Source: a virus
DNA length: 61,396 nucleotides
Virus record (IMG/VR): IMGVR_UViG_3300021433_000004
Location: 1 to 61,396 of that record
Direction: 5' to 3' (one strand)
Positions 1-61,396 of the stretch are shown here, piece by piece. The notes below the pieces were generated by a model. It saw only the letters and a program-made list of their open reading frames with translations. It was not told the DNA's origin and did not search any database. Numbering within the stretch: the first letter of the stretch is position 1; each line of letters begins with the position of its first letter. Position numbers and translations under genes: made by a program.

Positions 1-150
1 CGCGACTTCGGGCTACTACAGCCCTGCCGCGACTTCGGGCGACTCCAGCCCTGCCGCGACTTCGGGCAACTCCAGCCCTGCCGCGACTTCGGGCTACTAC
101 AGCCCTGCCGCGACTTCGGGCGACTCCAGCCCTGCCGCGACTTCGGGCGA
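1..150 (+). repeat. 27-bp tandem repeat array, left part
   Basis: Near-identical 27-bp units, each encoding nine residues of the form SG-x-x-SPAAT, where the variable pair is YY, DS or NS. The last unit degenerates into SGEES. The same array is found at the right end of the window, so this is the continuation of one coding array interrupted by the contig ends. Unit length is a multiple of three, so copy-number change keeps the frame. Confidence 0.95.
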
Positions 151-343
151 AGAGTCCATCGCCTGCTCCATTGGCGTCCAAGCCACAGCGAAGTCAGCGC
201 TCGGCAACTGGATAGTGCTGGCAGAATATAAAGAAGGCACGCGAGAAGTGCTGACGGTTAAAACGGCCAAAGTGGATGGGAAGAAACTTAAAGCAGACAC
301 GTTTTACAAACTCAAGAAGGGCAAGTTCATTGTCGTAGAGTAA
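2..343 (+). CDS. DUF7666-type repeat protein, C-terminal part
   Basis: This open frame enters from the window edge with no start codon and ends at TAA 341-343. It encodes about six nine-residue SG-x-x-SPAAT repeats and then a non-repeat cap of about 66 residues, rich in Lys and ending KFIVVE. The N-terminal part begins at 60835, near the other end. Joining the two window ends directly would shift the frame, because four bases plus a multiple of 27 are missing. The array was therefore probably collapsed or truncated in assembly. The regular repeats suggest a stacked beta-solenoid. Proteins of this type are common in phages, but I know of no established function. Confidence 0.85.
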   Translation, partial: ATSGYYSPAATSGDSSPAATSGNSSPAATSGYYSPAATSGDSSPAATSGEESIACSIGVQATAKSALGNWIVLAEYKEGTREVLTVKTAKVDGKKLKADTFYKLKKGKFIVVE

Positions 344-369
344 CCGCGGGGCTGCCAAGGAGGAATAAG

Positions 370-834
370 TTGAGCGCACCATATTTTGATCCGACGATCC
401 CGATTATCAGCTTGTGGGCACCATGGGCGAATTGGGTGATTCTTGGCTGGAAAACGGTTGAGACGCGGCGACACAATAAGCTAGCTGGGCTAGATGGGAA
501 AATTATTGGCATCCACGTCACACAGCAGTGGGATGACTCAGCCATTGACGCAGCACGGCCGTATCTTACGGAATCACAGCTTTACCGGACGAGTTGCTTC
601 CTGCGAATTGGAGGCGCGATCCTCGGAACTGCTCGCGTCAGGTGGACCAGTAAATCACCTCTCGGCCCAGAATATGCCGCCGCTGCGCTCATTGAATGCG
701 ATACGCCCCGCTACGGGTTGGGCTTAGGAAATCCACAGATAATCGAAGCGATTCCGTGCCGAGGAAAGCAAGGGATCTGGTACTACAGAGATGTAGAGCT
801 GGCTGGGAGCGAGCAGAAGGAGAAGCGAAAGTGA
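370..834 (+). CDS. ASCH/PUA-like domain protein
   Basis: This 154-residue protein starts at TTG 370, chosen because a strong Shine-Dalgarno (AAGGAGGAA) lies just upstream and no in-frame ATG is better placed. The N-terminal segment ISLWAPWANWVILGWKTVETR carries the W-x-P-W-A and G-x-K-T-x-E-x-R signature of ASCH domains, which have a PUA-like fold and usually bind RNA or modified nucleic acid. It overlaps the methyltransferase start by four bases (GTGA), so the two are probably translationally coupled. A role in nucleic-acid modification is inferred from that pairing and is not shown by the sequence. Confidence 0.75.
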   Translation: MSAPYFDPTIPIISLWAPWANWVILGWKTVETRRHNKLAGLDGKIIGIHVTQQWDDSAIDAARPYLTESQLYRTSCFLRIGGAILGTARVRWTSKSPLGPEYAAAALIECDTPRYGLGLGNPQIIEAIPCRGKQGIWYYRDVELAGSEQKEKRK

Positions 835-2267
835 GCGTGTACTACAACGAAAACGATCCATTTGCCGCTTCTTGGTTGCAGGAACTCATACAGCGTGGGC
901 TGATCGCCGAGGGGGATGTGGATGAACGATCCATCGCAGACGTGGACGCCGCCGACGTTCGAGGATACGCGCAGTGTCACTGGTTCGCCGGCATCGGAGG
1001 ATGGAGCTATGCGCTCAGACTCGCTGGATGGCCGGACGACGAGCCCGTGTGGACCGGAAGTTGCCCCTGTCAGCCGTTCTCGGCAGCGGGAAAAGGTGAA
1101 GGCTTTGCCGACCCCAGACACCTGTGGCCTCAGTGGTTCCGGCTCGTCCGCGAGTGTCGCCCTGGCGTCGTCTTTGGCGAGCAGGTTGACAAGGCGCTTC
1201 AGTGGCTCGACCTTGTTTCGGGAGACTTGGAAGGTGAAGGTTACGCCATCGGGGCGGCAATTGTGGGCGCACACAGCGTCGGGGCACCGCACCGGAGACA
1301 GCGGATATATTGGGTGGCCGACTACGGGATCGAAGGATGCGGACAAGTCTGTGCGGTCGATGGAGGGAGCGGAGAAGGAAGCCGCGCGGAGGGGATGGGG
1401 GAACGATTTGAATACAGCAGCATTGTCGGCGTGGCCCTCCCCGATGGCAGGCACTCCAGCGCAGAAGGGGTACAACGAAGCGAGGAACAACGATTCGAGC
1501 CGGAGGACGGTGGAGCTGGTAGCGAGTTGGGCAACTCCGAGAGTGGGGAACAACAACGGCTATGGGAACCCGATTCGGTCGAACGACAAAATGTGTCGCT
1601 TGGAAGATCAGGTTCACGGAGTATGGATCAGCCCCCAGGTGAAGGATTGGCGCTCAGGACAGGGGGAACGGTACTTGGAGGGCAAGCACGCGGTATCGCT
1701 GAACGACCAAGCGACCTTGACTCATGGCGATCGCCAGAGTGGCTCCCCTGTCGGGACGGAAAATCGCGGCCAACTCAACCCGGCCTTTTCCCGCTGGCTC
1801 ATGGGATACCCGGTCGAGTGGGACGCCTGCGCGGATACGGCAACGCAATCGTCCCGCAAGTTGCGGCGGAATTCATCTGGGCGTATTTAGACGTGGCTCG
1901 GGAGCGAGCGGGCTTTAGCGCAGCAAAAAGGAGAGAAATGAAAATCGCTGAGAACGTTGCGAAGCGCGTAGGGCAGCAAACGGTTGCGGTCGCCGGTTTA
2001 TGGTTGCGAAAGATGGGCGATCATGCCGAGATGCTGGCCGAGAATCCAGCTACAGGCGAATGGGTGCTGTTGGTTTCAACGCAGATTGAGGGCCAGTTTT
2101 CACACATCTATGAGCCGTCTGGGATCGTTGCCAAGTTCGGACCTAATCCAAGCGATCCCAATCCCGTAATAGGCAGGTGCCTAGCATTCGGCCACGGACT
2201 CACGGATCATGCGCAGAATGGTTTCTGCCGCGATTGGAAGCCGCTTAGCGAAATCGATAACGACTAA
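831..2267 (+). CDS. DNA cytosine C5-methyltransferase
   Basis: This 478-residue protein starts at GTG 831, overlapping the previous stop. Motif I FAGIGG is at residues 52-57 and the catalytic PCQPFS loop at 79-84, with Cys80 as the nucleophile. GEQV near 116 replaces the usual ENV motif. QRIYWV is near 157 and motif X GYGNAIVPQ is at 335-343. It should methylate cytosine C5 in DNA using S-adenosylmethionine, probably to protect phage DNA or as a first modification step. Residues of about 170-300 are Gly/Ser/Glu-rich and coincide with a second long frame. The last 109 residues lie after motif X and may be a separate gene product started at 1938. Confidence 0.9.
   Translation: MSVYYNENDPFAASWLQELIQRGLIAEGDVDERSIADVDAADVRGYAQCHWFAGIGGWSYALRLAGWPDDEPVWTGSCPCQPFSAAGKGEGFADPRHLWPQWFRLVRECRPGVVFGEQVDKALQWLDLVSGDLEGEGYAIGAAIVGAHSVGAPHRRQRIYWVADYGIEGCGQVCAVDGGSGEGSRAEGMGERFEYSSIVGVALPDGRHSSAEGVQRSEEQRFEPEDGGAGSELGNSESGEQQRLWEPDSVERQNVSLGRSGSRSMDQPPGEGLALRTGGTVLGGQARGIAERPSDLDSWRSPEWLPCRDGKSRPTQPGLFPLAHGIPGRVGRLRGYGNAIVPQVAAEFIWAYLDVARERAGFSAAKRREMKIAENVAKRVGQQTVAVAGLWLRKMGDHAEMLAENPATGEWVLLVSTQIEGQFSHIYEPSGIVAKFGPNPSDPNPVIGRCLAFGHGLTDHAQNGFCRDWKPLSEIDND
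922..1890 (+). CDS. Overlapping frame inside methyltransferase gene
   Basis: This 322-residue frame is shifted +1 relative to the methyltransferase and lies wholly inside it. A GAGGGGG ribosome site sits six bases before ATG 922. Its product has features I recognise from many phage and prophage proteins annotated as hypothetical or methyltransferase-associated. These are an early Ser/Pro-rich segment, the phrases STLFRETWKVK and TPSGR, repeated W-P/A-x-P motifs, and the ending LNPAFSRWLMGYP-x-EWDAC followed by a Ser/Arg-rich tail. That the noncoding frame matches a recurrent family supports dual coding. The function is unknown. The alternative is that the resemblance is a by-product of conserved methyltransferase DNA. 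Confidence 0.6.
   Translation: MNDPSQTWTPPTFEDTRSVTGSPASEDGAMRSDSLDGRTTSPCGPEVAPVSRSRQREKVKALPTPDTCGLSGSGSSASVALASSLASRLTRRFSGSTLFRETWKVKVTPSGRQLWAHTASGHRTGDSGYIGWPTTGSKDADKSVRSMEGAEKEAARRGWGNDLNTAALSAWPSPMAGTPAQKGYNEARNNDSSRRTVELVASWATPRVGNNNGYGNPIRSNDKMCRLEDQVHGVWISPQVKDWRSGQGERYLEGKHAVSLNDQATLTHGDRQSGSPVGTENRGQLNPAFSRWLMGYPVEWDACADTATQSSRKLRRNSSGRI
1938..2267 (+). CDS. Possible in-frame internal gene (109 aa)
   Basis: An ATG at 1938 in the methyltransferase frame is preceded by AAAAAGGAGAGAA, one of the best ribosome sites in this region. The segment encodes 109 residues with no methyltransferase motifs. The methyltransferase would normally be expected to end soon after motif X, so this looks like a formerly separate gene fused in frame by loss of a stop codon, or one still translated independently. 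I do not recognise the domain. Confidence 0.45.
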   Translation: MKIAENVAKRVGQQTVAVAGLWLRKMGDHAEMLAENPATGEWVLLVSTQIEGQFSHIYEPSGIVAKFGPNPSDPNPVIGRCLAFGHGLTDHAQNGFCRDWKPLSEIDND

Positions 2268-2298
2268 ATTCTGACTGGTCAAAAGGGAGGTAGCTAAG

Positions 2299-2418
2299 AT
2301 GGCCCGCTGGCTGATGCAACTGTTCTGCTGGCACGAATGGCGTTACTTTTTTACGGAGCCCGATTATCCAGAATTAGATTACCGGAAGTGCGGCAAGAAA
2401 GAGTTGACCTGTATTTAA
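2299..2418 (+). CDS. Small hypothetical protein (39 aa)
   Basis: This 39-codon frame starts at ATG 2299, eight bases after an AAGGGAGG ribosome site, and stops at TAA 2416-2418. The product is aromatic-rich at the N-terminus (WLMQLFCWHEWRYFF) and ends with a Cys/Lys segment. It is not recognised. It was placed on the strong ribosome site and on its position in a tight run of small genes. Confidence 0.6.
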   Translation: MARWLMQLFCWHEWRYFFTEPDYPELDYRKCGKKELTCI

Positions 2419-2448
2419 ATGAGTGGGGGAGCGCAGGGAGGGGCGGAA

Positions 2449-2652
2449 ATGAGCAAGAGCGTGTTTCCGGTGCAACAAATTAACCGTCGTAAGATTCGCA
2501 CGGCACTGATCGGCCAAGGTCAGCGTATGAGCAACTGGCTGTACAACATGAAGCAAAGCAGCAAAATTCCAGCCGACATTCGAGAAGAGATGCGGTGGCT
2601 GCAAGAGGGATGGGACAGAATCGTCGATGAGGGGAAAGGGGATGCCCGCTGA
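2449..2652 (+). CDS. Small hypothetical protein (67 aa)
   Basis: ATG 2449 was chosen because GGGAGGGGCGG lies directly upstream. An earlier ATG at 2419 abuts the previous stop and has no ribosome site. The basic product (KSVFPVQQINRRKIRTALIG near the start) has a helical look and a Trp-containing C-terminus. The stop overlaps the next start (TGATG). The function is not recognised. A small DNA-binding or regulatory protein is possible, but there is no motif to prove it. Confidence 0.65.
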   Translation: MSKSVFPVQQINRRKIRTALIGQGQRMSNWLYNMKQSSKIPADIREEMRWLQEGWDRIVDEGKGDAR

Positions 2653-2861
2653 TGGCCCTCATAGGCAACGATTTCATCACGGTCACATATCCAGAAACGG
2701 TACGCTGCTCGGAGTGCGGCAAGAAGATCACGGCGGGGCAGCCTGTCCTCGTCTCCAAGAAGGGCGGCAAGGTCCGCAAGCGCATATGCGGCGAGGAGTG
2801 CAGGCTAACTTTCGATGCGAGAGTCTGGGAAGATTTTGCACGACGGAGGGACACCCGCTGA
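2652..2861 (+). CDS. Zinc-ribbon-like small protein (69 aa)
   Basis: The start overlaps the previous stop in TGATG. The protein has paired cysteines, CSECGK near residue 19 and CGEEC near residue 46, spaced like a treble-clef or zinc-ribbon fold. They are followed by a basic helix ending RRRDTR. It is probably a metal-stabilised nucleic-acid-binding microprotein. It belongs to a run of coupled tiny genes from 2.3 to 3.3 kb, and its specific role is unknown. Confidence 0.7.
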   Translation: MALIGNDFITVTYPETVRCSECGKKITAGQPVLVSKKGGKVRKRICGEECRLTFDARVWEDFARRRDTR

Positions 2862-3082
2862 TGGCTGCCACTTGCATAGCCAAACTTCTTAATGCTCCAT
2901 ACTTCTCAGAGATTGATGGGCGCAAGCTATGCCAAGGGCAGATGCTCGTATTGCCCGGATTTTGGATGACGGCCAGCGACGGGAATCTTGACGCGCATAT
3001 CTGTGAAGTGCACGCACGCATCGCACTAGAAACACTCCCTCACACCAGTTATCTATCTGAGCAGTTGCGGAGGGTACGATGA
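2861..3082 (+). CDS. Small hypothetical protein (73 aa)
   Basis: ATG 2861 overlaps the preceding TGA (TGATG). The 73-residue product has three cysteines, including one in DAHICEVHA, a spacing seen in small metal sites. The family is not recognised. The reading frame continues upstream, but the coupling and the size of neighbouring genes support this start. Confidence 0.6.
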   Translation: MAATCIAKLLNAPYFSEIDGRKLCQGQMLVLPGFWMTASDGNLDAHICEVHARIALETLPHTSYLSEQLRRVR

Positions 3083-3279
3083 GCGAAACGCGCAAGCCGC
3101 GACGAGCCTACTGCGGGAAGAGTCGCCCCGTAAAGAAGTACGATCACGTGTGTACTCGCCCTCTTCTCCATCCAGGTCGATGCTTGTGTAGTTGCGGCGT
3201 TCGCTTTAAGCCGACGCATCCTTACAGGGCCAAAATCACGTCAATTACATGTTTGGTGCTCGGAGGAAATTATGACTGA
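3079..3279 (+). CDS. Cys-rich small protein (66 aa)
   Basis: The start overlaps the previous stop in ATGA. The protein is basic, with cysteines at about residues 12, 25, 35 and 39 (RCLCSCG), compatible with a small zinc-binding domain. The last bases overlap the start of the DUF551 protein. The function is unknown. Confidence 0.6.
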   Translation: MSETRKPRRAYCGKSRPVKKYDHVCTRPLLHPGRCLCSCGVRFKPTHPYRAKITSITCLVLGGNYD

Positions 3280-4324
3280 GATGACAGACAAGAAGCTGTA
3301 CACGCTCACGGAAGAACAGATATTCAGCGCTGCAAGAGTTATCAGATGCAGAGGAGATGCCAATTATGGATCGTCCGAAATCGCGATGATAATCAAATCG
3401 CATGCGGCGGAGGCGCGGGAGGGATCACTGCCCCCAAAGGGCCTGATAAAGCACATGGTCGAGCGGTTTCTTGCATGGAAATTGCCTGAGAATTTCAATC
3501 CCGATGGCGGAATCAGCTTTACCCCGGTGGTCAATGCGCATCGTCCAGAATGGACGTACAAAAACGAACCCAGCGGTACTAATTTACTGGATTACACGCA
3601 AGCTGAGCAGATGGTCCGACATATGCTAGAAGGCGCTTCGTTGGCGGAGGGCTCACTGCGGACGCCAGCGGCCCCAACGTGGATCAGCGTCGAGGACAGA
3701 CTGCCTGAGTTCGCGGGAACTTACATCGTGGCGGTTGATGGACGGGGAGATGATGGGGAAGAGTATATCAGCTCGCTTCCTGCCGATTGGTCTATCAACG
3801 ACAAGCGCTGGCATGATTTGCGGGGATGGGGACACGACGAAGTGACGCATTGGATGCCACTTCCTAATTCCCCGGCGAGGGGCGAGGCGTCCCAGCCTCT
3901 CGATCCGACCGAAGAATTCCTGCCCGATCCGAAGCGAACGCGGCGACTTTCGAGGATAGAGGCCCAGCCTGCTCCGCAACCAACGCCGCCGCTCGCCACT
4001 TTATGCGGCGCACCGATCCAGTTGGCGGGGTTGCCCGCAGCTTCGCCGTGTAAGAAAGAAAGTGGGCACTCCGGGCCGTGTGATCCGTGGACATATCAGC
4101 ACTCGGCGGCAGAGTCTCCAGCGCAACCCTCGCCGGGTAAAATCTGCAAGCAATGTGGGAAGCCGTTTACGGACACAACTATGTGGCAACTGAGGGTAAG
4201 TTGCGATGAGTGCACGTTTGGCGAGGCAGCGGCTTCGCCCAGCCCCACCGACACTCTGGCCCGAGCAGAGAAGGACGAAGGGCTGTACGACTTGCCCACG
4301 CCAGGGAACACGGAGGAAAAGTGA
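3272..4324 (+). CDS. DUF551-domain protein
   Basis: This 350-residue protein starts at ATG 3272 with GGAGGAAATT upstream. Residues of about 132-197 form a clear DUF551 domain, from WISVEDRLPE to HWMPLP. It is preceded by another domain common in phage early genes (VERFLAWKLPENF followed by a GTNLL motif near residue 100). The C-terminal part is Pro/Ala-rich linker with two Cys clusters, including CKQCGKPF near 295, that look like zinc ribbons. DUF551 has no firmly known activity. The modular structure, with a long low-complexity linker, suggests a scaffold or adaptor, but that is inference. Confidence 0.8.
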   Translation: MTEMTDKKLYTLTEEQIFSAARVIRCRGDANYGSSEIAMIIKSHAAEAREGSLPPKGLIKHMVERFLAWKLPENFNPDGGISFTPVVNAHRPEWTYKNEPSGTNLLDYTQAEQMVRHMLEGASLAEGSLRTPAAPTWISVEDRLPEFAGTYIVAVDGRGDDGEEYISSLPADWSINDKRWHDLRGWGHDEVTHWMPLPNSPARGEASQPLDPTEEFLPDPKRTRRLSRIEAQPAPQPTPPLATLCGAPIQLAGLPAASPCKKESGHSGPCDPWTYQHSAAESPAQPSPGKICKQCGKPFTDTTMWQLRVSCDECTFGEAAASPSPTDTLARAEKDEGLYDLPTPGNTEEK

Positions 4325-4749
4325 GCGACCGTGAGGTGGTTTTCTGGGGAGCCATGCGGGTTGGGGCGATGACTCGTAAGGCTCCGTCTGGGGCGAGAGG
4401 CCGCCGCGTGCAGATTGCCGCAAGCGCCGCACAGGATGCGTTGCCGTCGCTGATCGGAAGGCTTCTGACTTGTAACCATGACGGCATAGTCTTAGGCCGG
4501 ATTAACCGGGTCCGATTATGCGGAGAGTGGTTATTCATCGCGGGGTCGGGTAAACGGGATTTGCTGAGGCTTCGCCATCAGGGATTGTCATGGAAGGCAA
4601 AAGATTGCCAAGTGTGCTGGCGGTCGAACACGGTGCGCTCGTTCTCTCGCTGGGATGATGTGGCAGTTGTAGTCAATCCCGCATCCCATGGAACCATGCT
4701 CAAAGTCATCGCAGATCGCAAATCGTGGTGGAGGAGATTGCTCGGTTAG
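4321..4749 (+). CDS. Hypothetical basic protein (142 aa)
   Basis: It starts at GTG 4321 in a GTGA overlap with the preceding stop. The product is basic, with many Arg residues and several Trp, including a WWRRLLG tail. No conserved domain is recognised. The density of aromatic and basic residues would fit nucleic-acid binding, but this cannot be shown from the sequence alone. Confidence 0.6.
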   Translation: MSDREVVFWGAMRVGAMTRKAPSGARGRRVQIAASAAQDALPSLIGRLLTCNHDGIVLGRINRVRLCGEWLFIAGSGKRDLLRLRHQGLSWKAKDCQVCWRSNTVRSFSRWDDVAVVVNPASHGTMLKVIADRKSWWRRLLG

Positions 4750-4791
4750 GCTGACCCGATTTCGCCAAAGGGAAGAAAGGAAAGGAAAACG

Positions 4792-5007
4792 ATGAGCGAA
4801 GAGTACAAGAAGTATCGCAGGACGCAGATTGCAGAGATGGCCGACTGGGAGCCGGGATTCGATATGAGCGGAGTTTCTGTATGCGCCCATGACGCTCAGA
4901 ACGGATCGCCCAAGACTGGGGACAAGATCGCCCGCAACCCTGCCAACCATGCTGACCGATGGCTGGTAGCTAAGGAATATTTCGAGGCGAATTTCGCTGA
5001 CTTTTAA
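4792..5007 (+). CDS. Conserved phage protein (71 aa)
   Basis: ATG 4792 follows GGAAAGGAAAACG. The 71-residue product contains the sequence pattern NGSPKTGDKIARNPANHADRWLV, split here only by its own length, which I recognise as a recurrent motif of small phage proteins of unknown function. It lies between two short intergenic gaps and has a good ribosome site. Confidence 0.7.
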   Translation: MSEEYKKYRRTQIAEMADWEPGFDMSGVSVCAHDAQNGSPKTGDKIARNPANHADRWLVAKEYFEANFADF

Positions 5008-5052
5008 GACCTTCGCTCGGGTCCGAATAGAGCGGGAAAAGAGGGAATGGGA

Positions 5053-5451
5053 ATGGCCAAGAAAAGCATGTTACAACTGGGTGAGGATTTGAGTTCGCCA
5101 GACATAAGTAAATCGGAATTAACGCACGATGAAACGCTCAGAGCGAACGCCTTGGCGCTGGCCTGCCGCTATTACGTAGAGACAATCTGCAAGGACGGGG
5201 ATCTTTACCGCGAACTGATCCGCGACAACAAAGTGCTGAAGCCCGCTACCTACGTCGCAGTTATTGAAGTCGCCTGTTCTTTTGAAATGTTCATTCGGGG
5301 AGAACTTAACAAAACCGCCGATGCTGTTGTCGGTGGAGCGATGGAGTTCGAGGCCACAGTCGCGGAGCAGAAACTAGCCCATGAGAAGCATATGGAAGAA
5401 CTGGATGATCTCACCAAGGCGGACAGGGAGATTCCTGTTGCAGCGAAGTAA
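5053..5451 (+). CDS. Hypothetical helical protein (132 aa)
   Basis: ATG 5053 was chosen over ATG 5047 because GAGGG lies at better spacing. The product is acidic and strongly helical, with a central aromatic region and a long charged C-terminal helix (residues of about 100-130) that could form a coiled coil. No signal peptide or membrane segment is visible. The family is not recognised. Confidence 0.65.
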   Translation: MAKKSMLQLGEDLSSPDISKSELTHDETLRANALALACRYYVETICKDGDLYRELIRDNKVLKPATYVAVIEVACSFEMFIRGELNKTADAVVGGAMEFEATVAEQKLAHEKHMEELDDLTKADREIPVAAK

Positions 5452-5522
5452 TTGATTTCTTTCCTCGGCTACTAGGCTGAGGGGAGGAGACGTGCGCTCC
5501 GTCGAAGAGTCGCAGAGAGGAG

Positions 5523-5702
5523 GTGCCAATTGACAAACAAACAAAGGAAGACAACGTTAGCATGGGGTTCCCGATTTGGGACGCTAAATTTGTCGCTACG
5601 GATGGTCGGATTTGTGGCTTTCAACCTGACTATGGCGACAATACTACTACATACAAGCGTTTCGTGGTCGGATGCTCAGATAAACCATCTTCTAACGATT
5701 GA
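5523..5702 (+). CDS. Small hypothetical protein (59 aa)
   Basis: A frame starting at GTG 5523, or at ATG 5562 for 46 residues, gives a hydrophilic product containing FPIWDAKFVATDGRICGFQ. This looks more protein-like than the TTG-initiated frame beginning at 5530 on the same DNA. The GAGAGGAG site lies very close to the GTG, so the exact start is unsure. No function is recognised. Confidence 0.45.
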   Translation: MPIDKQTKEDNVSMGFPIWDAKFVATDGRICGFQPDYGDNTTTYKRFVVGCSDKPSSND

Positions 5703-5782
5703 CCGCGCCTCGTAGGCCCCGTATCGAGGGCGGAGAAGTATCACGGGGCGCACGCCATAGCATGGAACTGGGAAGGAAGGAA

Positions 5783-5977
5783 ATGGCAATAGAAACGCTC
5801 GAAGATATTGTTGAGAATTTGGCGGACAAGATTGGCGTCTACGGTGCTCACGATGAGGAAAATGAAGAGGTCTGTGACGTGCATCCGTGCCGCTGCTGCT
5901 GGACCAGTAATCTCATAGAGCGTATCTGGGCAGCCGTAAGGACTGAGCAGGCACTAGAACGCGGGAGGGCTTTGTGA
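5783..5977 (+). CDS. Small Cys-containing protein (64 aa)
   Basis: ATG 5783 has an AAGGAAGGAA ribosome site immediately upstream. The 64-residue acidic product carries a compact Cys cluster, VHPCRCCW near residue 35, followed by a helix. It overlaps the next gene by GTGA. The cluster suggests a metal site. The family is not recognised. Confidence 0.65.
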   Translation: MAIETLEDIVENLADKIGVYGAHDEENEEVCDVHPCRCCWTSNLIERIWAAVRTEQALERGRAL

Positions 5978-7338
5978 CCGAGGAAGAGGACAGAATCAAA
6001 GCTGCCAAGGAATCATTTCAGAATTGGGCCGAGATGCGCGACCTCGACAAGTTCGGCGGATACGATACTGTTCTTGATTGGACGGTAGAACGGGATAGAG
6101 CCTGGAATATATGGCTCGCCGCACACGAATCCGGGGCCGAGTTTGCCCGCTCCGAGCGCGAAGTCGCTGACACGTCAGTTCCGATCATTCAACGGCTCAA
6201 TGCTGAGAATGCGGAACTACGGAAGGACTCCATCCAACTTAATGAACAATTGAAGTCCGAGCGCGAAGCCGGCAGGAGAGAGGGACTGCTTGAGTGTGCA
6301 ATTGCTATCTGTGAGTGGTGCCGCTTAAATCGGCCATTCGCGGAACCTATCTATGGGCGAAGCTATGAGATGTGGTACATCCCATTTCCTGAGCACCCTG
6401 AGGATTCGCAGAGAGTGCGATGCCAAGCTGAATCAATTCAACAGGTATTGCGGGCGCTAGCGGACAAGGGTCATAATATACTTGCGGAATCAACCCAAGG
6501 GGGCACGGGTGTAACCTCTGAAAGGTTGGTAACGCTAATGGAACTGCTGCGGGTATATGCCAATCGGTATGCCGACTTTGCATATCAACTCGAACTGAGT
6601 TCGAATCTCCTGGACACATCCGATATATGGGCTCCCCAGAACAAAGCGACCTGCGATTTCATAAGAACGCGATTGGAAGCACTGGCCGTCATGTGCATTG
6701 AAGGGGATCTTCCTGTGACGGCCATACCGATTGGAGCCGGCCTGATTGCATTCAAAGAGCATAAAGCCACGAATCCCGTCCTCAAGCATTTGTTGACCAC
6801 GATCAGGGAGAGGCTTGTGGATGAATTATCTACCAAATTGTTTTTTCAGTTGCCACATTCTAGGAAGGAATTGTTCGAAAACCCTCTCAATAAGTGGAGT
6901 GAAGTTATCGAACGATTTGCAGGATGCAGTTTAGATGTAGGCGAAGCCTCAAAATGCTTTGCTCTATCTCGCTACGCGGCTTGTGTGTTTCATTGTGTGC
7001 AAATCATCGAACATGGCCTTTTAGAGTTAGGCACATTCCTAAGCGTCAATGATCCCATCTCTGGATGGACTGCTGTAGCCAATGAACTTAAGAAAATAAT
7101 CAACAAGAAACACGATCAGCGAAGTGATTTTGAGAAGAAACATTTCCAATTCATTGAGCAGATGCAGGGGACCGTCGAAGCCTTAAAAAACGCATGGCGC
7201 AACAAGATCAGCCATGTAAGCGGCCAACGGTTGCTCTTGGTTAGCAGTGAATTCACTCCTGATACGGCAGAAGAAATTATGACGGCTACTCGCGCTTTTA
7301 TGCGACGGTTGACGGAGAGTTTACCTAATGAAAAATAG
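5974..7338 (+). CDS. HEPN-like domain protein with coiled-coil N-terminus
   Basis: This 454-residue protein starts at GTG 5974. The first 120 residues resemble a helical domain found in many phage early proteins (a Trp-rich start, a charged coiled coil near 75-105). The C-terminal 130 residues form a helical domain with a CVFHCVQIIEHGLLELG segment and an R-x4-H motif (RNKISH, Arg409 to His414), as in HEPN ribonucleases and nucleotidyltransferase partners. This suggests RNA cleavage or nucleotide binding. No paired antitoxin is evident. The codon usage and AT content from about 6.8 to 7.3 kb look lower in GC than the flanks, which fits recent acquisition. Confidence 0.65.
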   Translation: MTEEEDRIKAAKESFQNWAEMRDLDKFGGYDTVLDWTVERDRAWNIWLAAHESGAEFARSEREVADTSVPIIQRLNAENAELRKDSIQLNEQLKSEREAGRREGLLECAIAICEWCRLNRPFAEPIYGRSYEMWYIPFPEHPEDSQRVRCQAESIQQVLRALADKGHNILAESTQGGTGVTSERLVTLMELLRVYANRYADFAYQLELSSNLLDTSDIWAPQNKATCDFIRTRLEALAVMCIEGDLPVTAIPIGAGLIAFKEHKATNPVLKHLLTTIRERLVDELSTKLFFQLPHSRKELFENPLNKWSEVIERFAGCSLDVGEASKCFALSRYAACVFHCVQIIEHGLLELGTFLSVNDPISGWTAVANELKKIINKKHDQRSDFEKKHFQFIEQMQGTVEALKNAWRNKISHVSGQRLLLVSSEFTPDTAEEIMTATRAFMRRLTESLPNEK

Positions 7339-7540
7339 TTCCGAATTTGAAAATTTCGATCAAACGATGCGAAAGCTGATGAATGTTCCGCATAGTGAGA
7401 TCAAGGCCAAACTGGACGAAGAGAAAGCGGAGAAGAAGGCGCGGCCAAAGAAAAGAGGGCGGCCGACGAGTTGCTTAAAAAGATGGACGTATCAAGCCCC
7501 GGCAATGCCGGATGGGAAGGGCGCTTCTTTGAACTGCTGA
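7328..7540 (+). CDS. Conserved small phage protein (70 aa)
   Basis: ATG 7328 lies inside the end of the previous gene. The N-terminus SSEFENFDQTMRKLMNVPHS matches a very common short phage protein whose members end in a Lys-rich tail with a G-R-P motif, also seen here. The role is unknown. The last 20 residues differ from the usual ending. A +2 frame over this tail stays open to TGA near 7561, so a frameshift close to position 7480 is possible. Confidence 0.7.
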   Translation: MKNSSEFENFDQTMRKLMNVPHSEIKAKLDEEKAEKKARPKKRGRPTSCLKRWTYQAPAMPDGKGASLNC

Positions 7541-7610
7541 TGTTGTTGGCTGAGGTTAAATGACTCGCGGGCGCTGATCTTCCCATTACTAGGACGGAGG
7601 GGAACCAAGC

Positions 7611-8153
7611 ATGAGAACGGCCGCATATTTATCGCCGGATCGACGCTATCGCTACTGGCTGACTCGGATTTGGGACGACACACTTCCCATGATGTGCGTG
7701 ATCGGCTTGAACCCAAGCACGGCCGACGAAAATGCTGACGATCCGACGATTCGGAAATGCATCGGGTTCGCCGCGCGGTTAGGATTCGGCGGACTGCTAA
7801 TGCTCAACGTGGGTGCATATCGGGCAACCGATCCACGTGAATGGCTTAAAGCTGTCAATCGTTTCGGCCCAGAGAACACGCCGCAGCATCTTCTTGAATA
7901 CATCGCGCAGAACTCCGTGTGCTTGCCTCCCGGCGACATTCCAACAAAGGGCGTTACTCTAGTTGTGGCCGCATGGGGCCGAAACGCCGCTAAATATCAC
8001 CCGGCAGTACGTGCACTGGAAATCGTCCGTGCTATCCCCGACCTTAAGTGCTGGGGCAGAAACGCAGACAGAACGCCACGTCATCCGTTGATGCTGCCCT
8101 ACACAACAAAACTAGAACTTTATGAGTTGGAGGGCAAAAAGGATGGCCGCTAA
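7611..8153 (+). CDS. DUF1643 family protein
   Basis: This 180-residue protein has the DUF1643 signature: YRYWLTRIWD near residue 13, then GLNPSTADENADDPTIRKC at about 32-50, and GRNADRTPRHPL near the end. The family is widespread in phages and bacteria and has no established biochemical role. It starts at ATG 7611 after a GGACGGAGGGG site. It overlaps the next gene by eleven bases, suggesting co-translation with the putative dioxygenase. Confidence 0.85.
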   Translation: MRTAAYLSPDRRYRYWLTRIWDDTLPMMCVIGLNPSTADENADDPTIRKCIGFAARLGFGGLLMLNVGAYRATDPREWLKAVNRFGPENTPQHLLEYIAQNSVCLPPGDIPTKGVTLVVAAWGRNAAKYHPAVRALEIVRAIPDLKCWGRNADRTPRHPLMLPYTTKLELYELEGKKDGR

Positions 8154-8835
8154 GACACTGCTGGAAAAATACAGCGCTCCTGAAAGGACAATAATGCATT
8201 TTGATTCTGGCTTTTCTGTCTTAGGCTCGCTACCCGAGTTTTCGACAGATGACATCAAGAACGAGCCGATGCTGTTTTCGGCAGATTTGAACTATGCGAT
8301 AGATCACGGAGGGCCGATTACTCAAGCGTTCTTGCGCGGGCTAACGGGGATGCCGACATCATGCATAATCGACTCCCGCGTACACATGCTCATGACGGGC
8401 TGGTATCCGTGTATTCCGGGATGGCATCTGGATGATGTTCCGCGCACCCGACCGGACGGCCAGCCAGATCACGCGCATCCAGCTTACAAATCCTACAATG
8501 TGATGGCCCTCGTTGGGGATACCAGTGTTACGGAGTTCATCGACGGTAGGCTGGACCTTCAGGATGTGGGGCTATACGAGGGAGCCGTATACGGGCAATG
8601 GAACGCCAGAATCAATGACATGCTGGCGCAACCTAACTGCAATATCGCTATCCGGCAAGTGCCTCAAAGGGCAGTCCTCCACTTCGACTACGGAGCGTTT
8701 CATAGAGGTGTGCCAGCAACAAAGAACGGCTGGCGGTTCTTCATTCGCGCCAACTACAATACTGCCCGCCAAATCAGGAACGAGATTCGTAGGCAGGTAC
8801 AAGTCTATCTTCCCGTTCCAGAATGCGGATGGTGA
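8143..8835 (+). CDS. Putative 2OG-Fe(II) dioxygenase
   Basis: ATG 8143 gives 230 residues, with GAGGGCAAAAAGG upstream. The core shows an iron-binding H-x-D (His95, Asp97 in GWHLDDV). About 90 residues later comes a distal His187 followed by Arg198 with exactly ten residues between, the classic H-x10-R that binds 2-oxoglutarate. Predicted chemistry is oxidation of a substrate using 2-oxoglutarate and oxygen. Because the same operon carries a C5 methyltransferase, 5-methylcytosine oxidation in the TET/JBP manner is an attractive but unproven role. Oxidation of a protein or small molecule is equally possible. Confidence 0.65.
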   Translation: MAAKTLLEKYSAPERTIMHFDSGFSVLGSLPEFSTDDIKNEPMLFSADLNYAIDHGGPITQAFLRGLTGMPTSCIIDSRVHMLMTGWYPCIPGWHLDDVPRTRPDGQPDHAHPAYKSYNVMALVGDTSVTEFIDGRLDLQDVGLYEGAVYGQWNARINDMLAQPNCNIAIRQVPQRAVLHFDYGAFHRGVPATKNGWRFFIRANYNTARQIRNEIRRQVQVYLPVPECGW

Positions 8836-8836
8836 A

Positions 8837-9250
8837 ATGAAATCCTTATTCATTGTGATGGCGCTGCTGCTGACGGGAACTGTGGCTCAGACTAAACGGC
8901 CGACGGTACCTGTTGGCGCAGACGCGATCTACGTCGATTCCGCCCACAAGTGGCAGTGCATTACGAATGGCGGGACTCCTCACGAATGCACGGATGCGGA
9001 GATTCTGCATGTGCTGCCGAAGCCTGAGCCGATGGACGTTCCAGCGATCAGCCTGCATGATGTGTTCTGTCGTCAGCAGGCCGAGGATATTTTGAACGCG
9101 GAGCGCTACCCGGAGAACGATCACGCTTGCCTCGACGGGGGAAGATCGTGGCGTCGCATTCGCTATATTTGCCTAGACAAGTCTCGCATCCTGCTGACGG
9201 ACGAGGGCGGCGGCAAACATTGTGTAAAGTTTCCGAAGGAGCAACCATGA
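8837..9250 (+). CDS. Exported Cys-containing protein (137 aa)
   Basis: ATG 8837 lies one base after the previous stop. The N-terminus is a short Sec signal peptide (hydrophobic residues 3-14, likely cleavage after VAQ). The mature part has six cysteines, consistent with disulfides in the periplasm. No domain is recognised. It is the first of three successive exported products, followed by two lipoproteins with overlapping starts, so the trio probably acts together at the envelope. Confidence 0.75.
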   Translation: MKSLFIVMALLLTGTVAQTKRPTVPVGADAIYVDSAHKWQCITNGGTPHECTDAEILHVLPKPEPMDVPAISLHDVFCRQQAEDILNAERYPENDHACLDGGRSWRRIRYICLDKSRILLTDEGGGKHCVKFPKEQP

Positions 9251-9522
9251 AGCTCTTACCCGTTGTACTCGCGCTGGGGATCGGAACTACGCTGTTAACT
9301 GGCTGCACATCCGACCCTGTGGGGACGAACGCCACGAACAACAAAAACTTCACTGTTGATTTATTATTCGAAAACGACGGATGCCGCGTGTATCGCTTCG
9401 CGGATGGCGGTCAGTTAGTTTACTACGCGAATTGCGGGGCACGCACACAAACATCGTGGGATCGTTCGTGCGGCAAAGGCTGCACTACTCGCGAAAATGT
9501 TTCTACTTGGGAGGGTCAATGA
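9247..9522 (+). CDS. Lipoprotein, DUF4884-like
   Basis: This 91-residue protein starts in an ATGA overlap. It has a signal sequence ending in the lipobox LTGC (Cys20), so it should be lipidated and membrane-anchored. The mature segment (FTVDLLFENDGCRVYRFADGG then YYANC) resembles small DUF4884-type lipoproteins seen in phages. It might exclude superinfecting phage or alter the surface. A spanin role is less likely because it lies far from the lysis genes. Confidence 0.75.
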   Translation: MKLLPVVLALGIGTTLLTGCTSDPVGTNATNNKNFTVDLLFENDGCRVYRFADGGQLVYYANCGARTQTSWDRSCGKGCTTRENVSTWEGQ

Positions 9523-9776
9523 AGCTCGCCACCGCTCTGCTGCTGGCCTTGATGCTGGGGTGCCAGAAGCCGCAACCGCCGCTCATGGTTGGCGTAGTCT
9601 ACATGGTCCGTGGCGACCAGATGGGTGCAATCGTACTACTGGTCGAACACGGAAAGAAGCATGGGGCATTATTCGAGTGCAATTTCGATAATCTTCCGAT
9701 GAAGGATGACCTTGTGGAGGTCAGCGCAACAAGTGCAGGCAAATGTCACGATACCGGAATCTCGTACAAACGCTGA
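9519..9776 (+). CDS. Small lipoprotein (85 aa)
   Basis: ATG 9519 overlaps the preceding stop (ATGA). The first 15 residues are a signal sequence ending in the lipobox LMLGC (Cys15), and a short mature domain of 70 residues with two more Cys follows. It is the last gene of the rightward operon. It faces the end of the leftward operon across a 44-base gap. The function is unknown, but a membrane-anchored envelope role is likely. Confidence 0.75.
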   Translation: MKLATALLLALMLGCQKPQPPLMVGVVYMVRGDQMGAIVLLVEHGKKHGALFECNFDNLPMKDDLVEVSATSAGKCHDTGISYKR

Positions 9777-9793
9777 CGGCTTACTTCCTATAT

Positions 9794-9817
9794 GGGCCAG
9801 GTACATCCATTCGGCCC
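9794..9817. terminator. Weak hairpin between converging operons
   Basis: A five-base stem (GGGCC with GGCCC) and a 14-base loop lie between two converging gene ends. There is no clear T-run, so this is only a candidate for a bidirectional terminator. Confidence 0.25.
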
Positions 9818-9820
9818 CAC

Positions 9821-10462
9821 TTAGCCCTTGTTGGCCTTCTGTATCGCCGCATTCATCAGCTTGAGCTTCTTCGCATTGGCCCGGTTCATGCGTGCGGCCT
9901 TAGCCTGCGTAGCCGCTGCGCTGGTTCCCATGCCTACTGAGATGCCTGATTGAAAGAACCAGCCTTGGTTGGGCTGCCCGATAACCGAAGGACCGAACTT
10001 ACCATATCCGCCTTCGAAAAGGTTAATCGTGAATTTCCCTTGCCCGGTAGTGTCGTAGTTGAGGCCGAAGCGTGCCAAGGCAGCGACGGACTGCGTGCTG
10101 GTCCCATTGAGTTGAATCCTGCCCAATCCGGCGGCACCGTTCAGGTAAGGCTCGATCTTGCCGCAACTGATGCTGGTAGGGGCTAAGAGCTTTTCCAGTG
10201 CCGAGATGCCGCAGAGGTTGTACTGAGCCCCGCCAAGGTAGCCTGTATAGCCCGCGCCGGGCATGGCGAGGACATCCGCCCTGAGAGCGGTATTCGTGGT
10301 GAACTGGGTAGTAAAGGCCGTAGAGAGGGCTGAGGCTTGGCCGTAAGGCTGGCCGCCCAAGAAATTCAAGGTAACTTGAAATTGCGGAGCGTTCGTAGGT
10401 GCCTGCGCCAGCAATGCCCATGGCAGAGCCAGCCAGACTGCGAGTAGCGCGAGTTTCTTCAT
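9821..10462 (-). CDS. Exported outer-membrane-like protein (213 aa)
   Basis: The N-terminus is a Sec signal peptide with likely cleavage after LLAQ. The mature part has alternating small and aromatic residues in Gly-rich strands, ending in a basic helical tail, which resembles a small beta-barrel. It is coupled by ATGA to the preceding transpeptidase-fold gene and closes the leftward operon. It may serve outer-membrane disruption at lysis or surface modification. No family is recognised with certainty. Confidence 0.6.
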   Translation of the reverse strand: MKKLALLAVWLALPWALLAQAPTNAPQFQVTLNFLGGQPYGQASALSTAFTTQFTTNTALRADVLAMPGAGYTGYLGGAQYNLCGISALEKLLAPTSISCGKIEPYLNGAAGLGRIQLNGTSTQSVAALARFGLNYDTTGQGKFTINLFEGGYGKFGPSVIGQPNQGWFFQSGISVGMGTSAAATQAKAARMNRANAKKLKLMNAAIQKANKG

Positions 10463-10845
10463 GTAGTCTCCTGTTCAGCTACGACCAAAATATCATGGTC
10501 GGTTGAATTCCAAAAGAGTTCTCTTACGTCCCGCGACATCACGATGCAGCCTTCTGAAGCGTACCCCGGCCGGGAAATCAAGTCTCCATGCATCATGAAG
10601 CCAGAACGCCCGAATGTCTCGGTCTGCTGGTACGGTTCCAGCCGGATCGCGTAGGGGCCGTGCGAGGTCGATTCCGGTATTAGTTCTACTGCCTGCCACA
10701 AGCCTTGCGGAATAGGCCCCTGATCCACCTGCGCTTGCGCTGTAGCGTCGTTTACGAAGGGAGGCTGCCCAGAGTACCCTTTGCCCTGCGACGTGCCTGT
10801 AGGGTCCGTAAAACGACCGGATGACTGCTCGTATAGCCAGCTCAC
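10459..10845 (-). CDS. L,D-transpeptidase-fold (YkuD-like) endolysin candidate
   Basis: This 128-residue protein contains the catalytic pattern of YkuD and Tlde1/DUF2778 enzymes: GRSGFMMHGD (His86) followed by SEGCIVMSR (Cys100). Known relatives cut or exchange peptidoglycan peptides. Here it follows a holin-like and membrane-protein cluster, so a peptidoglycan-degrading endolysin is the likely role. No signal peptide is present, which fits delivery by a holin. No lysozyme or amidase gene is seen elsewhere in the window. Confidence 0.75.
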   Translation of the reverse strand: MSWLYEQSSGRFTDPTGTSQGKGYSGQPPFVNDATAQAQVDQGPIPQGLWQAVELIPESTSHGPYAIRLEPYQQTETFGRSGFMMHGDLISRPGYASEGCIVMSRDVRELFWNSTDHDILVVAEQETT

Positions 10846-11120
10846 ATTCCCCTCGCCTTAAACTTGTGCGCCATGGCCTTCTCGATTTCTTCCCGCATCA
10901 TCTTCTCCAGCACGGCATTGCGGCGGTTCATCACCTTCTCCACAATCTCTTCAAAGGCTCGCAGCCAGTAGTCCGGGGGCTTCTCTCCGCTGGTCCCGTT
11001 GCCATTGCCATTCTTAGCCTTGCCGTTCCGCAGAATCGGGCCAAGGAAGTTGAAGACCTCTCTCAGAATGACGAGCGCCAGCGCCGCCGCCCCGAGGGAT
11101 TGCCCGGTTTCTGGGCTCAC
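10842..11120 (-). CDS. Membrane-anchored coiled-coil protein (92 aa)
   Basis: GTG 11120 overlaps the previous TGA (GTGA). The N-terminus has a hydrophobic helix (residues of about 10-27), then an Asn/Gly-rich linker, then a long charged helix from about 50 to 90. Such a layout is found in small lysis-associated membrane proteins. It lies directly before the endolysin candidate. The exact role (holin partner, antiholin or inner spanin) cannot be decided from the sequence. Confidence 0.65.
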   Translation of the reverse strand: MSPETGQSLGAAALALVILREVFNFLGPILRNGKAKNGNGNGTSGEKPPDYWLRAFEEIVEKVMNRRNAVLEKMMREEIEKAMAHKFKARGM

Positions 11121-11332
11121 AGTCCAGGGGGATGGTCCCCTGTATCCCAGGTCGTCGCCGTCTGATCCCCTTCGGTCGGAACATATAGCGTGCCGATGCC
11201 CTCGAAGTTGTAAAGGTAAATCGCCGTGTCCCCGAAAAGATGGATATAGCTTCCCGCTTTGCCGCCGTCCAAGCCGCTCCACCATGCGTACTTGCCAGAC
11301 CTTACTGCCGCCACCGCGCTTGAGTAGTTCAT
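11117..11332 (-). CDS. DUF2829/Tad2-like protein (71 aa)
   Basis: ATG 11332 was chosen because GGAGGG is well placed; a second ATG at 11347 has no such site. The product begins MNYSSAVAAVRSGKYAWWSG, carries a central aromatic strand region and ends with P-T-x-x-D-Q-x-A-x-x-W-D. That pattern (M-N-x-x-x-A, then G-K, then late T-x-x-D-x-x-A-x-x-W) matches short DUF2829 proteins. The family includes Tad2, which sequesters the Thoeris signalling nucleotide. The match is from motif spacing only, and it sits in the lysis cassette rather than among early genes. Confidence 0.45.
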   Translation of the reverse strand: MNYSSAVAAVRSGKYAWWSGLDGGKAGSYIHLFGDTAIYLYNFEGIGTLYVPTEGDQTATTWDTGDHPPGL

Positions 11333-11727
11333 TGGCCCTCCCGCCAATCGATGAATTTAGGCGAATGTGGGTATCGCCTGACGCTCATCCCGAGATTGTG
11401 AGCCGCTATGCTCATGCCCTCTGGGGTATTCACGAACTTTATACTCTCAATCGTCATCCCAACATCCCAGCCTAGCTTCAACTCCGAGCCATCGTGCTTG
11501 AACTTAATATCGAACGGATTGCCGCCGCGGACCCACTGCACTTTAAAATTCCACGGGTCGTAGACTTCGAGGACATTGAAGCCGGTCCATGTATCCGGTA
11601 TGGTTGCTTCATACTTCGCCAGTTTCAATTCCAGTGTGCTAATTTGCCGATGATCTCGCAGAGCCAGCCATCCCGTCATACCCCAGCTAACGATGATGAT
11701 TGAAAGAAACATGCCATAGCCGCGCAC
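11329..11727 (-). CDS. Single-span membrane protein (about 132 aa)
   Basis: The reliable part is a transmembrane helix (FLSIIIVSWGMTGWLAL) followed by an extracytoplasmic domain with WTGFNVLEVYDPWNFKV. I place the start at GTG 11727 after AAGGGG; ATG 11712 is an alternative. The frame stays open to an ATG at 12048 that has an ideal GGAGG spacing, so a longer form overlapping the next gene almost completely is possible. A spanin-like or holin-linked function is plausible from the location. Confidence 0.55.
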   Translation of the reverse strand: MRGYGMFLSIIIVSWGMTGWLALRDHRQISTLELKLAKYEATIPDTWTGFNVLEVYDPWNFKVQWVRGGNPFDIKFKHDGSELKLGWDVGMTIESIKFVNTPEGMSIAAHNLGMSVRRYPHSPKFIDWREGQ

Positions 11728-11737
11728 ATACCCCTTA

Positions 11738-12052
11738 TCACCGGGAGGGATATTCTGGGGGCGGGAGTTTGCAGGCCGGGAAGAGGGGTGCCACGGCAAT
11801 TTTAATGTCACTAATTTCATAGCCGTGGCGCTCTTTATTGGCGTCCATTTTCTTACCAAGTTCGAGAATGCCATTCGCCATGGCAGCCGTGTCATCGTCA
11901 CGACGTTTGAGATCCCGGCGCAAAAGCCAAGTAAGAATAGACAAAACAATCCCCACTCCGCTAGCGATAGCCATTGATGCAAGGTGAATTCCTTCCCCGC
12001 GAACCTGAGAAGCCAAATCGCCATCCAGCAGCATAGTGAATTGTGCATCCAT
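11738..12052 (-). CDS. Membrane protein, lysis cassette (104 aa)
   Basis: From ATG 12052 the product has a polar N-terminus, one clear transmembrane helix (residues of about 25-45) and a charged helix (RRDLKRRDDD) that continues to a Pro-rich end. This is the form of an inner-membrane spanin-like or holin accessory protein. GGGGGAGGA lies immediately before the ATG, tighter than ideal; ATG 12070 is a second option. A different frame over the same bases is also long and hydrophobic. Confidence 0.6.
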   Translation of the reverse strand: MDAQFTMLLDGDLASQVRGEGIHLASMAIASGVGIVLSILTWLLRRDLKRRDDDTAAMANGILELGKKMDANKERHGYEISDIKIAVAPLFPACKLPPPEYPSR

Positions 12053-12105
12053 TCCTCCCCCTACTTGCATGACGAAGTGAATCTTGTTCCAGAATCCGAA
12101 CAAGC

Positions 12106-12300
12106 CTAGCTTGTAGGCCGTGTGACCGGAGACTGCAAAGCATGCAAGATGACGCCCCAGATCGCCAGAATGGCCGCCGTGTAAGCCGCATGCGCTGCCG
12201 CAATGGTCTGAATCTGCGGAGTGAGGGCAGTAGCCAGAGCCGCCAGCACGGTTAGAATCGAAGGCCACCATTTCTTGAGCAAAGCTGTGAATTTGTTCAT
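12106..12300 (-). CDS. Holin-like small membrane protein (64 aa)
   Basis: ATG 12300 follows CAGGAGAAAACA. The 64-residue product has a basic N-terminus (KFTALLKKWW) and two hydrophobic helices separated by a short polar turn, with a short C-terminal tail. This is typical of class II holins, which permeabilise the inner membrane. It opens the lysis cassette upstream of the endolysin candidate. Confidence 0.65.
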   Translation of the reverse strand: MNKFTALLKKWWPSILTVLAALATALTPQIQTIAAAHAAYTAAILAIWGVILHALQSPVTRPTS

Positions 12301-12317
12301 TGTTTTCTCCTGTGAAT

Positions 12318-12713
12318 TTAACTGCCAGTGAAAGTAATTGTAAAGGCCGTCAAGGCCCCGGTAGCCGTAGGCGTACCGCTCAAGACACAAGACGTGCCGC
12401 TGGAAGTAAGCGCCAGCCAGCTTGGAAGCGATCCTGCCGCTACAGAGCAGGTTACCGAGGTCTTAGGCCCAATCGTTGCCAAAGTGACGCTGTAGGGCGT
12501 TCCTAATGAGATTGTGGGCAAAGTGCAGGCTGAGAAGGCAGGACTCGGCCCCGGCTGGCAGGAAGTAGTCCCAACCGTGATCGGAGCGAAGCCCCAGACG
12601 GCCGCCGTGAATTGCCCGCTAAGAGTGACCGTCCCTTGCGTTTGGGCATGGGCCTGCGCTTGGGCGAGGCCAGCGAATACGAATACAGCGGCAATGAGTA
12701 GCAGTTTTCTCAT
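12318..12713 (-). CDS. Exported Ig-like protein (131 aa)
   Basis: The N-terminus is a Sec signal peptide rich in Ala with likely cleavage after AHAQ. The mature part shows the putative Ig (He_PIG) pattern: LPTISLGTPYSVTL, then GSLPSWLALTSSGT, then LSGTPTATG. Four cysteines are present. A small exported Ig domain beside giant fibre genes suggests an adhesive accessory. Ig-like domains in phage usually bind carbohydrate weakly. Confidence 0.75.
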   Translation of the reverse strand: MRKLLLIAAVFVFAGLAQAQAHAQTQGTVTLSGQFTAAVWGFAPITVGTTSCQPGPSPAFSACTLPTISLGTPYSVTLATIGPKTSVTCSVAAGSLPSWLALTSSGTSCVLSGTPTATGALTAFTITFTGS

Positions 12714-12720
12714 AAATCTC

Positions 12721-15700
12721 CTATTGAAGTACGTCCACGTTCAGCGTGTAATTGCCCACCAGAGAAATATTGGCCCCGATACTCAGGCCATCATCCCCAG
12801 CATTTAAGAGCGGTCCTGAAGTCACCGCAAACTGACTGGCCCAGTTTGAAACCGTTGCCGGAATGGAATTGTTGTAATTCACCATGCCGAGAGATGTTGC
12901 CGCGGCATAGAGCTGGGTATGTCCTCCCGGCCAAGTCTGAGTATTGGCCGAGAATCCATAGACCGCGTTGTAATCCCAGATAGGAGCGTTCCAGCAGGTA
13001 TTGATGACGCAAGATGGAGTATTTCCCGCCCCGGTGCAAGAGCCTGTGCAAGATCCCGAGACACTGTATTTCACGCTCGCACTTAACGGTGCGGGAGTCT
13101 GGAGTACGATGTCAGTATTATCCGTGCAGACTGCAATGATGTAATTGATTGAATTGATGGTGATCTGCGTGCCCTGGCCCCAAATCGTGGTGCAAAGGAA
13201 TTGCCCGCCAGACACCCAAGTCACCGTAGTGCCCGAGCCTGTGACGCTGACGTTGCCTGATACCGTACCCGCTCCGCCCGCATTCCCAATCGGAGGCGTG
13301 GAGTTTCCATTGCCAATGATCGAGTCTTTCCAGACCATTCCGTACTGCCCGGAAGGGTTCGTCTGCGGGCCGCCGGTCAAGAGAATGACGCTCTGGTTCT
13401 GACTCAGCCAATCGTTATGGATGAAGTGGATATTGCCCTGAATGAAATTCGGCGTTGAGCTTGTCGCTCCCGGACTGCCTGACCGGATAGCCTGAGTTTG
13501 CTGTGGCACATTGCTGTAACAGGACACGGCGTTCGCCGTCAGATTCAGATAAACATAAGCACACGTCAGGGTAGGCGATCCCAGTTCCGCGATCACATTG
13601 TCATGGAAGATCATCGTATTGCCCTGATAGGCCGTGCCGCCCGTCGTGGCAATTGCGTTCGAGACTCCAAGCCCTACATTTGTATCTGAAGATCGGTTGT
13701 AGCGATAGATCAAGTTCGTAATCTGGGCGCTGGGTGCGATATTGGATTGATCTTTTGGAGTAACGAGTAACGAGGCTCCAAGCTGGTCTACGGTGTTCCA
13801 TGAGTTCGAGCAGACGTTCCCTTCCATCAAAACGTAGCTGCCATTCTTGAACTCGTTGCAGTTCTTTGTCGTGAACGGAAGTCCTCCAGTAGGCAGAGGA
13901 CCGCCGCCATTGTAGGACGAATCCAGAGGATTTTCGGTCAGAGACGTATACTTCCAGTTTCGGCGAATCTCCCAATTGACCGGGAGATACCCGCCAATGG
14001 TCATATCAATGCTTGAGTCCGTGCAGCCGGCGGGAGGGCATACAATCGCTGAAGAAACTGGGAAGGTAAACGTATCGTTCGTGTTCGTTGTCGTCGTGCA
14101 GCAGGTCACGGTCTGGTTTTGATTGATGCCGTTTGAAACCGAGCCTCCGGGCCAGAGGGTTGAGCCTGCCATGAACTGCGTTGAAGTGCCTGAAGGAATA
14201 CCGCAAGTCACCGCGCAAATTCCAGTGATCAGGGCGCTGATTCCCGGAGTCAAAGTCACCTGAGTTAGAAGAAATCCTTGGCCGCCTCCACCAAACAGGA
14301 AGCCTTGATTCGAGGTGCCGAAGAAGTTGTCTACGAGTTTGTACGTGCCGGAATTTGCGTCCGTATTCGTCTGCACTGCCCCGGAGACACAGTGTTCATC
14401 CGAGGCTTCCCCAATGGTGATGTAGCTTTGCAAGTCCCAGCAGAAAGAATCAATCATGGCGATGTGGTCGGTATCGCCAAGCTGAAGCCCTTTGCTGGTT
14501 TCTGCCCAGGTATCGCCCTGAATCATGATGCGATCGAAGATGATGTTATTCACTCCGTTCTGCATCGAGATCATGATGTCCTGCACCGCGTCATTTCCAA
14601 CCACGCCATTGCAGTTATTGTTCGCGTAAGAGTTGCAAATGTTTGGCGTCGGAGAGCCTACGGCAATCAGTTCGCCGCCAGAAGAAGTGGAAGCCGTGCA
14701 AGAACCCCCAGCCTGGGTGTAGCCAAAGGTGAATGACCCCGTGGTCGCCGTCAGGGAAGTCAGTGTTACCGACCCCGAGCTCATGTTAAAGCTGGTATCC
14801 GTCACGCCTGCCACAAAGACTGTTAAACCAGCGGAGGGAACGGGATTCAGAACCTGGCTGAAGGTGTACGTCCCGGTGACTGCACAGCCCGTGGTTCGGG
14901 AGATCGTAGAGATTGTCCCGCCGCCGATCTTGGCCTGGGCGTAAGTCTCATTGTAGGTAAAGTCCGTATCGTCCACCACCGACGCGACAGTGAAGTTCCC
15001 CGGCCCAAAGTGATACAAAGTCTGGGCTACGGATACTTGGGAAGTGAAAGGCGTTGTCGCTACGATATTCACGCCCGAGGAATTTGAACTCAGACTTTGG
15101 TGTGTACTGGTAATTGAGCCTTGCGTCGTTCCATCGCCAATGCCTACCTGCGAGACACAGTTCGTAGCATTGCAGGTGCGGGAATAAACTCCCGGTGTAG
15201 CCGCTGTGGGTTGCGAGGCAAAGGCCCATGCTCCGCCGTCTCGCGCAAAGTCAATTCCTACGAAGCGGATGTATTGCGCTCCGGTCGTGAGTTTCAATCC
15301 TGCCAATCCGCCCGCTCCGGTTGAGTGCGCCAGTTGGAGAATTGGGACAACCTGCTGACAGCCTGAGTTATGCGAAGGGTAGGTAGGGATATTCGGAGCT
15401 GAGGAAATTCCGGCAAAGCACGGGGTAATCCGAGTGCCTTCTGCTGGGATGGCAGCTAGGTCATCCGTCTCAACCGTAATCCAGTTTCCGGCCGAGCCTG
15501 CTGCTGCCCAGGAGATATTGCAGTTCGTTGCTACTAAAGTGTGCAGGACTTGTAAAGTCTGCCCTGCCGCGATCTGAGTAAATCCTCCGGTCCCGGCGGC
15601 GATGTTGTTGATGTCCGAGCAAGATTGCGCGGTATAAGGGCTGCCAGAAACCATGTATAGCCCTGCCGGAGACGGCGTATTCGCAATGGCTGTGTTCATG

Positions 15701-18531
15701 CACGTCTGCGGGCCTTGCGCTACATCGTCATACCCATTCAAGCCGTTAATGGGCTGATTTGTGGCTGAGCAGTAATAATTGTCTGGCCCAGAGGTTGGCG
15801 GGAAGGAAGTCGTGGGCGAGTTCTCGATGATGAAGTTCCCCGAGCCTGATCCTGTTCCTACCGTGCTACCCGCGGTGAATGAAGCCGTTCCTACCGGGCT
15901 ATCGGTCCAGCCGCTCGCCATGCCAATGGCTTTAATTGTCTCGATAATGCTGACGACAATTGAGCCGGAATACAGCGTTCCATGAGAGCATGACCCGCTG
16001 CCGTTGGAAGTCGGCGTAGTGCCGTCCAGCGTGTAGCACATTGCCAAAGACTGAGCCTGAGAAATTGTTACCGTCTGCGGAGGATATCCGCCTACTGGAG
16101 AGAACGTAGGTGCGGAACCTTGGAAGGTGTAGGTGTAAGAAGTGACCGTACTATCCCCGCTGAGACTGGTTCCCGCAATGATCTTCAGAGTCTTGTTAGT
16201 GGCGATTGAGACGGTCCCGCCGCTAGTGAGAGACGTTCCGGTAGTGCATCCCGTTCCTAAGCCATTTGTGGCTGGAGTCGTGCCGTTCGTGGTGTAGCAC
16301 TGCACTGTAGTCCCTGAGTTCGGGTTGGCGCAGGCAGGAGTCTGCGTAGCTGAATACGTTCCGGTTCCCGGCGTGCAGGATGACGGAGCAACGACAGTAA
16401 ACGATGCGGTGGCCGTGGTGCTGCTATCCGTGACGGTAATGGTGCAGGCCGCGCTACCAACGGTCAAAGTGGCCGTGGCGGCGGTATTCGAGGTGACGGT
16501 CGGCGTTGTGATGGAATCCCCCGAGCAGCTTCCGCCGCTGAGAGTAAAGAGTCCTAAAGCCGTTTCCGTGGTCCAGAGCGTATGCACTCCGGTTAGAGTC
16601 AGGCCGGGCGTTGTGCCAGTGTTCCCGGAAGTCGGAGAGATTGCCAGGGTCGCCGTGGCTACCGTGATCGTCGTAGAGATCGAATCCGTAGTATCGGTGA
16701 TCGTCAGGGTTCCCGTACCCGAGCCAGTGGTGATCTGAAGGGTGTACGAGGTCGAGGAAACATTCGCCTTGCTCGCCAGAGAAGTGCCGCTTACACCCGA
16801 GAGACTGAATGCCGTTGCGCTGGTCCAAGACGTTCCGCTGCCTGTGCAGGTTACGGCTATATTGTTCGAGTGGTGCGCCGGAAGAGTGGTCGGGGAGCAA
16901 GTAAAACTCGCAGGAGCAGCGGTGAATTCATAAGCTCCAGCATCCCATGCTCCGCTACTCGGACGAGCATTGACTGTGATAGCGGGACAGCTAGAAATGA
17001 ATCCGCCGCTCCCAGCAACTTCGGCACAGCCTTTTGGCGTACCGCTGCATAGGTCGTTGGTAAAGTTCCCAGTTCCGCAAGTCGAGGTCAGATTGTTGCC
17101 CGCGCCCACCGTCGCATAAGTGCCGCCGCCATTGCCGGGCGAAAAATCATTGGACAAAAGGTAGTTCTGGGTTGTGGCCGTGCCGGTGGTCATGAATATC
17201 TCGCCACCGTTATCGGTCTGCGTTGTGCTGCACGTGGTCTGACTATTACAGGCTACCCAGTTCGAGATCGACGTGAATCCCACCAAATGATTATTCTCAT
17301 ATGAAGATGAAGACCCACTTGCCCATGTACCTGCATGGGCACCGAGTTTGCATGTGCTATCGATTGTGTTCCCGACAACCGTAACAGTGATGACGGCGCT
17401 TGTATTGCCAGAGTTTGGCTCCAGAAGCATGCAGTTCGGATCAGGAGGGAAGTGTTGGTCGTTCTCGAAGACGTTGTTGAAGAAGAGCATGACTGGAGCC
17501 GCGGGATTCCAGTTCTCGCCTTCATTCACATTTCGCGTGATGTTGTTGTAAGCAACGAACTGAGTACTGTTGCCATCGTGCTCTTCCACGTTGCCGTGTC
17601 GGCAGCAAGGACTACCAAATGCAGGCTCCGAAAGAAATTCTAAAAGGTTGTCATGAATCAGCGGGACGTTCCCGACCTGGAGCCCATCCGACAGGTGCCG
17701 GAAGACGTTGTGGTCGATGCTCGCCCAATTCCCGCCCATGGCCCAGCCCGTAGCGCACGTCCCTGGAACTGTGTTAGTGCCATTCCAGCAGGCCGCAATG
17801 CAGGATGATGTAGTGCAGGCTGCGCCGAGAGAAGAATCTTGACCATCAATTACGTTCAGGGTCGCAACATCGCTCGGAGGCGTGGATGAATCACTACTGT
17901 TGAGCATGATCCTGCGATCATCTTGCGCTCCAGTAGCCAAGGTCCATCCGTGGATATACAGATTTGAGAGGATGCGGTGGTTGCCTCCGCTCGTTAGACT
18001 GATGAACTCCACGAAGGATTGCGTAGTCTGACAGTCTCCCGTGAACTCGAAATTGTCGAAGGTGACATAACTGCCAGTGATTGAGAGATAGACAATGGAA
18101 TCATCTGCAAAAGAGCAACTAGAGACCGTCGCCGTACTTAGCGGATTATTGCCGTTGATGATTGGGCGGCACCAGGACGCTCCGCAGACCGAGGAATTGT
18201 CCCACGTTAAATCCACTCCGATGTAAATCACATTGCCACTTGATCCGCTGCGCGTGAAACTCCACGTCCCAATTTGGGGTGAACCCGAGGACTCATTCCA
18301 AGTATCGCCTCCTCTAAAGATGAGCGAATCTCCGGCGTTGATCGTGGTTGATGATGCGAGGCCGGTAGCAGTACTCATTCCCGGAGCGTGCAGCCATGTC
18401 GCGGTTTTACTCGTCCCGGCATTTGAATCCGAGGCATTGCAAGGCGATCCGGTGGCAGCGCACACATAGTATGTCGTCGCGTAAAGTGGCGCTCCCGCCA
18501 GTAGCGCGACAATGAATAGGAGTGTTTTCAT
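12721..18531 (-). CDS. Giant exported beta-helix protein (1936 aa)
   Basis: It has a Sec signal peptide (KTLLFIVALLAGAPLYA). After it comes a first right-handed beta-helix region rich in Asn/Ser/Thr (residues of about 20-540), then a central block of Ig-like and chitobiase C-terminal (CHB_HEX) domains. One of these has APTFSPVGGYPPQTVTIS and MCYTLDGTTP, near residues 820-880. A second beta-helix region runs to the end. Cysteines are very frequent, as in disulfide-rich secreted proteins. Position and architecture suggest a tailspike or adhesin that binds or degrades surface polysaccharide. No catalytic residues can be assigned by eye. Confidence 0.7.
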   Translation of the reverse strand: MKTLLFIVALLAGAPLYATTYYVCAATGSPCNASDSNAGTSKTATWLHAPGMSTATGLASSTTINAGDSLIFRGGDTWNESSGSPQIGTWSFTRSGSSGNVIYIGVDLTWDNSSVCGASWCRPIINGNNPLSTATVSSCSFADDSIVYLSITGSYVTFDNFEFTGDCQTTQSFVEFISLTSGGNHRILSNLYIHGWTLATGAQDDRRIMLNSSDSSTPPSDVATLNVIDGQDSSLGAACTTSSCIAACWNGTNTVPGTCATGWAMGGNWASIDHNVFRHLSDGLQVGNVPLIHDNLLEFLSEPAFGSPCCRHGNVEEHDGNSTQFVAYNNITRNVNEGENWNPAAPVMLFFNNVFENDQHFPPDPNCMLLEPNSGNTSAVITVTVVGNTIDSTCKLGAHAGTWASGSSSSYENNHLVGFTSISNWVACNSQTTCSTTQTDNGGEIFMTTGTATTQNYLLSNDFSPGNGGGTYATVGAGNNLTSTCGTGNFTNDLCSGTPKGCAEVAGSGGFISSCPAITVNARPSSGAWDAGAYEFTAAPASFTCSPTTLPAHHSNNIAVTCTGSGTSWTSATAFSLSGVSGTSLASKANVSSTSYTLQITTGSGTGTLTITDTTDSISTTITVATATLAISPTSGNTGTTPGLTLTGVHTLWTTETALGLFTLSGGSCSGDSITTPTVTSNTAATATLTVGSAACTITVTDSSTTATASFTVVAPSSCTPGTGTYSATQTPACANPNSGTTVQCYTTNGTTPATNGLGTGCTTGTSLTSGGTVSIATNKTLKIIAGTSLSGDSTVTSYTYTFQGSAPTFSPVGGYPPQTVTISQAQSLAMCYTLDGTTPTSNGSGSCSHGTLYSGSIVVSIIETIKAIGMASGWTDSPVGTASFTAGSTVGTGSGSGNFIIENSPTTSFPPTSGPDNYYCSATNQPINGLNGYDDVAQGPQTCMNTAIANTPSPAGLYMVSGSPYTAQSCSDINNIAAGTGGFTQIAAGQTLQVLHTLVATNCNISWAAAGSAGNWITVETDDLAAIPAEGTRITPCFAGISSAPNIPTYPSHNSGCQQVVPILQLAHSTGAGGLAGLKLTTGAQYIRFVGIDFARDGGAWAFASQPTAATPGVYSRTCNATNCVSQVGIGDGTTQGSITSTHQSLSSNSSGVNIVATTPFTSQVSVAQTLYHFGPGNFTVASVVDDTDFTYNETYAQAKIGGGTISTISRTTGCAVTGTYTFSQVLNPVPSAGLTVFVAGVTDTSFNMSSGSVTLTSLTATTGSFTFGYTQAGGSCTASTSSGGELIAVGSPTPNICNSYANNNCNGVVGNDAVQDIMISMQNGVNNIIFDRIMIQGDTWAETSKGLQLGDTDHIAMIDSFCWDLQSYITIGEASDEHCVSGAVQTNTDANSGTYKLVDNFFGTSNQGFLFGGGGQGFLLTQVTLTPGISALITGICAVTCGIPSGTSTQFMAGSTLWPGGSVSNGINQNQTVTCCTTTTNTNDTFTFPVSSAIVCPPAGCTDSSIDMTIGGYLPVNWEIRRNWKYTSLTENPLDSSYNGGGPLPTGGLPFTTKNCNEFKNGSYVLMEGNVCSNSWNTVDQLGASLLVTPKDQSNIAPSAQITNLIYRYNRSSDTNVGLGVSNAIATTGGTAYQGNTMIFHDNVIAELGSPTLTCAYVYLNLTANAVSCYSNVPQQTQAIRSGSPGATSSTPNFIQGNIHFIHNDWLSQNQSVILLTGGPQTNPSGQYGMVWKDSIIGNGNSTPPIGNAGGAGTVSGNVSVTGSGTTVTWVSGGQFLCTTIWGQGTQITINSINYIIAVCTDNTDIVLQTPAPLSASVKYSVSGSCTGSCTGAGNTPSCVINTCWNAPIWDYNAVYGFSANTQTWPGGHTQLYAAATSLGMVNYNNSIPATVSNWASQFAVTSGPLLNAGDDGLSIGANISLVGNYTLNVDVLQ

Positions 18532-19280
18532 TACAAGACCGACGTATTGGGCAAGACCGTAGTTTTTGGAATAACCGTAGCACTTGGAGGTTGCGGCGCG
18601 GCGAAGAATGAAACGGTGTATCCGGTGATTGCCATGCCGGTAGTTATGTTTAGTACTGGCGTATAAGTTGTCGCCGTAGTCACTGATTGATATTCCACTG
18701 CGCCGCTCTGGTTCCCTCCGCTGGCCTGTCCATTGGTCGAGATCGCGTATCCAGTTCCCGCCGTAAACGTATTGTTCGTGGCACCATTCCCGCCGGACGT
18801 GAGCACGAGGTCACCGGCTGCTGTCGTAGTAACCGCAGGCATGGTGCAGGCCGTGCAGCTTGCGATTGAATTGTTGAATGCCCCGACATCGAATGCCGAG
18901 GTTGTCTTTACTCCGGAAAATTCCTGCCCTAGACACACGCAAAAGGTAGTTCCACCCGTGAAGGTCACAGTCGTTGTCACTGTTCCCCCCGCGATGTTTG
19001 TGGCGTAACAATAGAACACGGCATTCGCGGCATGGAGCGTGATGTAGGTATTCGTGCCGTCCGTGCAGGCAACTGTGACCGCCCCGCTGCTGCTGTTATA
19101 TTCCGCGCCAATGATCACAAGTAGGTCGCCTGCCGTCGTGGTGCCGCAGGACACCGTGAGCGACGCCACGTTGCTGCCTTGATTGTTCGGCGTGCAATCT
19201 TTTCGGAAGGCAATTGAGGCGTGCGCGGAGGAAGGCACACAGGCGATTACAAGTAGGGATAACCAGAGGAGTTTCTTCAT
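18531..19280 (-). CDS. Exported fibre-associated protein (249 aa)
   Basis: A Sec signal peptide ends near SSAHA. The mature part is a Thr/Ala/Gly-rich beta protein with several Cys, including repeated patterns TTTAGDLLV and TTAAGDLVL about 110 residues apart. This suggests a duplicated concanavalin or jelly-roll-like fold. It is coupled directly between two giant fibre genes, sharing its first and last bases with their ends. It is probably a structural or receptor-binding partner of the fibres. Confidence 0.65.
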   Translation of the reverse strand: MKKLLWLSLLVIACVPSSAHASIAFRKDCTPNNQGSNVASLTVSCGTTTAGDLLVIIGAEYNSSSGAVTVACTDGTNTYITLHAANAVFYCYATNIAGGTVTTTVTFTGGTTFCVCLGQEFSGVKTTSAFDVGAFNNSIASCTACTMPAVTTTAAGDLVLTSGGNGATNNTFTAGTGYAISTNGQASGGNQSGAVEYQSVTTATTYTPVLNITTGMAITGYTVSFFAAPQPPSATVIPKTTVLPNTSVL

Positions 19281-22200
19281 TACTGGAGCCTCGTCACTGC
19301 TGCACTAAGGGCGTAGGTCGCAGTTCCTGTGTTGCATTGAGAAAAGGTCGTTGCATACTGCACAATAGTTCCGTTTGTGTCGATGTTAAGGTCACCGCTG
19401 GCCCAAGCTCCCAGCGTGGTCGCGCCCCAAAGCATCGTGCCACTTGAGGCAAATCCGGTAAGACTCGCATTGACGGCTGATCCACCAGCTATAATGGGAA
19501 CCGTTTGTGCCGAGTGCGCCGTTCCATTTCCGTCCGTCCAGGTCAGCGAGAAGAGAACGCCGCCAGTAGTGTTAGCAGTGCAGGCCGTTCCTGACTGATA
19601 AATAGCGATATGAACGTGGTATGTCCCAGCCGTATTACAGGCACCAGCCGAGGCCGCGCAAAGCGTTGCCGTGCTCACGCTGGCTACTAGCCCGGTAGAT
19701 CGGATGGCCCCTGGCTGTGCGCGGACCATCGTGCCGTAACTCGTACTGCCGTTCGTCGCAGCCTTCCATTCATGCGAAGTACTGTCGGGGTAAAGGTTCG
19801 ACGTGCCAGAAACGTTTGTAGCCGACGTGCCTTCTGTGGCGCACAACCCACCAGCCGAGCCGAAACTTGTGCAATTCGCCGCGCCAAGCGTTGCCGAACC
19901 TGCCGCAGCAAAGTTCCCCGACGCTCCGAAGCCAAACTCTTTCGTCGCTCCTGAAGTTGAGAACACTCCGTTCGTGAAAGTGCCGAGAGTATAGAAGTCC
20001 GCCAGATCGCCAGCCGCTACCGTCTCGTTCAGGATCAGGGGAACTTGGCCCGTTCCGCCTGCACCTGTGGTGTTAATTCCCAATGCGCCAGAAGTTGTCG
20101 TTGTCGTGTTGGCGTTGGTGAAGACATAAGGATAAGTCAGATTCGCAGTCTCGACGCCTGCCCGAGTCACTTCATGCCCAGTCCCGGTTTCCGTGATTGT
20201 GGTCTGCGCTGCTGATCCCGTGAGTAGACTTTCCGCAAGAGAAACACCTGCCAGCACCCCGCCCGAACTCAAAGTTGCCGTCGCGTCTGGAGTCTGCGAA
20301 GCCTGAGAGCCGCCGCCTGTCATTAGGGCCGTAGAAGTCAAAGATGCTGCGCTGGTCACGCACGTACCGCAGGCAATCGTTCCTGTAGATGTGATCGTCC
20401 CGCCCGTGATCGGCGAGGTTGTGGCAATACTGGTTACTCCTCCGCTACTGGCCGTCTGCGGATTCTGTAGTTGCCATTCCGTGCCATCATAGATCGCATC
20501 AGCGATTGCCGTAGTCGTTAAGTCATTCGCAACCAAGGCCGTAGTTCCCAGCTTGGTGATGCTCTTGGCCGTCAAGCCATTGACTGCGAGCGTTGGGGCC
20601 GCAGCCGTATTCGCCGCCGTGGGGAGCCAGCGTACTTCCACACCAGCGGTCAGGGCTGTGACTGCCGGCGTCAGGGTAGCAGTTTGCGCCTGCGCCGTTC
20701 CCGCGCCAGCTACATAGAAATTCGGGCTGGTGTCCGAGGCTCCAATTAATGCTGCGGCCGGGGCTGCTGTAGAGCCAGTATTATTTCCCCAAAACTGATG
20801 CGCGGTGAAATTGCTGACGATGGTTGAACTGGCATTCAGGACGCAGCCTTCATCGGTAGTCTGAAATATCACATCGAAGCAGTGATTCGTTGCATTCGCG
20901 TACCAGCCATCAGTTCCCGAGGCTCCCGTATAGGCTGTGCCTTCCGCCGCGTCCGATCCGCCAGCCGTTCCTACCGTGGGAGCCGGGGCGGAGGACCCAA
21001 AGAATCCCGTCCCGAGCTGAGTGCTGTTTCCGGCCTTGTCTACCTTCCATTGCGATGTGCCGCCAATCTGCAAATCCTCTAACAGCGATCCAGCGCCCGA
21101 GGCAGTATTGGTGACGTTCTCTAAAATGCCAGCATCGACCGCGCCTGTAGTGTTCCAAACGGGAGTGATCTTTAATGCAGGCAAAGTCTGTGAGCCTGTC
21201 AGAGAGTCAGAAACCAGTAAAGGAACTGCCGTTGATCCCGCTAAGGTGCTGGCAGCTACTTCCACGTCAGAAGTTCCCGTCGCGGCGCTGGTCTCGCCGA
21301 AGGTCATGGCCGTCTGCGAGTTCGTAGTATTGGCGAAATTCATCGTCCATGTATTGTTTCCGTTCGCCAATGTTGTATTCGAGACAAGGGCCGTTACCGA
21401 ACTCAAGGCCGGAGTAGAAGATGCACACGTTCCGCCATTGCACTCGGTAGCATTGATACCGCCAGAACCGATAGCCTGAAGTAAGCCTCCTGTGGTCATC
21501 TGCACGCCATTGGCTGTGCCCCTCGAAGTAATCTGAATCGGGAGGGCAGTAGAGCTAGCTAGCGTTTGCACATTGAATTCAATGTCTCCCGTGCCCGTCG
21601 CGGCCGTAGTTTCTCCAAACGTAAATGCGCTCTGCGAGTTCGTAGTCTGTGCCCAGTTCCAGACTTGCGGGTTATTCCCGTTTGCCAAAGTGTTTGAGGC
21701 GCTAGCCGCCGTCAGGGATGAAAGCGATCCGCCCCCGCTTTGCGCTACGCAATCGCTAGCCTGGGGAGTAAAGACGAAGTTCGCCGTATTGCAGCCCGTC
21801 AAACCTTGAACGAGTGTTGCAACCTGCGATGCGGTCGTTGCAATCAATTGCCGCGAGGAATTAGACCCCAGAAGTCCGGTAGAGGCTGGCACTGCCGCAG
21901 TATTGATCTGATCGGCGCTGACGTGTCCTGTCCCGCTGGCCTTGAAGACACTTCCCGAAGTGAGTACTACGCCATCAACAAGGTTTGTACCTGAATCCGG
22001 TACACCTGCGGTGAAGATCGAAGTCGAGTTCGATTCGCACTTTTCGATGTCAAGATACCCGGCGTTTGGGTTTGTCCCGTAAGTGGTATTCAGGGCAACC
22101 CAGCCGCAATCACTGATCTGCTTGATTGGCGCAGTCCAAGCTAAAGCTGAGGTTGAGCCTTCATAACTCGCGGCGTAAGGGCTGGTCGCATTGTTGACCG

Positions 22201-23893
22201 GGAACAGTAACGCCAGCGGAGGCTGGGAATATGAGCTCCCTGTCTGCCCGCTCCAAGTCCATTGATTCGTGAATGCACTGGGGATGCTGACCGTACCATT
22301 GCCGCCTGCCGTCGAGAAGCCGTTGCCGAACTGCACGGAAGTCGTGCTCGAGCATCCTGCCGTAACCGAAGTGTTATTCCAAGTCAGCGAAGTAGAGCAG
22401 TTTGGCAGAGTGACGGTCTTGAAGACTCCCGCCGTAGAGCCTACGATGATTTGGTTCGCTGCAATCGCCGTCGTGGTTCCTGATCCCGCGCCCGGTATCG
22501 CAGCAATCTGGCCCCAGCCAGCATTCGCTACATCATCATAGAAATTCCCATCCCCGGATACTGCCATGCCTGAATTCCCCGAACCCGTAGCCGCAGGAGT
22601 GCCGGAGCCGGCGATTGGCACGGTAGTCAAATAATAGGGGCCTGTCAGGGTGAACTTTGAGGCAGTGATGCCACCCGAGGGCGTATACGTCAGCGTCGTG
22701 CCATTATCAGAGAGGTTCGGGCTGAAAGCACAATTCCCGGAATTGTTTGTATAAAGAAAATTGCCAATGCTCGGGGCTAGCCAGGTTAAGGAGCTTCCGC
22801 CTGAGCCTACACATGGCACCTGCCCTGCGCCAGCAGACGAATTATTCAGATTCGTAAGAGGCAGCACGAAAGAAGGATTGATGGAGGCAATGATTGCGCC
22901 CGTCGTCGGAGAAATTGTCAGCGAAGTATCGCTATTGGAAACTGAAGTCACTGCCCCATTCGGACAGCCAGAGGTCGTAGCTCCTCCGTTCGCATCCGTG
23001 CAAAGGTTCGAACCCGTGCCTGAAATCGTGCCCGAAGAAAGTAGGTTCGTATCTGTGCCCTGAATAGCCTTGGAGGAGGTTACCGTAGAAGCCGTGGCGG
23101 CAATCGGCACTTGTCCAGTAGTCATGCCAGATAGTCCGCTGCCGCCTCCTCCACTGCCGCAATCCGCGCCCGTAGCGCTGAGAACGCCGGAGGTCTCATG
23201 CACACAGAACGGACCTCCGGTCATGTTTGTAGTCAGGTTCCCAGTAAACGAGCCTGTAGTAAAGAAGCCCGCAGCCGGGGTAGTCCCGCCAATAGTAGGC
23301 GGAGTAGCATAGTTTTGCGTGGCGAAGGTTCCAAATGCCGTGTCATTGGTTTTGGTGCAGGTAACTACGCCGCTCGTCGTATTGATCGTGCAATCGCCTG
23401 AAGGAGTGAAGGCTCCGAAGACTGAACCGGCATTGGTCTGAATCTGTCCCGCCGAGCCTCCGGGGTTATTCGTCCCCCCTCCCCCTCCCCCTCCTCCAAA
23501 GCGTGCAGCAAGGTTTGAAGCAGTCAGCTTTACGACCGCGGTGTTTGTGACCGTATTGCCGCACAGCCGAAACAGCGTAGCGCTGGTGACAAACGATTGA
23601 TAGGTATTGTTGGATGTAATCGTGGCTTGTGATGTGGTTGAGCCGTATGGCGTTACCGTCGTATTCTGCGGGGCATCGCCGCCAATCGCTACTTCGGGCT
23701 GAATCGTCCCGGACCATGCCGATCCGCTGGCGGAATTAGTGATGGAGATACCGACTACACCCTTCCCGGTCACATCGATTTCAACGCAGCCAGAGGCGGT
23801 AATCGTTCCCGTAACTGGAACCGAAGTCTGCGCTCGCGCCATGCCTGCAAAGGCGAGAAGCACAAGAGCAAGTGCCTTTCTGTTTAGATTCAT
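19280..23893 (-). CDS. Exported long fibre protein (1537 aa)
   Basis: The N-terminus is a signal peptide (LALVLLAFAGMARAQ). The protein is mostly short Gly/Thr/Ser beta repeats, with tail-fibre phrases such as TIGGTTPAAGFFT, INTTSGVVTCTKTN and LANGNNPQVWNWAQTTNSQSAFTF, the last pattern occurring twice (near residues 760 and 870). Such repeats are typical of trimeric phage side fibres. Presence of a Sec signal on a fibre is unusual. The likely role is host adsorption. No lyase motif was seen. Confidence 0.7.
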   Translation of the reverse strand: MNLNRKALALVLLAFAGMARAQTSVPVTGTITASGCVEIDVTGKGVVGISITNSASGSAWSGTIQPEVAIGGDAPQNTTVTPYGSTTSQATITSNNTYQSFVTSATLFRLCGNTVTNTAVVKLTASNLAARFGGGGGGGGTNNPGGSAGQIQTNAGSVFGAFTPSGDCTINTTSGVVTCTKTNDTAFGTFATQNYATPPTIGGTTPAAGFFTTGSFTGNLTTNMTGGPFCVHETSGVLSATGADCGSGGGGSGLSGMTTGQVPIAATASTVTSSKAIQGTDTNLLSSGTISGTGSNLCTDANGGATTSGCPNGAVTSVSNSDTSLTISPTTGAIIASINPSFVLPLTNLNNSSAGAGQVPCVGSGGSSLTWLAPSIGNFLYTNNSGNCAFSPNLSDNGTTLTYTPSGGITASKFTLTGPYYLTTVPIAGSGTPAATGSGNSGMAVSGDGNFYDDVANAGWGQIAAIPGAGSGTTTAIAANQIIVGSTAGVFKTVTLPNCSTSLTWNNTSVTAGCSSTTSVQFGNGFSTAGGNGTVSIPSAFTNQWTWSGQTGSSYSQPPLALLFPVNNATSPYAASYEGSTSALAWTAPIKQISDCGWVALNTTYGTNPNAGYLDIEKCESNSTSIFTAGVPDSGTNLVDGVVLTSGSVFKASGTGHVSADQINTAAVPASTGLLGSNSSRQLIATTASQVATLVQGLTGCNTANFVFTPQASDCVAQSGGGSLSSLTAASASNTLANGNNPQVWNWAQTTNSQSAFTFGETTAATGTGDIEFNVQTLASSTALPIQITSRGTANGVQMTTGGLLQAIGSGGINATECNGGTCASSTPALSSVTALVSNTTLANGNNTWTMNFANTTNSQTAMTFGETSAATGTSDVEVAASTLAGSTAVPLLVSDSLTGSQTLPALKITPVWNTTGAVDAGILENVTNTASGAGSLLEDLQIGGTSQWKVDKAGNSTQLGTGFFGSSAPAPTVGTAGGSDAAEGTAYTGASGTDGWYANATNHCFDVIFQTTDEGCVLNASSTIVSNFTAHQFWGNNTGSTAAPAAALIGASDTSPNFYVAGAGTAQAQTATLTPAVTALTAGVEVRWLPTAANTAAAPTLAVNGLTAKSITKLGTTALVANDLTTTAIADAIYDGTEWQLQNPQTASSGGVTSIATTSPITGGTITSTGTIACGTCVTSAASLTSTALMTGGGSQASQTPDATATLSSGGVLAGVSLAESLLTGSAAQTTITETGTGHEVTRAGVETANLTYPYVFTNANTTTTTSGALGINTTGAGGTGQVPLILNETVAAGDLADFYTLGTFTNGVFSTSGATKEFGFGASGNFAAAGSATLGAANCTSFGSAGGLCATEGTSATNVSGTSNLYPDSTSHEWKAATNGSTSYGTMVRAQPGAIRSTGLVASVSTATLCAASAGACNTAGTYHVHIAIYQSGTACTANTTGGVLFSLTWTDGNGTAHSAQTVPIIAGGSAVNASLTGFASSGTMLWGATTLGAWASGDLNIDTNGTIVQYATTFSQCNTGTATYALSAAVTRLQ

Positions 23894-23903
23894 TGAGTGT
23901 CCT

Positions 23904-26900
23904 TTACGGTACTGCGATGGCCGACCAAGTATTGCTCGGGTAACATACGTACAAAACCGTCGAAGCTGAAGATGCGGAACTGTTCGAGTCCAAATCGCCT
24001 ATATTGCAATTGGCTGTAGGAACTCCAGCCGTTTGGGAGAGTGTCATGCCATTGATCGTTACCGGCTGAGTGCTGCTGTAAGTCAAATTCCCCGCCCGGA
24101 GATTGGCCCAAGTGCCACCGGAGATATTGGTGCTCGCAAGGCCAGGATAGCCAGACGTCAGACTGCTATCAGTTCCCGTTAGCGTGAAGCCTTGGGTAAT
24201 GTCCATTGCCGTGATGCTGCTTCCGCTGATCTCCAAGAGCAGATAGTCATTGATGGCACACGGAGTTCCGCCCGATGTGATCGCCGTCGGAGCGCCAGCA
24301 ACATATTTGTAGATCACGCTGGAAGATGCGGCGAGACACAGGAAAAAGTAGCCAGTCTCTGCCGAATTTGACATGCGAACGCCAATGCCGGTGTCAATTG
24401 ATCCCAAAGCGGTAATCTGGGCAACGATATACTGGCTATTGGCGAACGTTGAATTCGTGTAACTGCAGAAGACTTTATTGTCACTGCCGACTGCCAGCAC
24501 CGCAGAACCGCCTGAGATATTGCATGCGGCCCCCGATCCGCCATTCGTAGTCCAGCCTGTAGCCGAGCCAAGAACATTGCTGACTTGCGTACCTGAAAGA
24601 GTGAATGGAAAAGCCACGCCAGCGGTATTTCCTAGAACGGTAAGGTTATTGAAATCCGTGATCGGCGTTTGAAAGAATTTCCCCGCCGAAGTCAGCCGCT
24701 CGCCCCAAGACTTGTTATCGCCCGTATTGGCGATATATTGCGAGATCGCTCCCGGAGCTCCGATGCTCAATTGGGCATTACCCGCGCTGGTTCCTGCTGG
24801 TGAATCAAAGCCCAGATAGACATCGTTCGCATCCCATAAAGGCCTGTGCGCGGCGTTCGCAATTGTCTTGTATGGATTTGAGTCGTGCAAGGTAACGAGA
24901 TGCTGCGGATAAAGTGCCTGCTCGAATCCGAGAAAGTTCAAGCGTCCTTTTAGCTGATCTCCGAGAGGCTGCGTTATAGACTGGCTATTCGGCATCAAGG
25001 TCGCTCCCGAAGCCAATCCGATTGTCTGCCCTCCAGCGGCGAAGCTCATATTGGAAGCCCCAATTGCCACGCCCGGAGTGGGCTGATCCTCATTCAGGGC
25101 AAAGACTTCTAATTGGTTTGGCAGGGTAGTCACATATCCTGCAGCCGTCGATCCCGCTGGCAGGCCGCTATCCGAATACATCAAAGCCCCGCCCCCTAAA
25201 ACAGCCGTGCCGGGGAAGTTCCATAACTCTGGGATTAGGGCTGGATTCGTAGCGACGGTATAGGACTGCAAGGTCGTCGTCGTTGAATCGTTCATCGTGC
25301 AGATATAGGCCGAGCACTGCGCGATGGGCGATGAGGTTAAAGCATTTGTAGCCGTGCCGAATGGGGCCGTTGGCTGCTGGCCTACTGTATTTGAAGTTCT
25401 AAGTACCTGATATGTGACTGTACTCCCTGTCTGGGAAGCATATCGAGGCCAGCCAATAGCATAAGACGCGCTAGAGGTAGGCTGGGCATCGCCAAACCGC
25501 AGAGGCACAGAAGCATTCGATCCGTCATTAATAACGAGCCAGTATTCGTAGTTCGTTGTTCCGCCCGCAGCATTTGAAAAGTTTGGCTCAAAACCCTGCA
25601 AGGAAGGCGAATGTCCATCGGCGGTCTTCGTTAGATAAAGCGGTGCGCTGAATTGCTCCGCACCGGCCGCGCTGATCGAAGACAAGTTCCCAGTAGGAAA
25701 TCCGGCCGCGATCATGAAGGGGTTGTAACACCCTCCGACTTCCTCATAGAGCCCGTCCAGCATCGTAGGCCCGGAAGATCCCCGCAGCGGCCCTGCCGCC
25801 AAACCATACTGGGCAAATCCTTGAATCACCGAGAACCCGGTCATCACCAAACCTTGCCCTGCCAGCCATTTCACGCCATTGCCGAAGCAATTGATGGTCA
25901 TCGAAACATGGCTCAGCGTCCCAAGAGGCGTTCCTGCCGGGCCGCCAGGTCCGTAAAGCACTTGCCCGCAATAATCTGGTCCGCAGTAGGTGCCACCATC
26001 AATATCGCCATTGTCCCAAAGGAAATTCTGATCCCCATCGACAACGATGACGGAATTTAGGAAGTTATGCCCTGCGAATGTCGAGAAATCATAGTAGAAG
26101 TCTCGCAGGGTAACGGAGAAGCCATTGTCCTCAAGAAAGGCATGCTCTGGAGCATTGCCGCCCGGCGTTGAGGCCGTAGCAATGGTTCCCGCTCCCGGCG
26201 TTCCCCCATGCGTGCAATTGTTATCCGTAAACGTCCATTGCGAACTGGAAGAGGTTGCCACCTGATAGATGCCCCAGTAGTGCGGGTTATCGGTCCATTG
26301 AATATCTACCCACCCGCCTACCGGAGGATTCAAGGTCGTCGTGATCGTAGAGACATTGGCCGAGCAGGAAGTCTGCGTAATGGAGGCACCGCTCTGCGTC
26401 GTCTTCGTGAAGGCCCGGATGCCATGAAACACTACATTCGCGGCATTCGTGAAAAAGCACGTATCCCAAATCGCTTCGCAGTCAATCATTGCCCCGGAAA
26501 CGTCGATATCGGCATAGCCTTGCGGAACGTTCACGCGACCGCGAATGACATAAGGCGTTGTTGATGCCGGATTGGATGGCGGAAATACAACATGATACAG
26601 AACACCTACCGCGCCCGTGCCGTTAGTAGCCGCATCCGTGATCGTTTCTTGAATGCCCGAGGAAGCACTCCCAATCGCATAGCCGTTATTGTGCGTGTTC
26701 AGGGGCGTGAAAGTGATCGTGCCCGTTGACCCAGGGACACAGCTTCCTCCGCCGGTCATTTGCACAACTTCCGGCGTGCCTACCCCGAAGATATAGACAT
26801 TTGTTGTCGAGTCACTGCCGAAGATTCCTAATGGACATGGTGCTAGAGTCACCGTTGCGGGCGTGTTCGCTACCAGCCCGCCCGTAGGATTGCGCGACCA

Positions 26901-27515
26901 GTTATAGCTGGGCAAAACGTAGCGAATGTTTGCCAGATTGTTTGCCGAGAAGCTGGTTGCTACGGGCTGCACGATGGGCTGCGTCGCCGAAGGCCCCAGA
27001 GAGACATTCCCCGTTCCTGTCCCGCAGGAAGGGCAGCCAAAGGTATTTCCTGTGAGCGTTAATGGCGAGGCTGCGGTGTAAGTCTGACCGCCTCCGCCAG
27101 TCCCTCCCGGAGTGATCGTAAAAGGTGAGTCCCCGCAGTTATTCTGCACACAGACAGTCAGATCATATGTCCCGGAAGGAATCCAAAACCCTATATTGCC
27201 CTGATTGTCGCCCGTAGGCTGGCAGGCCGAGGGCTGGGGCTGCGGAGTGTCCTGCGAACCATTAGGGCATGCTACGCCGAGCGACGTGTATGTGGTCACG
27301 TAGTTCGTGCAAGGAACCTGATTGGCTGGATGTGCGCACACATGCACGATCGGCGCATTGGGCGGAACATTTGCCACCAGCACTGGAGGATAGGAACTCG
27401 ATACGCTGGGCCAGGAGATATCGACGCGCACATTCTGGGCAAAGGCCGAAATAGCCAGAACGTGCCATACGACCAAAATCAGGGCTGTAGTATAGTGCCT
27501 TCGGAGGAATACCAT
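23904..27515 (-). CDS. Exported tailspike-like protein (1203 aa)
   Basis: ATG 27515 was preferred to an earlier ATG at 27587 because a signal peptide follows it (HYTTALILVVWHVLAISAFAQ). Residues of about 300-700 look like a pectate-lyase-type right-handed beta-helix with many short Asn and Gly turns. The C-terminal 250 residues include a laminin/LamG-like segment and a short repeat tail. It probably acts as a receptor-binding or polysaccharide-degrading spike. It shares start-codon bases with a divergent plus-strand gene. Confidence 0.7.
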   Translation of the reverse strand: MVFLRRHYTTALILVVWHVLAISAFAQNVRVDISWPSVSSSYPPVLVANVPPNAPIVHVCAHPANQVPCTNYVTTYTSLGVACPNGSQDTPQPQPSACQPTGDNQGNIGFWIPSGTYDLTVCVQNNCGDSPFTITPGGTGGGGQTYTAASPLTLTGNTFGCPSCGTGTGNVSLGPSATQPIVQPVATSFSANNLANIRYVLPSYNWSRNPTGGLVANTPATVTLAPCPLGIFGSDSTTNVYIFGVGTPEVVQMTGGGSCVPGSTGTITFTPLNTHNNGYAIGSASSGIQETITDAATNGTGAVGVLYHVVFPPSNPASTTPYVIRGRVNVPQGYADIDVSGAMIDCEAIWDTCFFTNAANVVFHGIRAFTKTTQSGASITQTSCSANVSTITTTLNPPVGGWVDIQWTDNPHYWGIYQVATSSSSQWTFTDNNCTHGGTPGAGTIATASTPGGNAPEHAFLEDNGFSVTLRDFYYDFSTFAGHNFLNSVIVVDGDQNFLWDNGDIDGGTYCGPDYCGQVLYGPGGPAGTPLGTLSHVSMTINCFGNGVKWLAGQGLVMTGFSVIQGFAQYGLAAGPLRGSSGPTMLDGLYEEVGGCYNPFMIAAGFPTGNLSSISAAGAEQFSAPLYLTKTADGHSPSLQGFEPNFSNAAGGTTNYEYWLVINDGSNASVPLRFGDAQPTSSASYAIGWPRYASQTGSTVTYQVLRTSNTVGQQPTAPFGTATNALTSSPIAQCSAYICTMNDSTTTTLQSYTVATNPALIPELWNFPGTAVLGGGALMYSDSGLPAGSTAAGYVTTLPNQLEVFALNEDQPTPGVAIGASNMSFAAGGQTIGLASGATLMPNSQSITQPLGDQLKGRLNFLGFEQALYPQHLVTLHDSNPYKTIANAAHRPLWDANDVYLGFDSPAGTSAGNAQLSIGAPGAISQYIANTGDNKSWGERLTSAGKFFQTPITDFNNLTVLGNTAGVAFPFTLSGTQVSNVLGSATGWTTNGGSGAACNISGGSAVLAVGSDNKVFCSYTNSTFANSQYIVAQITALGSIDTGIGVRMSNSAETGYFFLCLAASSSVIYKYVAGAPTAITSGGTPCAINDYLLLEISGSSITAMDITQGFTLTGTDSSLTSGYPGLASTNISGGTWANLRAGNLTYSSTQPVTINGMTLSQTAGVPTANCNIGDLDSNSSASSASTVLYVCYPSNTWSAIAVP

Positions 27516-27804
27516 GAAAACCTTAGTTTTGATTCTGGCGCAATTGGCGGCCAGTGGAAGTGATGCGTACTTCACAGACCGAAACATGCATCAGAGGCAG
27601 TTCGTTGAATATGATCCCATTGCCAAACCGTTCACTCACAGCCGCCCTGCTTTCATTGCCGCATCTTCGTTCGGATGCGGAGTAGAAATCGTGATGCCGC
27701 GCCTGCTGCACAAGCGCAATCCGCGATTATCTTTGCTGATGTCAGGCACGGGTATAGCCGCTAGTGGTTTCGGAGCCATCACAAGCGCAGATCGCACTCG
27801 TTAA
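27514..27804 (+). CDS. Lone plus-strand exported protein (96 aa)
   Basis: This is the only plus-strand gene placed within about 45 kb of leftward genes. ATG 27514 has a strong GGAGGAATACC ribosome site. The protein has a signal peptide or membrane anchor (TLVLILAQLAASG), a segment with DAYFTDRN and EYDPIAKPFTHSR, and a second hydrophobic stretch near the C-terminus. Similar short proteins (DA-x-x-T-x-x-x-L, NP-x-A-x-PF) occur in acidobacterial genomes. It fits a moron, a gene added to a late operon and expressed separately. The function is unknown; envelope alteration is a guess. Confidence 0.65.
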   Translation: MKTLVLILAQLAASGSDAYFTDRNMHQRQFVEYDPIAKPFTHSRPAFIAASSFGCGVEIVMPRLLHKRNPRLSLLMSGTGIAASGFGAITSADRTR

Positions 27805-29168
27805 TGGAAATTGCAGACGTAATACCATGTGTAGGTCGTCGTATTTGCCAGCGCAGAAGATGTGGATAATGTCCAAATTGTGCCTGTAGCTCCCGTGACG
27901 TAAATATCGGCTGCTAATGCCGCCGTCGTCGCTCCGTTCGGGGCGAATACGCAGGCATTTGAATTGTGCGTCCCCCCGAAAGTAACGGTAAAGATTAGGC
28001 CGGAGGTAGCACTGCCTCCAGTCGTTACCTGAATGACTCCGTTATTATCGAAGCAAGCCCCTACTGAGACACAAGCGGCCGTTCCCCCGGCTCCCGTTGC
28101 CGCCCCTGGGACTACCGAGGCGATCGCGGTATATCCTAAAAGCGAAGGTGGGGTTTGCGGCCTGAATTCAGGGCCGAATAGATCGACGGGCTCTGGTCCA
28201 ATGCCGCTTGCCATGACGATCCCGAGAACTTGTCCGCCTCCCGTTCCTGAAGTAGTCGAGAGAGGGTACGTTGCTCCCGCATCTTGGCACCAGCCAGCAA
28301 CGGAGGTATTGATAGTTACATAATCGCCTGCCGTCGTGCCCCCGCCAAAGGTGCAGGACGCAGGCCCGCTTTGCTGAATCGTGGCCGTACCGGTAATCCC
28401 AGCCCCGGCTACTACGATCCCTATAACTCCGCTCGTAGCGCCAGCGGGAGTGATTGTTGCCGTAGAGGGTGCACCCGTGAGACTTGCCAAAGCTCCGAGT
28501 ACAGTAGCTGTCACAGAATTATTGGCGATGCAAGCGTAGGTTCCCGGCCCGTTCTCTACGCCGCAGCCATTTATTTCCGTACCGCTCGTAAGATTCTTGT
28601 TGGTAAGATTCTGCGTTGCATTCTGGGTAACCAGTGTGTCATTGCCCGTGAGCGGTGGAGTATGCAGGATGTAATTTGCCGATTGCGGAATGACATCCAA
28701 AGTAGTCTGTGTACCCGAAGGCGATCCGAATACCAATTGGGAATCGGTTTCTGCAAAGAAAGTTTGGGCATCAAAGGTCTGCGATAACAGCCATGTATTT
28801 GCCGTGCCGAGAAGCGATTCATTCACTGCATTGACAGTCAGAATTGTTTGCCCGCTGGAGCAGTTTGTCCCGCCAGAAGTCTTTACGACGATGGAATACA
28901 GAGCGTTATTGAGATACCAGATATTCGCCGTTCCGCTGGCACTCAAAGGCACCGGATTTGGGTTTAGAATTGATCCAGTGTAGTCAGTGTATGTAGGCTG
29001 CGGCGTCGTCGAGTTCGTGTTATACGTGAATACACAGCCAAAAGAGTTAGGCTGGCCGTTCGGCAGCAGAGACACGAACTGCGGATACTGACCTAAGGCA
29101 ACACTCTGTGAGTGCGCGAAGCTCGCCGCGAACAAAAGTAGCGCAAAGATTGGAAGCCGTTTGTTCAT
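27801..29168 (-). CDS. Exported fibre-like protein (455 aa)
   Basis: It has a signal peptide (RLPIFALLLFAASFAHSQ). The N-terminal 130 residues match a common phage tail-fibre head (YPQFVSLLPNGQPNSFGCVFTYN and YTDYTGSILNPNPVPLSASG). The middle holds ENLTNKNLTSGT-like fibre phrases and a Gly-rich beta region, and the C-terminus is a small compact beta domain. It is probably a fibre or connector attaching the larger spikes. Confidence 0.7.
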   Translation of the reverse strand: MNKRLPIFALLLFAASFAHSQSVALGQYPQFVSLLPNGQPNSFGCVFTYNTNSTTPQPTYTDYTGSILNPNPVPLSASGTANIWYLNNALYSIVVKTSGGTNCSSGQTILTVNAVNESLLGTANTWLLSQTFDAQTFFAETDSQLVFGSPSGTQTTLDVIPQSANYILHTPPLTGNDTLVTQNATQNLTNKNLTSGTEINGCGVENGPGTYACIANNSVTATVLGALASLTGAPSTATITPAGATSGVIGIVVAGAGITGTATIQQSGPASCTFGGGTTAGDYVTINTSVAGWCQDAGATYPLSTTSGTGGGQVLGIVMASGIGPEPVDLFGPEFRPQTPPSLLGYTAIASVVPGAATGAGGTAACVSVGACFDNNGVIQVTTGGSATSGLIFTVTFGGTHNSNACVFAPNGATTAALAADIYVTGATGTIWTLSTSSALANTTTYTWYYVCNFH

Positions 29169-30748
29169 CGCTGCGACCCCTCAATGGCAGTTTCCAGTTC
29201 ATGCCCGTGCTGCCATTCTTCATCGGAAATCGAATCCTCGGGGCTGATGACTGGTTTCACTGGCACGCGCTTCCCGTTCACTACTTTCGCAACCAGCGTG
29301 GAGTTCTGCCGCAGCGTGTTCCATGCCTTGCCCTTAGATGAAGCTGATTCAAAGGCCGCCGCTTGTTCTGGGCTCACGTCGCCATGGATGTAGTGCGCCC
29401 CGGTCTGCGTCACAGATTCAAACTCCTGCGTCTGGGGGTCGTATTTGAATGACTTTAAGGCCGAAGACTCTACCGGGATATGCCCTGCCGGAAGGTCCGA
29501 GGGTTTCGCTCGTTTGGCTGCTTCCTGCAATTGCTGGCTGAGAGTCCATTCGGGATGCTCGGATTTTACTTGCGCCATAATGCCCGTATCGCGCGATGCT
29601 CCCGCTGCGGTCCCTGCCGTCTGTTTTGGCGTTACAATCCCTTGATTCTTTAATGGCACGTTCGGCTCCAATTCCTTCCCACCCAAGCCCTGGTTCAGCA
29701 AATCGCCCAGTTTGGCAATGTTATTCGCTCGTTCGGTGAGTTCCGAAAGCGAAGTCTTTGGGCCTAACTCCTGCAATGCCTGATTCACGGCCTTTGGAGG
29801 CAGTTCCATGATGGTTTTATTCGGGATAGACGCAAGAGCATCAGACTGACTGGCGGCTGGCTTTGCGCCCTCCGCCAAGGCGTTTCCCTGAATCAGTTCA
29901 GGGGCAGGAGCCTCGGGCTGCGTAGCGGGCGCATTTGTGCCCTTGCCGCCGAATATCGGCTGGTTAGCCCGCTCTGGCCCTAAAACCCCTTCTGCGAGGC
30001 CACCGCCCGTTTTAGCGCCATAGTAAGCACCGGGGGCAGACAATGTGCCATGCCCGAGTCCTGCCCCTGTAGCGGCTCCTAATGCTTGCCCTGCCTGCTT
30101 TGGCGTAACGTTCTGGACGGTCCTCGTCACATCTTCCAGGGAGGGTGCCGCTGCAGCTACTTCCCCAGCAGCCCTCGTTGCTCCTGCCGTAGCCGCTGCT
30201 ACTGCCGGGACCGTCACTGCACTGCCAATGACCTTCCCCGGATTCCCTTCTTTTGCCGCTTGCTCCTGCTGGGCTACCGGATCGCCGATCATTTCCATGG
30301 CCGATGCGCCCAGATCATACAAATGCCCGTGTTCTTTCACGCGCTCGGCACTCTGAGCATCCTTCGCCGCCGCCTGCTGCGAATACAGTTTCCATTTTTC
30401 ATCATCCGACAAGGGAGTGCTGGTATCGCCCAGCATCTTAGCGATTGGCGAGCCTTGCGCCATGGGATCAGGGGTAGCTAAGGCTTTCGGGATTCCCGTG
30501 ATATTGTCCCAGAGAGTTTTCCCGGCCTCTTTCCACCAAGGTGCAATCGGTTGCTCCGAAAGTGGCTGCACCTTTGCCCCCGCCTTCACAGCATCCAAAT
30601 ACCTGTCCGCTGGCACGACTCCCGGCGTCCCGTCTGGGGCGGTGATATGCACTCCGGGCTTGGCTCCAGCGCCAACCGCCGCTTGCAGTTTGTCAGCGGG
30701 AATATCGCCCAAAGTCCCGTCAGGCGCGAATATGGGTACTGTACTCAT
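29165..30748 (-). CDS. Putative ejection (internal virion) protein (527 aa)
   Basis: The N-terminus holds two tandem copies of a short domain: PDGTLGDIPADKLQAAVGAG and PDGTPGVVPADRYLDAVKAG. I recognise these from large phage internal proteins. A long Ala/Gly/Pro-rich helical middle follows and may insert in membranes (residues of about 165-250), then a charged C-terminus. Position, next to two other helical Gln/Ala-rich proteins upstream of the fibres, suggests one of three P22-like DNA ejection proteins. No lytic transglycosylase motif was seen. Confidence 0.65.
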   Translation of the reverse strand: MSTVPIFAPDGTLGDIPADKLQAAVGAGAKPGVHITAPDGTPGVVPADRYLDAVKAGAKVQPLSEQPIAPWWKEAGKTLWDNITGIPKALATPDPMAQGSPIAKMLGDTSTPLSDDEKWKLYSQQAAAKDAQSAERVKEHGHLYDLGASAMEMIGDPVAQQEQAAKEGNPGKVIGSAVTVPAVAAATAGATRAAGEVAAAAPSLEDVTRTVQNVTPKQAGQALGAATGAGLGHGTLSAPGAYYGAKTGGGLAEGVLGPERANQPIFGGKGTNAPATQPEAPAPELIQGNALAEGAKPAASQSDALASIPNKTIMELPPKAVNQALQELGPKTSLSELTERANNIAKLGDLLNQGLGGKELEPNVPLKNQGIVTPKQTAGTAAGASRDTGIMAQVKSEHPEWTLSQQLQEAAKRAKPSDLPAGHIPVESSALKSFKYDPQTQEFESVTQTGAHYIHGDVSPEQAAAFESASSKGKAWNTLRQNSTLVAKVVNGKRVPVKPVISPEDSISDEEWQHGHELETAIEGSQR

Positions 30749-32574
30749 TGGTTCCTAGCGGTGCCGCCAAACTGCGAGAAGAAATCCTTCGCGGGACTGG
30801 CGTTTTGATTTCCGCCTCCCGTCTTCATGCGGTTCTGAATATCATTGATTTGCTCTTGGTAGGCTTGGTGACGATTGCCCATGTCCTGCCGCAAAACGCT
30901 GGCTGCGGAGGCGATCTGGCGGAGCGTCGCGTTGGGGCCGATCAGCCCTTCGACTTCATGCCGCGCCGAATCCGAGAGAACGCCGGAAGCGTTCGATGAG
31001 TTCAGTACTTTGGCGATTTCTGTTACTGCTGTCTGCCGTGCGGCATTGAATGCTGCCTGATCTGCACTGCCCAAGGCCCCAGCATCCACTTTCCGCAGCG
31101 GAGTGTTAATCCAAGGCGAGCCTGAATCCAGAATGGGTTTAGCGGTTTGCAAGAACAAATCGAGGTTCTTTCCTGCTGTGTTCTCGAAGGCCGTAACCTG
31201 ATCGAAGTTCGTCTGAATCTTGCCGAGAGACTGCTGGTTGGCTTTGAATGCTGCTGAGTTTTCGGCCAGACTAGCACCAGGATGAAGCTCTCCAGCCCGA
31301 TTCATCAACTCACGGTTCAATGCGATGCCGCTGATTCCGCGCCCCAACTGCGGGAGTTGGCCGGAGGTGTAATACTTCTCCGCCGCTTGATCAAACGCTT
31401 CCTGCGTCATGCCGAAGTGCTTGGCCGTGTCCGCCGGAGTCCCTCCAGTCGGCGCTCCAGGAACTCCCGCCCCACTCTCCAAAGCATATCGAGTGTTGAT
31501 TGGCAGAGTAGATTTGTAGTGCAGGAAGTCCGCTGGCCCTTTCCCCGGATGATCCTTGATCCAGTCCTGCATTTCCTGCATCTCTACGGGCGCAACGCCG
31601 TGAATCATCTGTCCGGTCTTGAAATTGACGAGCGTTCCCTCTCCCGCTGGTTTCCACTGCGAGGCTTCCGCTTCCGCTTGAGCCTTATTCCCCTCAGATG
31701 TTGCCTTTGCCAATTCAGCAGCCTTCTGCTGCTGGCTCAGTAATTCTGCGTGAAGCCCCGCTCCAGCTTCGGCCTGATCTAAATCCGAAGTATCCGTCAG
31801 CGTCGGCTTGAATTGCCCAATTGGAATCCCCATTCGTGCCGCGCGAACTAAAAATTGCTGATAGGCAGCTTGCGCTTCGGGAGTAATAGGCTTCGGAGCC
31901 TTTGCCGCATCTTGCAAGGCAGATTCCGTTCCCGTAGGTGCTGTTCCCGGTTCTGGTGCTCCTAGAGATACTGGGGAACCCGGCTGCGCTGCCCCGATCT
32001 CTGGCGGACGTGCAATATCTTGCGGAATGCCCTGCGGCTGTGCGCCTTGAGGAGTTACAGTTTGCGGCGTGCCTCCTGCATTCTGCGGAACTACCGTAGC
32101 CCCGCCCGTCTGTTTCGAGAGTGCCTTATCGTTCGCATCCCGGACGGATTCAATGCCATCAACCAAAAATCCATTAACCTTCTGCTGATGCTCGATCTGG
32201 GCATCGCCCAGGCCGATTAAAGACTTTTGCATCTCGGCCTGCTTCATTCGCATGGCCTGAATGGACATCGGATCGGCCCCGCCTTGCAGCATGGCATTGT
32301 ACAGACCTTCCGTATCGAATCCCGTAGGCTTCCCGTTCTCATCCTTCTGCACAAATTGGGGAGCCAAAGACCGCCGCAATTGCTCATCTTTCAGCTGCAT
32401 AGCCTGCATCTGGCCTTGCTGCTGGGTGAGCTGAGTCTGTGCCTGAATCTGCTGGCGCTGTGCGGCCTGCGTCTGAAGCTGCGAAGCTCTTTCAAACTCC
32501 GCGAGAGCGTTTGGCGGAGGCGAGGCTGGAGCCTGTGCAATATCAAGAGCCGGGAGGGGAATATTCGTGCCCAT
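30745..32574 (-). CDS. Putative ejection protein (609 aa)
   Basis: A Gln-rich coiled-coil N-terminus (residues of about 25-80) and a long Ala/Gln helical body, with an Ala/Pro-rich linker near 150-230, resemble P22 gp20/gp16-type injected proteins. It overlaps the next gene by four bases (ATGA) and follows the gp7-like gene. No signal peptide or enzymatic motif is visible. The assignment rests on composition and gene order. Confidence 0.6.
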   Translation of the reverse strand: MGTNIPLPALDIAQAPASPPPNALAEFERASQLQTQAAQRQQIQAQTQLTQQQGQMQAMQLKDEQLRRSLAPQFVQKDENGKPTGFDTEGLYNAMLQGGADPMSIQAMRMKQAEMQKSLIGLGDAQIEHQQKVNGFLVDGIESVRDANDKALSKQTGGATVVPQNAGGTPQTVTPQGAQPQGIPQDIARPPEIGAAQPGSPVSLGAPEPGTAPTGTESALQDAAKAPKPITPEAQAAYQQFLVRAARMGIPIGQFKPTLTDTSDLDQAEAGAGLHAELLSQQQKAAELAKATSEGNKAQAEAEASQWKPAGEGTLVNFKTGQMIHGVAPVEMQEMQDWIKDHPGKGPADFLHYKSTLPINTRYALESGAGVPGAPTGGTPADTAKHFGMTQEAFDQAAEKYYTSGQLPQLGRGISGIALNRELMNRAGELHPGASLAENSAAFKANQQSLGKIQTNFDQVTAFENTAGKNLDLFLQTAKPILDSGSPWINTPLRKVDAGALGSADQAAFNAARQTAVTEIAKVLNSSNASGVLSDSARHEVEGLIGPNATLRQIASAASVLRQDMGNRHQAYQEQINDIQNRMKTGGGNQNASPAKDFFSQFGGTARNQ

Positions 32575-32576
32575 GA

Positions 32577-33485
32577 TTAGAAACTCGGTAGCCCTGACAG
32601 ATTCGGTTCGCCCGGAATCCCCGTCACGCCGTTATAAGGCGAGGGAGCCGTGATGTTTGAGTAAGGATTCGCCACGGGCATGTACTGCGGGCTATTCAAG
32701 GCCGAATCGGGAACTCCGCCTACACTGCCGCCTGTAAACGATCCCGTCGGGTAATTCATATTGCTCATGTTTTGCAGGGCAAAGCCTTGATCTATGCTGC
32801 TCGCAATCCCGTTGTACATGCCTGAATAAGCATTCGCGGCCCCAATGTAGCCCGAAGCTGCTGCCGCACCCTGATTGTTAAGCTGCGAGGCTTGCTGCTG
32901 CCCGCCCGTCAGATAGAGATTTGAGAGATTGTTTGCCGCCGCCTGTCCAAATTGCCCTAACTGGCCCGTGGATGTAAGCCCGGTATTGACTCCGCCCGCT
33001 GCGGCTCCGAGATTCGTATTGTACTGCTGTAAAGCGTTGTTATAAGCCTGCTGATAGGTGTTCGTTGCCAGCCCTTGCCCATATTTTTGTAACGCAACGC
33101 CCGTATTCCCGGAATTAAGATTGCCTGTAGCCGCAGCCTGCTCATTGATGGCCTGTGTGCCCTGCTGGAGATTGAACTGATACCCCGGCGTAGCTTCCGC
33201 CTGAGCGAGCGTGGGCGCAGTGAATGGATGCTGGAGTAACTGTGAATATGCATTTGCCGCTGTGCTGCCAAGCTGCTGATATGGCTGTTCTGCTTGCTGC
33301 TGCTGCTGCCATTCCTGATTCTGAAAATTGATGCCCGATTGCTGATTCTGGAGTTCAAGCTGCTGCGCCTGTTGCGCCTTCGTCTCTTGTACTTGGGCAG
33401 CAGACTGCGCGGCATCAGCTTTCGTGACGCCTCCAGCGACCGCTGCGGCAATTCCGACGGCCGCTACGGTTGCCATGATACTCAA
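32577..33485 (-). CDS. gp7-like DNA ejection protein (302 aa)
   Basis: The N-terminal 25 residues form a hydrophobic Ala/Gly/Val helix. The rest is extremely Gln/Ala/Asn-rich with aromatic spacing (QQQQQAEQPYQQLGSTAANAY), like P22 gp7 and related pore-forming injection proteins. The start is TTG 33485 in a TTGA overlap with the HNH gene stop, consistent with coupling elsewhere; ATG 33476 is the alternative. It is likely packaged in the virion and ejected into the envelope ahead of DNA. Confidence 0.65.
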   Translation of the reverse strand: MSIMATVAAVGIAAAVAGGVTKADAAQSAAQVQETKAQQAQQLELQNQQSGINFQNQEWQQQQQAEQPYQQLGSTAANAYSQLLQHPFTAPTLAQAEATPGYQFNLQQGTQAINEQAAATGNLNSGNTGVALQKYGQGLATNTYQQAYNNALQQYNTNLGAAAGGVNTGLTSTGQLGQFGQAAANNLSNLYLTGGQQQASQLNNQGAAAASGYIGAANAYSGMYNGIASSIDQGFALQNMSNMNYPTGSFTGGSVGGVPDSALNSPQYMPVANPYSNITAPSPYNGVTGIPGEPNLSGLPSF

Positions 33486-33976
33486 GTTAGTTTATAGCCT
33501 TTCTTGTGAACTGCATACGCTGCTTTGCGCTGATTAGCACGTTGCTCTTTGCGAGTAGACCACTTCACATTTCCCGGCTCGTAGTGGCCATCGTTGTTGA
33601 TTCGGTCGATGGTCATTCCTTCTGGGCGAGGACCGACCTCTTTATAGAACTGCTCAAAAGAGGTGAAGCGGAACTCGATCCCGCGACCGCCATAATATTG
33701 GAATGCGATATGGGCAGGTTTCGTGCACCGCCTCCGCGCCTCGATGTAAACCTTGTATTCCCGGCTCCGTGAAAGCCCATGCGTCGAACCAAAGCGAAAT
33801 GCCGAACATCCGCACGATTGATGATTGCCGGAAGTTAGGGCGGAACTTTCTAGATAAACGAGCTTGCCGCATTCACAGTTACACAGCCACATTACACGTT
33901 GGCGTTTAGAGTGACCCACCGGCCATCTCGCGTTTAACTTCCCGAATTTCTTGTTTTCTAAATCTAGGATAGGCAT
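33482..33976 (-). CDS. HNH endonuclease with N-terminal zinc site
   Basis: This 164-residue protein has an N-terminal Cys group (WLCNCECGK then SCGCSAF). A DNA-binding segment with YYGGRGIEFRF follows. The HNH-like core has VGPRPEGMTIDRINNDGHYEPGNVKW (shown in two parts: PRPEGMTIDRINNDGHY and EPGNVKW). This is the standard form of phage free-standing homing endonucleases. It interrupts the tail and ejection operon and is coupled to both neighbours, so it probably entered as a selfish element. Confidence 0.85.
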   Translation of the reverse strand: MPILDLENKKFGKLNARWPVGHSKRQRVMWLCNCECGKLVYLESSALTSGNHQSCGCSAFRFGSTHGLSRSREYKVYIEARRRCTKPAHIAFQYYGGRGIEFRFTSFEQFYKEVGPRPEGMTIDRINNDGHYEPGNVKWSTRKEQRANQRKAAYAVHKKGYKLT

Positions 33977-33985
33977 GGGGATAGT

Positions 33986-34444
33986 TTACCGCAGCAGCTT
34001 TTGTCTCACGATATCAGTTTTCTCCCAACCTAGAGCCTCCAACAGAGGGCCGCTTTCGTGATGCACCTTTGTGCTGATTGAAGCCTTCACTACGCCTAAC
34101 TCTCGCAAGGCTTGCTCTGCGGCCCTTAACAATCGAACGCCTGCTCCGCCTCGGCGTTCCGATGGCATGATGTAAAACATGTCCGTAGTGGCAACTTTCC
34201 CGGCATCTCGATTGTGCGGATGATGAGCGAGGACGATTGCCACCAGATATCCGATGAGAGCGCCGTCCCGCCTTCCTGCCACCACCAGCAAATATCCTTT
34301 GCGCTCCAAATCCGCATAGGCATCATTATCCAGCCCCATTGGCATTGCTTCTTTATGTAAGGCGAGTTCATCGTAATGGACTTTGAAAATCTCCTGCCCA
34401 TCGCGCCAGAGATCGGCCCAGGTTTCACGCTCGAACGTCAGCAT
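33986..34444 (-). CDS. GNAT family N-acetyltransferase
   Basis: ATG 34444 gives 152 residues with the GNAT core. An acetyl-CoA loop is visible (PSERRGGAGVRLLRAAEQAL, near residues 95-115), preceded by the strand region DMFYIMP. A C-terminal LGWEKTD motif is also typical. The start lies inside the preceding acyl-carrier-protein gene. Pairing with a carrier protein suggests that the acyl donor may be a carrier-bound group, but acetyl-CoA is the usual donor in this family. The target is unknown. Confidence 0.8.
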   Translation of the reverse strand: MLTFERETWADLWRDGQEIFKVHYDELALHKEAMPMGLDNDAYADLERKGYLLVVAGRRDGALIGYLVAIVLAHHPHNRDAGKVATTDMFYIMPSERRGGAGVRLLRAAEQALRELGVVKASISTKVHHESGPLLEALGWEKTDIVRQKLLR

Positions 34445-34658
34445 TCGCCTGCCAGTGATGGAATTGGAACAGATGCTCAAGGTCGTGAAACGTTATGGCC
34501 TTGGAAATGATCGCATCGGTCAAGGCGACATTGAATTCCTTTTCGCAGCGCTGGATGAATTGCAGATATTCCAGTGAATCTATGGCCGAATCTTCGATTA
34601 CGTCCGAGAGTGCGATTTTGCCATCGAACTCATCCGCTAAGAGTTCTTTGAAGGTCAT
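34425..34658 (-). CDS. Acyl carrier protein-like (77 aa)
   Basis: ATG 34658 is in an ATGA overlap. The product has the carrier-protein pattern: acidic helix, then DSLEYLQFI with Ser28 as the expected phosphopantetheine site, then a second acidic segment (CEKEFNVALTD). The length of 77 residues matches ordinary ACPs. It lies directly before a GNAT acetyltransferase in the middle of the tail genes. It may be a phage lipid or acyl modification tool. Whether it is charged by a host transferase cannot be seen. Confidence 0.7.
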   Translation of the reverse strand: MTFKELLADEFDGKIALSDVIEDSAIDSLEYLQFIQRCEKEFNVALTDAIISKAITFHDLEHLFQFHHWQANADVRA

Positions 34659-34996
34659 GAGTGCCCCACGACGTACCATGCCGTCCCATCAGACTTGAAC
34701 TTCACAAAAGAATACTGTGCGGTCAAAGTTTGCGGCCCATCCGCTGCCCCGGTGATCGTCGCTGCATTCGCATCAGACGACACCTTTTTGTAGGTTAGTT
34801 CTGAATTTTGGTTTGTCTGCCCTGTAGTGCCAATCAATCCTGCTGCGGGAAGCGGAATGGAGTCAGCGCCCTTGGAGCTATCGATTGTGATCAGCGGAGA
34901 TGCCTGCTGCGTTTCCAATTCCCAATATTGCATCTGATCGGAAATGTTTGAGTTTCGCAGGGGTGGCTCGCGGCGAACTGTTTGCGTAACTGACAT
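34655..34996 (-). CDS. Hypothetical tail-module protein (113 aa)
   Basis: ATG 34996 overlaps the gp10-like stop (TGATG). The C-terminal half has a beta-rich ending (YSFVKFKSDGTAWYVVG) like those at the tips of tail or head decoration proteins. No signal peptide is present. It is probably a small structural component, but its family is not recognised. Confidence 0.55.
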   Translation of the reverse strand: MSVTQTVRREPPLRNSNISDQMQYWELETQQASPLITIDSSKGADSIPLPAAGLIGTTGQTNQNSELTYKKVSSDANAATITGAADGPQTLTAQYSFVKFKSDGTAWYVVGHS

Positions 34997-36528
34997 CAAC
35001 TTATCTTCCTGTACTGCTCCGAAAGCCGTTCGCCCTGCGGATAAATCGGCTTGCCTTCGCTATTCGCCTCCACGTACCCATCCAGAATCCTGAAAGGCAC
35101 TGGGTCAGTCCAGATGATGCGGAATTGCCGTTTACGCGCTCGCCCCAGCATGACCTTGCGAACGCGCTTGCCGTACTCTCCAGCCTGCCCGCAATCGAGA
35201 TAAAATACATTTCCCCAAGTCTTGCCGCCATTATTCGACCACTGAAGCATCAATTGCGGTCCTCTGGGCTGGCCGTTTCCATCTAGCAGCGGAGGGATCG
35301 GCCCTAACCCTGCCTCTACCAAGAACTCTGCCAGACTGAAATAGATCCAGCGATTCTCGTTCATGATCGTAGGACTTTGCCGGAAACGCCGCATCACATT
35401 CCCGAAGTCCATGGAAATATTCATGGACTGCTGGTAGATGTTACCCGAGGCCCAATCGCCCACAAGATGCATCCCGGCAAAGAACATATGCGAGGTAGCG
35501 CGATGGGCCGAATAGGTTCCCGTATTCTGATTCCAGAAGCCCCACTCTGACCAAGTAGAGGAAGAAAAGTTATAGGCCCAGGTCTTATTTGCCGAAGGGA
35601 ATCGGATCACCCAAAAGTTATGCCCTTCCTCCTGATAGGTATAAGCCACGGCATCGGCAATCGTTGGATAGTTCTGCCACGCAAACTCCACGGCAAGCGT
35701 AGAGATGCGAATGCCGATATAATTTCCCATCATCTTCGCGATGCCCTGCCCGCGGTCATTTGCCTCAATCCATGCAATCGTATCGTTCACCTGAACCGTG
35801 CCGAACGTTGCCCCGCAGCCATCTTCGAGGAATGCCGCCTGAATCGGAATGAAGGGCGGGAACCCTGCACCGGAATTGTAGTAAGCAATCGTCTTCTTCG
35901 GCGAGAGAAACCAGACTTCGCGGTGATCTACCTTCATCGAAACGATATTGTCCGGAAAGTAAGAAATTGTCGAGATAAACAGACCGTTCCACGTCGTACC
36001 GTCTTCCAGATTCGAGACTTGGAAGGTGTTCGAGTTCTGAATCACGGCAAAGAAGTAGCCATCGCAGAAATCAATCTGGAGGACTGGACCATTGAACTGC
36101 GCCATATCCACGGCAAGGAAGCTATTCGGTGGATGAAAAACTCCATTTGAGTCTGTAACACCAACCAAAACGAAGACGTAGAGATCGCCATTCGAGAGAA
36201 TCAGTAAATGGGTTTGACAGCAGCAAATCTGCGTAGGCGTGAGGGGAGGGCCGTTCAAGGTGCCCCAGTTTGTGTACGTGCCATTCGCCAAGAGCTCATA
36301 GAAGCTCGCGCCAGCTACAAAGGCTCGGCCATTGACTTCAAACTCGCCCGGAATCGCTGTCTCTGGCAGGCTATACTTGATAGCCAGGCCGGGACGGTCA
36401 TAAATCGTCATGCCAGACGTTGCTCCCGAAGTCTCGGGCTGGACGCAAAAACCATTTACCAGCGCCTCATTGTCGCTAATGGGCGAGCGCAGCGTGTAAC
36501 TCGGTCCTGCGAGTCCGTAGCGAGCCAT
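34996..36528 (-). CDS. P22 gp10-like tail needle/stabilisation protein
   Basis: This 510-residue protein matches the phage stabilisation family. It begins PSYTLRSPISDNEALVNGFC and has a beta-propeller-like series of WSIW, FWVIRFPSANKTWAYNFSS and FAGMHLVGDWASGNIYQ motifs. P22 gp10 plugs the portal and stabilises packaged DNA in the tail tube. It follows gp4-like and precedes the ejection genes, as in P22. Confidence is high from the characteristic N-terminal segment. Confidence 0.8.
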   Translation of the reverse strand: MARYGLAGPSYTLRSPISDNEALVNGFCVQPETSGATSGMTIYDRPGLAIKYSLPETAIPGEFEVNGRAFVAGASFYELLANGTYTNWGTLNGPPLTPTQICCCQTHLLILSNGDLYVFVLVGVTDSNGVFHPPNSFLAVDMAQFNGPVLQIDFCDGYFFAVIQNSNTFQVSNLEDGTTWNGLFISTISYFPDNIVSMKVDHREVWFLSPKKTIAYYNSGAGFPPFIPIQAAFLEDGCGATFGTVQVNDTIAWIEANDRGQGIAKMMGNYIGIRISTLAVEFAWQNYPTIADAVAYTYQEEGHNFWVIRFPSANKTWAYNFSSSTWSEWGFWNQNTGTYSAHRATSHMFFAGMHLVGDWASGNIYQQSMNISMDFGNVMRRFRQSPTIMNENRWIYFSLAEFLVEAGLGPIPPLLDGNGQPRGPQLMLQWSNNGGKTWGNVFYLDCGQAGEYGKRVRKVMLGRARKRQFRIIWTDPVPFRILDGYVEANSEGKPIYPQGERLSEQYRKIS

Positions 36529-36723
36529 TTACTGCGCGTCCTCCTCGTAATCACATTCAACCGTCAGGCCGTCATTGTCATACTTTTCAATGAACCAATG
36601 ATTGCCTTCGCCCGGACAGGTCCGAGAGAAGTAGAACTTCTCCTGGATGGTCACCGACGCGTGAGGCGGAGCAATGGCCGTGACAGCCCAGAGCACGCCT
36701 CCGATTACGAGAATTGCCCTCAT
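36529..36723 (-). CDS. Small exported or anchored protein (64 aa)
   Basis: ATG 36723 lies in an ATGA overlap with the preceding gene. The first 22 residues are a hydrophobic signal-like segment (ILVIGGVLWAVTAIAPP). The rest is acidic with two Cys and ends YEEDAQ. It sits in the tail module and has no recognised family. A signal peptide here fits the wider pattern of exported proteins in this genome. Confidence 0.55.
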   Translation of the reverse strand: MRAILVIGGVLWAVTAIAPPHASVTIQEKFYFSRTCPGEGNHWFIEKYDNDGLTVECDYEEDAQ

Positions 36724-36908
36724 TTCAGTTTCAATTGCACCAATTGCGAAAGGTTTGGCGTTACGTACTTCGCCACAAACTCCGCTTGCGGCAGTTCCAA
36801 GTCCGCACGTGGCACTTTTACCGTTGCCCAAGTGGCCGAGAGCGTGACATTCTGCTTTTCTTTGGGATCGTGCAATCGGATGGTTAGCGTAAGGCTGTCA
36901 TCTGGCAT
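36720..36908 (-). CDS. Hypothetical small protein (62 aa)
   Basis: This is a short beta-rich protein (LTLTIRLHDPKEKQNVTLSA) with an AGGAAGCA ribosome site before ATG 36908, inside the end of the upstream zinc-ribbon gene. No Cys or membrane segment is present. The function is unknown, and it may be a structural chaperone of the tail module. Confidence 0.55.
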   Translation of the reverse strand: MPDDSLTLTIRLHDPKEKQNVTLSATWATVKVPRADLELPQAEFVAKYVTPNLSQLVQLKLK

Positions 36909-37057
36909 TGCTTCCTGCTTTCATTGCCGTGCTTCCAGCACTGCCGGCAGAGATCGTGCTGATGGGCTTCCCGGCCCGTCATATAGCCAGTCCACTTTTT
37001 ACCGTTTGCGATCTGGGCAGGCCGCTTGCCGCACTCGGAACAAAGTCTTTTATGCAC
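36884..37057 (-). CDS. Zinc-ribbon small protein (57 aa)
   Basis: A GTG start at 37057 gives a 57-residue product with CSECGKR near residue 6 and CRQCWK near residue 36, separated by a basic loop. It is a classical paired CxxC ribbon common in phage small genes. The start lies in a weak ribosome context. The end overlaps the next gene by 25 bases. Confidence 0.6.
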   Translation of the reverse strand: MHKRLCSECGKRPAQIANGKKWTGYMTGREAHQHDLCRQCWKHGNESRKQCQMTALR

Positions 37058-37070
37058 ATGCGTTTAACAC

Positions 37071-37874
37071 TTACCATGATCTGCTGCGGTAATTGAACGT
37101 TGTGCTTCGCAGATCATTGTCCGCACCCGGTATGCCCGAGTCCCGAGTATTCATGCGCGGCGGCGTATTGTTTAGCCCAAAGACCCCCGCTCTTGCTGCC
37201 GCTGCCTGCAATTTCAGTTCGGGATTTGCCGCTAATTGTGCACCTGAGAGTAATGACTCAGCCAGACTCAGCATCAGTGCATTGCGGTAACCGGGAGGTA
37301 TCGTGCCAATCGTTGTGTTCGGGCCGCCAATCGGATCGGTAATCGAGGCAAACTGACTCAGCAAGGACCATGTTTCTAACTGAGTTTGATAGGCCGTCGT
37401 CGGAATCGGCCAGTAGAACAAAGAACCATTCGGGAATGTAGGATTGTAGTACAAGTCCGTGGGCTGCGAACTCGTTAATTGCTGAATCGTATTGCCCATC
37501 CACCATTCCTCATCGCGCAAGGTCAATGGAATTGAGACGAAGGGCTGCGGAGTATTATTCAGAATCACCGTTGCCCGGACAATCTTTACCGGTCGCTGCG
37601 GAACTACAAACGTGGCGCCCGGCGCAGGCCCAATCAGATGCGGCGAGAGATTGGGAACCAGCGTATAGATCGCAAGATTCTGGGCATAGACGTAGTTCTT
37701 TTTCGTTGCCCAGGTATCGAGCAGGTAATTGACCTTGCGAAAGGCCCACTGCGCCGTATCCGAATCAATCGTATCTCCCGGTGATTGTATGCCCGTTTCA
37801 ATCAGGGCATCCGAGATCAGATCAAGTACGGTGTAGGTGAGCGGGCCTTCCCCAATAGGCGGCGTAATCGGCAC
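37071..37874 (-). CDS. P22 gp4-like tail accessory factor
   Basis: This 267-residue protein has the P22_Tail-4 pattern: an N-terminal helix with LDLISDALIETGI, then DSDTAQWAFRKVNYLLDTWAT, and late PPGYRNALMLSLAESLLSG. In P22 gp4 binds the portal and begins tail assembly, and some homologues have a lysozyme-like fold. It lies just before gp10-like in leftward order. Assignment is by motif recall and gene order. Confidence 0.75.
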   Translation of the reverse strand: MPITPPIGEGPLTYTVLDLISDALIETGIQSPGDTIDSDTAQWAFRKVNYLLDTWATKKNYVYAQNLAIYTLVPNLSPHLIGPAPGATFVVPQRPVKIVRATVILNNTPQPFVSIPLTLRDEEWWMGNTIQQLTSSQPTDLYYNPTFPNGSLFYWPIPTTAYQTQLETWSLLSQFASITDPIGGPNTTIGTIPPGYRNALMLSLAESLLSGAQLAANPELKLQAAAARAGVFGLNNTPPRMNTRDSGIPGADNDLRSTTFNYRSRSW

Positions 37875-37875
37875 G

Positions 37876-38346
37876 TTAACTCAGGACGACGGCGGCCGAG
37901 GTGAGCACAGGAGTGACGGGAGTGATGGTAAGCACATCCGGGGTAGCCGTGATGACTACTCCATCAGGCCGAGTGATTGTGGCGCTAATCTGATCGCCGG
38001 AGGCCGCCGATGCCGCCAGCGCAGCGATAGTATCCGAACCGTCAGGATTGACTGGACTAAAGGATTCATCTGCCGGAGCCGAAGAAGCATAGGCTACCGT
38101 ATAGGTCGCGTCAAGAGTGAAGGGCTTGCCATTCTGGTCAAGGCCCACGATAGCAGCATTAGCAGTGCCGCCGACTGGAATAGTTTTTGGCATTACAATT
38201 ATCCTCGCATGAGTGAGACGTGGTTTTTGCCGTAGAAGGGTCAGGACTTCATTGAGGCGCAGGATCAGTATTCCAGCATCTGCTCGAATGCCGCTCAGAA
38301 GTGCGACGACTTCCCTTTGAAAAACTCTTAATTCCGGATCGGTCAT
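37876..38346 (-). CDS. Ig-like structural protein, two-part (156 aa)
   Basis: Residues 1-50 form a helical segment (RVFQREVVALLSGIRAD). Residues 52-156 form a beta-sandwich-like domain (PVGGTANAAIVGLDQNGKPF and ITRPDGVVITATP), as in Ig-like Big domains of virion proteins. An internal ATG 38193 has a GAGGATAATTG site, so the second part could be made alone. It is probably a head- or tail-surface decoration. Confidence 0.55.
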   Translation of the reverse strand: MTDPELRVFQREVVALLSGIRADAGILILRLNEVLTLLRQKPRLTHARIIVMPKTIPVGGTANAAIVGLDQNGKPFTLDATYTVAYASSAPADESFSPVNPDGSDTIAALAASAASGDQISATITRPDGVVITATPDVLTITPVTPVLTSAAVVLS

Positions 38347-38350
38347 CGGC

Positions 38351-38566
38351 TTATACGAATGTCCATTCCCCGTTAACCAGTTTCCATTCTTTCGCAGCCG
38401 TCGCTTCCTTCGCTTTCACTTCCGCGGCATTTGCATCCAGATCAGCCGCGCTCGGCAAGGACAGCTCCTCGTCTTTGGAATTGACGATCCTTCCGCCAAC
38501 CATTTTCGGGTATTCCTTGTACTCGTAGGGTACGGGCGCATTGATGTTTCCCGGCTTGTTAGACAT
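38351..38566 (-). CDS. Conserved small structural-module protein (71 aa)
   Basis: ATG 38566 overlaps the preceding gene by eight bases. The protein has the motif YKEYPKMVGGR and an acidic-to-basic C-terminus ending NGEWTFV. The same E-Y-P-K-M motif occurs in the upstream 205-residue neighbour, suggesting a related peptide segment. The function is unknown. Confidence 0.6.
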   Translation of the reverse strand: MSNKPGNINAPVPYEYKEYPKMVGGRIVNSKDEELSLPSAADLDANAAEVKAKEATAAKEWKLVNGEWTFV

Positions 38567-39176
38567 GGGCCATCCCTTTCGCCACCCGCAAGGAAATTGC
38601 ATCAATGATGCCGATCTTGGTATCGTCTGCCGAAACCTCGATGCCGTACTTGTCCTTGGCCGTCTTCGCCAAAACGTCCTTGGACATCGCATTCAATTCA
38701 ATGATCTCGGCAACGGACAATGATGGAGCCGGAATAACGCCCACCGAAGCCGCGAGCGGATCGGCTACCTTCTCCAGGTGTGCCTGCTCCTCGCTGCGCC
38801 GCAAAACTGGCGGAAACTTCACGAAGCCTTTCTTGCCTGCCTCGTCTTCCGCAGCCTTGTCTTTCACGATGATCTTAAGCGGTTCCGAGGCAGGCCAGTC
38901 CATGGGTGCCAGATTCGGATTCGCCTCATTCCGGCGGCGCACGCCCAGACGCTTATCTTCGATAACCGGGTCCAGCCTGGTTTCGTGATACATCATTTTT
39001 GGGTATTCCTGATGCCGATACGGTTTCCAGCCTGGAGACCGCTCGGGATGATGGATATCCATTGCGCCCTGCACTTCATTCCGATTCAGCAGTTCATTCG
39101 CTGTTTCCTGCAAAGATTCCAGCAGCAGCTTTTTGCGAAGCTGTAGATCGTCATAATTCATTCCAGCAGTTGACAT
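38559..39176 (-). CDS. Hypothetical head-tail module protein (205 aa)
   Basis: The protein has an N-terminal helix, then a QEYPKMMYHE motif near residue 57, a central charged segment and a C-terminal helical region with DKYGIEVSADDTK. No signal peptide is present. It lies just beyond a strong terminator, as the first gene of the next leftward transcription unit. The family is not recognised. Confidence 0.55.
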   Translation of the reverse strand: MSTAGMNYDDLQLRKKLLLESLQETANELLNRNEVQGAMDIHHPERSPGWKPYRHQEYPKMMYHETRLDPVIEDKRLGVRRRNEANPNLAPMDWPASEPLKIIVKDKAAEDEAGKKGFVKFPPVLRRSEEQAHLEKVADPLAASVGVIPAPSLSVAEIIELNAMSKDVLAKTAKDKYGIEVSADDTKIGIIDAISLRVAKGMAHV

Positions 39177-39195
39177 ATTCCCTCACTTTGAAAAT

Positions 39196-39217
39196 AAAGG
39201 GGGCCGAAGCCCCCTTT
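39196..39217 (-). terminator. Rho-independent terminator after head genes
   Basis: On the minus strand a perfect nine-base stem (AAAGGGGGC with GCCCCCTTT) closes a UUCG-type tetraloop and is followed by ATTTTC. It lies 7 bases beyond the stop of the decoration-like gene. It probably limits high coat-gene transcription from reading into tail genes. Confidence 0.9.
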
Positions 39218-39223
39218 GGAGTT

Positions 39224-40135
39224 TTACTGCCCGTAGAGGCCTACCGATGCCGAGAGGTTAGCCGCGGTATCGGAAGTAGCGCCTACGAATTGAAACTGGA
39301 TGTAATCGCCGGCAACGACGGCCACACCGTTTGTGGAATCGCTGCACGTAGTGCCGGAGGCCGCAATCGTGCAAGTCAAGGCTGTAGCCGCGCCGTTCTT
39401 GTAAACGGTCATCACGTCCTTACTTGTGCCTCCTACTACGGCTGCGCTCGAAAGGACACGCAGATTGGCCAGTTCGCCATTAGTAGCCACAACGTAGCTA
39501 TACAGGGCCGTCGTGCCCGTGCAGGCTGCCCCATTCAGATAAATCGTAGCGCCGCTAGAGACTGTGCCCGTGCAGAAGCCAGTAGCCGCAGTAACCGCTG
39601 CACTGCCCTGCGAACCGAGCCCGGAGCGGAACCAGTTTCCGTCCGCCTTGCAGTCATACCGATTGCCGCTGGTCAAATTAATCCATGGTAGAATCGGATA
39701 CAGCTGTGCCGGCGAAGTAGCCAGGCCCGTCGAACTTGCCCAGCAAGTGCCCGCCTGATCATAGCCCTGAAACAAGTTAGGGCGGCTGACATAGACAGTC
39801 CTGCCGGATTGATGCCCCTCTGCCTTTGTCCCATTCGAGCCCCGAGTCACAGTGATGCAGGTTCCTGAGGGCGGAACGGTATTCGTTACAACCGTCATGG
39901 CTTCGGTATCCACCCAGAGTACCGTCTGGACAGAAGCCGTTGCCGTAACGTTCGAGATTGAAGTCAGGCAGATATTGGAACTGACGGGGGCCGTCCCGCT
40001 GCTGAAGACTGCGGGAATAGCCGCCGAAAGCGTTGTCGTGGTAAGCGTCTGGCTGCCCTGCTGCTGTGCAAATCCAGTAACAGTCAAGAGAGCCAGCAAA
40101 ACCGAAGCTGCGAAAATACGGGTTAGTGTTTTCAT
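39224..40135 (-). CDS. Exported head-decoration-like protein (303 aa)
   Basis: ATG 40135 was chosen because GAGGAGAGAG precedes it and a signal peptide follows (MKTLTRIFAASVLLALLT, cleavage near GFAQ). The mature part is Thr/Ala/Ser-rich and beta-strand-like, with four or more Cys and a C-terminal strand typical of virion surface proteins. It lies directly after the coat gene and ends at a terminator, so a highly expressed decoration protein is likely. Why such a protein would have a Sec signal is unclear. Confidence 0.65.
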   Translation of the reverse strand: MKTLTRIFAASVLLALLTVTGFAQQQGSQTLTTTTLSAAIPAVFSSGTAPVSSNICLTSISNVTATASVQTVLWVDTEAMTVVTNTVPPSGTCITVTRGSNGTKAEGHQSGRTVYVSRPNLFQGYDQAGTCWASSTGLATSPAQLYPILPWINLTSGNRYDCKADGNWFRSGLGSQGSAAVTAATGFCTGTVSSGATIYLNGAACTGTTALYSYVVATNGELANLRVLSSAAVVGGTSKDVMTVYKNGAATALTCTIAASGTTCSDSTNGVAVVAGDYIQFQFVGATSDTAANLSASVGLYGQ

Positions 40136-40154
40136 TGGTGTATGCTCTCTCTCC

Positions 40155-41396
40155 TCAACTGCAAGCGATGCGGACGGCGCAGTTATCGGGGTACAGTGCC
40201 CCAAAGCCCATCAAGACATCTGCGCGGGTGACTTTCTTACGCTCGATCGGATCAAACATTTCCAGCAAGGCAATCGAGATCCCGGTATCGGGGTCCGTAG
40301 CCCGTGCCGACCATTCGCAAGCCTTCGGGATTTCCAGCGGTACGCCGACCATCGCAAAGGCATCTTTGGTGATTGCCATGCCCTGCGCCGAAGACTTTCC
40401 GCTTGGCGAAGTGGTTCCGGGGAAGGACGTGATTGCCGCCGTATTGGTAGGTAGAGAATCGACGTTCTGATACTGCGAGCCGGGGCCGAAGATGGCTGGC
40501 GAGATGTTCAATACGTCTGCGCCGCCGCCAACGCAGGTAATGCTCTGCGTCACGACGAACTGCTTCAGAGTATTGGAAATGTTCGCCAGGTTCTCCGGGT
40601 TGACCGCATTCACATTGGCGATGTTAAAGATATCGCCCTGATTGTACGTGTCACCCGCCGTCGCAAAAATCGTTAGCGTCGATCCTTGCTGCCCTGCACC
40701 GGCTACGGTATTCGCCCCAGCCTGGGTTCCAGCCGTCTGCCGCCAATTGTTGACTGACTCGTACCAGTCAAAGCCGCTCATCTTGCCCATGGAGCCTTGC
40801 TTATACTGGCGCGAGATTTCCGAAGTTGGATTGAAGAACGAAGCCAAAGACGGAATCAAGCTGGTTCCAACCGAAGGCGGGTAGATCATGCCCCATTCCT
40901 CATCTTGCGGGCAGCCTTGCTCAATCAGCCTCTGGCGGGCCTGCTGGAACGTCGTCATGGAGGTTGGGTCTACGCCCAATTGTCCAACGATGTTGGAGGT
41001 ATTCTGCATGGCGAATAATGCAAAACGCCGGTCAATTTCATTGGCAAGTTTCGCCATCAGCTTGTCAATGTACTCTTCCTTGAACCATTCCCGGCCGCGC
41101 TCCATTTTGAGAGCACGCTCGACGGAATCGACTTGGAAATGGATACCGAAAATCTGATTTACACTGACCGTGGTGTAAATCCGGTTAATGGGCTGAGGTT
41201 GAAACGCCAAGCCGTTCGTTACCAGCCAGCGCTGCGGTAGTTTGACGCGGACGGCTTCGCCGACGGCAAAGTCTCGTTCGTATTCTTTTTCGTACTTATG
41301 GGTGGCAAACTGTGCGTATACGAGCTTATTCAGCAGCATACGCAGACTTTCCGCCGCGACCCAATCGACGAACTGAAATGTGTTTGGGGTAGCCAT
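40155..41396 (-). CDS. P22-type major coat protein
   Basis: This 413-residue protein shows P22 coat family features: an opening FQFVDWVAAESLRMLLNKLV, an early VRVKLPQRW loop, then VDSVERALKMERG and MAKLANEIDRRFALFAM. The central region contains a Gly/Thr-rich insertion-like part (residues of about 200-340), and the C-terminus has RKKVTRADVLMGFGALYPD. It would form the icosahedral shell with the upstream scaffold. It sits between scaffold and decoration genes, as expected for this morphotype. Confidence 0.85.
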   Translation of the reverse strand: MATPNTFQFVDWVAAESLRMLLNKLVYAQFATHKYEKEYERDFAVGEAVRVKLPQRWLVTNGLAFQPQPINRIYTTVSVNQIFGIHFQVDSVERALKMERGREWFKEEYIDKLMAKLANEIDRRFALFAMQNTSNIVGQLGVDPTSMTTFQQARQRLIEQGCPQDEEWGMIYPPSVGTSLIPSLASFFNPTSEISRQYKQGSMGKMSGFDWYESVNNWRQTAGTQAGANTVAGAGQQGSTLTIFATAGDTYNQGDIFNIANVNAVNPENLANISNTLKQFVVTQSITCVGGGADVLNISPAIFGPGSQYQNVDSLPTNTAAITSFPGTTSPSGKSSAQGMAITKDAFAMVGVPLEIPKACEWSARATDPDTGISIALLEMFDPIERKKVTRADVLMGFGALYPDNCAVRIACS

Positions 41397-41418
41397 TTAA
41401 AAGCTGTCCTTTGTGCGA

Positions 41419-42528
41419 TTAGCGGCGGGATGCCGCAAGATCGCGTGCGTTCATGGCCCTCATGTACGAGGCCATGTCGCCTCTTGCCAAAGCATCTTCC
41501 GCCTCATCCTTTGGAGCGGCTTTACGTCCGCTCAATTCCGTAGGCGGCGGCGGTAGCTTCGGCGGTTGAGGTTTCGCAGGAACAGGTTCCGATACCGGCT
41601 TGTCAGGCGCAGTCACTTCTCGCTCTATCGCTTCCAGAATCTTGATTTGGCGCACAGGACTGACTTTGTTCTCAAACTTCTGAGTCTTGATGTCATATGT
41701 CCCATAGTCCCATTTCTTCGTTTCTGGATCGTATGTGCAGCCGTAGAACTCAGCTACGATCTCAGGATGCTTCTGCAAGTGATACAGAATCTCTCCTGGA
41801 TGATCGGACTCGTCAATGAACTGATCGACGGGTGAGCCTGCGGGAATCGGCAAGCCCTGACCTTTGCCAACGACTTCAATAAAGTCAGGGTACTTTTGCA
41901 TCGCCGATTTGGATTTCTCCAGCAGGGCAGCGCCTTTCGAGGTCATTTCTTCGGTAGCGCGACGAGCTTGTTCGGCCTTCGATAAACGCTCTTCAATTTT
42001 CGCCTCAAACTGTTTTTCCTTCCAATCATCGACGGCATCCATAAAGGCCGCCATGGTTTCAAAAGGTTTACCAGTCTTTGGGTCATTGTCCGTTATCTTG
42101 GGCCGGGCACTGAGTTTTTCGGGCTCCGCCTTAATCGGTTCAGTCTTGACTTCGGCGGGTTGAGAAGTTGCTTGCTTCCGCTCAAGCTCCTGGTATTTTC
42201 TCTGGAGATTGCCGTATTGCTCGGATAGCTCCTTCCAGCGTTTGTCGGAACGACTTTCTTGCTTCTGCGGTTTGGCAGCTGGCGATGCTGCGGCAGTTTC
42301 GCTCTTGGCCGGAGGCGGTACGGCCGGTTTCGCCTCAATCTCTTTTGCGGGGGCCGACTCCGCTGGTTTCGGCTCAGGTTCTTTTACTTTAATGGCAGGG
42401 ATATCGCCGGTCTGCCGCCATGTGGCTAACTCTTTCGCCGTGGCATGATCCAAGCGGTCCTGCACGGAAATCTCTTGTACCTCGGGGGCTGGGGCCGACT
42501 CAGCCGGAGTAACGGCGGGAGTGCTCAT
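41419..42528 (-). CDS. Scaffolding protein (369 aa)
   Basis: This is a highly charged helical protein with an Ala/Pro/Glu-rich N-terminal half, a coiled coil near residues 95-120 and a helical region with FEAKIEERLSKAEQARRATEE. The C-terminal end is basic (YMRAMNARDLAASRR), like P22 scaffold, whose basic helix-turn-helix binds coat. It lies directly between portal and coat and overlaps the portal by ATGA. It would direct procapsid assembly and exit before packaging. Confidence 0.75.
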   Translation of the reverse strand: MSTPAVTPAESAPAPEVQEISVQDRLDHATAKELATWRQTGDIPAIKVKEPEPKPAESAPAKEIEAKPAVPPPAKSETAAASPAAKPQKQESRSDKRWKELSEQYGNLQRKYQELERKQATSQPAEVKTEPIKAEPEKLSARPKITDNDPKTGKPFETMAAFMDAVDDWKEKQFEAKIEERLSKAEQARRATEEMTSKGAALLEKSKSAMQKYPDFIEVVGKGQGLPIPAGSPVDQFIDESDHPGEILYHLQKHPEIVAEFYGCTYDPETKKWDYGTYDIKTQKFENKVSPVRQIKILEAIEREVTAPDKPVSEPVPAKPQPPKLPPPPTELSGRKAAPKDEAEDALARGDMASYMRAMNARDLAASRR

Positions 42529-44831
42529 TGCTGATCACCTTCCTGACTCTGGTTTTGTTCTTGCATCGCCTGCTGATGCACTTGATCGGAAGCCTGCTGC
42601 GCCGATTGAGTAGCCGCAGCCTGCTGGCCTAATTCCATATTGTGCTGATGCGTCTGCATCGCCATACCCAATTCATGTGCCTGCTGATGCAACTGTTGCA
42701 GCAGGTCATTGAACAATTGCAGCCGCTGATTCACGTCCTGCGCCTTGGTGCTGATCTCGGCCACTTCCAGTTTTACCAATCGGTCTTTATCAGCTTCTGA
42801 AATCTGTACCGTATGCGAGGCTGCATCCGCTTCGCCTTTGGCCTGAATCTCCATTTGCTTCAGCTGGAGTTTCGTCTGCGCTTCCAATTCCCGCTTCGCG
42901 CGATCCTGATGCAGGGCCGCATTCTCCGTCTGCAATTGCGTTAGCTGGGATTGCAGGGCCTGTAACTGCTGCTGCTGCTGTGCCGGATCGCCCTGCGGAG
43001 GCTGAAGAATCTTGACCATCTGATCGCCAATCGGCCCTAGCTGCTTCAATTGGATAATCAGCGCCAAAAGTGCCGTCTTGATCGAAGGATCTAGCGGCAG
43101 TCCTTCCAGTTCCTGCGTCAAAGTCTCAAGGTAATCGCTGGCTTCTTCCCGCTGCGAGTCTTCGTTCGGCCCTACCGCAATCGTCACATCGTACTCACCC
43201 AAAGTCATATCGTGATGCTGTTTTTGGCCGACTTCGTCCGTGTAAGGCTTATTAATCCAAACCAGCTTTTCCTTGCCATCCCGCATGCGAATCGGCACTT
43301 GGCGCTCGCTAACTTCCACCTTGGAAATCAGATCGCTGGCAATCCTACCCATGGCCGTGATAAATCGGTTGTAATTGGAAATGAAATGGAATGACCCTAC
43401 ATCCGATTGCTCATCGAGTTCCTGAATCGCCTTGCCGGATTTGACGTTTGTGTCATTCTTGCCAACGGAACTGTTGTACATCCCTATAGCGGACTGGATG
43501 TCTCGCTGGAAGGTTTCCCCAGCCAAGGCAAGATTTTGCAAGGGTGGGTCAAAGGGTTCGCGCGTCGGCGGCTGCGCCGTCTTCTCCCCATTCGGCAGTT
43601 CTACTGCCTTATAGTACAAGTAAGGTCTGGGAACACGGTTCGCTTCGGCTACTTCCTGCTCATGCCCTTCAAACTGCCCTTCAATTGCCAAATAGTTCGT
43701 TCTCGGAACCTGCCCTACCGCTTCCATCATGCAGGTTCGCGCATAGTTAAACGCCATCTGGGCGTCGCGGGCATTGCGAATCAAAGACATCAGCATGCGC
43801 TTCGATCCGCCAGCCTCCGTGATGAATAATTCCTTGCCCCAGATCGGCACGATAGGAATCCATTTGCCAACCCATTCGTTTTCTTCCAAAATTTCCACGC
43901 CGTTTGTCAGGTACTGCCAAATCTTTCGGGTATGCGTGTCCCGGCTGTTAAGATATGGCGCTCGAATCTCAGGATGGCCTTCAATCGCCGGGTAAATGAC
44001 CATGGAGTTCTCTATGCGGCCGCCGCGAGCTTCCAGCTTGGACTTCAATTCCGTCAATAAGCCTGCAGCTCCGCCATCGAACTGTACGAGTTCATCGGCC
44101 TGCTTTTCCACGCGCCAGTATTCGGCAATCTGAATAAACTTTTGCTTGATCCACTGCGGATAATTTCTGGCTACTTCGCCCTCAAAGGCTACAATCTCCG
44201 CCTTCGGCCAGCGCCGCCGAAACTCTGTCTTGGAAATCTCGTCCAGCAGAAAGCAATGCTCCGCATCGGAGCAGTCCAGTTCCTTGCAGCCGGGGTCCAT
44301 CAGCACCGCATCAGGATTCGGAATACGTCGAATGCAAATCTCCTGATCAAAGCTGGTTTCTGAGGCATATCGCAGAGACACGCGAGCAAAGCCATAGGAC
44401 CGCTGCACGCAGTTCTCTAAAGCCGTGATATAGGCTGCCTGGGCATCAGATTTGTACTGAATCGCCCGAATGCGGTTCTCGCGCAGTTCCGCAAGCTGGG
44501 CTGTAGCTCCAAACCCCGCCGGGGAAATCTTGATCTCGCGGGGATGCTGGCGAACTTCATTGATCACCAGATTGCAGTATTGATTAAGCTGGTCATCGGA
44601 GATCATAGGCCGCTCGCCCGAACCTTCCTGCCCGCGGCGTGCCGTCTTCTCCGAATCCGGCCAAGGATCGTTCGCTACGTAGAGAATATCTTTAGAGCCC
44701 TCTTCGCGGATCGTGCCGAACTGATCCGAATCAGTATCATAGTTCTCCCGGATTTCCCGAAGCAGAGCTTCATCCTTAGTGCCAAGCCGACTGCGGTTCT
44801 CTACTGCTTTCTGCTGTTGCGTATCAGGCAT
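42525..44831 (-). CDS. P22-type portal protein (768 aa)
   Basis: The protein shows P22 portal features: an early LLREIRENYDTDSDQFGTIRE region, NPWPDSEKTARRGQ-type beginnings, a wing region with SLRYASETSFDQEICIRRIP, and LIRNARDAQMAFNYARTCMMEAVGQ near residue 330. The C-terminal 150 residues form a Gln-rich coiled coil, corresponding to the P22 barrel. It is much longer than HK97-type portals. It makes the dodecameric DNA channel and packages with the terminase. Confidence 0.85.
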   Translation of the reverse strand: MPDTQQQKAVENRSRLGTKDEALLREIRENYDTDSDQFGTIREEGSKDILYVANDPWPDSEKTARRGQEGSGERPMISDDQLNQYCNLVINEVRQHPREIKISPAGFGATAQLAELRENRIRAIQYKSDAQAAYITALENCVQRSYGFARVSLRYASETSFDQEICIRRIPNPDAVLMDPGCKELDCSDAEHCFLLDEISKTEFRRRWPKAEIVAFEGEVARNYPQWIKQKFIQIAEYWRVEKQADELVQFDGGAAGLLTELKSKLEARGGRIENSMVIYPAIEGHPEIRAPYLNSRDTHTRKIWQYLTNGVEILEENEWVGKWIPIVPIWGKELFITEAGGSKRMLMSLIRNARDAQMAFNYARTCMMEAVGQVPRTNYLAIEGQFEGHEQEVAEANRVPRPYLYYKAVELPNGEKTAQPPTREPFDPPLQNLALAGETFQRDIQSAIGMYNSSVGKNDTNVKSGKAIQELDEQSDVGSFHFISNYNRFITAMGRIASDLISKVEVSERQVPIRMRDGKEKLVWINKPYTDEVGQKQHHDMTLGEYDVTIAVGPNEDSQREEASDYLETLTQELEGLPLDPSIKTALLALIIQLKQLGPIGDQMVKILQPPQGDPAQQQQQLQALQSQLTQLQTENAALHQDRAKRELEAQTKLQLKQMEIQAKGEADAASHTVQISEADKDRLVKLEVAEISTKAQDVNQRLQLFNDLLQQLHQQAHELGMAMQTHQHNMELGQQAAATQSAQQASDQVHQQAMQEQNQSQEGDQQ

Positions 44832-45107
44832 TTAATTGCGAATGTTCTCTCGGCTTTTCCAGTGATAGGCATGCGATTCAGTAACCATTGCGGGTCGTCG
44901 CTGTTTGCGCTTTGGCTCGCCTTGCTCGGCGGTATGGCTTTCCATATCGTGCTTCGCCTGCATCTGTTCGCCTTTGGCTGTGACCTTATTGCCGCGCATC
45001 GCGCCAATTACGTTCATCGTGCCAAACACCGCACGTGCGAGGGCCTTCCCTTTCTTGCCCTTTGCGGCATACTCAGCTTTCAGCTTTTGCTCCAGGAATT
45101 TTGGCAT
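44832..45107 (-). CDS. Basic small protein (91 aa)
   Basis: ATG 45107 overlaps the preceding stop in TGATG and follows an AGAGGGC site. The product is very basic, with a Lys/Ala-rich N-terminal half (PKFLEQKLKAEYAAKGKKGK) and a His/Met-rich end. It lies directly upstream of the portal gene and is likely a small virion or DNA-binding protein. The family is not recognised. Confidence 0.6.
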   Translation of the reverse strand: MPKFLEQKLKAEYAAKGKKGKALARAVFGTMNVIGAMRGNKVTAKGEQMQAKHDMESHTAEQGEPKRKQRRPAMVTESHAYHWKSRENIRN

Positions 45108-45268
45108 CAGTTCGCCCTCTGAAGCAGAAATCGGCTGGGATTCTTTCTGGCGTTTGGGCAATTCTTGGCATGCGTCAGATAGCAATCGCACACCCAGCAC
45201 TTATGCGCCTGATGCGAATTAGCAAGATCAATCCACATTTGGATTTCGAGGAAAGATAGGCCGTTCAT
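45107..45268 (-). CDS. Cys-rich microprotein (53 aa)
   Basis: This 53-codon frame begins one base after the previous stop (TAA then ATG at 45268) and ends in TGATG with the next gene. It contains CWVCDCYLTHAKNC, a dense Cys/His cluster suited to one metal ion. Its packing between two genes makes it convincing although it is short. The function is unknown. Confidence 0.65.
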   Translation of the reverse strand: MNGLSFLEIQMWIDLANSHQAHKCWVCDCYLTHAKNCPNARKNPSRFLLQRAN

Positions 45269-45832
45269 TTAAGCCTCTTTCCAATCGTAGCCATGACTCT
45301 TGATGGCCGACTCGCTGAAGTCTGTCTTCATGCCAGGGGTATCATTCAGCGCACAGCAGGCATTACTGTAGACATGAAATGCGCCTTGCTTGCAGAACAT
45401 CGCGCGACCCTGAGAGTCTTCTGCCTTTGCCGCCGCGTGATACTCGCAGCGCTTGCAGCCGAATCCTGCTTTCGGCGTCTCCCCGTAATCCGCCATCTCT
45501 TTGCTGATCTTGCGTGCAAATTTAAGTTCCGAATCGCCCGCGTCTTTATTCTCCCAATGACGACAGGAACCATGCTTTGCGCTGATTGCGCCTTCGACTG
45601 CCAGACATGCCCCGCCTTGAATGAACTTATTGCATTCGCCGCAATCGTAATTGCCCTCGGAATCATAAATACGGGGATTGCCGCACCAGGGATCTGTGTA
45701 CTGAAACATCTGAAAGAAGGTCTGCCGCACATGCTCTTCCTTGACTTCATCGTAGGAACCAGTGTCCTTGAACAGGCCATCAGCCCCTACGGGGAAGGAA
45801 AGTACGTCACGAATCTCGCTTGTCTCAGGCAT
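45269..45832 (-). CDS. Cys-rich metalloprotein-like (187 aa)
   Basis: ATG 45832 is used; an in-frame TTG lies two codons upstream. The protein has many cysteines in three groups: CGECNKF with CLAVEGAIS and CRHW near residues 65-95, CKRCEYH near 125, and CCALNDT near 160. This layout resembles iron-sulfur or multi-zinc proteins, with partial similarity to small high-potential iron proteins. Placement upstream of the portal in a structural operon is unusual. No enzyme motif is seen. Confidence 0.55.
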   Translation of the reverse strand: MPETSEIRDVLSFPVGADGLFKDTGSYDEVKEEHVRQTFFQMFQYTDPWCGNPRIYDSEGNYDCGECNKFIQGGACLAVEGAISAKHGSCRHWENKDAGDSELKFARKISKEMADYGETPKAGFGCKRCEYHAAAKAEDSQGRAMFCKQGAFHVYSNACCALNDTPGMKTDFSESAIKSHGYDWKEA

Positions 45833-45861
45833 ATCCAAGCACTGCGGCCAGTTTCTTTGAC

Positions 45862-46179
45862 TCAGGCAGCATTTGGATGTTCGCGGAAATATCGATCAAT
45901 CCCGGTCTCTATTCCTATTGGTAGCGGCTGGCTTACTAGTATCCGCCGCAGAATCTCCATTGCCAAAAACGGAAGCCATTTGTCCTCATTCTTCGGCATC
46001 GGAGTATTGAGATACGCAATCACAGCAGAAGTGCGGTGGGTGAACGATTCGTTCGGCCAGAATGCAGGGTCGTCATCTCGGTCAAACTTAGCGAAGAACT
46101 CGCTACGATCTTCCGAGAAGATTAACGTCACACTGCGCCTCGATTCTGGATTGCTAGCTCTTTCCCAATTATGCTGCAT
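45862..46179 (-). CDS. Hypothetical protein (105 aa)
   Basis: It starts in TAATG with the preceding gene. The protein is soluble, with a PAFWPNESFTHR segment and a helical C-terminus. No domain is recognised. It belongs to the short cluster of unknown genes between terminase and portal. Confidence 0.5.
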   Translation of the reverse strand: MQHNWERASNPESRRSVTLIFSEDRSEFFAKFDRDDDPAFWPNESFTHRTSAVIAYLNTPMPKNEDKWLPFLAMEILRRILVSQPLPIGIETGIDRYFREHPNAA

Positions 46180-46514
46180 TATTCCTCCGCGATCTCTTCT
46201 TCTTCGTCCGGTTCGTGGCCCTTGGCATCCGTCTTATCCGCCGACTCGTCCTTTTCCTCAATCACTGAGTGCGGTATCCCCATAACCTTCGCAATGTGCT
46301 GGAGCACATGCCCGGCCGGAAGGACTGGCTTCTCACCCCCATGCGCCTCGAATGGCATGCGCTCGGGGGGGTGCTCAAAAGCCGTATGGTGATGCTCGAT
46401 AATGTGACCGCCATTCTCGCCATCGCCTTTGTACATGCGAACGTGCTCCAATTCCTTTGCGGGCATCTTTGGCTTCTCTGCCCGCGGATTCATCCCGCCA
46501 TGTGCAATAGACAT
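46179..46514 (-). CDS. Acidic conserved phage protein (111 aa)
   Basis: The sequence has the pattern KELEHVRMYKGDGENGGHIIE followed by His residues and a PHSVIEEKDES segment. I recognise this as a recurrent protein beside P22-like portal genes. The C-terminus is strongly acidic (EPDEEEEIAEE). It may be an assembly chaperone or capsid accessory. It is not experimentally assigned. Confidence 0.65.
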   Translation of the reverse strand: MSIAHGGMNPRAEKPKMPAKELEHVRMYKGDGENGGHIIEHHHTAFEHPPERMPFEAHGGEKPVLPAGHVLQHIAKVMGIPHSVIEEKDESADKTDAKGHEPDEEEEIAEE

Positions 46515-46669
46515 TCAGTAGCCTCGATTCTTAGAAGTTGTAGGGCCTGAAAACGCCATAATGCTGAATTGGCATCTCCCCTCAGGCCCTATCGCTGTTA
46601 CGCGGGAACGCGCAGCGCTTTTTGGGAGAAATTGAGGCTGGGTTCTCCATGCTCATCGTGCCGCCTTGC

Positions 46670-46792
46670 TCAGAAGGTCTTCTCTGGAGGTTGAGCGACA
46701 TATCCAGCGGGCAGAGGGAACCTTGCCACCCAGCCATTGCCTGACTCAGTTCCCGATGCAGCACAGACTCTATACCGTGGCCGAGAGTACAT
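46670..46792 (-). CDS. Small hypothetical protein (40 aa)
   Basis: A 40-codon frame overlaps the end of the upstream gene by 23 bases. The product has a natural-looking sequence with NGWVARFPLPAGYVAQPPEKTF at its end, and a start at ATG 46792. It was placed on sequence character and tight spacing. No ribosome site is obvious. A further short frame, 46582-46656, is less convincing. Confidence 0.4.
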   Translation of the reverse strand: MYSRPRYRVCAASGTESGNGWVARFPLPAGYVAQPPEKTF

Positions 46793-47300
46793 CCGTAAAC
46801 GTCGCTACCGTCGGCGTCAGGTTCACAATGTATTGCCGGGAAGTGTTCTGCGCGATCGTAGCCGTCCCGGTCACGGTTACACCCGTGCCCCCTGCCAAGG
46901 TAAACGTTCCCGCCCCCGTCTGAGCAATCGTCAGCGTGTATTGCAGGCCATTGGTCAAGATCGCCGGATCGTTCAGGAACGGCCCAAACTGGGCTATAGC
47001 ATCGGCCCATAACTGCGCTGCCGTGCGTGTAGTCTGCGTCCCTGGCGTCGTCGCGGCAGATTGCAGGAACACATCCAAGCCGCCCGTAAGAATATTGGCG
47101 GGGATCGTGCCTGTAGTCACGCCCGCCGCAAACGTGGAGAAATATGTGCTGCACAAGGCGAGCAATTGGGCGGCGCTACTGAAAGTAAAGGCGCCAAAGT
47201 TTACCAGCGGGCCGGCGGGATTGATAGCCATGCCCAGCAAGCCAAGGCCCAATAGCACCAGCCAGAAACCGGGATGCAGGAAAAGCAGTGCGAGAGTCAT
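46770..47300 (-). CDS. Hydrophobic-N-terminal protein (176 aa)
   Basis: The first 25 residues are very hydrophobic (LALLFLHPGFWLVLLGLGLLG), either a membrane anchor or signal. The rest is Thr/Ala/Gly-rich and beta-strand-like, ending with TFTDVLSATV. It is located between terminase and portal genes. It may be another exported or membrane-attached virion protein. The family is not recognised. Confidence 0.55.
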   Translation of the reverse strand: MTLALLFLHPGFWLVLLGLGLLGMAINPAGPLVNFGAFTFSSAAQLLALCSTYFSTFAAGVTTGTIPANILTGGLDVFLQSAATTPGTQTTRTAAQLWADAIAQFGPFLNDPAILTNGLQYTLTIAQTGAGTFTLAGGTGVTVTGTATIAQNTSRQYIVNLTPTVATFTDVLSATV

Positions 47301-47303
47301 AGA

Positions 47304-47510
47304 TTATCCTTTGCCTAAAATGCGGTTCGCTTTTGCGTCGATCTTTGCCTTGGAACTGGTAGATAGTTTGCCTGCTTTGACCATTTGCGAGGCGCGAGCT
47401 TTGGCGTTGGCAGCATGACTGCGGTCGGGCATCGGGTAGGCTCTCCGGCCAGGAAGTCCGAATACGCTGTTTGATAAAGCGTTACGATTGGCGCTGGTTA
47501 ATTCGGCCAT
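47304..47510 (-). CDS. DUF6582-like small protein (68 aa)
   Basis: The sequence ANRNALSNSVFGLPGRRAYPMPDRSHAANAKARASQ (given in parts: NSVFGLPGRRAYPMP and SHAANAKARASQMV) matches a recurrent small phage protein similar to DUF6582. It ends with a basic helix and LGKG. The family occurs near capsid or protease genes in other phages. The function is unknown. Confidence 0.7.
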   Translation of the reverse strand: MAELTSANRNALSNSVFGLPGRRAYPMPDRSHAANAKARASQMVKAGKLSTSSKAKIDAKANRILGKG

Positions 47511-47816
47511 CTACATCCCTCCGCGCATACGCTGAAGAATTGAATTCGGAAACTGCTGTTGTTGCGGAAGGCCATTCCAGCCTTGAACCGGAGATTGAAT
47601 GGGATTGATAGGCATAGGAGCCTGCGGAGGCTGGCCGCCCCATTGACCACCATTCCATCCCTGCACCGGTGCCTGTATCGGTGCGATTGGCTGCACTGGA
47701 GGCTGTCCGCCAGTGAATCCAGGCGGCATGCCTCCATTGAATCCGGGGACAGGGCGCATGGCCGTGCCTTGAGGTTGCATAAACTGCTGTGCGTAGGCAT
47801 TGGCGTAGGGCAGCAT
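47511..47816 (-). CDS. Pro/Gln/Gly-rich protein (101 aa)
   Basis: The composition is dominated by Pro, Gln, Gly and Met. Two near copies of PI-Q-A/S-PVQGWNG are spaced about 30 residues apart, which indicates an internal repeat. There is no signal peptide or Cys. It is probably a flexible structural linker. It sits between the terminase-side genes and the DUF6582-like gene. Confidence 0.5.
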   Translation of the reverse strand: MLPYANAYAQQFMQPQGTAMRPVPGFNGGMPPGFTGGQPPVQPIAPIQAPVQGWNGGQWGGQPPQAPMPINPIQSPVQGWNGLPQQQQFPNSILQRMRGGM

Positions 47817-47817
47817 T

Positions 47818-47991
47818 TTAGTTTACCGCCGTGTGTTCGGGATGGTGCAGAGTGGCAACAATATGAAAGCGGTCACATAGCAGATCCGTAGCGTCATGAT
47901 CATTCCTATGACCTCCAGGCATGCGGTCGTAGGATACGGGCCTGACCTCCTCGCATGATGCACACCAGATGCTTTCTACTTCAGGCTTCAT
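47818..47991 (-). CDS. Small zinc-binding protein (57 aa)
   Basis: It overlaps the large terminase stop in TAATG. The product contains CASCEEVRPVSYDRMPGG followed by DLLCDRFHIVATLHHP, a recurrent small phage protein with one likely zinc site. The position right after the terminase is conserved-looking. The function is unknown. Confidence 0.65.
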   Translation of the reverse strand: MKPEVESIWCASCEEVRPVSYDRMPGGHRNDHDATDLLCDRFHIVATLHHPEHTAVN

Positions 47992-49475
47992 TAACTCCAT
48001 GCTGTAATTGCCGGAGCCTTCATGCCGGCAGGCTTCTTGATGGGAGGTTTCACGATCATTGACGATATGCGGCTCTCCAAATAGCGCGTTGCGTCCATCT
48101 CGTGATCGTTCTGCTTCACCACGTGCCCTTTTTCGTCCCGGCGATAGAGTCTGAATTCCTGCAGCCAGTTTCCCAGCGTTTTGAAAACTTTTAGCCGGCC
48201 AGTAGACATCCGATTCCATACGGAGTAAAGGCCAGACTCCACGCCATTGTCAGCAAGGGTGAGATGTAGGCCCAAAGCACGGTAATCGTGCAAGAGTTGT
48301 TCACCGTCGCGCTGCCCTCGCCCCTGAGCGGCCGGGTCAATAAAGCCAGGTATCCATTCCCCGCGAGCCCGGATGCCGGCGGCATTCACGCTAGGCTCGG
48401 CTTGTGATCGTCTATGCTCGCCGATCACATAAAGAATGTCATTCTGGCGGTCTAATGCCCCCCAGACCGCTGCGGTGCAGTTCCAGCCTACGTCCATGCC
48501 GTATCCTTGCGGCCAATGAGCAGGGATTACAAATGGATCGACGAGCAAATCGGTTTCAGGGACTGGATAAATTGCGCCAGCGCCCAGCTGCGGGATTCCT
48601 TTTGAGCGGGCATCTCTTTGAAATGGCGGGATTGAGTTCCAAAGATCAGTCTTCGCCTGGGCGTCAAGATGGGGTGCATCATCCCATGTAGCCATGACAA
48701 TGTACTTCGTAGGCGTGGCGGCGGCTGCATCCAGTTTGCCATCGGGCAGAAAAGAAAGAACAACCTCGGAGAGCCCTAATAGCGGAGTGAAGGTCAGCAT
48801 CACCATGCCATTATTCGTCATCGTTCGTAGCAGGCACTCAGTATAGATCCCAAGATCAGGCTCCTCGTCCAGCCAGATAACATCTTGCTCGGTCCCTTGG
48901 AAAGACTCTCTGCGCTGATCATAAGTCTTTAGAACTAACTGACTTTCGCCGCCCTTCGCGTGTCTTACATAGACTGAATCAACCTTATCGGGTAAACCGC
49001 CACCGCCTCGTACAATCCGCGCGAGGCTATCTCCTGGTATGAGGCCCGTACCGAAACTCCCAATTGGTCCGAGGAGTTTCTTTTGAATGATGTCCCGAAC
49101 AGTGGTACCTGTATCACCAGCCGCCCATGCTGAAATCGGCCGCGAGAATCTTCGTCCTTCCCACCATTCTGGGTATCGTCCCGTCAGGTGTAAGGCGAGT
49201 TCATATCCTCCAACGCCTTCTGTCTTGCCAATGCGATTCGCGGCCAGCATCAGCCGCTCACGGAAACTCGTACCCGCACGGAAAAATTCCATATGCTTTG
49301 GGTACAAGTCCCGCCGCAGAGGTCCGCTATCGGGATAATAGTTCAGGATTTTCCTTCGGCCCGCCCGCCGCTTCTTCTCGGCTAGGAGCGATTGCAAGGT
49401 TTCCAGCTGTGTCAATCTCTGCTGCAATACCGAGCTCGCGGAGGATTCCTGAAATGCGATCGTTGAGGCTTCCAT
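47991..49475 (-). CDS. Terminase large subunit (TerL)
   Basis: This 494-residue ATPase-nuclease has Walker A AANRIGKTE at residues 78-86 and Walker B VIWLDEEP at about 199-206. A C-terminal nuclease region has GWNCTAAVWGALDR and late HEMDATRY acidic residues. It packages DNA into the prohead and cuts concatemers, presumably headful as in P22. It overlaps the end of the small-subunit gene by about 149 bases in another frame, which is unusually long. The ribosome context of ATG 49475 is weak, so a later start is possible. Confidence 0.9.
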   Translation of the reverse strand: MEASTIAFQESSASSVLQQRLTQLETLQSLLAEKKRRAGRRKILNYYPDSGPLRRDLYPKHMEFFRAGTSFRERLMLAANRIGKTEGVGGYELALHLTGRYPEWWEGRRFSRPISAWAAGDTGTTVRDIIQKKLLGPIGSFGTGLIPGDSLARIVRGGGGLPDKVDSVYVRHAKGGESQLVLKTYDQRRESFQGTEQDVIWLDEEPDLGIYTECLLRTMTNNGMVMLTFTPLLGLSEVVLSFLPDGKLDAAAATPTKYIVMATWDDAPHLDAQAKTDLWNSIPPFQRDARSKGIPQLGAGAIYPVPETDLLVDPFVIPAHWPQGYGMDVGWNCTAAVWGALDRQNDILYVIGEHRRSQAEPSVNAAGIRARGEWIPGFIDPAAQGRGQRDGEQLLHDYRALGLHLTLADNGVESGLYSVWNRMSTGRLKVFKTLGNWLQEFRLYRRDEKGHVVKQNDHEMDATRYLESRISSMIVKPPIKKPAGMKAPAITAWS

Positions 49476-50013
49476 CGTCTATCTTTTCAATCTCTATGCG
49501 GTGGTCGATTTCCACTTTAGTTGGAAACATCTGCAAATGCTTGCCTAAGCGCTCTAGATTCGCGCCCTTGTCGGCGAGTTTGAATTTCTTGATATAGCCG
49601 GCAAGATTGCGCTCCTCGCCTGCACCTGCAAATAACTCAGCCACTTCCAATCCCGAGATTGCACGCCGCGCATCTTCGCTAATTTCATGCAGAGGTTTTG
49701 CTGTACCGTCTTCATTCCAGAACTCCAAAGGATCGAAGAATGCTAATCGCGCCAATTCCATCTTCACGCGCTCGACCGTAATATCTAATTTGTCGTTATA
49801 TTTCTTATTCGCTGCCTCAATTTGAGCGCGAATCCTACCGTCTGCTAATAGCTGCGCACCTCGGACGGACGCTCCTTTTTCGCTGTAACCCGCTGCGATC
49901 GCTGATCTTGTTGCATTCCTGTCTTTTAGGAATTCCTTCACGAAGCGCGTGCGCCTCTGATGCACGGGAATGCGGGGGGTCTTGCCAGCTTCGATGGTTT
50001 CTGCTGTTTTCAC
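49327..50013 (-). CDS. Terminase small subunit (TerS)
   Basis: This 228-residue protein carries the XtmA/Terminase_2 pattern: RTRFVKEFLKDRNATRSAIAAG, then YSEKGASVRGAQLLADGRI, then a FFDPLEFW segment. The N-terminal helix-turn-helix binds the packaging site. It overlaps the LuxR-like gene by four bases and the TerL gene by 149. Its basic N-terminus and Glu-rich C-terminus fit TerS oligomers. Confidence 0.85.
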   Translation of the reverse strand: MKTAETIEAGKTPRIPVHQRRTRFVKEFLKDRNATRSAIAAGYSEKGASVRGAQLLADGRIRAQIEAANKKYNDKLDITVERVKMELARLAFFDPLEFWNEDGTAKPLHEISEDARRAISGLEVAELFAGAGEERNLAGYIKKFKLADKGANLERLGKHLQMFPTKVEIDHRIEIEKIDDGSLNDRISGILRELGIAAEIDTAGNLAIAPSREEAAGGPKENPELLSR

Positions 50014-50264
50014 TGAATCAGCCCCCGCCGTAAAGCCTGTGCTACTGCATGGGTAATCGTATCTGCACCCAATTTATCCAGTACGTTCTTTGCCGTGTTC
50101 TTTACCACTTGCAGGCTCGTACCGTTCCAGGTGCGAGCAATATCCTGATAGCGCTGCCCTTGAGCCACCTGCTGAAGCAAATTCAATTCCTTGCGAGTAG
50201 GAGGCTTAGGAGGGCGAATGCGTTTGATACGAATACGAGCGCCAATGCTGCCGTAGTTAATCAT
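50010..50264 (-). CDS. LuxR-type (GerE) HTH regulator (84 aa)
   Basis: ATG 50264 is coupled by ATGA to the preceding gene. The C-terminal 60 residues match the LuxR family HTH: PPTRKELNLLQQVAQGQRYQDIA then NVLDKLGADTITHAVAQALRRGL. It has no receiver domain. Placed just before the terminases, it may activate late transcription. Direct proof is not available from the sequence. Confidence 0.75.
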   Translation of the reverse strand: MINYGSIGARIRIKRIRPPKPPTRKELNLLQQVAQGQRYQDIARTWNGTSLQVVKNTAKNVLDKLGADTITHAVAQALRRGLIQ

Positions 50265-50449
50265 TTCGCAGGCCAACAAGCTCCGCAAAAGACGCAACGC
50301 CGCATCGCTTCTCCATCAATCGCTTCTGCCGTCACATTTCTGCGGCATAAGGGGCACTGCTCTACGTCCAGATTTCGCCAGATGTAAATCACTGTGAGTG
50401 CGACCGCTAACAGAATCAGGCCCAATCCGATTGCAGTGGCAACTGTCAT
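50261..50449 (-). CDS. Membrane-anchored zinc-ribbon protein (62 aa)
   Basis: ATG 50449 gives one transmembrane helix (residues of about 5-27) followed by CPLCRRN and CVFCGACW, two CxxC knuckles in the C-terminal half. It is coupled at both ends (ATGA). A membrane-tethered zinc ribbon is unusual. Its function is unknown. Confidence 0.65.
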   Translation of the reverse strand: MTVATAIGLGLILLAVALTVIYIWRNLDVEQCPLCRRNVTAEAIDGEAMRRCVFCGACWPAK

Positions 50450-50784
50450 GGATTCCAAGACCACGGATGATCCGCGCCGCTGTCCGTCGTCGCCGGGATC
50501 GCAATGTACCGCTTCTTCACCGGAGGCTGATATACGCGCAATTCCCGGCCATCGACAGAAACAATAACCTTGCCCATCATCTCCTGCCGCAATCTCTCCC
50601 GCAGAGGCCCCCATTCTTCCTCCGTCAATAAATGCAAAGCGATATGCCGCGGACACGTCCAGCGGGCAATCTTCGCAGCCAGCGCTAAAGCTGCAACGGA
50701 CTGGGATGCAGAGTTTTCCGCACGATCAAATGCGGGATTCTGATCTTTCAGGAAAACTTGGATGCGAGAGGTGCGACGAGTCAA
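50446..50784 (-). CDS. Hypothetical protein (112 aa)
   Basis: A soluble protein with a basic start (RRTSRIQVFLKDQNPAFDRA) and a later VIVSVDGRELRVYQPP beta region. It heads the small operon that includes the LuxR-like gene and the terminases. No domain is recognised. The intergenic region before it may hold its promoter. Confidence 0.5.
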   Translation of the reverse strand: MTRRTSRIQVFLKDQNPAFDRAENSASQSVAALALAAKIARWTCPRHIALHLLTEEEWGPLRERLRQEMMGKVIVSVDGRELRVYQPPVKKRYIAIPATTDSGADHPWSWNP

Positions 50785-50949
50785 GGTGATCTTCCGAACT
50801 TGAGTTCGGGAGTAAACCTCGGTGGCGCAGAGGCAGAGTTGTATACTACAGGGTTATCTGTACACGAAAGGGAAGACAAAATGCAAGAGGGAAATTTAGA
50901 GGCCCGCGATTGAGCGCGACTGGGGGCGAGAACTCAATCACGGAACCCC
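50785..50949. promoter_or_regulatory. Intergenic region before terminase operon
   Basis: This 165-base gap contains a seven-base inverted repeat (GATTGAG 50908-50914 and CTCAATC 50933-50939) with an 18-base loop. A TA-rich patch (TAGTATAC on the minus strand) could form a -10 element. No -35 of standard form is well spaced. A ten-codon plus-strand leader-like frame (ATG 50881) has a good ribosome site. It is probably a regulatory region for late genes. Confidence 0.35.
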
Positions 50950-51111
50950 TTACTCGACCCAAATATATGCCGGGTCGTTATCGCCATATTTGCCATTCGG
51001 TTTGAACAAATCACTGGGGCGCATTTCTGCCTTAGTGATCTGCCCGGTCATGAGCATATGCACTGCATCTTTGCAGGTTACTAGTCTGCGATTGTCATTC
51101 TCGCCGTACAT
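50950..51111 (-). CDS. Small protein (53 aa)
   Basis: ATG 51111 follows GGGAGGC. The 53-residue product (a GENDNRRLVTCKDAVHMLM start, ending with DNDPAYIWVE) is hydrophilic and natural in composition. It ends at TAA 50950-50952. No family is recognised. It lies between the HNH gene and the intergenic region. Confidence 0.6.
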   Translation of the reverse strand: MYGENDNRRLVTCKDAVHMLMTGQITKAEMRPSDLFKPNGKYGDNDPAYIWVE

Positions 51112-51122
51112 TCTAAGCCTCC

Positions 51123-51410
51123 CTAAATCCTTCTGCTGCCCTTATCGAAGTTGCAGGCCCAACAACTCAATGCCAGATTCTCGCGGTGATCATCATGCGT
51201 CGATCCGCCAGAGCCTTTGGGAATAATATGCTCCAATGTGGGCTCGCCAATGATTAGACCTTTATGCACATAGCAGAGCTTCGGCCCAGGCGCGTCGATT
51301 AACTCCTGTCGGCGACGTGCCAGCTCTTGTGGCCCTACCCACTCTCGATAGCCGCGAGGATGGTGCGGATCGTCAATTCTTCGGATTTCATTGGGCTTAA
51401 GACGTTTCAC
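51123..51410 (-). CDS. HNH endonuclease (95 aa)
   Basis: GTG 51410 was preferred, overlapping the previous stop (GTGA) after a GGAG site. The core has LEHIIPKGSGGSTHDDHRENLALSCWACN (in parts: LEHIIPKGSGGST and ENLALSCWACNFDKGS), the HNH signature with a zinc-stabilising CxxC. Such small HNH proteins near terminases cooperate in packaging in HK97-type phages. Here the phage is P22-like, so the role is unclear. Confidence 0.85.
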   Translation of the reverse strand: MKRLKPNEIRRIDDPHHPRGYREWVGPQELARRRQELIDAPGPKLCYVHKGLIIGEPTLEHIIPKGSGGSTHDDHRENLALSCWACNFDKGSRRI

Positions 51411-51712
51411 TTGGCTTCTCCTTTTGCCCACTTAACTCCAAGGGGATGACAGAAACAGTCTTCTTTGCCTTTCCAGCCGCAATTACAATATCTCTGCGGG
51501 CGATAGGTGAAACGATGCCCATTGGAGCAAGCAAAGTGAGTAATATGGCAGTTATCGTCGTGATGATGCCGCTTTCCCTGCTCATCGTAAAACGGCATAT
51601 AGGCAACCAAAGTCTCGCTTGTGCCATGATCGGTTACCTTTGAAGTCACGCCTGCTTCAGCACAGGCAGGGCAAATAATAATATCGGGATGCAAAGTTTC
51701 TCCACGGTTCAC
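51407..51712 (-). CDS. Zinc-ribbon protein (101 aa)
   Basis: GTG 51712 is coupled by GTGA. Cysteines and histidines are in pairs: ICPACAEAG at about 13-20, HHHDDNCH in the centre, and CNCGWKGKEDCFCH near 77-90. This suggests two or three metal sites. It is one of a chain of Cys-rich genes here. The family is not identified. Confidence 0.6.
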   Translation of the reverse strand: MNRGETLHPDIIICPACAEAGVTSKVTDHGTSETLVAYMPFYDEQGKRHHHDDNCHITHFACSNGHRFTYRPQRYCNCGWKGKEDCFCHPLGVKWAKGEAK

Positions 51713-51867
51713 GCAACTTCTCCTTTTGCCCGATGCTCCGAATAACAGCTTTCACGGCACCAGCGTTTTCCGCAGCACGGCTCGGAATGAATCCGACATA
51801 CCGGAGCACCGCAGTTTGCACACTGAGATGTAGCTCGAGTGTGATTGCCCTTCACGCAGCGTTTCAT
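51709..51867 (-). CDS. Cys-rich microprotein (52 aa)
   Basis: It starts in an ATGA overlap at 51867 and ends in a GTGA overlap at 51709. The 52 residues include eight cysteines (RCVKGNH, CANCGAPVC, CCGKRWCRESC), compatible with a B-box-like or double zinc fold. It is short but convincing from coupling on both sides. Confidence 0.65.
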   Translation of the reverse strand: MKRCVKGNHTRATSQCANCGAPVCRIHSEPCCGKRWCRESCYSEHRAKGEVA

Positions 51868-52136
51868 CGCCCACCCAGCTTATTGTGCAGCGGGTTATAC
51901 TGCCGCTCAATCCATGCCGCATGCTGCCTCTCTTCCTTGTCCGGCGTGTGTCTCCGCTTTTGTTCTTTTGGGGGCATTCCGCCTGTGCAGTTCACGATGA
52001 CGGAGTTCAGATCCCGAATCACGCGTTTGACGGCAAAGTCATAAGCCGTGCTGCCATTCCTGCCGTCTGTGAGTTTCCTGAAATCTATTTTCATTTGTGC
52101 CAGGTCCAAAGCCAATTTAGAGTCCGTATTCAGCAT
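51864..52136 (-). CDS. Hypothetical protein (90 aa)
   Basis: ATG 52136 has AAGGAAAAG upstream and lies inside the primase-like gene end. The C-terminal half is basic (KRRHTPDKEERQHAAWIERQY). No domain is recognised, and nucleic-acid binding is only suggested by charge. Confidence 0.5.
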   Translation of the reverse strand: MLNTDSKLALDLAQMKIDFRKLTDGRNGSTAYDFAVKRVIRDLNSVIVNCTGGMPPKEQKRRHTPDKEERQHAAWIERQYNPLHNKLGGR

Positions 52137-52686
52137 CGAGTTCTTTTCCTTCTTTGGTCGAGAGAAACAACTCCCATAATTTGTCCCATCCCCAACGCTT
52201 TACAAACTTCGCCGTTTTTGCGTCCCGCTGCCTGATCGCCTTCTTCTCCGGGTACATGCGATCCTCCACGGCTATGATCTGACGATCCAACTCTTCAACA
52301 CCAGACGGCCGAGTATTCACCACAATACATACCGGATAGCCTAGTTCCGCCATTTCGCTTTGCTCCAGCTGGAAGTTCGTCACGATTAACTTTCGCCGGA
52401 TGGCTTTAAGCTCACGCAACGTCTGCTCGTCCCTGAGTCTCGCTCGGACCTCAGGCGATTGTTTTGGGCGCTCGCCGAGCAAATCCTTCCATGTCAGCCC
52501 CATCGCCTTTAGAACTTCGTCCTGCGTGCAGCCCTGAGACATGCACTTGAAAATAATGGGTTGCTTTCGGCCTTCGGCTATCGATAGGGATGGGCGCTTA
52601 TCCGCGTGGGCTGGGCATCGGGCCAAATATCTCCCCTTGCCGATCCGTTTAGCTCCAAGAAGACTGGCAAACTCTGATACTGTCAT
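52117..52686 (-). CDS. Primase-like zinc-binding protein without TOPRIM (189 aa)
   Basis: The N-terminal part carries a CHC2-type zinc site: Cys24 and His27 in RCPAHADK, with Cys48 and Cys53 further on (FKCMSQGCTQDEV). This resembles the DNA-recognition domain of bacterial and phage primases. The rest is a charged helical region without the TOPRIM motifs needed for catalysis. It is coupled by ATGA to the helicase, so it may guide it or a host primase to templates. Confidence 0.65.
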   Translation of the reverse strand: MTVSEFASLLGAKRIGKGRYLARCPAHADKRPSLSIAEGRKQPIIFKCMSQGCTQDEVLKAMGLTWKDLLGERPKQSPEVRARLRDEQTLRELKAIRRKLIVTNFQLEQSEMAELGYPVCIVVNTRPSGVEELDRQIIAVEDRMYPEKKAIRQRDAKTAKFVKRWGWDKLWELFLSTKEGKELDAEYGL

Positions 52687-54221
52687 GCTGGCACCTGGGG
52701 CTGATTCCTTTCATTGTGCTTCGACTTGGCCCATGCGATCCGCTTGTGCTTGTCAAACTGCTTCACCGCATAGCTCGGTTCCCTAGGAGACTCCACAAGG
52801 CCACGCGGCCAAATCCCGAAATGCTCGCGGTATCCATTCGCTGCCCAACCGTCTTTGTATCCGCGCTCTCTGGCAAGGAATAACATCCCAGAGTAGAATT
52901 CCTGCTTCTCTGCGTGTGTCGGCTCCGCTTTCTTTTCGCGCTTCTCTTTAGTAGCCTTCTCATATTCCCACTGAGTCATCTCAACGAGTACCGCCGGAAT
53001 GAAATCTTTTGCCATACCCTTGAGTTCAGGGGGGATGCCGCATCTCGGACAGATGGGCTTGTTATGCATAAAACCGCATTGCTGGCAAGTGATCTGCACT
53101 TTCTCGGTTTTCTTTCGCTGCTCGTCCAAGTGCTCAACCTGCTCTTTGCCCTTGGCTAATTCCCAGTCTCGTGGCAATTCTAAGCGCCCATGGCGATAAA
53201 CATTTCCTGAGTGGTCATGGTATTGAAGATTGCGCTTGCCAGTGAAAGGACGCATTCCGCGCCCACCGGATTGCAGGTACTTGATAATGCTTTTCGAGGG
53301 AGCTGCATCAACGATGCAATCTATGCAAGGGATATCCGTTCCCTCGACATAAACCATCGCATTGCAAATTACCTGAGTCTCGCCAGAATTGATTTCCGCA
53401 AACACCCGATCCCGAATACTATTGTCCGTTTCGCCGTCGATGTGTACGGCCTTTACACCTGCCGCTTTGAACTGATTCATTAGGTGGATGGAATGCGCTA
53501 CGCCAGAAGCAAATACCATCGTCCTCCGATCACAGGCATATCGCTTCCAATTGTCAACGATGTCGCCTATCAGAACCGTGGCATTCATCACGGCTTCTAG
53601 TTGCGCTTTGTTGTACTCACCGGCCGTCAGCTTGACGCCAGTCACGTCCGGTATAATCCCTACCCGATAATCCACAGGGACTAGATATCCGTGGTCGATT
53701 AACCAGGGCATATCGGGAGTTCTCACCATTCGGTCAAAAATGTTTCCCAAGCCAAAGCCATCAGTGCGTATGGGAGTAGCCGTTAAACCGAGAACTTTTG
53801 CCCCGCTTTGCTTGTAATGGTCAATGATCGCTAGATGGCGGTCCGAACCCGCTCGATGAACTTCGTCTACTACCAGTAATCCAGCTTCCGGGAATCCTTG
53901 CTGCTTCCGCCGCGCCCAAAGGGTATCTATCGAGGCCACCTGTACGTCAAGCCACTGCATTGGAGCATGGTCAGCCATGATAATGCCAGCCTCAATATCA
54001 GCATCAGCCAGCTTTGTAAGAGTTTGCGCTACGATCTCGCGGCGGTGGGCAAGAACCAGAACCCGCTCTTTCGCGTGCTCTCGGCGCATGGCTATCAGGT
54101 GCGCCCCAGAGATCGTCTTGCCCGCTCCCGTCGGAGCTTGTAATAGAACTGCTTGGACCTCTTTGAAGGCCCGCCATACGTCCCGATTTGCCTCTAGCTG
54201 ATACTCTCTAAGATTTAACAT
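52683..54221 (-). CDS. SF2 DEAD/DEAH-box helicase (512 aa)
   Basis: ATG 54221 was chosen because the protein begins with the usual LREYQLEA helix; an earlier ATG at 54248 is possible. Walker A APTGAGKT is near 29-36, DEVH is at about 119-122, and a helicase C domain has the HIDGETDNSIRDRVF segment and a QSGGRGMRPF motif VI. A C-terminal zinc ribbon (CQQCGFM with CPRCG) and the phrase GWAANGYREHFGIWPRG are typical of phage replicative helicases. It likely unwinds DNA for replication or recombination. Confidence 0.9.
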   Translation of the reverse strand: MLNLREYQLEANRDVWRAFKEVQAVLLQAPTGAGKTISGAHLIAMRREHAKERVLVLAHRREIVAQTLTKLADADIEAGIIMADHAPMQWLDVQVASIDTLWARRKQQGFPEAGLLVVDEVHRAGSDRHLAIIDHYKQSGAKVLGLTATPIRTDGFGLGNIFDRMVRTPDMPWLIDHGYLVPVDYRVGIIPDVTGVKLTAGEYNKAQLEAVMNATVLIGDIVDNWKRYACDRRTMVFASGVAHSIHLMNQFKAAGVKAVHIDGETDNSIRDRVFAEINSGETQVICNAMVYVEGTDIPCIDCIVDAAPSKSIIKYLQSGGRGMRPFTGKRNLQYHDHSGNVYRHGRLELPRDWELAKGKEQVEHLDEQRKKTEKVQITCQQCGFMHNKPICPRCGIPPELKGMAKDFIPAVLVEMTQWEYEKATKEKREKKAEPTHAEKQEFYSGMLFLARERGYKDGWAANGYREHFGIWPRGLVESPREPSYAVKQFDKHKRIAWAKSKHNERNQPQVPA

Positions 54222-54712
54222 GAGGCCTGCTCGTATGCTGACCCGCATGCCCTAAGTATGCGATGCACGACAGACGGTATATCCGCTTCGACTTCTTCGT
54301 TCGTGAACCTGACAACTCTGATCCCGGCCCTTCTCAATATCCGTGTTCTCTGTGCATCTTTCTTGCCGCGGAACAGATGGTACGGGCCATCGACCTCAAT
54401 AGCCAACCTGACTCGCGGTATGTAAAAATCAACAATGTAGCATTCGGCGGGATATTGGAAGCAGACTTTAAGTTTATGGCGGGGGAGGACTTCTCGGAGG
54501 ACATTGAGCAGAGTCCGCTCCGCTTTCGTGGCATTGTCGATATTCTCAAGGGCGAACCGTTTAATGCGTGGACTAACTTTGTGCGGATTGTGCAGCTCAG
54601 ACCGTAACCGCTCCTCCCTCCTCTGGCTCTTTGACTTCTTTCGGACGTGCGGAGGAATCCCGAACTGATATTGCATCGACAACGATCGGTATTCGTCGGC
54701 TGATTTGGGCAT
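54215..54712 (-). CDS. DUF559 endonuclease-like protein (165 aa)
   Basis: The C-terminal domain has the PD-(D/E)xK arrangement of DUF559 and Vsr-type nucleases: Glu65, Asp95 in YIVDFYIPR, Glu106 in LAIEVDGPYHLF, and a late RFTNEEVEADI. The N-terminal 60 residues are basic and could bind DNA. It lies just before the helicase in leftward order, overlapping it. A role in recombination, repair or host DNA degradation is possible. Confidence 0.8.
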   Translation of the reverse strand: MPKSADEYRSLSMQYQFGIPPHVRKKSKSQRREERLRSELHNPHKVSPRIKRFALENIDNATKAERTLLNVLREVLPRHKLKVCFQYPAECYIVDFYIPRVRLAIEVDGPYHLFRGKKDAQRTRILRRAGIRVVRFTNEEVEADIPSVVHRILRACGSAYEQASC

Positions 54713-55276
54713 GGTTACCTATATACCCTACTGATTTAGTAGCCTACAAGATCAAAATCTAAATCAAGACCCTGGTGTTGTTCTTAAATCAAATGCTTGA
54801 TTCCAGAGCAGGAAAAAGCAGGGGCTACAACCACTGAATTTTCCTGACGCCATGCTTTCATCCGTCGCATGTGTCAGCGTGCAATCGCCTTTATGCACGG
54901 CCCCCGCAGGGGTCGTCCCCCTTAACGATGGGCGATGGCGCACGCGCCGCAGGTCACCGGAGCACGCTCTGGGGCGCAATCCCCATTGCCTGCACAGAAA
55001 ATAGCTACGGGCGCTGCAAAACTCGAATTGATTGAGATTGTCATTCGCCAAGGAGCTAAACGGGACAAGAAGGATTGGGCGGTTCTGGCGGCTCCTTGGC
55101 GAGGAATTTAACCAGGGGACCGCCCGCTCCAAATTGTTCCGCGAAACAAGTGTAATCACACTATCAAACCCTTTGCAAGCTAAAAATACAGCGAATCCCG
55201 TATTTTTTCCAGCAGAACGTTTGCGTTACTATGTAGGCACTAGCTGCATTAAATATTCCGCACCAAGAGGCTCCGA
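54713..55276. promoter_or_regulatory. Long intergenic control region
   Basis: This 564-base region holds no convincing gene. Near its left end, AT-rich direct repeats TAAATCAA (54760 and 54785) and inverted repeats GATTTAG/CTAAATC and AATCAAG/CTTGATT look like operators. A GC-rich central part (about 54890-55130) has several small hairpins and a larger nested structure. Near 55149-55162 is AGTGT-AATC-ACACT. It separates the recombination and replication parts and precedes a plus-strand gene. Confidence 0.5.
55045..55125 (+). ncRNA. Candidate structured RNA (pseudoknot)
   Basis: A 12-base inverted repeat, TCGCCAAGGAGC at 55045-55056 and GCTCCTTGGCGA at 55091-55102, flanks a 34-base loop. Within the loop GGGCGGT (55077-55083) is complementary to ACCGCCC (55119-55125) outside it. 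If transcribed, the two stems can coexist as a pseudoknot, or compete. Strand is uncertain because the inverted repeats fit either strand. The alternative is a replication origin or a DNA-binding site. Confidence 0.4.
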
Positions 55277-55483
55277 ATGCGATTCTATGACTGGCTGCTA
55301 CATCTCAAGGCCGATGGCCGCCTGAATCACAAAACCCTGCAACTGCATCAGATCCCAGAACCTTACCTGCAAGAACTCTGGGTGGAAGGTGTCTGCCCTA
55401 CCGTCCGGGCGGTCATCAATTTCTGCCGCATGGACCCAGAACGATTCAAAGATGCGATGGAGAAGTACGAGCTCGCCGCATAA
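55277..55483 (+). CDS. Small putative regulator (68 aa)
   Basis: A single plus-strand gene set between leftward operons. ATG 55277 is preceded by AGAGG at good spacing. The product has three or four predicted helices (YDWLLHLKADGRLN, a central LQELWVEGVC, FCRMDPERFKDAM) and could be a small helix-turn-helix protein. Isolation downstream of operator-like repeats suggests a regulator expressed alone. The fold assignment is tentative. Confidence 0.6.
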   Translation: MRFYDWLLHLKADGRLNHKTLQLHQIPEPYLQELWVEGVCPTVRAVINFCRMDPERFKDAMEKYELAA

Positions 55484-55520
55484 TCCGTGCGCTGGCTGGC
55501 CTAGCGTTCGATTCTAGCGA

Positions 55521-55566
55521 GGTTTAGGCTATGGCCTGCCTCTGACTACCCCGAAAGGCCAAACCG
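55521..55566. terminator. Hairpin between converging genes
   Basis: TGGCCT (55532-55537) pairs with AGGCCA (55556-55561), and an outer GGTT/AACC extends the stem with an internal bulge. It lies between a plus-strand stop and a minus-strand stop. There is no clear U-run, so it is a weak candidate. Confidence 0.35.
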
Positions 55567-55577
55567 CCTCTAATCGC

Positions 55578-55766
55578 TTATTCTGCCCACCAAGTCAGCC
55601 AGGCCATGTAGCCCGCCGAAATAGCGAAGAAGCTGAAGGCCGCTAGCACCAGCACGGCCGCACAGTAATCCCATGCCGTCCATGGCACACGCGATTTCTG
55701 CCGGTTCCGCAGCAGGTAGAAGTCATTGATCTCGGCATCCTCTTCCGGTTTCTCCCATGCCATCAT
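55578..55766 (-). CDS. Small membrane protein (62 aa)
   Basis: ATG 55766 is in an ATGA overlap with the previous gene. The N-terminal half is acidic. The C-terminal half has a transmembrane stretch (YCAAVLVLAAFSFFAIS) followed by aromatic residues. The family is not recognised, and the position in the recombination operon gives no clear role. Confidence 0.55.
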   Translation of the reverse strand: MMAWEKPEEDAEINDFYLLRNRQKSRVPWTAWDYCAAVLVLAAFSFFAISAGYMAWLTWWAE

Positions 55767-55948
55767 CGCGGTTTCCTTTCGTACGCACTCTTGATTAACT
55801 GCTCGACGCTTTCCGTAACAATCTGCCGATTCAATAACTTGCCCAAGTGCATCAAGGCTCCCGATCCGCAGCACTCACAGGCTGAGGCATTCTGCCCGAC
55901 AGAATCACAATTGACGCATAACCAAAGGCGCGACAAGGGAGTGATCAT
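55763..55948 (-). CDS. Zinc-ribbon small protein (61 aa)
   Basis: The product has LWLCVNCDSVGQNASACECCGS near residues 9-29, an obvious CxxC/CxxC ribbon, then a basic helix. It is a recurrent small phage protein. It overlaps the DUF5131 gene by ATGA. It may be a nucleic-acid binding accessory. Confidence 0.7.
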   Translation of the reverse strand: MITPLSRLWLCVNCDSVGQNASACECCGSGALMHLGKLLNRQIVTESVEQLIKSAYERKPR

Positions 55949-56637
55949 GCCGCCACCGGGAATTCATGTACCCAGTAACTGTCTGGGATTCTGCCCTGCA
56001 TTCCAGATTTTGGGCCAGAGTCCTGCTTCACGAATATCGGCACCAAGGAAGTCCGGCATTGATCTACAAGGTCCGTAATCCACCGCAATTGGCAATCACG
56101 GTCCGAGCCTGACTCACCGCCCACAATCACCCAGTCAATCGAATGCAGCGGGACGGGAGTCAGGGCTGCAAGTAGAGGCTCAAGCGAAAGGAACCTTACC
56201 CTGGCCGGAATCTGTTGCAGGTAGATGATGCGGTCGAAATAGAACTGGCTTTCTACGCTCACGCCAAGCCAGACATTCGGGTAACCATCGCCCCAATCAG
56301 CAGGTAGCCGTTCGGCAATCAACTCGGGGCGCTTGGTGAGAATCTGGTACGTCAGATGCGGTGTCTTTCTGATGATCTCCCACGCTTCAGTTCGCCACGC
56401 ATCCGCCGACTCGATGAAGAAGTCCGACCATGAGCACGTAAACACCATGCGCGGCTCCTTCCATTTAAGTGGTGCATTGAATGTGGTCTTGCTCCGCTGC
56501 ACCTTGTAGGGATCACGTCCATATCTCTGCATCTCGCGGTACATATAGCAAAACTTGCAGCCAGGTGAAATCTTCGTGCAGCCATACCAAGGATTCCACG
56601 TTGCCTCAGTCCAGCCAATATCGGTAATTTCCCCCAT
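55945..56637 (-). CDS. DUF5131 (phage Gp37/Gp68) family protein
   Basis: The protein has the family's C-x6-C-x2-C cluster (Cys20, Cys27, Cys30 in YGCTKISPGCKFCY). It is followed by WKEPRMVFTCSWSDFF, the YQILTKRPELIAERLP segment, LGVSVES and WVIVGGESG. The Cys pattern and fold resemble radical-SAM enzymes, though the exact chemistry is unknown. It is commonly found in phage recombination and modification operons. Here it lies between a YqaJ exonuclease gene and small zinc genes. Confidence 0.85.
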   Translation of the reverse strand: MGEITDIGWTEATWNPWYGCTKISPGCKFCYMYREMQRYGRDPYKVQRSKTTFNAPLKWKEPRMVFTCSWSDFFIESADAWRTEAWEIIRKTPHLTYQILTKRPELIAERLPADWGDGYPNVWLGVSVESQFYFDRIIYLQQIPARVRFLSLEPLLAALTPVPLHSIDWVIVGGESGSDRDCQLRWITDLVDQCRTSLVPIFVKQDSGPKSGMQGRIPDSYWVHEFPVAA

Positions 56638-57320
56638 TATTTTGCCTCCGTCAGTTCGGTGACTATGGGCCGCGCCGCGGTCAAAGTGTGCAGCATCTCA
56701 GCCAGTTCATCTAAGAACTTTCCAACCTCAGCTTCACACTCTGCGATTCGCTCTCGATCCCGATGATGCCGGCGCACGAATAACCGCAAGCCAGGAGTAA
56801 TCATTTCCTTGCAATACGATCCATAATCAACCCACTCTCGCTCGGGGGCGCAGGCTAACTGCATGTTCATCTGCCAGATATAATCCTCTGGAATCACACC
56901 GCCGCGAAGAATCTCGAAATGGTTTTCGGGTTTGAGGTTCTTAAGCTCCAAGAGGCCGATATCGCCCACTTTGGCATCCGGAGAAGCTCCTGCATATTTG
57001 ATCGTATCGTGCAGGTAAAATCCTCCATTCGTAGTCATCTCCCCAGTTTCGGCTTCATAAGCGGCCAGTGCTGCGGCTTCATCTTCTTGCCCGCGAATCA
57101 TCCAGTCCGAGACGTAATGTTCCGAAGCTCTTCCGGTTAAATGTTCGCAGGCTAACTCAACCATGTAGTTGTAGCGAGAGGCTTTATAATCGCCTTTCTC
57201 CCCGTTCGCTGATTTCTTCTTGAGGCGTGCAATAATATCGTGCATGCGGGAAGCCGTACAAACGCCAACCCGCATACGCAGCCATTCATCCGAGTGCTGA
57301 TCTACATCAACCCATGGCAT
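56637..57320 (-). CDS. YqaJ-type viral recombinase exonuclease
   Basis: This 227-residue protein shows the lambda-exonuclease-like YqaJ fold: SEHYVSDWMIRGQEDEAAALAAYE, then GASPDAKVGD (Asp115) and LLELKNLKP (Glu125, Lys127), then DYIWQMNMQLACAPERE. It degrades one strand of double-stranded DNA to feed annealing. It overlaps the ERF gene and works with it, like lambda Exo with Beta. Confidence 0.9.
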   Translation of the reverse strand: MPWVDVDQHSDEWLRMRVGVCTASRMHDIIARLKKKSANGEKGDYKASRYNYMVELACEHLTGRASEHYVSDWMIRGQEDEAAALAAYEAETGEMTTNGGFYLHDTIKYAGASPDAKVGDIGLLELKNLKPENHFEILRGGVIPEDYIWQMNMQLACAPEREWVDYGSYCKEMITPGLRLFVRRHHRDRERIAECEAEVGKFLDELAEMLHTLTAARPIVTELTEAK

Positions 57321-58114
57321 TACTGGCCTTCTTTCCGGGGATGCAGCTCCCTATAGCGATCATTCTTGGCCTTTGAATAGAGAGTTTGAGCAGGCTCATC
57401 GCCGGTAGCCTTAGCCTCTTGCAGGGCCTCCTGAAAGGCAGTCTTGAGTGCGGTATCATTCCCTGCCGCCATGATCTGATTTGTGCGTTTTTTAACGACT
57501 TCCTCTGGCACAGGCTTATAGCTTAGCGTGGCTTCCTCCGGATTCCTGCCGTCATTGTCCATGCCCTCCGCCACAATGCCCGCCGAGGCCAGTAGGGTAT
57601 ACCGTTCCAGATAGGAGGTAGTTGACCCAATTGCTTGCACATTGTTCTTGCCGCCAGAAGTATCAGGAGGGCCGCCTAGAGTAGCCATATCTTCGACATG
57701 CCCCGATGCCGTATGCCGAAATACACAGGTCATAATCGTGCGGCCGTTCTCACCCTCGGAGGGGCGCCAGGTATGGATGATGCCCTCTTTCTTCAATTCC
57801 ACAGCGATCTGCTTGGCTGCCTTGTCGAGTTCCGCATGCCAGTAGGCCGTCTCAGTGCCGTCTTTGTTTTTGTAGGCAACTCGCTTGGTCTTATGGACTA
57901 CCGGGATGTGCTCTCGGAACCTACCTAGAGCGGCCTCGAATTGCAGCCGCGCATCTTCCCGGCGAGCTTTTGTCATGGCCTCAACCAGCATGGCGAACTG
58001 TTCTGCCCCGCCTCCGCGCTCAACGGCTATCTGCATCAGCCGTTCCCACTTGTCGGTCGGCCCTGGCACCGCAATCGCTTCCTGCTTCTCCGTGTTTTCT
58101 ATTACTTGCTCCAC
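57320..58114 (-). CDS. ERF family single-strand annealing protein
   Basis: This 264-residue protein carries the ERF region: FEAALGRFREHIPVVHKTKRV, YWHAELDKAAKQIAVELKKEGI, and then QAIGSTTSYLERYTLLASAGI. P22 Erf anneals complementary single strands in homologous recombination and circularisation. It is directly coupled to the exonuclease. The N-terminus has a short acidic lead and the C-terminus is Lys-rich. Confidence 0.9.
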   Translation of the reverse strand: MEQVIENTEKQEAIAVPGPTDKWERLMQIAVERGGGAEQFAMLVEAMTKARREDARLQFEAALGRFREHIPVVHKTKRVAYKNKDGTETAYWHAELDKAAKQIAVELKKEGIIHTWRPSEGENGRTIMTCVFRHTASGHVEDMATLGGPPDTSGGKNNVQAIGSTTSYLERYTLLASAGIVAEGMDNDGRNPEEATLSYKPVPEEVVKKRTNQIMAAGNDTALKTAFQEALQEAKATGDEPAQTLYSKAKNDRYRELHPRKEGQ

Positions 58115-58148
58115 AGTTAAGCCTCCTTTTGCTCAATCTTTTTGCCGT

Positions 58149-58802
58149 TTATGTCACATTCGTAACAAGGCGCACAGACTCGCGGAGCTTGATCTTTGTC
58201 GGATATTGCGGGTCTTTGTGTACAACGATTTCCGAGACTTTAACAGGGCAAGCGACGAACTTAATTCCCTCGGAATCGAATTGATAGCACATGCATGGCA
58301 TTGGGCAAAAGTGCAGACCACCTCCGCATTCCGCTTTACCGCCATCCCAATCGTCAGCCATCGGGGTAGTGCCAGGAGCATAGGACGTGCCATGCTGGCT
58401 TTTCCAGTCTGCCCGCACGATCTTGTAAAGAATGGCTATGCCCTTTACCGGAACTACGCCGTAATTGTCCAGCCATGCCTTTGCGGTAAGCGGGCCTTTA
58501 TAGGCAATCTGGACCCCTCCGGTAACTTTAGGCTTTCCGTGGATGGTTACGGCTACCTGTTTTGAGGCCATGACTTGCGAGGAACCGTAGGCCATGACTT
58601 GCGAGGAACCGTAGGCCGTGACTTGCGAGGAACCGCAGGCCGTGACTTGCGAGGAATCGTAGGCCGTGACTTGCGAGGAATCGTAGGCCGTGACTTGCGA
58701 GGAATCGTAGGCCGTGTAAACTCCACTGCGGACAATGGCCGTATCGCCAGCCGCGCATACCTTCTCTAATTCTGCCTGACTGCTAACCTCTACGTCTTTC
58801 AT
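58149..58802 (-). CDS. Repeat protein with C-terminal DUF7666-like domain (217 aa)
   Basis: ATG 58802 has GAGGAGATCGC upstream. After a short N-terminal part come six or more eight-residue repeats AYDSSQVT/AYGSSQVM (48 residues), forming a probable beta-solenoid. The C-terminal domain contains ECGGGLHFCPMPCMCYQF and later VSEIVVH, PTKIKLRES. That layout is similar to the N-terminal domain of the terminal repeat protein (TGFHFCENPLDVLRYY, later EIKL). The order of repeats and domain is therefore reversed in the two proteins. Such proteins occur in actinobacterial phages and others; the function is unknown. Confidence 0.8.
   Translation of the reverse strand: MKDVEVSSQAELEKVCAAGDTAIVRSGVYTAYDSSQVTAYDSSQVTAYDSSQVTACGSSQVTAYGSSQVMAYGSSQVMASKQVAVTIHGKPKVTGGVQIAYKGPLTAKAWLDNYGVVPVKGIAILYKIVRADWKSQHGTSYAPGTTPMADDWDGGKAECGGGLHFCPMPCMCYQFDSEGIKFVACPVKVSEIVVHKDPQYPTKIKLRESVRLVTNVT
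58566..58709 (-). repeat. 24-bp tandem repeat array
   Basis: Six units of 24 bases beginning GGCCGTGACTTGCGAGGAA with few substitutions. They encode the eight-residue solenoid repeats of the gene at 58149-58802. Unit length keeps the frame, so copy number can vary without stopping translation. Confidence 0.95.
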
Positions 58803-58942
58803 GCGATCTCCTCGTCTTCTCTGACTTCCGGCCACTCCAGAAACCAAGCATCCGCCTCGCCCGTCACCAGCCATAGCCGCACATACCAGTACAAGCCATG
58901 CAGCCATACCGCCGTAAAGGCCAGATTCCTTATGACTTTCAT
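58799..58942 (-). CDS. Small membrane protein (47 aa)
   Basis: ATG 58942 lies immediately after the preceding stop, and the end overlaps the repeat protein start (ATGA). The first 25 residues are hydrophobic and aromatic (LAFTAVWLHGLYWYVRLWLV), and the end is acidic. It is probably a single-span membrane peptide. The function is unknown. Confidence 0.55.
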   Translation of the reverse strand: MKVIRNLAFTAVWLHGLYWYVRLWLVTGEADAWFLEWPEVREDEEIA

Positions 58943-59518
58943 TTAGTCACACCCCCCCCTTGAGTCCAGATGCCGCTGCAAGGCACCACAGCCTAAAGTC
59001 TTATCTACTAAGTCTGTGATTGTGCTGCCATAATGGACCTGCTCTACTGGGCCCAGCACAATATCCACATTGTCGCTCCATTCCCAATCGCCATTGCTGT
59101 GCGGCTCGGAATGTCCGACCTTGCCTGCGCAGCGGTAGGTAGAGCCTTCCTCTGTGAGGGTTGCTTTGCACAGCTCTGCCGCATTGCCTTCCGCGACTGG
59201 ATCGAGGCCGAATGCCTTCGCCATCAACCTGTCAGAGAATGTGCGCGGAGGGCCGTCTTCTACTTCTGCCTGCATCTGCGGGGATTTCTGGAACTCCGCC
59301 ACGTCGGCAGGAATCTTTGCCGCATAAGAATCCGATGGCGCGGCGACGAACGTCATCCTCATCCCGACCTTGTAACGTCCAACATCCTCCAATGGAATCT
59401 TGAAGTGAGCATAGCTGTACTCCGGCGGGTCTTGTTTGGCCGAGTAGCCGTCGAGTTGGAGTTCTCCATGGTCTGCCGAAATGACTATCGCATTGATGGT
59501 GAGTTCTTTTGTGATCAT
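58943..59518 (-). CDS. First leftward early protein (191 aa)
   Basis: ATG 59518 was chosen with a GAGG site; a longer frame to 59578 overlaps the inverted repeat and is unlikely. The N-terminal 90 residues form a beta-rich domain (ITKELTINAIVISADHG). A C-terminal part has Cys residues (LCKATL and YRCAGKVGH). No family is recognised. It is the first gene after the divergent control region, so it should be expressed early. Confidence 0.6.
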   Translation of the reverse strand: MITKELTINAIVISADHGELQLDGYSAKQDPPEYSYAHFKIPLEDVGRYKVGMRMTFVAAPSDSYAAKIPADVAEFQKSPQMQAEVEDGPPRTFSDRLMAKAFGLDPVAEGNAAELCKATLTEEGSTYRCAGKVGHSEPHSNGDWEWSDNVDIVLGPVEQVHYGSTITDLVDKTLGCGALQRHLDSRGGCD

Positions 59519-59562
59519 TGTGATTGGCCTCGGGAAGCATATTGGCACGAAGCCGGATTGTG

Positions 59563-59601
59563 TGTCAAGAAAATTCACACATTAGCATTATTTTCTTGAC
59601 T
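59563..59601. promoter_or_regulatory. Divergent promoter and operator inverted repeat
   Basis: GTCAAGAAAAT (59564-59574) and ATTTTCTTGAC (59590-59600) form a perfect 11-base inverted repeat. The plus-strand TTGACT (59596-59601) and minus-strand TTGACA (59563-59568) look like -35 elements. Matching -10 elements are weak (TGTACG about 16 bases later on plus, CAATAT on minus). It lies between leftward and rightward early operons and just before an RHH gene, so it is a likely repressor-controlled divergent promoter. Confidence 0.65.
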
Positions 59602-59632
59602 TACACATTTAGATTGCTGTACGGTCCCTTCC

Positions 59633-59779
59633 ATGAACAGCCCAATCATATATGTCAGGCTGCCAGAGCCGCTCAAGAAAGAAGTTGCGCAGCTGGCAAA
59701 GAAGGAGTACCAAACGGTATCCACGATGCTGCGAATGCTAGTCCGCGAGGCTCTAACGGCGAGGAAGGCATCGAAGTGA
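59633..59779 (+). CDS. Ribbon-helix-helix repressor (48 aa)
   Basis: This 48-residue protein begins with a beta strand (IIYVRLPEPLKKEV) and two helices (QLAKKEYQTVSTMLRMLVREAL), the Arc/CopG arrangement. Its length is close to that of P22 Arc (53 aa). It is the first rightward gene after the inverted repeat, so it probably binds that repeat as a dimer or tetramer. ATG 59633 is used. The stop overlaps a following GTG. Confidence 0.8.
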   Translation: MNSPIIYVRLPEPLKKEVAQLAKKEYQTVSTMLRMLVREALTARKASK

Positions 59780-59847
59780 TCAAATCCAGCCCCAAGACTC
59801 GCCGCTGCGATCATGCGCTTGCGGCGGCAGCGGAGGGCGTGAAGTGA
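59776..59847 (+). CDS. Possible leader microprotein (23 aa)
   Basis: A GTG start overlaps the RHH stop (GTGA), and the frame ends overlapping the next GTG (GTGA). It encodes 23 residues, basic then Ala-rich. The chained overlaps suggest it is translated in passing, at least to couple the flanking genes. Confidence 0.35.
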   Translation: MIKSSPKTRRCDHALAAAAEGVK

Positions 59848-60143
59848 GGAAGCATGGGCGCAGTGACGCGAATCAGGCCTTAATCATTAAGGCCCTGCGG
59901 CAGGCTGGGATATCTGTGCAGCCTTTGCAGTCAGTCGGATGCGGCTGTCCAGACTTACTCTGCGGCTATTTGGGAGCGAATACGCTTCTAGAAGTGAAGG
60001 ATGCGGCCCAACCGCCCAGTGGGCGAAGGTTAACGCCAGAACAGCAGGAATGGCAGGCAGGATGGCGCGGCCAGGTTAATGTAGTCGAAACGCCAGAACA
60101 GGCGATTAGGATTTGCCAATTGCAATCCGAGTTGCCCTTTTGA
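59844..60143 (+). CDS. VRR-NUC domain nuclease (99 aa)
   Basis: It starts at GTG 59844 in a GTGA overlap. The protein has a PD-(D/E)xK core: GCGCPDLLCGY with Asp37, then LLEVKD (Glu50, Lys52), and LTPEQQEWQAGWRGQV. The layout matches VRR-NUC nucleases of phages, small structure-specific or resolvase-like enzymes. It is the second clear gene of the rightward operon. Confidence 0.85.
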   Translation: MRKHGRSDANQALIIKALRQAGISVQPLQSVGCGCPDLLCGYLGANTLLEVKDAAQPPSGRRLTPEQQEWQAGWRGQVNVVETPEQAIRICQLQSELPF

Positions 60144-60165
60144 ACTTTAGGGAGGCACAGAAAGC

Positions 60166-60312
60166 ATGAAGCCAAAGCTGAAGCCGCACGAATTTCTCTA
60201 TGAAGGCAAATTGCCAGAAGAGTTCGATGCGCTCACAGATTGGACCCTAGGCAGCATCAAGCTCCTGCTTAAATTCGCAGAACTTTACCATGAGACCGCT
60301 AACGCGGAGTGA
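60166..60312 (+). CDS. Small protein (48 aa)
   Basis: ATG 60166 follows GGGAGGC. The acidic, helical product contains LPEEFDALTDWTLGSIKLLL. It has a strong ribosome site and short gaps on both sides. The family is not recognised. Confidence 0.65.
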   Translation: MKPKLKPHEFLYEGKLPEEFDALTDWTLGSIKLLLKFAELYHETANAE

Positions 60313-60321
60313 GGCACAGAG

Positions 60322-60816
60322 ATGACGACTGAACACATTTTGGGCATGGAACCTGAGAATGTAGCACGGCAGATGATTCGTAACTACTTAAGCCTGAACA
60401 CCAGAAAAAGCGTTTTGCCTGAATCGTGCGTGAGTTTGATGATGGAGTTTAATGAATGGTTAGTCAGCACCAATGAGACTTACCAGAAACTCGTCCTCGA
60501 CAAAATCAATACGTCCCTCCCGTCTCCAATGGTAATCGAGCGGCCTAACAGCCCTGCTATATCTGACCTCGCGGAATTAGAAGGCATTATCAGTGAACTT
60601 AGGGCACAACTATATAGGGCGAATGCGGCTTACGTGTCTCAGTCGGACTTGCAGTCGCGCCTCCAGGCAGCCGAGCAACGGCTCCAGACTATGCAGGATG
60701 CGCTTCGAAGACTGTTGTTTGCATGTAACAACCAGAATCAAATTACAACTTTCGGCGGATTACTAGAGCGAATTCTGGCTGAGGCTGAGAAGGCGCTGGC
60801 TGCCAGCTCAAAGTAA
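60322..60816 (+). CDS. Coiled-coil hypothetical protein (164 aa)
   Basis: ATG 60322 follows AGGCACAGAG. The N-terminal half is helical. The C-terminal half is a long coiled coil (residues of about 85-130, with SDLQSRLQAAEQRLQTMQDAL) with a CN-Q pair. It may self-associate or bind partners. No domain is recognised. Confidence 0.6.
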   Translation: MTTEHILGMEPENVARQMIRNYLSLNTRKSVLPESCVSLMMEFNEWLVSTNETYQKLVLDKINTSLPSPMVIERPNSPAISDLAELEGIISELRAQLYRANAAYVSQSDLQSRLQAAEQRLQTMQDALRRLLFACNNQNQITTFGGLLERILAEAEKALAASSK

Positions 60817-60834
60817 AAAATGAAAAGGAGCACC

Positions 60835-61396
60835 ATGAAAGGCTACAAAGGCTTCAACGATAAGCTGCAATGCACGCCCGAAGGCAAAGTGTTTCAATAC
60901 GAAGTCGGCAAGGAATACGTTGAGCCGAAGGCCGAGCTTTGCCAAACTGGATTCCACTTCTGCGAGAATCCGCTAGACGTGCTGCGTTACTACCAGCCTG
61001 CGACCGGGCGCTATGCGGAGGTTGAGGCTGAGGAAGTTTCCGACAAGAAGGAATCGGATTCCAAGCGGGTCTCTAAGAAGTTGAAGATCGTTGCCGAAAT
61101 CAAGCTGAAGTCGCTGATTGATCTTGGGGTAAAGTTTCTACTGGAGAAGGCTGACAAGCCTGTCTCGGGCGACTCCAGCCCTGCCGCGACTTCGGGCTAC
61201 TCCAGCCCTGCCGCGACTTCGGGCGACTCCAGCCCTGCCGCGACTTCGGGCTACTCCAGCCCTGCCGCGACTTCGGGCTACTACAGCCCTGCCGCGACTT
61301 CGGGCTACTACAGCCCTGCCGCGACTTCGGGCTACTACAGCCCTGCCGCGACTTCGGGCTACTACAGCCCTGCCGCGACGTCGGGCAACTCCAGCC
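60835..61396 (+). CDS. DUF7666-type repeat protein, N-terminal part
   Basis: ATG 60835 follows AAAAGGAG. The first 110 residues form a DUF7666-like domain: KGYKGFNDKLQC, then QTGFHFCENPLDVLRYYQP, then KLKIVAEIKLKSLIDLG. The nine-residue repeats start at about 61165, and the frame runs off the window edge within the array. The C-terminus is at 2-343. It is related in layout to the gene at 58149-58802. The role is unknown. Confidence 0.85.
   Translation, partial: MKGYKGFNDKLQCTPEGKVFQYEVGKEYVEPKAELCQTGFHFCENPLDVLRYYQPATGRYAEVEAEEVSDKKESDSKRVSKKLKIVAEIKLKSLIDLGVKFLLEKADKPVSGDSSPAATSGYSSPAATSGDSSPAATSGYSSPAATSGYYSPAATSGYYSPAATSGYYSPAATSGYYSPAATSGNSS
61165..61396 (+). repeat. 27-bp tandem repeat array, right part
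   Basis: About 8.6 units of 27 bases encoding SG-x-x-SPAAT, variable at residues three and four (DS, YS, YY, NS). The last unit differs by one base. The array continues at window start. High identity between units makes true copy number unreliable in short-read assembly. Confidence 0.95.

Follow-up and report, generated by a model that had tools for sequence, protein, structure and literature searches.

Predicted Sec signal peptides on the tail spike, fibres and capsid-adjacent protein of a probable P22-like phage of Acidobacteriota

The window analysed here, i.e. the whole stretch of 61,396 bases, is an IMG/VR virus record whose structural cassette, of the P22 type, lies on the minus strand. 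The genes are arranged in the order terminase (47991-49475), portal, scaffold, coat protein, hub protein gp10, three injection-type proteins and a fibre block (Table 1). The hub protein matched phrog_578 with E=1e-80, whereas portal, scaffold and injection proteins were named by their position and the gene order of Xanthomonas phage PBR31, in which portal, scaffold, coat, hub, three internal proteins and spike follow each other as in the window; gp4 was named from its position alone. Among whole genomes, the coat-protein profile found matches only in Acidobacteriota, namely in three metagenome-assembled genomes and the cultured strain Acidicapsa dinghuensis. The cassette also contains a GNAT acetyltransferase gene (33986-34480, minus strand), and an acetyltransferase is likewise annotated in the structural region of PBR31 and of phages Tunturi 1, 2 and 3. 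A 164-aa protein with CxC...CGC motifs, encoded among the injection genes (33482-33976, minus strand), is likely a mobile endonuclease.

Table 1 Features of the structural cassette and fibre block in the window (SP, signal peptide; HBD, head-binding domain; a slash marks the predicted cleavage site).
Feature	Position	Strand	Remarks
Major capsid protein, P22-type	40155..41396	-	phrog_283; without SP
Capsid-adjacent fibre/decoration-like protein P0007, 303 aa	39224..40135	-	SP 40067-40135, ...VTGFA/QQQ
gp10-like head-closure/tail hub protein	34996..36528	-	phrog_578; without SP; docking partner of P22 spikes
Three injection-type proteins (527, 609, 302 aa)	29165..33485	-	without SP, without Cys
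Tail spike/fibre 1, P0001, 455 aa	27801..29168	-	SP + HBD + beta-rich fibre, 10 Cys
SP of the 455-aa spike, residues 1-20	29109..29168	-	MNKRLPIFALLLFAASFAHS/Q; missing from SP-less reference spikes
Tailspike HBD of P0001, residues 22-116	28821..29105	-	Cys45 + Cys103; profile and structure matches
Fibre 2, P0002, 1203 aa	23904..27515	-	SP 27438-27515, ...AISAFA/Q; Cys-rich N-domain
Fibre 3, P0003, 1537 aa	19280..23893	-	SP 23831-23893, ...GMARA/Q; 28 mature Cys
Fibre-associated protein P0004, 249 aa	18531..19280	-	SP 19218-19280, ...SSAHA/S; 8 mature Cys
Giant fibre P0005, 1936 aa	12721..18531	-	SP 18478-18531, ...APLYA/T; 60 mature Cys; Fn3_assoc/CHB_HEX_C domain
He_PIG (Ig-like) protein P0006, 131 aa	12318..12713	-	SP; 4 mature Cys
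Additional SP protein, 213 aa	9821..10462	-	MKKLALLAVWLALPWALLA/QA; 2 Cys

N-termini were scored with a home-made, rule-based scheme (not SignalP) that considers a positive n-region, a hydrophobic h-region and small residues at positions -3 and -1. The first-pass annotation had proposed signal peptides on six consecutive tail-module products and on the decoration-like protein at 39224-40135. All seven ORFs were recovered in place, each with a Sec signal peptide and scores of 7.4-11.4; the capsid-adjacent protein, starting at the ATG at 40135, shows the same trait as the tail proteins, and the 1203-aa form of fibre 2 starts at 27515 inside a 1227-aa ORF. An eighth protein, absent from that annotation, scores within the same range (213 aa, Table 1). 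Only these 8/65 called genes reach a score of at least 7, representing 7/10 genes of the fibre block and the one that follows the coat gene (hypergeometric P = 1.3e-6). The proteins display the features of type I Sec substrates (positive n-region, hydrophobic h-region, AxA-type c-region), and the residue following the predicted cleavage site is Q in most of them; in the search for Tat signals, no twin-arginine motif was seen.

Wrong start codons or hydrophobic helices that are not signals could in principle mimic this pattern, and GTG/TTG starts and gene overlaps do occur in some relatives. However, the scheme has null rates of about 1-3%, scoring 5/669 internal start codons and 117/3600 composition-preserving shuffled N-termini, and the signal-bearing genes of relatives are conserved over dozens of records, mostly with an upstream Shine-Dalgarno sequence. 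A clear Shine-Dalgarno sequence is missing ahead of the 1936-aa gene. In the gene of the 455-aa spike, the first in-frame starts beyond the annotated one lie at codon 12, inside the signal peptide, and at codon 32, inside the head-binding domain. As no start codon is located between signal peptide and docking domain, the objection that the true start lies downstream is removed for this gene, and an artefact is the explanation to which we give the least credence of all. On the plus strand, an ORF at 8837-9250, not retained among the called genes, encodes a 137-aa protein with a signal peptide and six mature cysteines, followed by two small lipoprotein-like frames (LTGC, MLGC) ending at 9522 and 9776; judged by their sequences, these may be exported accessory proteins beyond the tail block.

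Pfam and PHROGs searches of the fibres gave almost no matches, and therefore position and structure were used instead. The cysteine-rich N-domain of P0002 is conserved in relatives, each of which has a signal peptide, and found no match in isolate phages or in the PDB. P0004 allows an alternative reading with a possible lipobox (VIAC). One piece of P0005 is common to gp17 of the cultured phage Tunturi 1; HMMs of two docking domains had no match in the Tunturi 1 fibres, and homology is thus claimed for this one shared piece only. Two further minus-strand frames border these genes: a 128-aa Tlde1-domain (L,D-transpeptidase-like) protein (phrog_24118, 10459-10845), directly upstream of the signal-peptide gene at 9821-10462 and possibly a lysis or wall enzyme, and a small holin-like membrane-protein frame (MNKFTALLKKWWPSILTVLAALATAL..., 12106-12390), which adjoins the fibre block.

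The 455-aa spike reveals most clearly where the leader is placed. Residues 22-117 of P0001 align with the N-terminus of spikes from Vibrio, Shewanella, Thalassomonas, Xanthomonas and environmental podophages. In 8/8 reference phage spikes inspected, the head-binding domain follows directly after the initial methionine, and the 20-residue excess of P0001 is the signal peptide; the leader was thus added to a real virion protein. A profile HMM of this domain matched the solved spikes of Pam1 (7eeq, E=1.8e-8) and Pan3 (9vyg, 3e-7), and an AlphaFold model of P0001 (pLDDT 77) gave Foldseek matches to the spike domains of Pan3, Pam1 and P22. Similarly, the head-binding domain of the Acidicapsa prophage spike is 47-49% identical to the signal-less spikes of PBR31 and ctNMl, and this match starts directly after the prophage signal peptide. 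Used in nucleotide-pattern scans, neither P0001 nor the 527-aa injection protein retrieved relatives, whereas gp10 and the coat protein did. Altogether, mature P0001 is a canonical P22/Pam1-type spike with a Sec leader put in front. A leaderless N-terminal head-binding domain, which is typical of such spikes without strictly defining them, is missing from the precursor and would be present after the predicted cleavage.

These observations bear on the possibility that the proteins are exported yet stay attached to the cell, whether infected or lysogenic, or are released from it, acting as adhesins or in receptor masking without being virion parts. Such a role would suit the signal peptides, which are real, resemble those of the host and occur in prophages, and also the He_PIG and Fn3-type domains, which are frequent in secreted proteins. 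However, P0001 combines a docking domain for the tail hub with a gp10 partner and the normal spike place after the injection proteins, as in PBR31, and the window contains no second gene with a spike docking domain. The first-pass annotation had suggested surface-displayed spikes secreted before lysis. Its export part is supported, but incorporation into virions is a likelier outcome than lasting display, and we consider a purely cell-surface function unlikely.

The gene following the coat gene points in the same direction. In at least 61/73 capsid-related soil loci (strict rules), this position is taken by one homologous, signal-bearing family, which also argues against a cell-surface role. 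Outside these loci, L087 and probably L086 have a signal peptide with an unusual start, and a minority of the 73 loci carry a different, signal-less 150-aa gene instead. The N-domain of P0007 is a phage structural domain that also occurs in solved tail-tip proteins (8vjh, E=5e-10). In its model, the C-terminal half forms a tentative C1q/TNF-like knob; the model matches phage collagen-like fibres and has only weak C1q/CBM-like matches in the PDB. A search of the isolate-phage collection with P0007 returned no relatives. The signal-peptide score was at least 6 in 36/36 aligned family members and at least 7 in 35, although identity is only 27% in the signal-peptide columns compared with 42% in the mature N-domain. 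When neutral substitution was simulated to equal divergence, 1.3% of the signal peptides were retained. It follows that the signal character of the leader is being maintained.

The cysteine content of the mature proteins provides a further line of evidence. The many cysteines noted in the first-pass annotation are borne out, as they account for 2.5% of residues in mature signal-bearing proteins versus 0.62% in signal-less structural genes. Mature cysteine counts of the eight window proteins are 2, 4, 60, 8, 28, 26, 10 and 8, i.e. even in 8/8. With the capsid-adjacent family left out, counts are even in 46/53 signal-bearing proteins with cysteine (P=2e-8), compared with 275/522 signal-less ORFs (275/475, a mild even excess, if only ORFs with two or more cysteines are counted). 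Two or more cysteines occur in 22/25 signal-bearing head-binding domains versus 0/10 signal-less ones (P=1.6e-6, Fisher), and five further signal-less spikes also have no pair in this domain. These proteins share ancestry, so that independence is lower than the parity and Fisher P values imply and both are optimistic. On the tree of the head-binding domain, the signal-peptide label requires four changes and is clustered (0/500 shuffles as low). The usual pair is GC(V/L)F..GGxNC; the signal-bearing domains of L121 and L122 have none, and pairs placed elsewhere in L119, L136, L145 and L146 suggest that such pairs were gained repeatedly. These patterns support cysteines in the mature proteins that are compatible with disulfide formation in an oxidising compartment.

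An uncleaved hydrophobic N-terminus, which either anchors the spikes in the inner membrane during assembly or becomes part of the virion, would have a precedent in the uncleaved SAR signals used by some phage proteins. Yet AxA/Q-type ends are retained while the rest of the leader drifts, signal-less homologues begin exactly at the mature residue, and cysteine pairing requires the domain to be outside the cytoplasm. We therefore regard an anchor as improbable, slightly more so than a cell-surface function.

The trait is not unique to the window phage but clade-wide. Among the collected relatives, 25 cases of a signal peptide on the spike head-binding domain were found; the docking domain is encoded in 16/21 large soil records, nearly all with a signal peptide, and record G420 has none on either the spike or the capsid-adjacent gene. 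Spikes in Acidobacteriota genomes carry the signal peptide in L117-L119, L121 and L122 and have none in L123. The cultured Tunturiibacter phages Tunturi 1 and 2 each have five such genes in the tail block. Signal peptides are not mentioned in the paper describing the Tunturi phages (PMC11924767). Tunturi 3 and 4 and the fibres of Tunturi 5 are without signal peptides, and acidobacterial phages consequently do not need the Sec route. In record G413, a cassette of signal peptide and docking domain is repeated three times in tandem, about 500 bases apart (25951-27313; L142/L150/L152), twice in short frames, which suggests spike exchange by recombination.

Outside this clade, the structural genes of P22 and X14 have no signal peptides, while PBR31, P26218 and phiAX1 have one accessory signal-bearing protein each, indicating that the trait exists sparsely elsewhere. 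These proteins of Proteobacteria phages are PBR31 orf035 (L128:24674-25483), with a match to phrog_11393 tail fiber, phiAX1_440 (L133:26418-27383) and P26218 gp24 (L130:15489-15998), and resemble the window proteins in combining a signal peptide and an even cysteine count within the structural block. Unlike in the window, however, the spikes with head-binding domains of PBR31 and P26218 are signal-less, their signal-bearing proteins being single accessories. The trait may thus extend beyond Acidobacteriota.

It had also been suggested that host adhesin genes were acquired. This found no support for the spike and the N-domain of P0002, which occur in 4/396 and 1/396 Acidobacteriota genomes, respectively; several of these spots adjoin cysteine-free proteins resembling phage injection proteins. 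In its strongest form, the idea states that the spikes were taken whole from secreted host adhesins, with the signal peptides as mere relics. The domains of P0005 and P0006 are indeed typical of secreted bacterial proteins, and these two proteins (1936 and 131 aa; Fn3_assoc, CHB_HEX_C, He_PIG) may contain a host-derived part. However, the spike domain is that of the P22/Pam1 spikes, and the signal peptides are under purifying selection and hence not relics, leaving wholesale capture highly improbable.

Taken together, Sec export of the spike and fibre proteins is well supported by sequence evidence, and the idea of a different assembly mode via Sec gains ground from the conserved signal peptides, the leader ahead of a canonical tailspike domain and the cysteine pairs tracking the signal peptide, while we infer the docking step. 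Heads, portal, gp4/gp10 hub and injection proteins, all without signal peptides, would assemble and package DNA in the cytoplasm. Only proteins that lie on the outside and join last (spike, long fibres and the knob next to the capsid) would be directed by their signal peptides through the inner membrane, to be cleaved at AxA/Q by signal peptidase and to form disulfides in the periplasm. Spikes and knobs would then dock onto finished heads once lysis breaks the membrane barrier. P22 spikes and the Dec protein of phage L bind completed heads in vitro, so that oxidised spikes accumulated in the periplasm could attach to heads upon lysis. No dedicated mechanism bringing long trimeric fibres to the heads before dilution was found. 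As a whole, we consider it probable that the window virus is a P22-like podovirus of Acidobacteriota and that its signal-bearing proteins are genuine virion proteins, made as Sec precursors that acquire disulfides in the periplasm and attach to completed heads upon lysis; cell-surface function, membrane anchor, captured adhesin and artefact each account less well for the docking domain, the place of the leader and the cysteine pattern. We favour somewhat more cautiously a strict division into two compartments, with filled heads in the cytoplasm and all host-recognition parts leaving it through Sec to be oxidised and kept in the periplasm, so that no infectious particle would form until both pools are brought together by lysis.

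In the standard view, tailed phages assemble entirely in the cytoplasm, and we know of no textbook tailed phage that exports, oxidises and adds its spikes late. Should Sec indeed carry spikes and surface knobs, a branch would have to be added to the current assembly scheme, spike maturation would fall under host Sec and Dsb, which would be host factors for virion infectivity, and a signal-peptide annotation would be no reason to rule a gene out as encoding a structural phage protein. If the two-compartment arrangement applies, it would permit spikes hardened by disulfides and suited to soil. The combination of signal peptide and paired cysteines is a simple sequence mark that may help to link uncultured soil phages to Acidobacteriota hosts, and Tunturi 1 and 2 and the prophage of the cultured A. 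dinghuensis make the question directly testable.

With P22-type tailspikes, P0001 shares the N-terminal docking domain by HMM and fold, the genomic place and the gp10-like partner, but the signal-less P22, Pam1 and Pan3 spikes (PDB 1lkt, 7eeq, 9vyg) start at the head-binding domain and have no cysteine pair, whereas P0001 has a signal peptide first. Like P0007, the Dec protein of phage L is a product proposed to join the outside of finished heads; it has no sequence match to P0007, whose signal peptide and putative C1q/TNF-like knob are new. Sec-exported phage endolysins exist (PMC6116005), and our literature search, mainly of openly readable papers, found signal peptides for phage endolysins and the lysis-associated esterase PBR31 gp40, but none for tail spikes. 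Lys44 of fOg44 and the SAR endolysins are phage lytic-cycle proteins using Sec, as proposed for the window spikes, but they are lysis enzymes, whereas the window proteins are predicted virion adsorption proteins.

Filamentous phages offer a parallel among virion proteins, as pIII and pVIII carry Sec signal peptides and pIII, like the window spikes, also has cysteines, there forming disulfides. Filamentous phages, however, assemble at the membrane and are extruded, whereas the window encodes a tailed phage with a DNA genome and a head of the P22 type.
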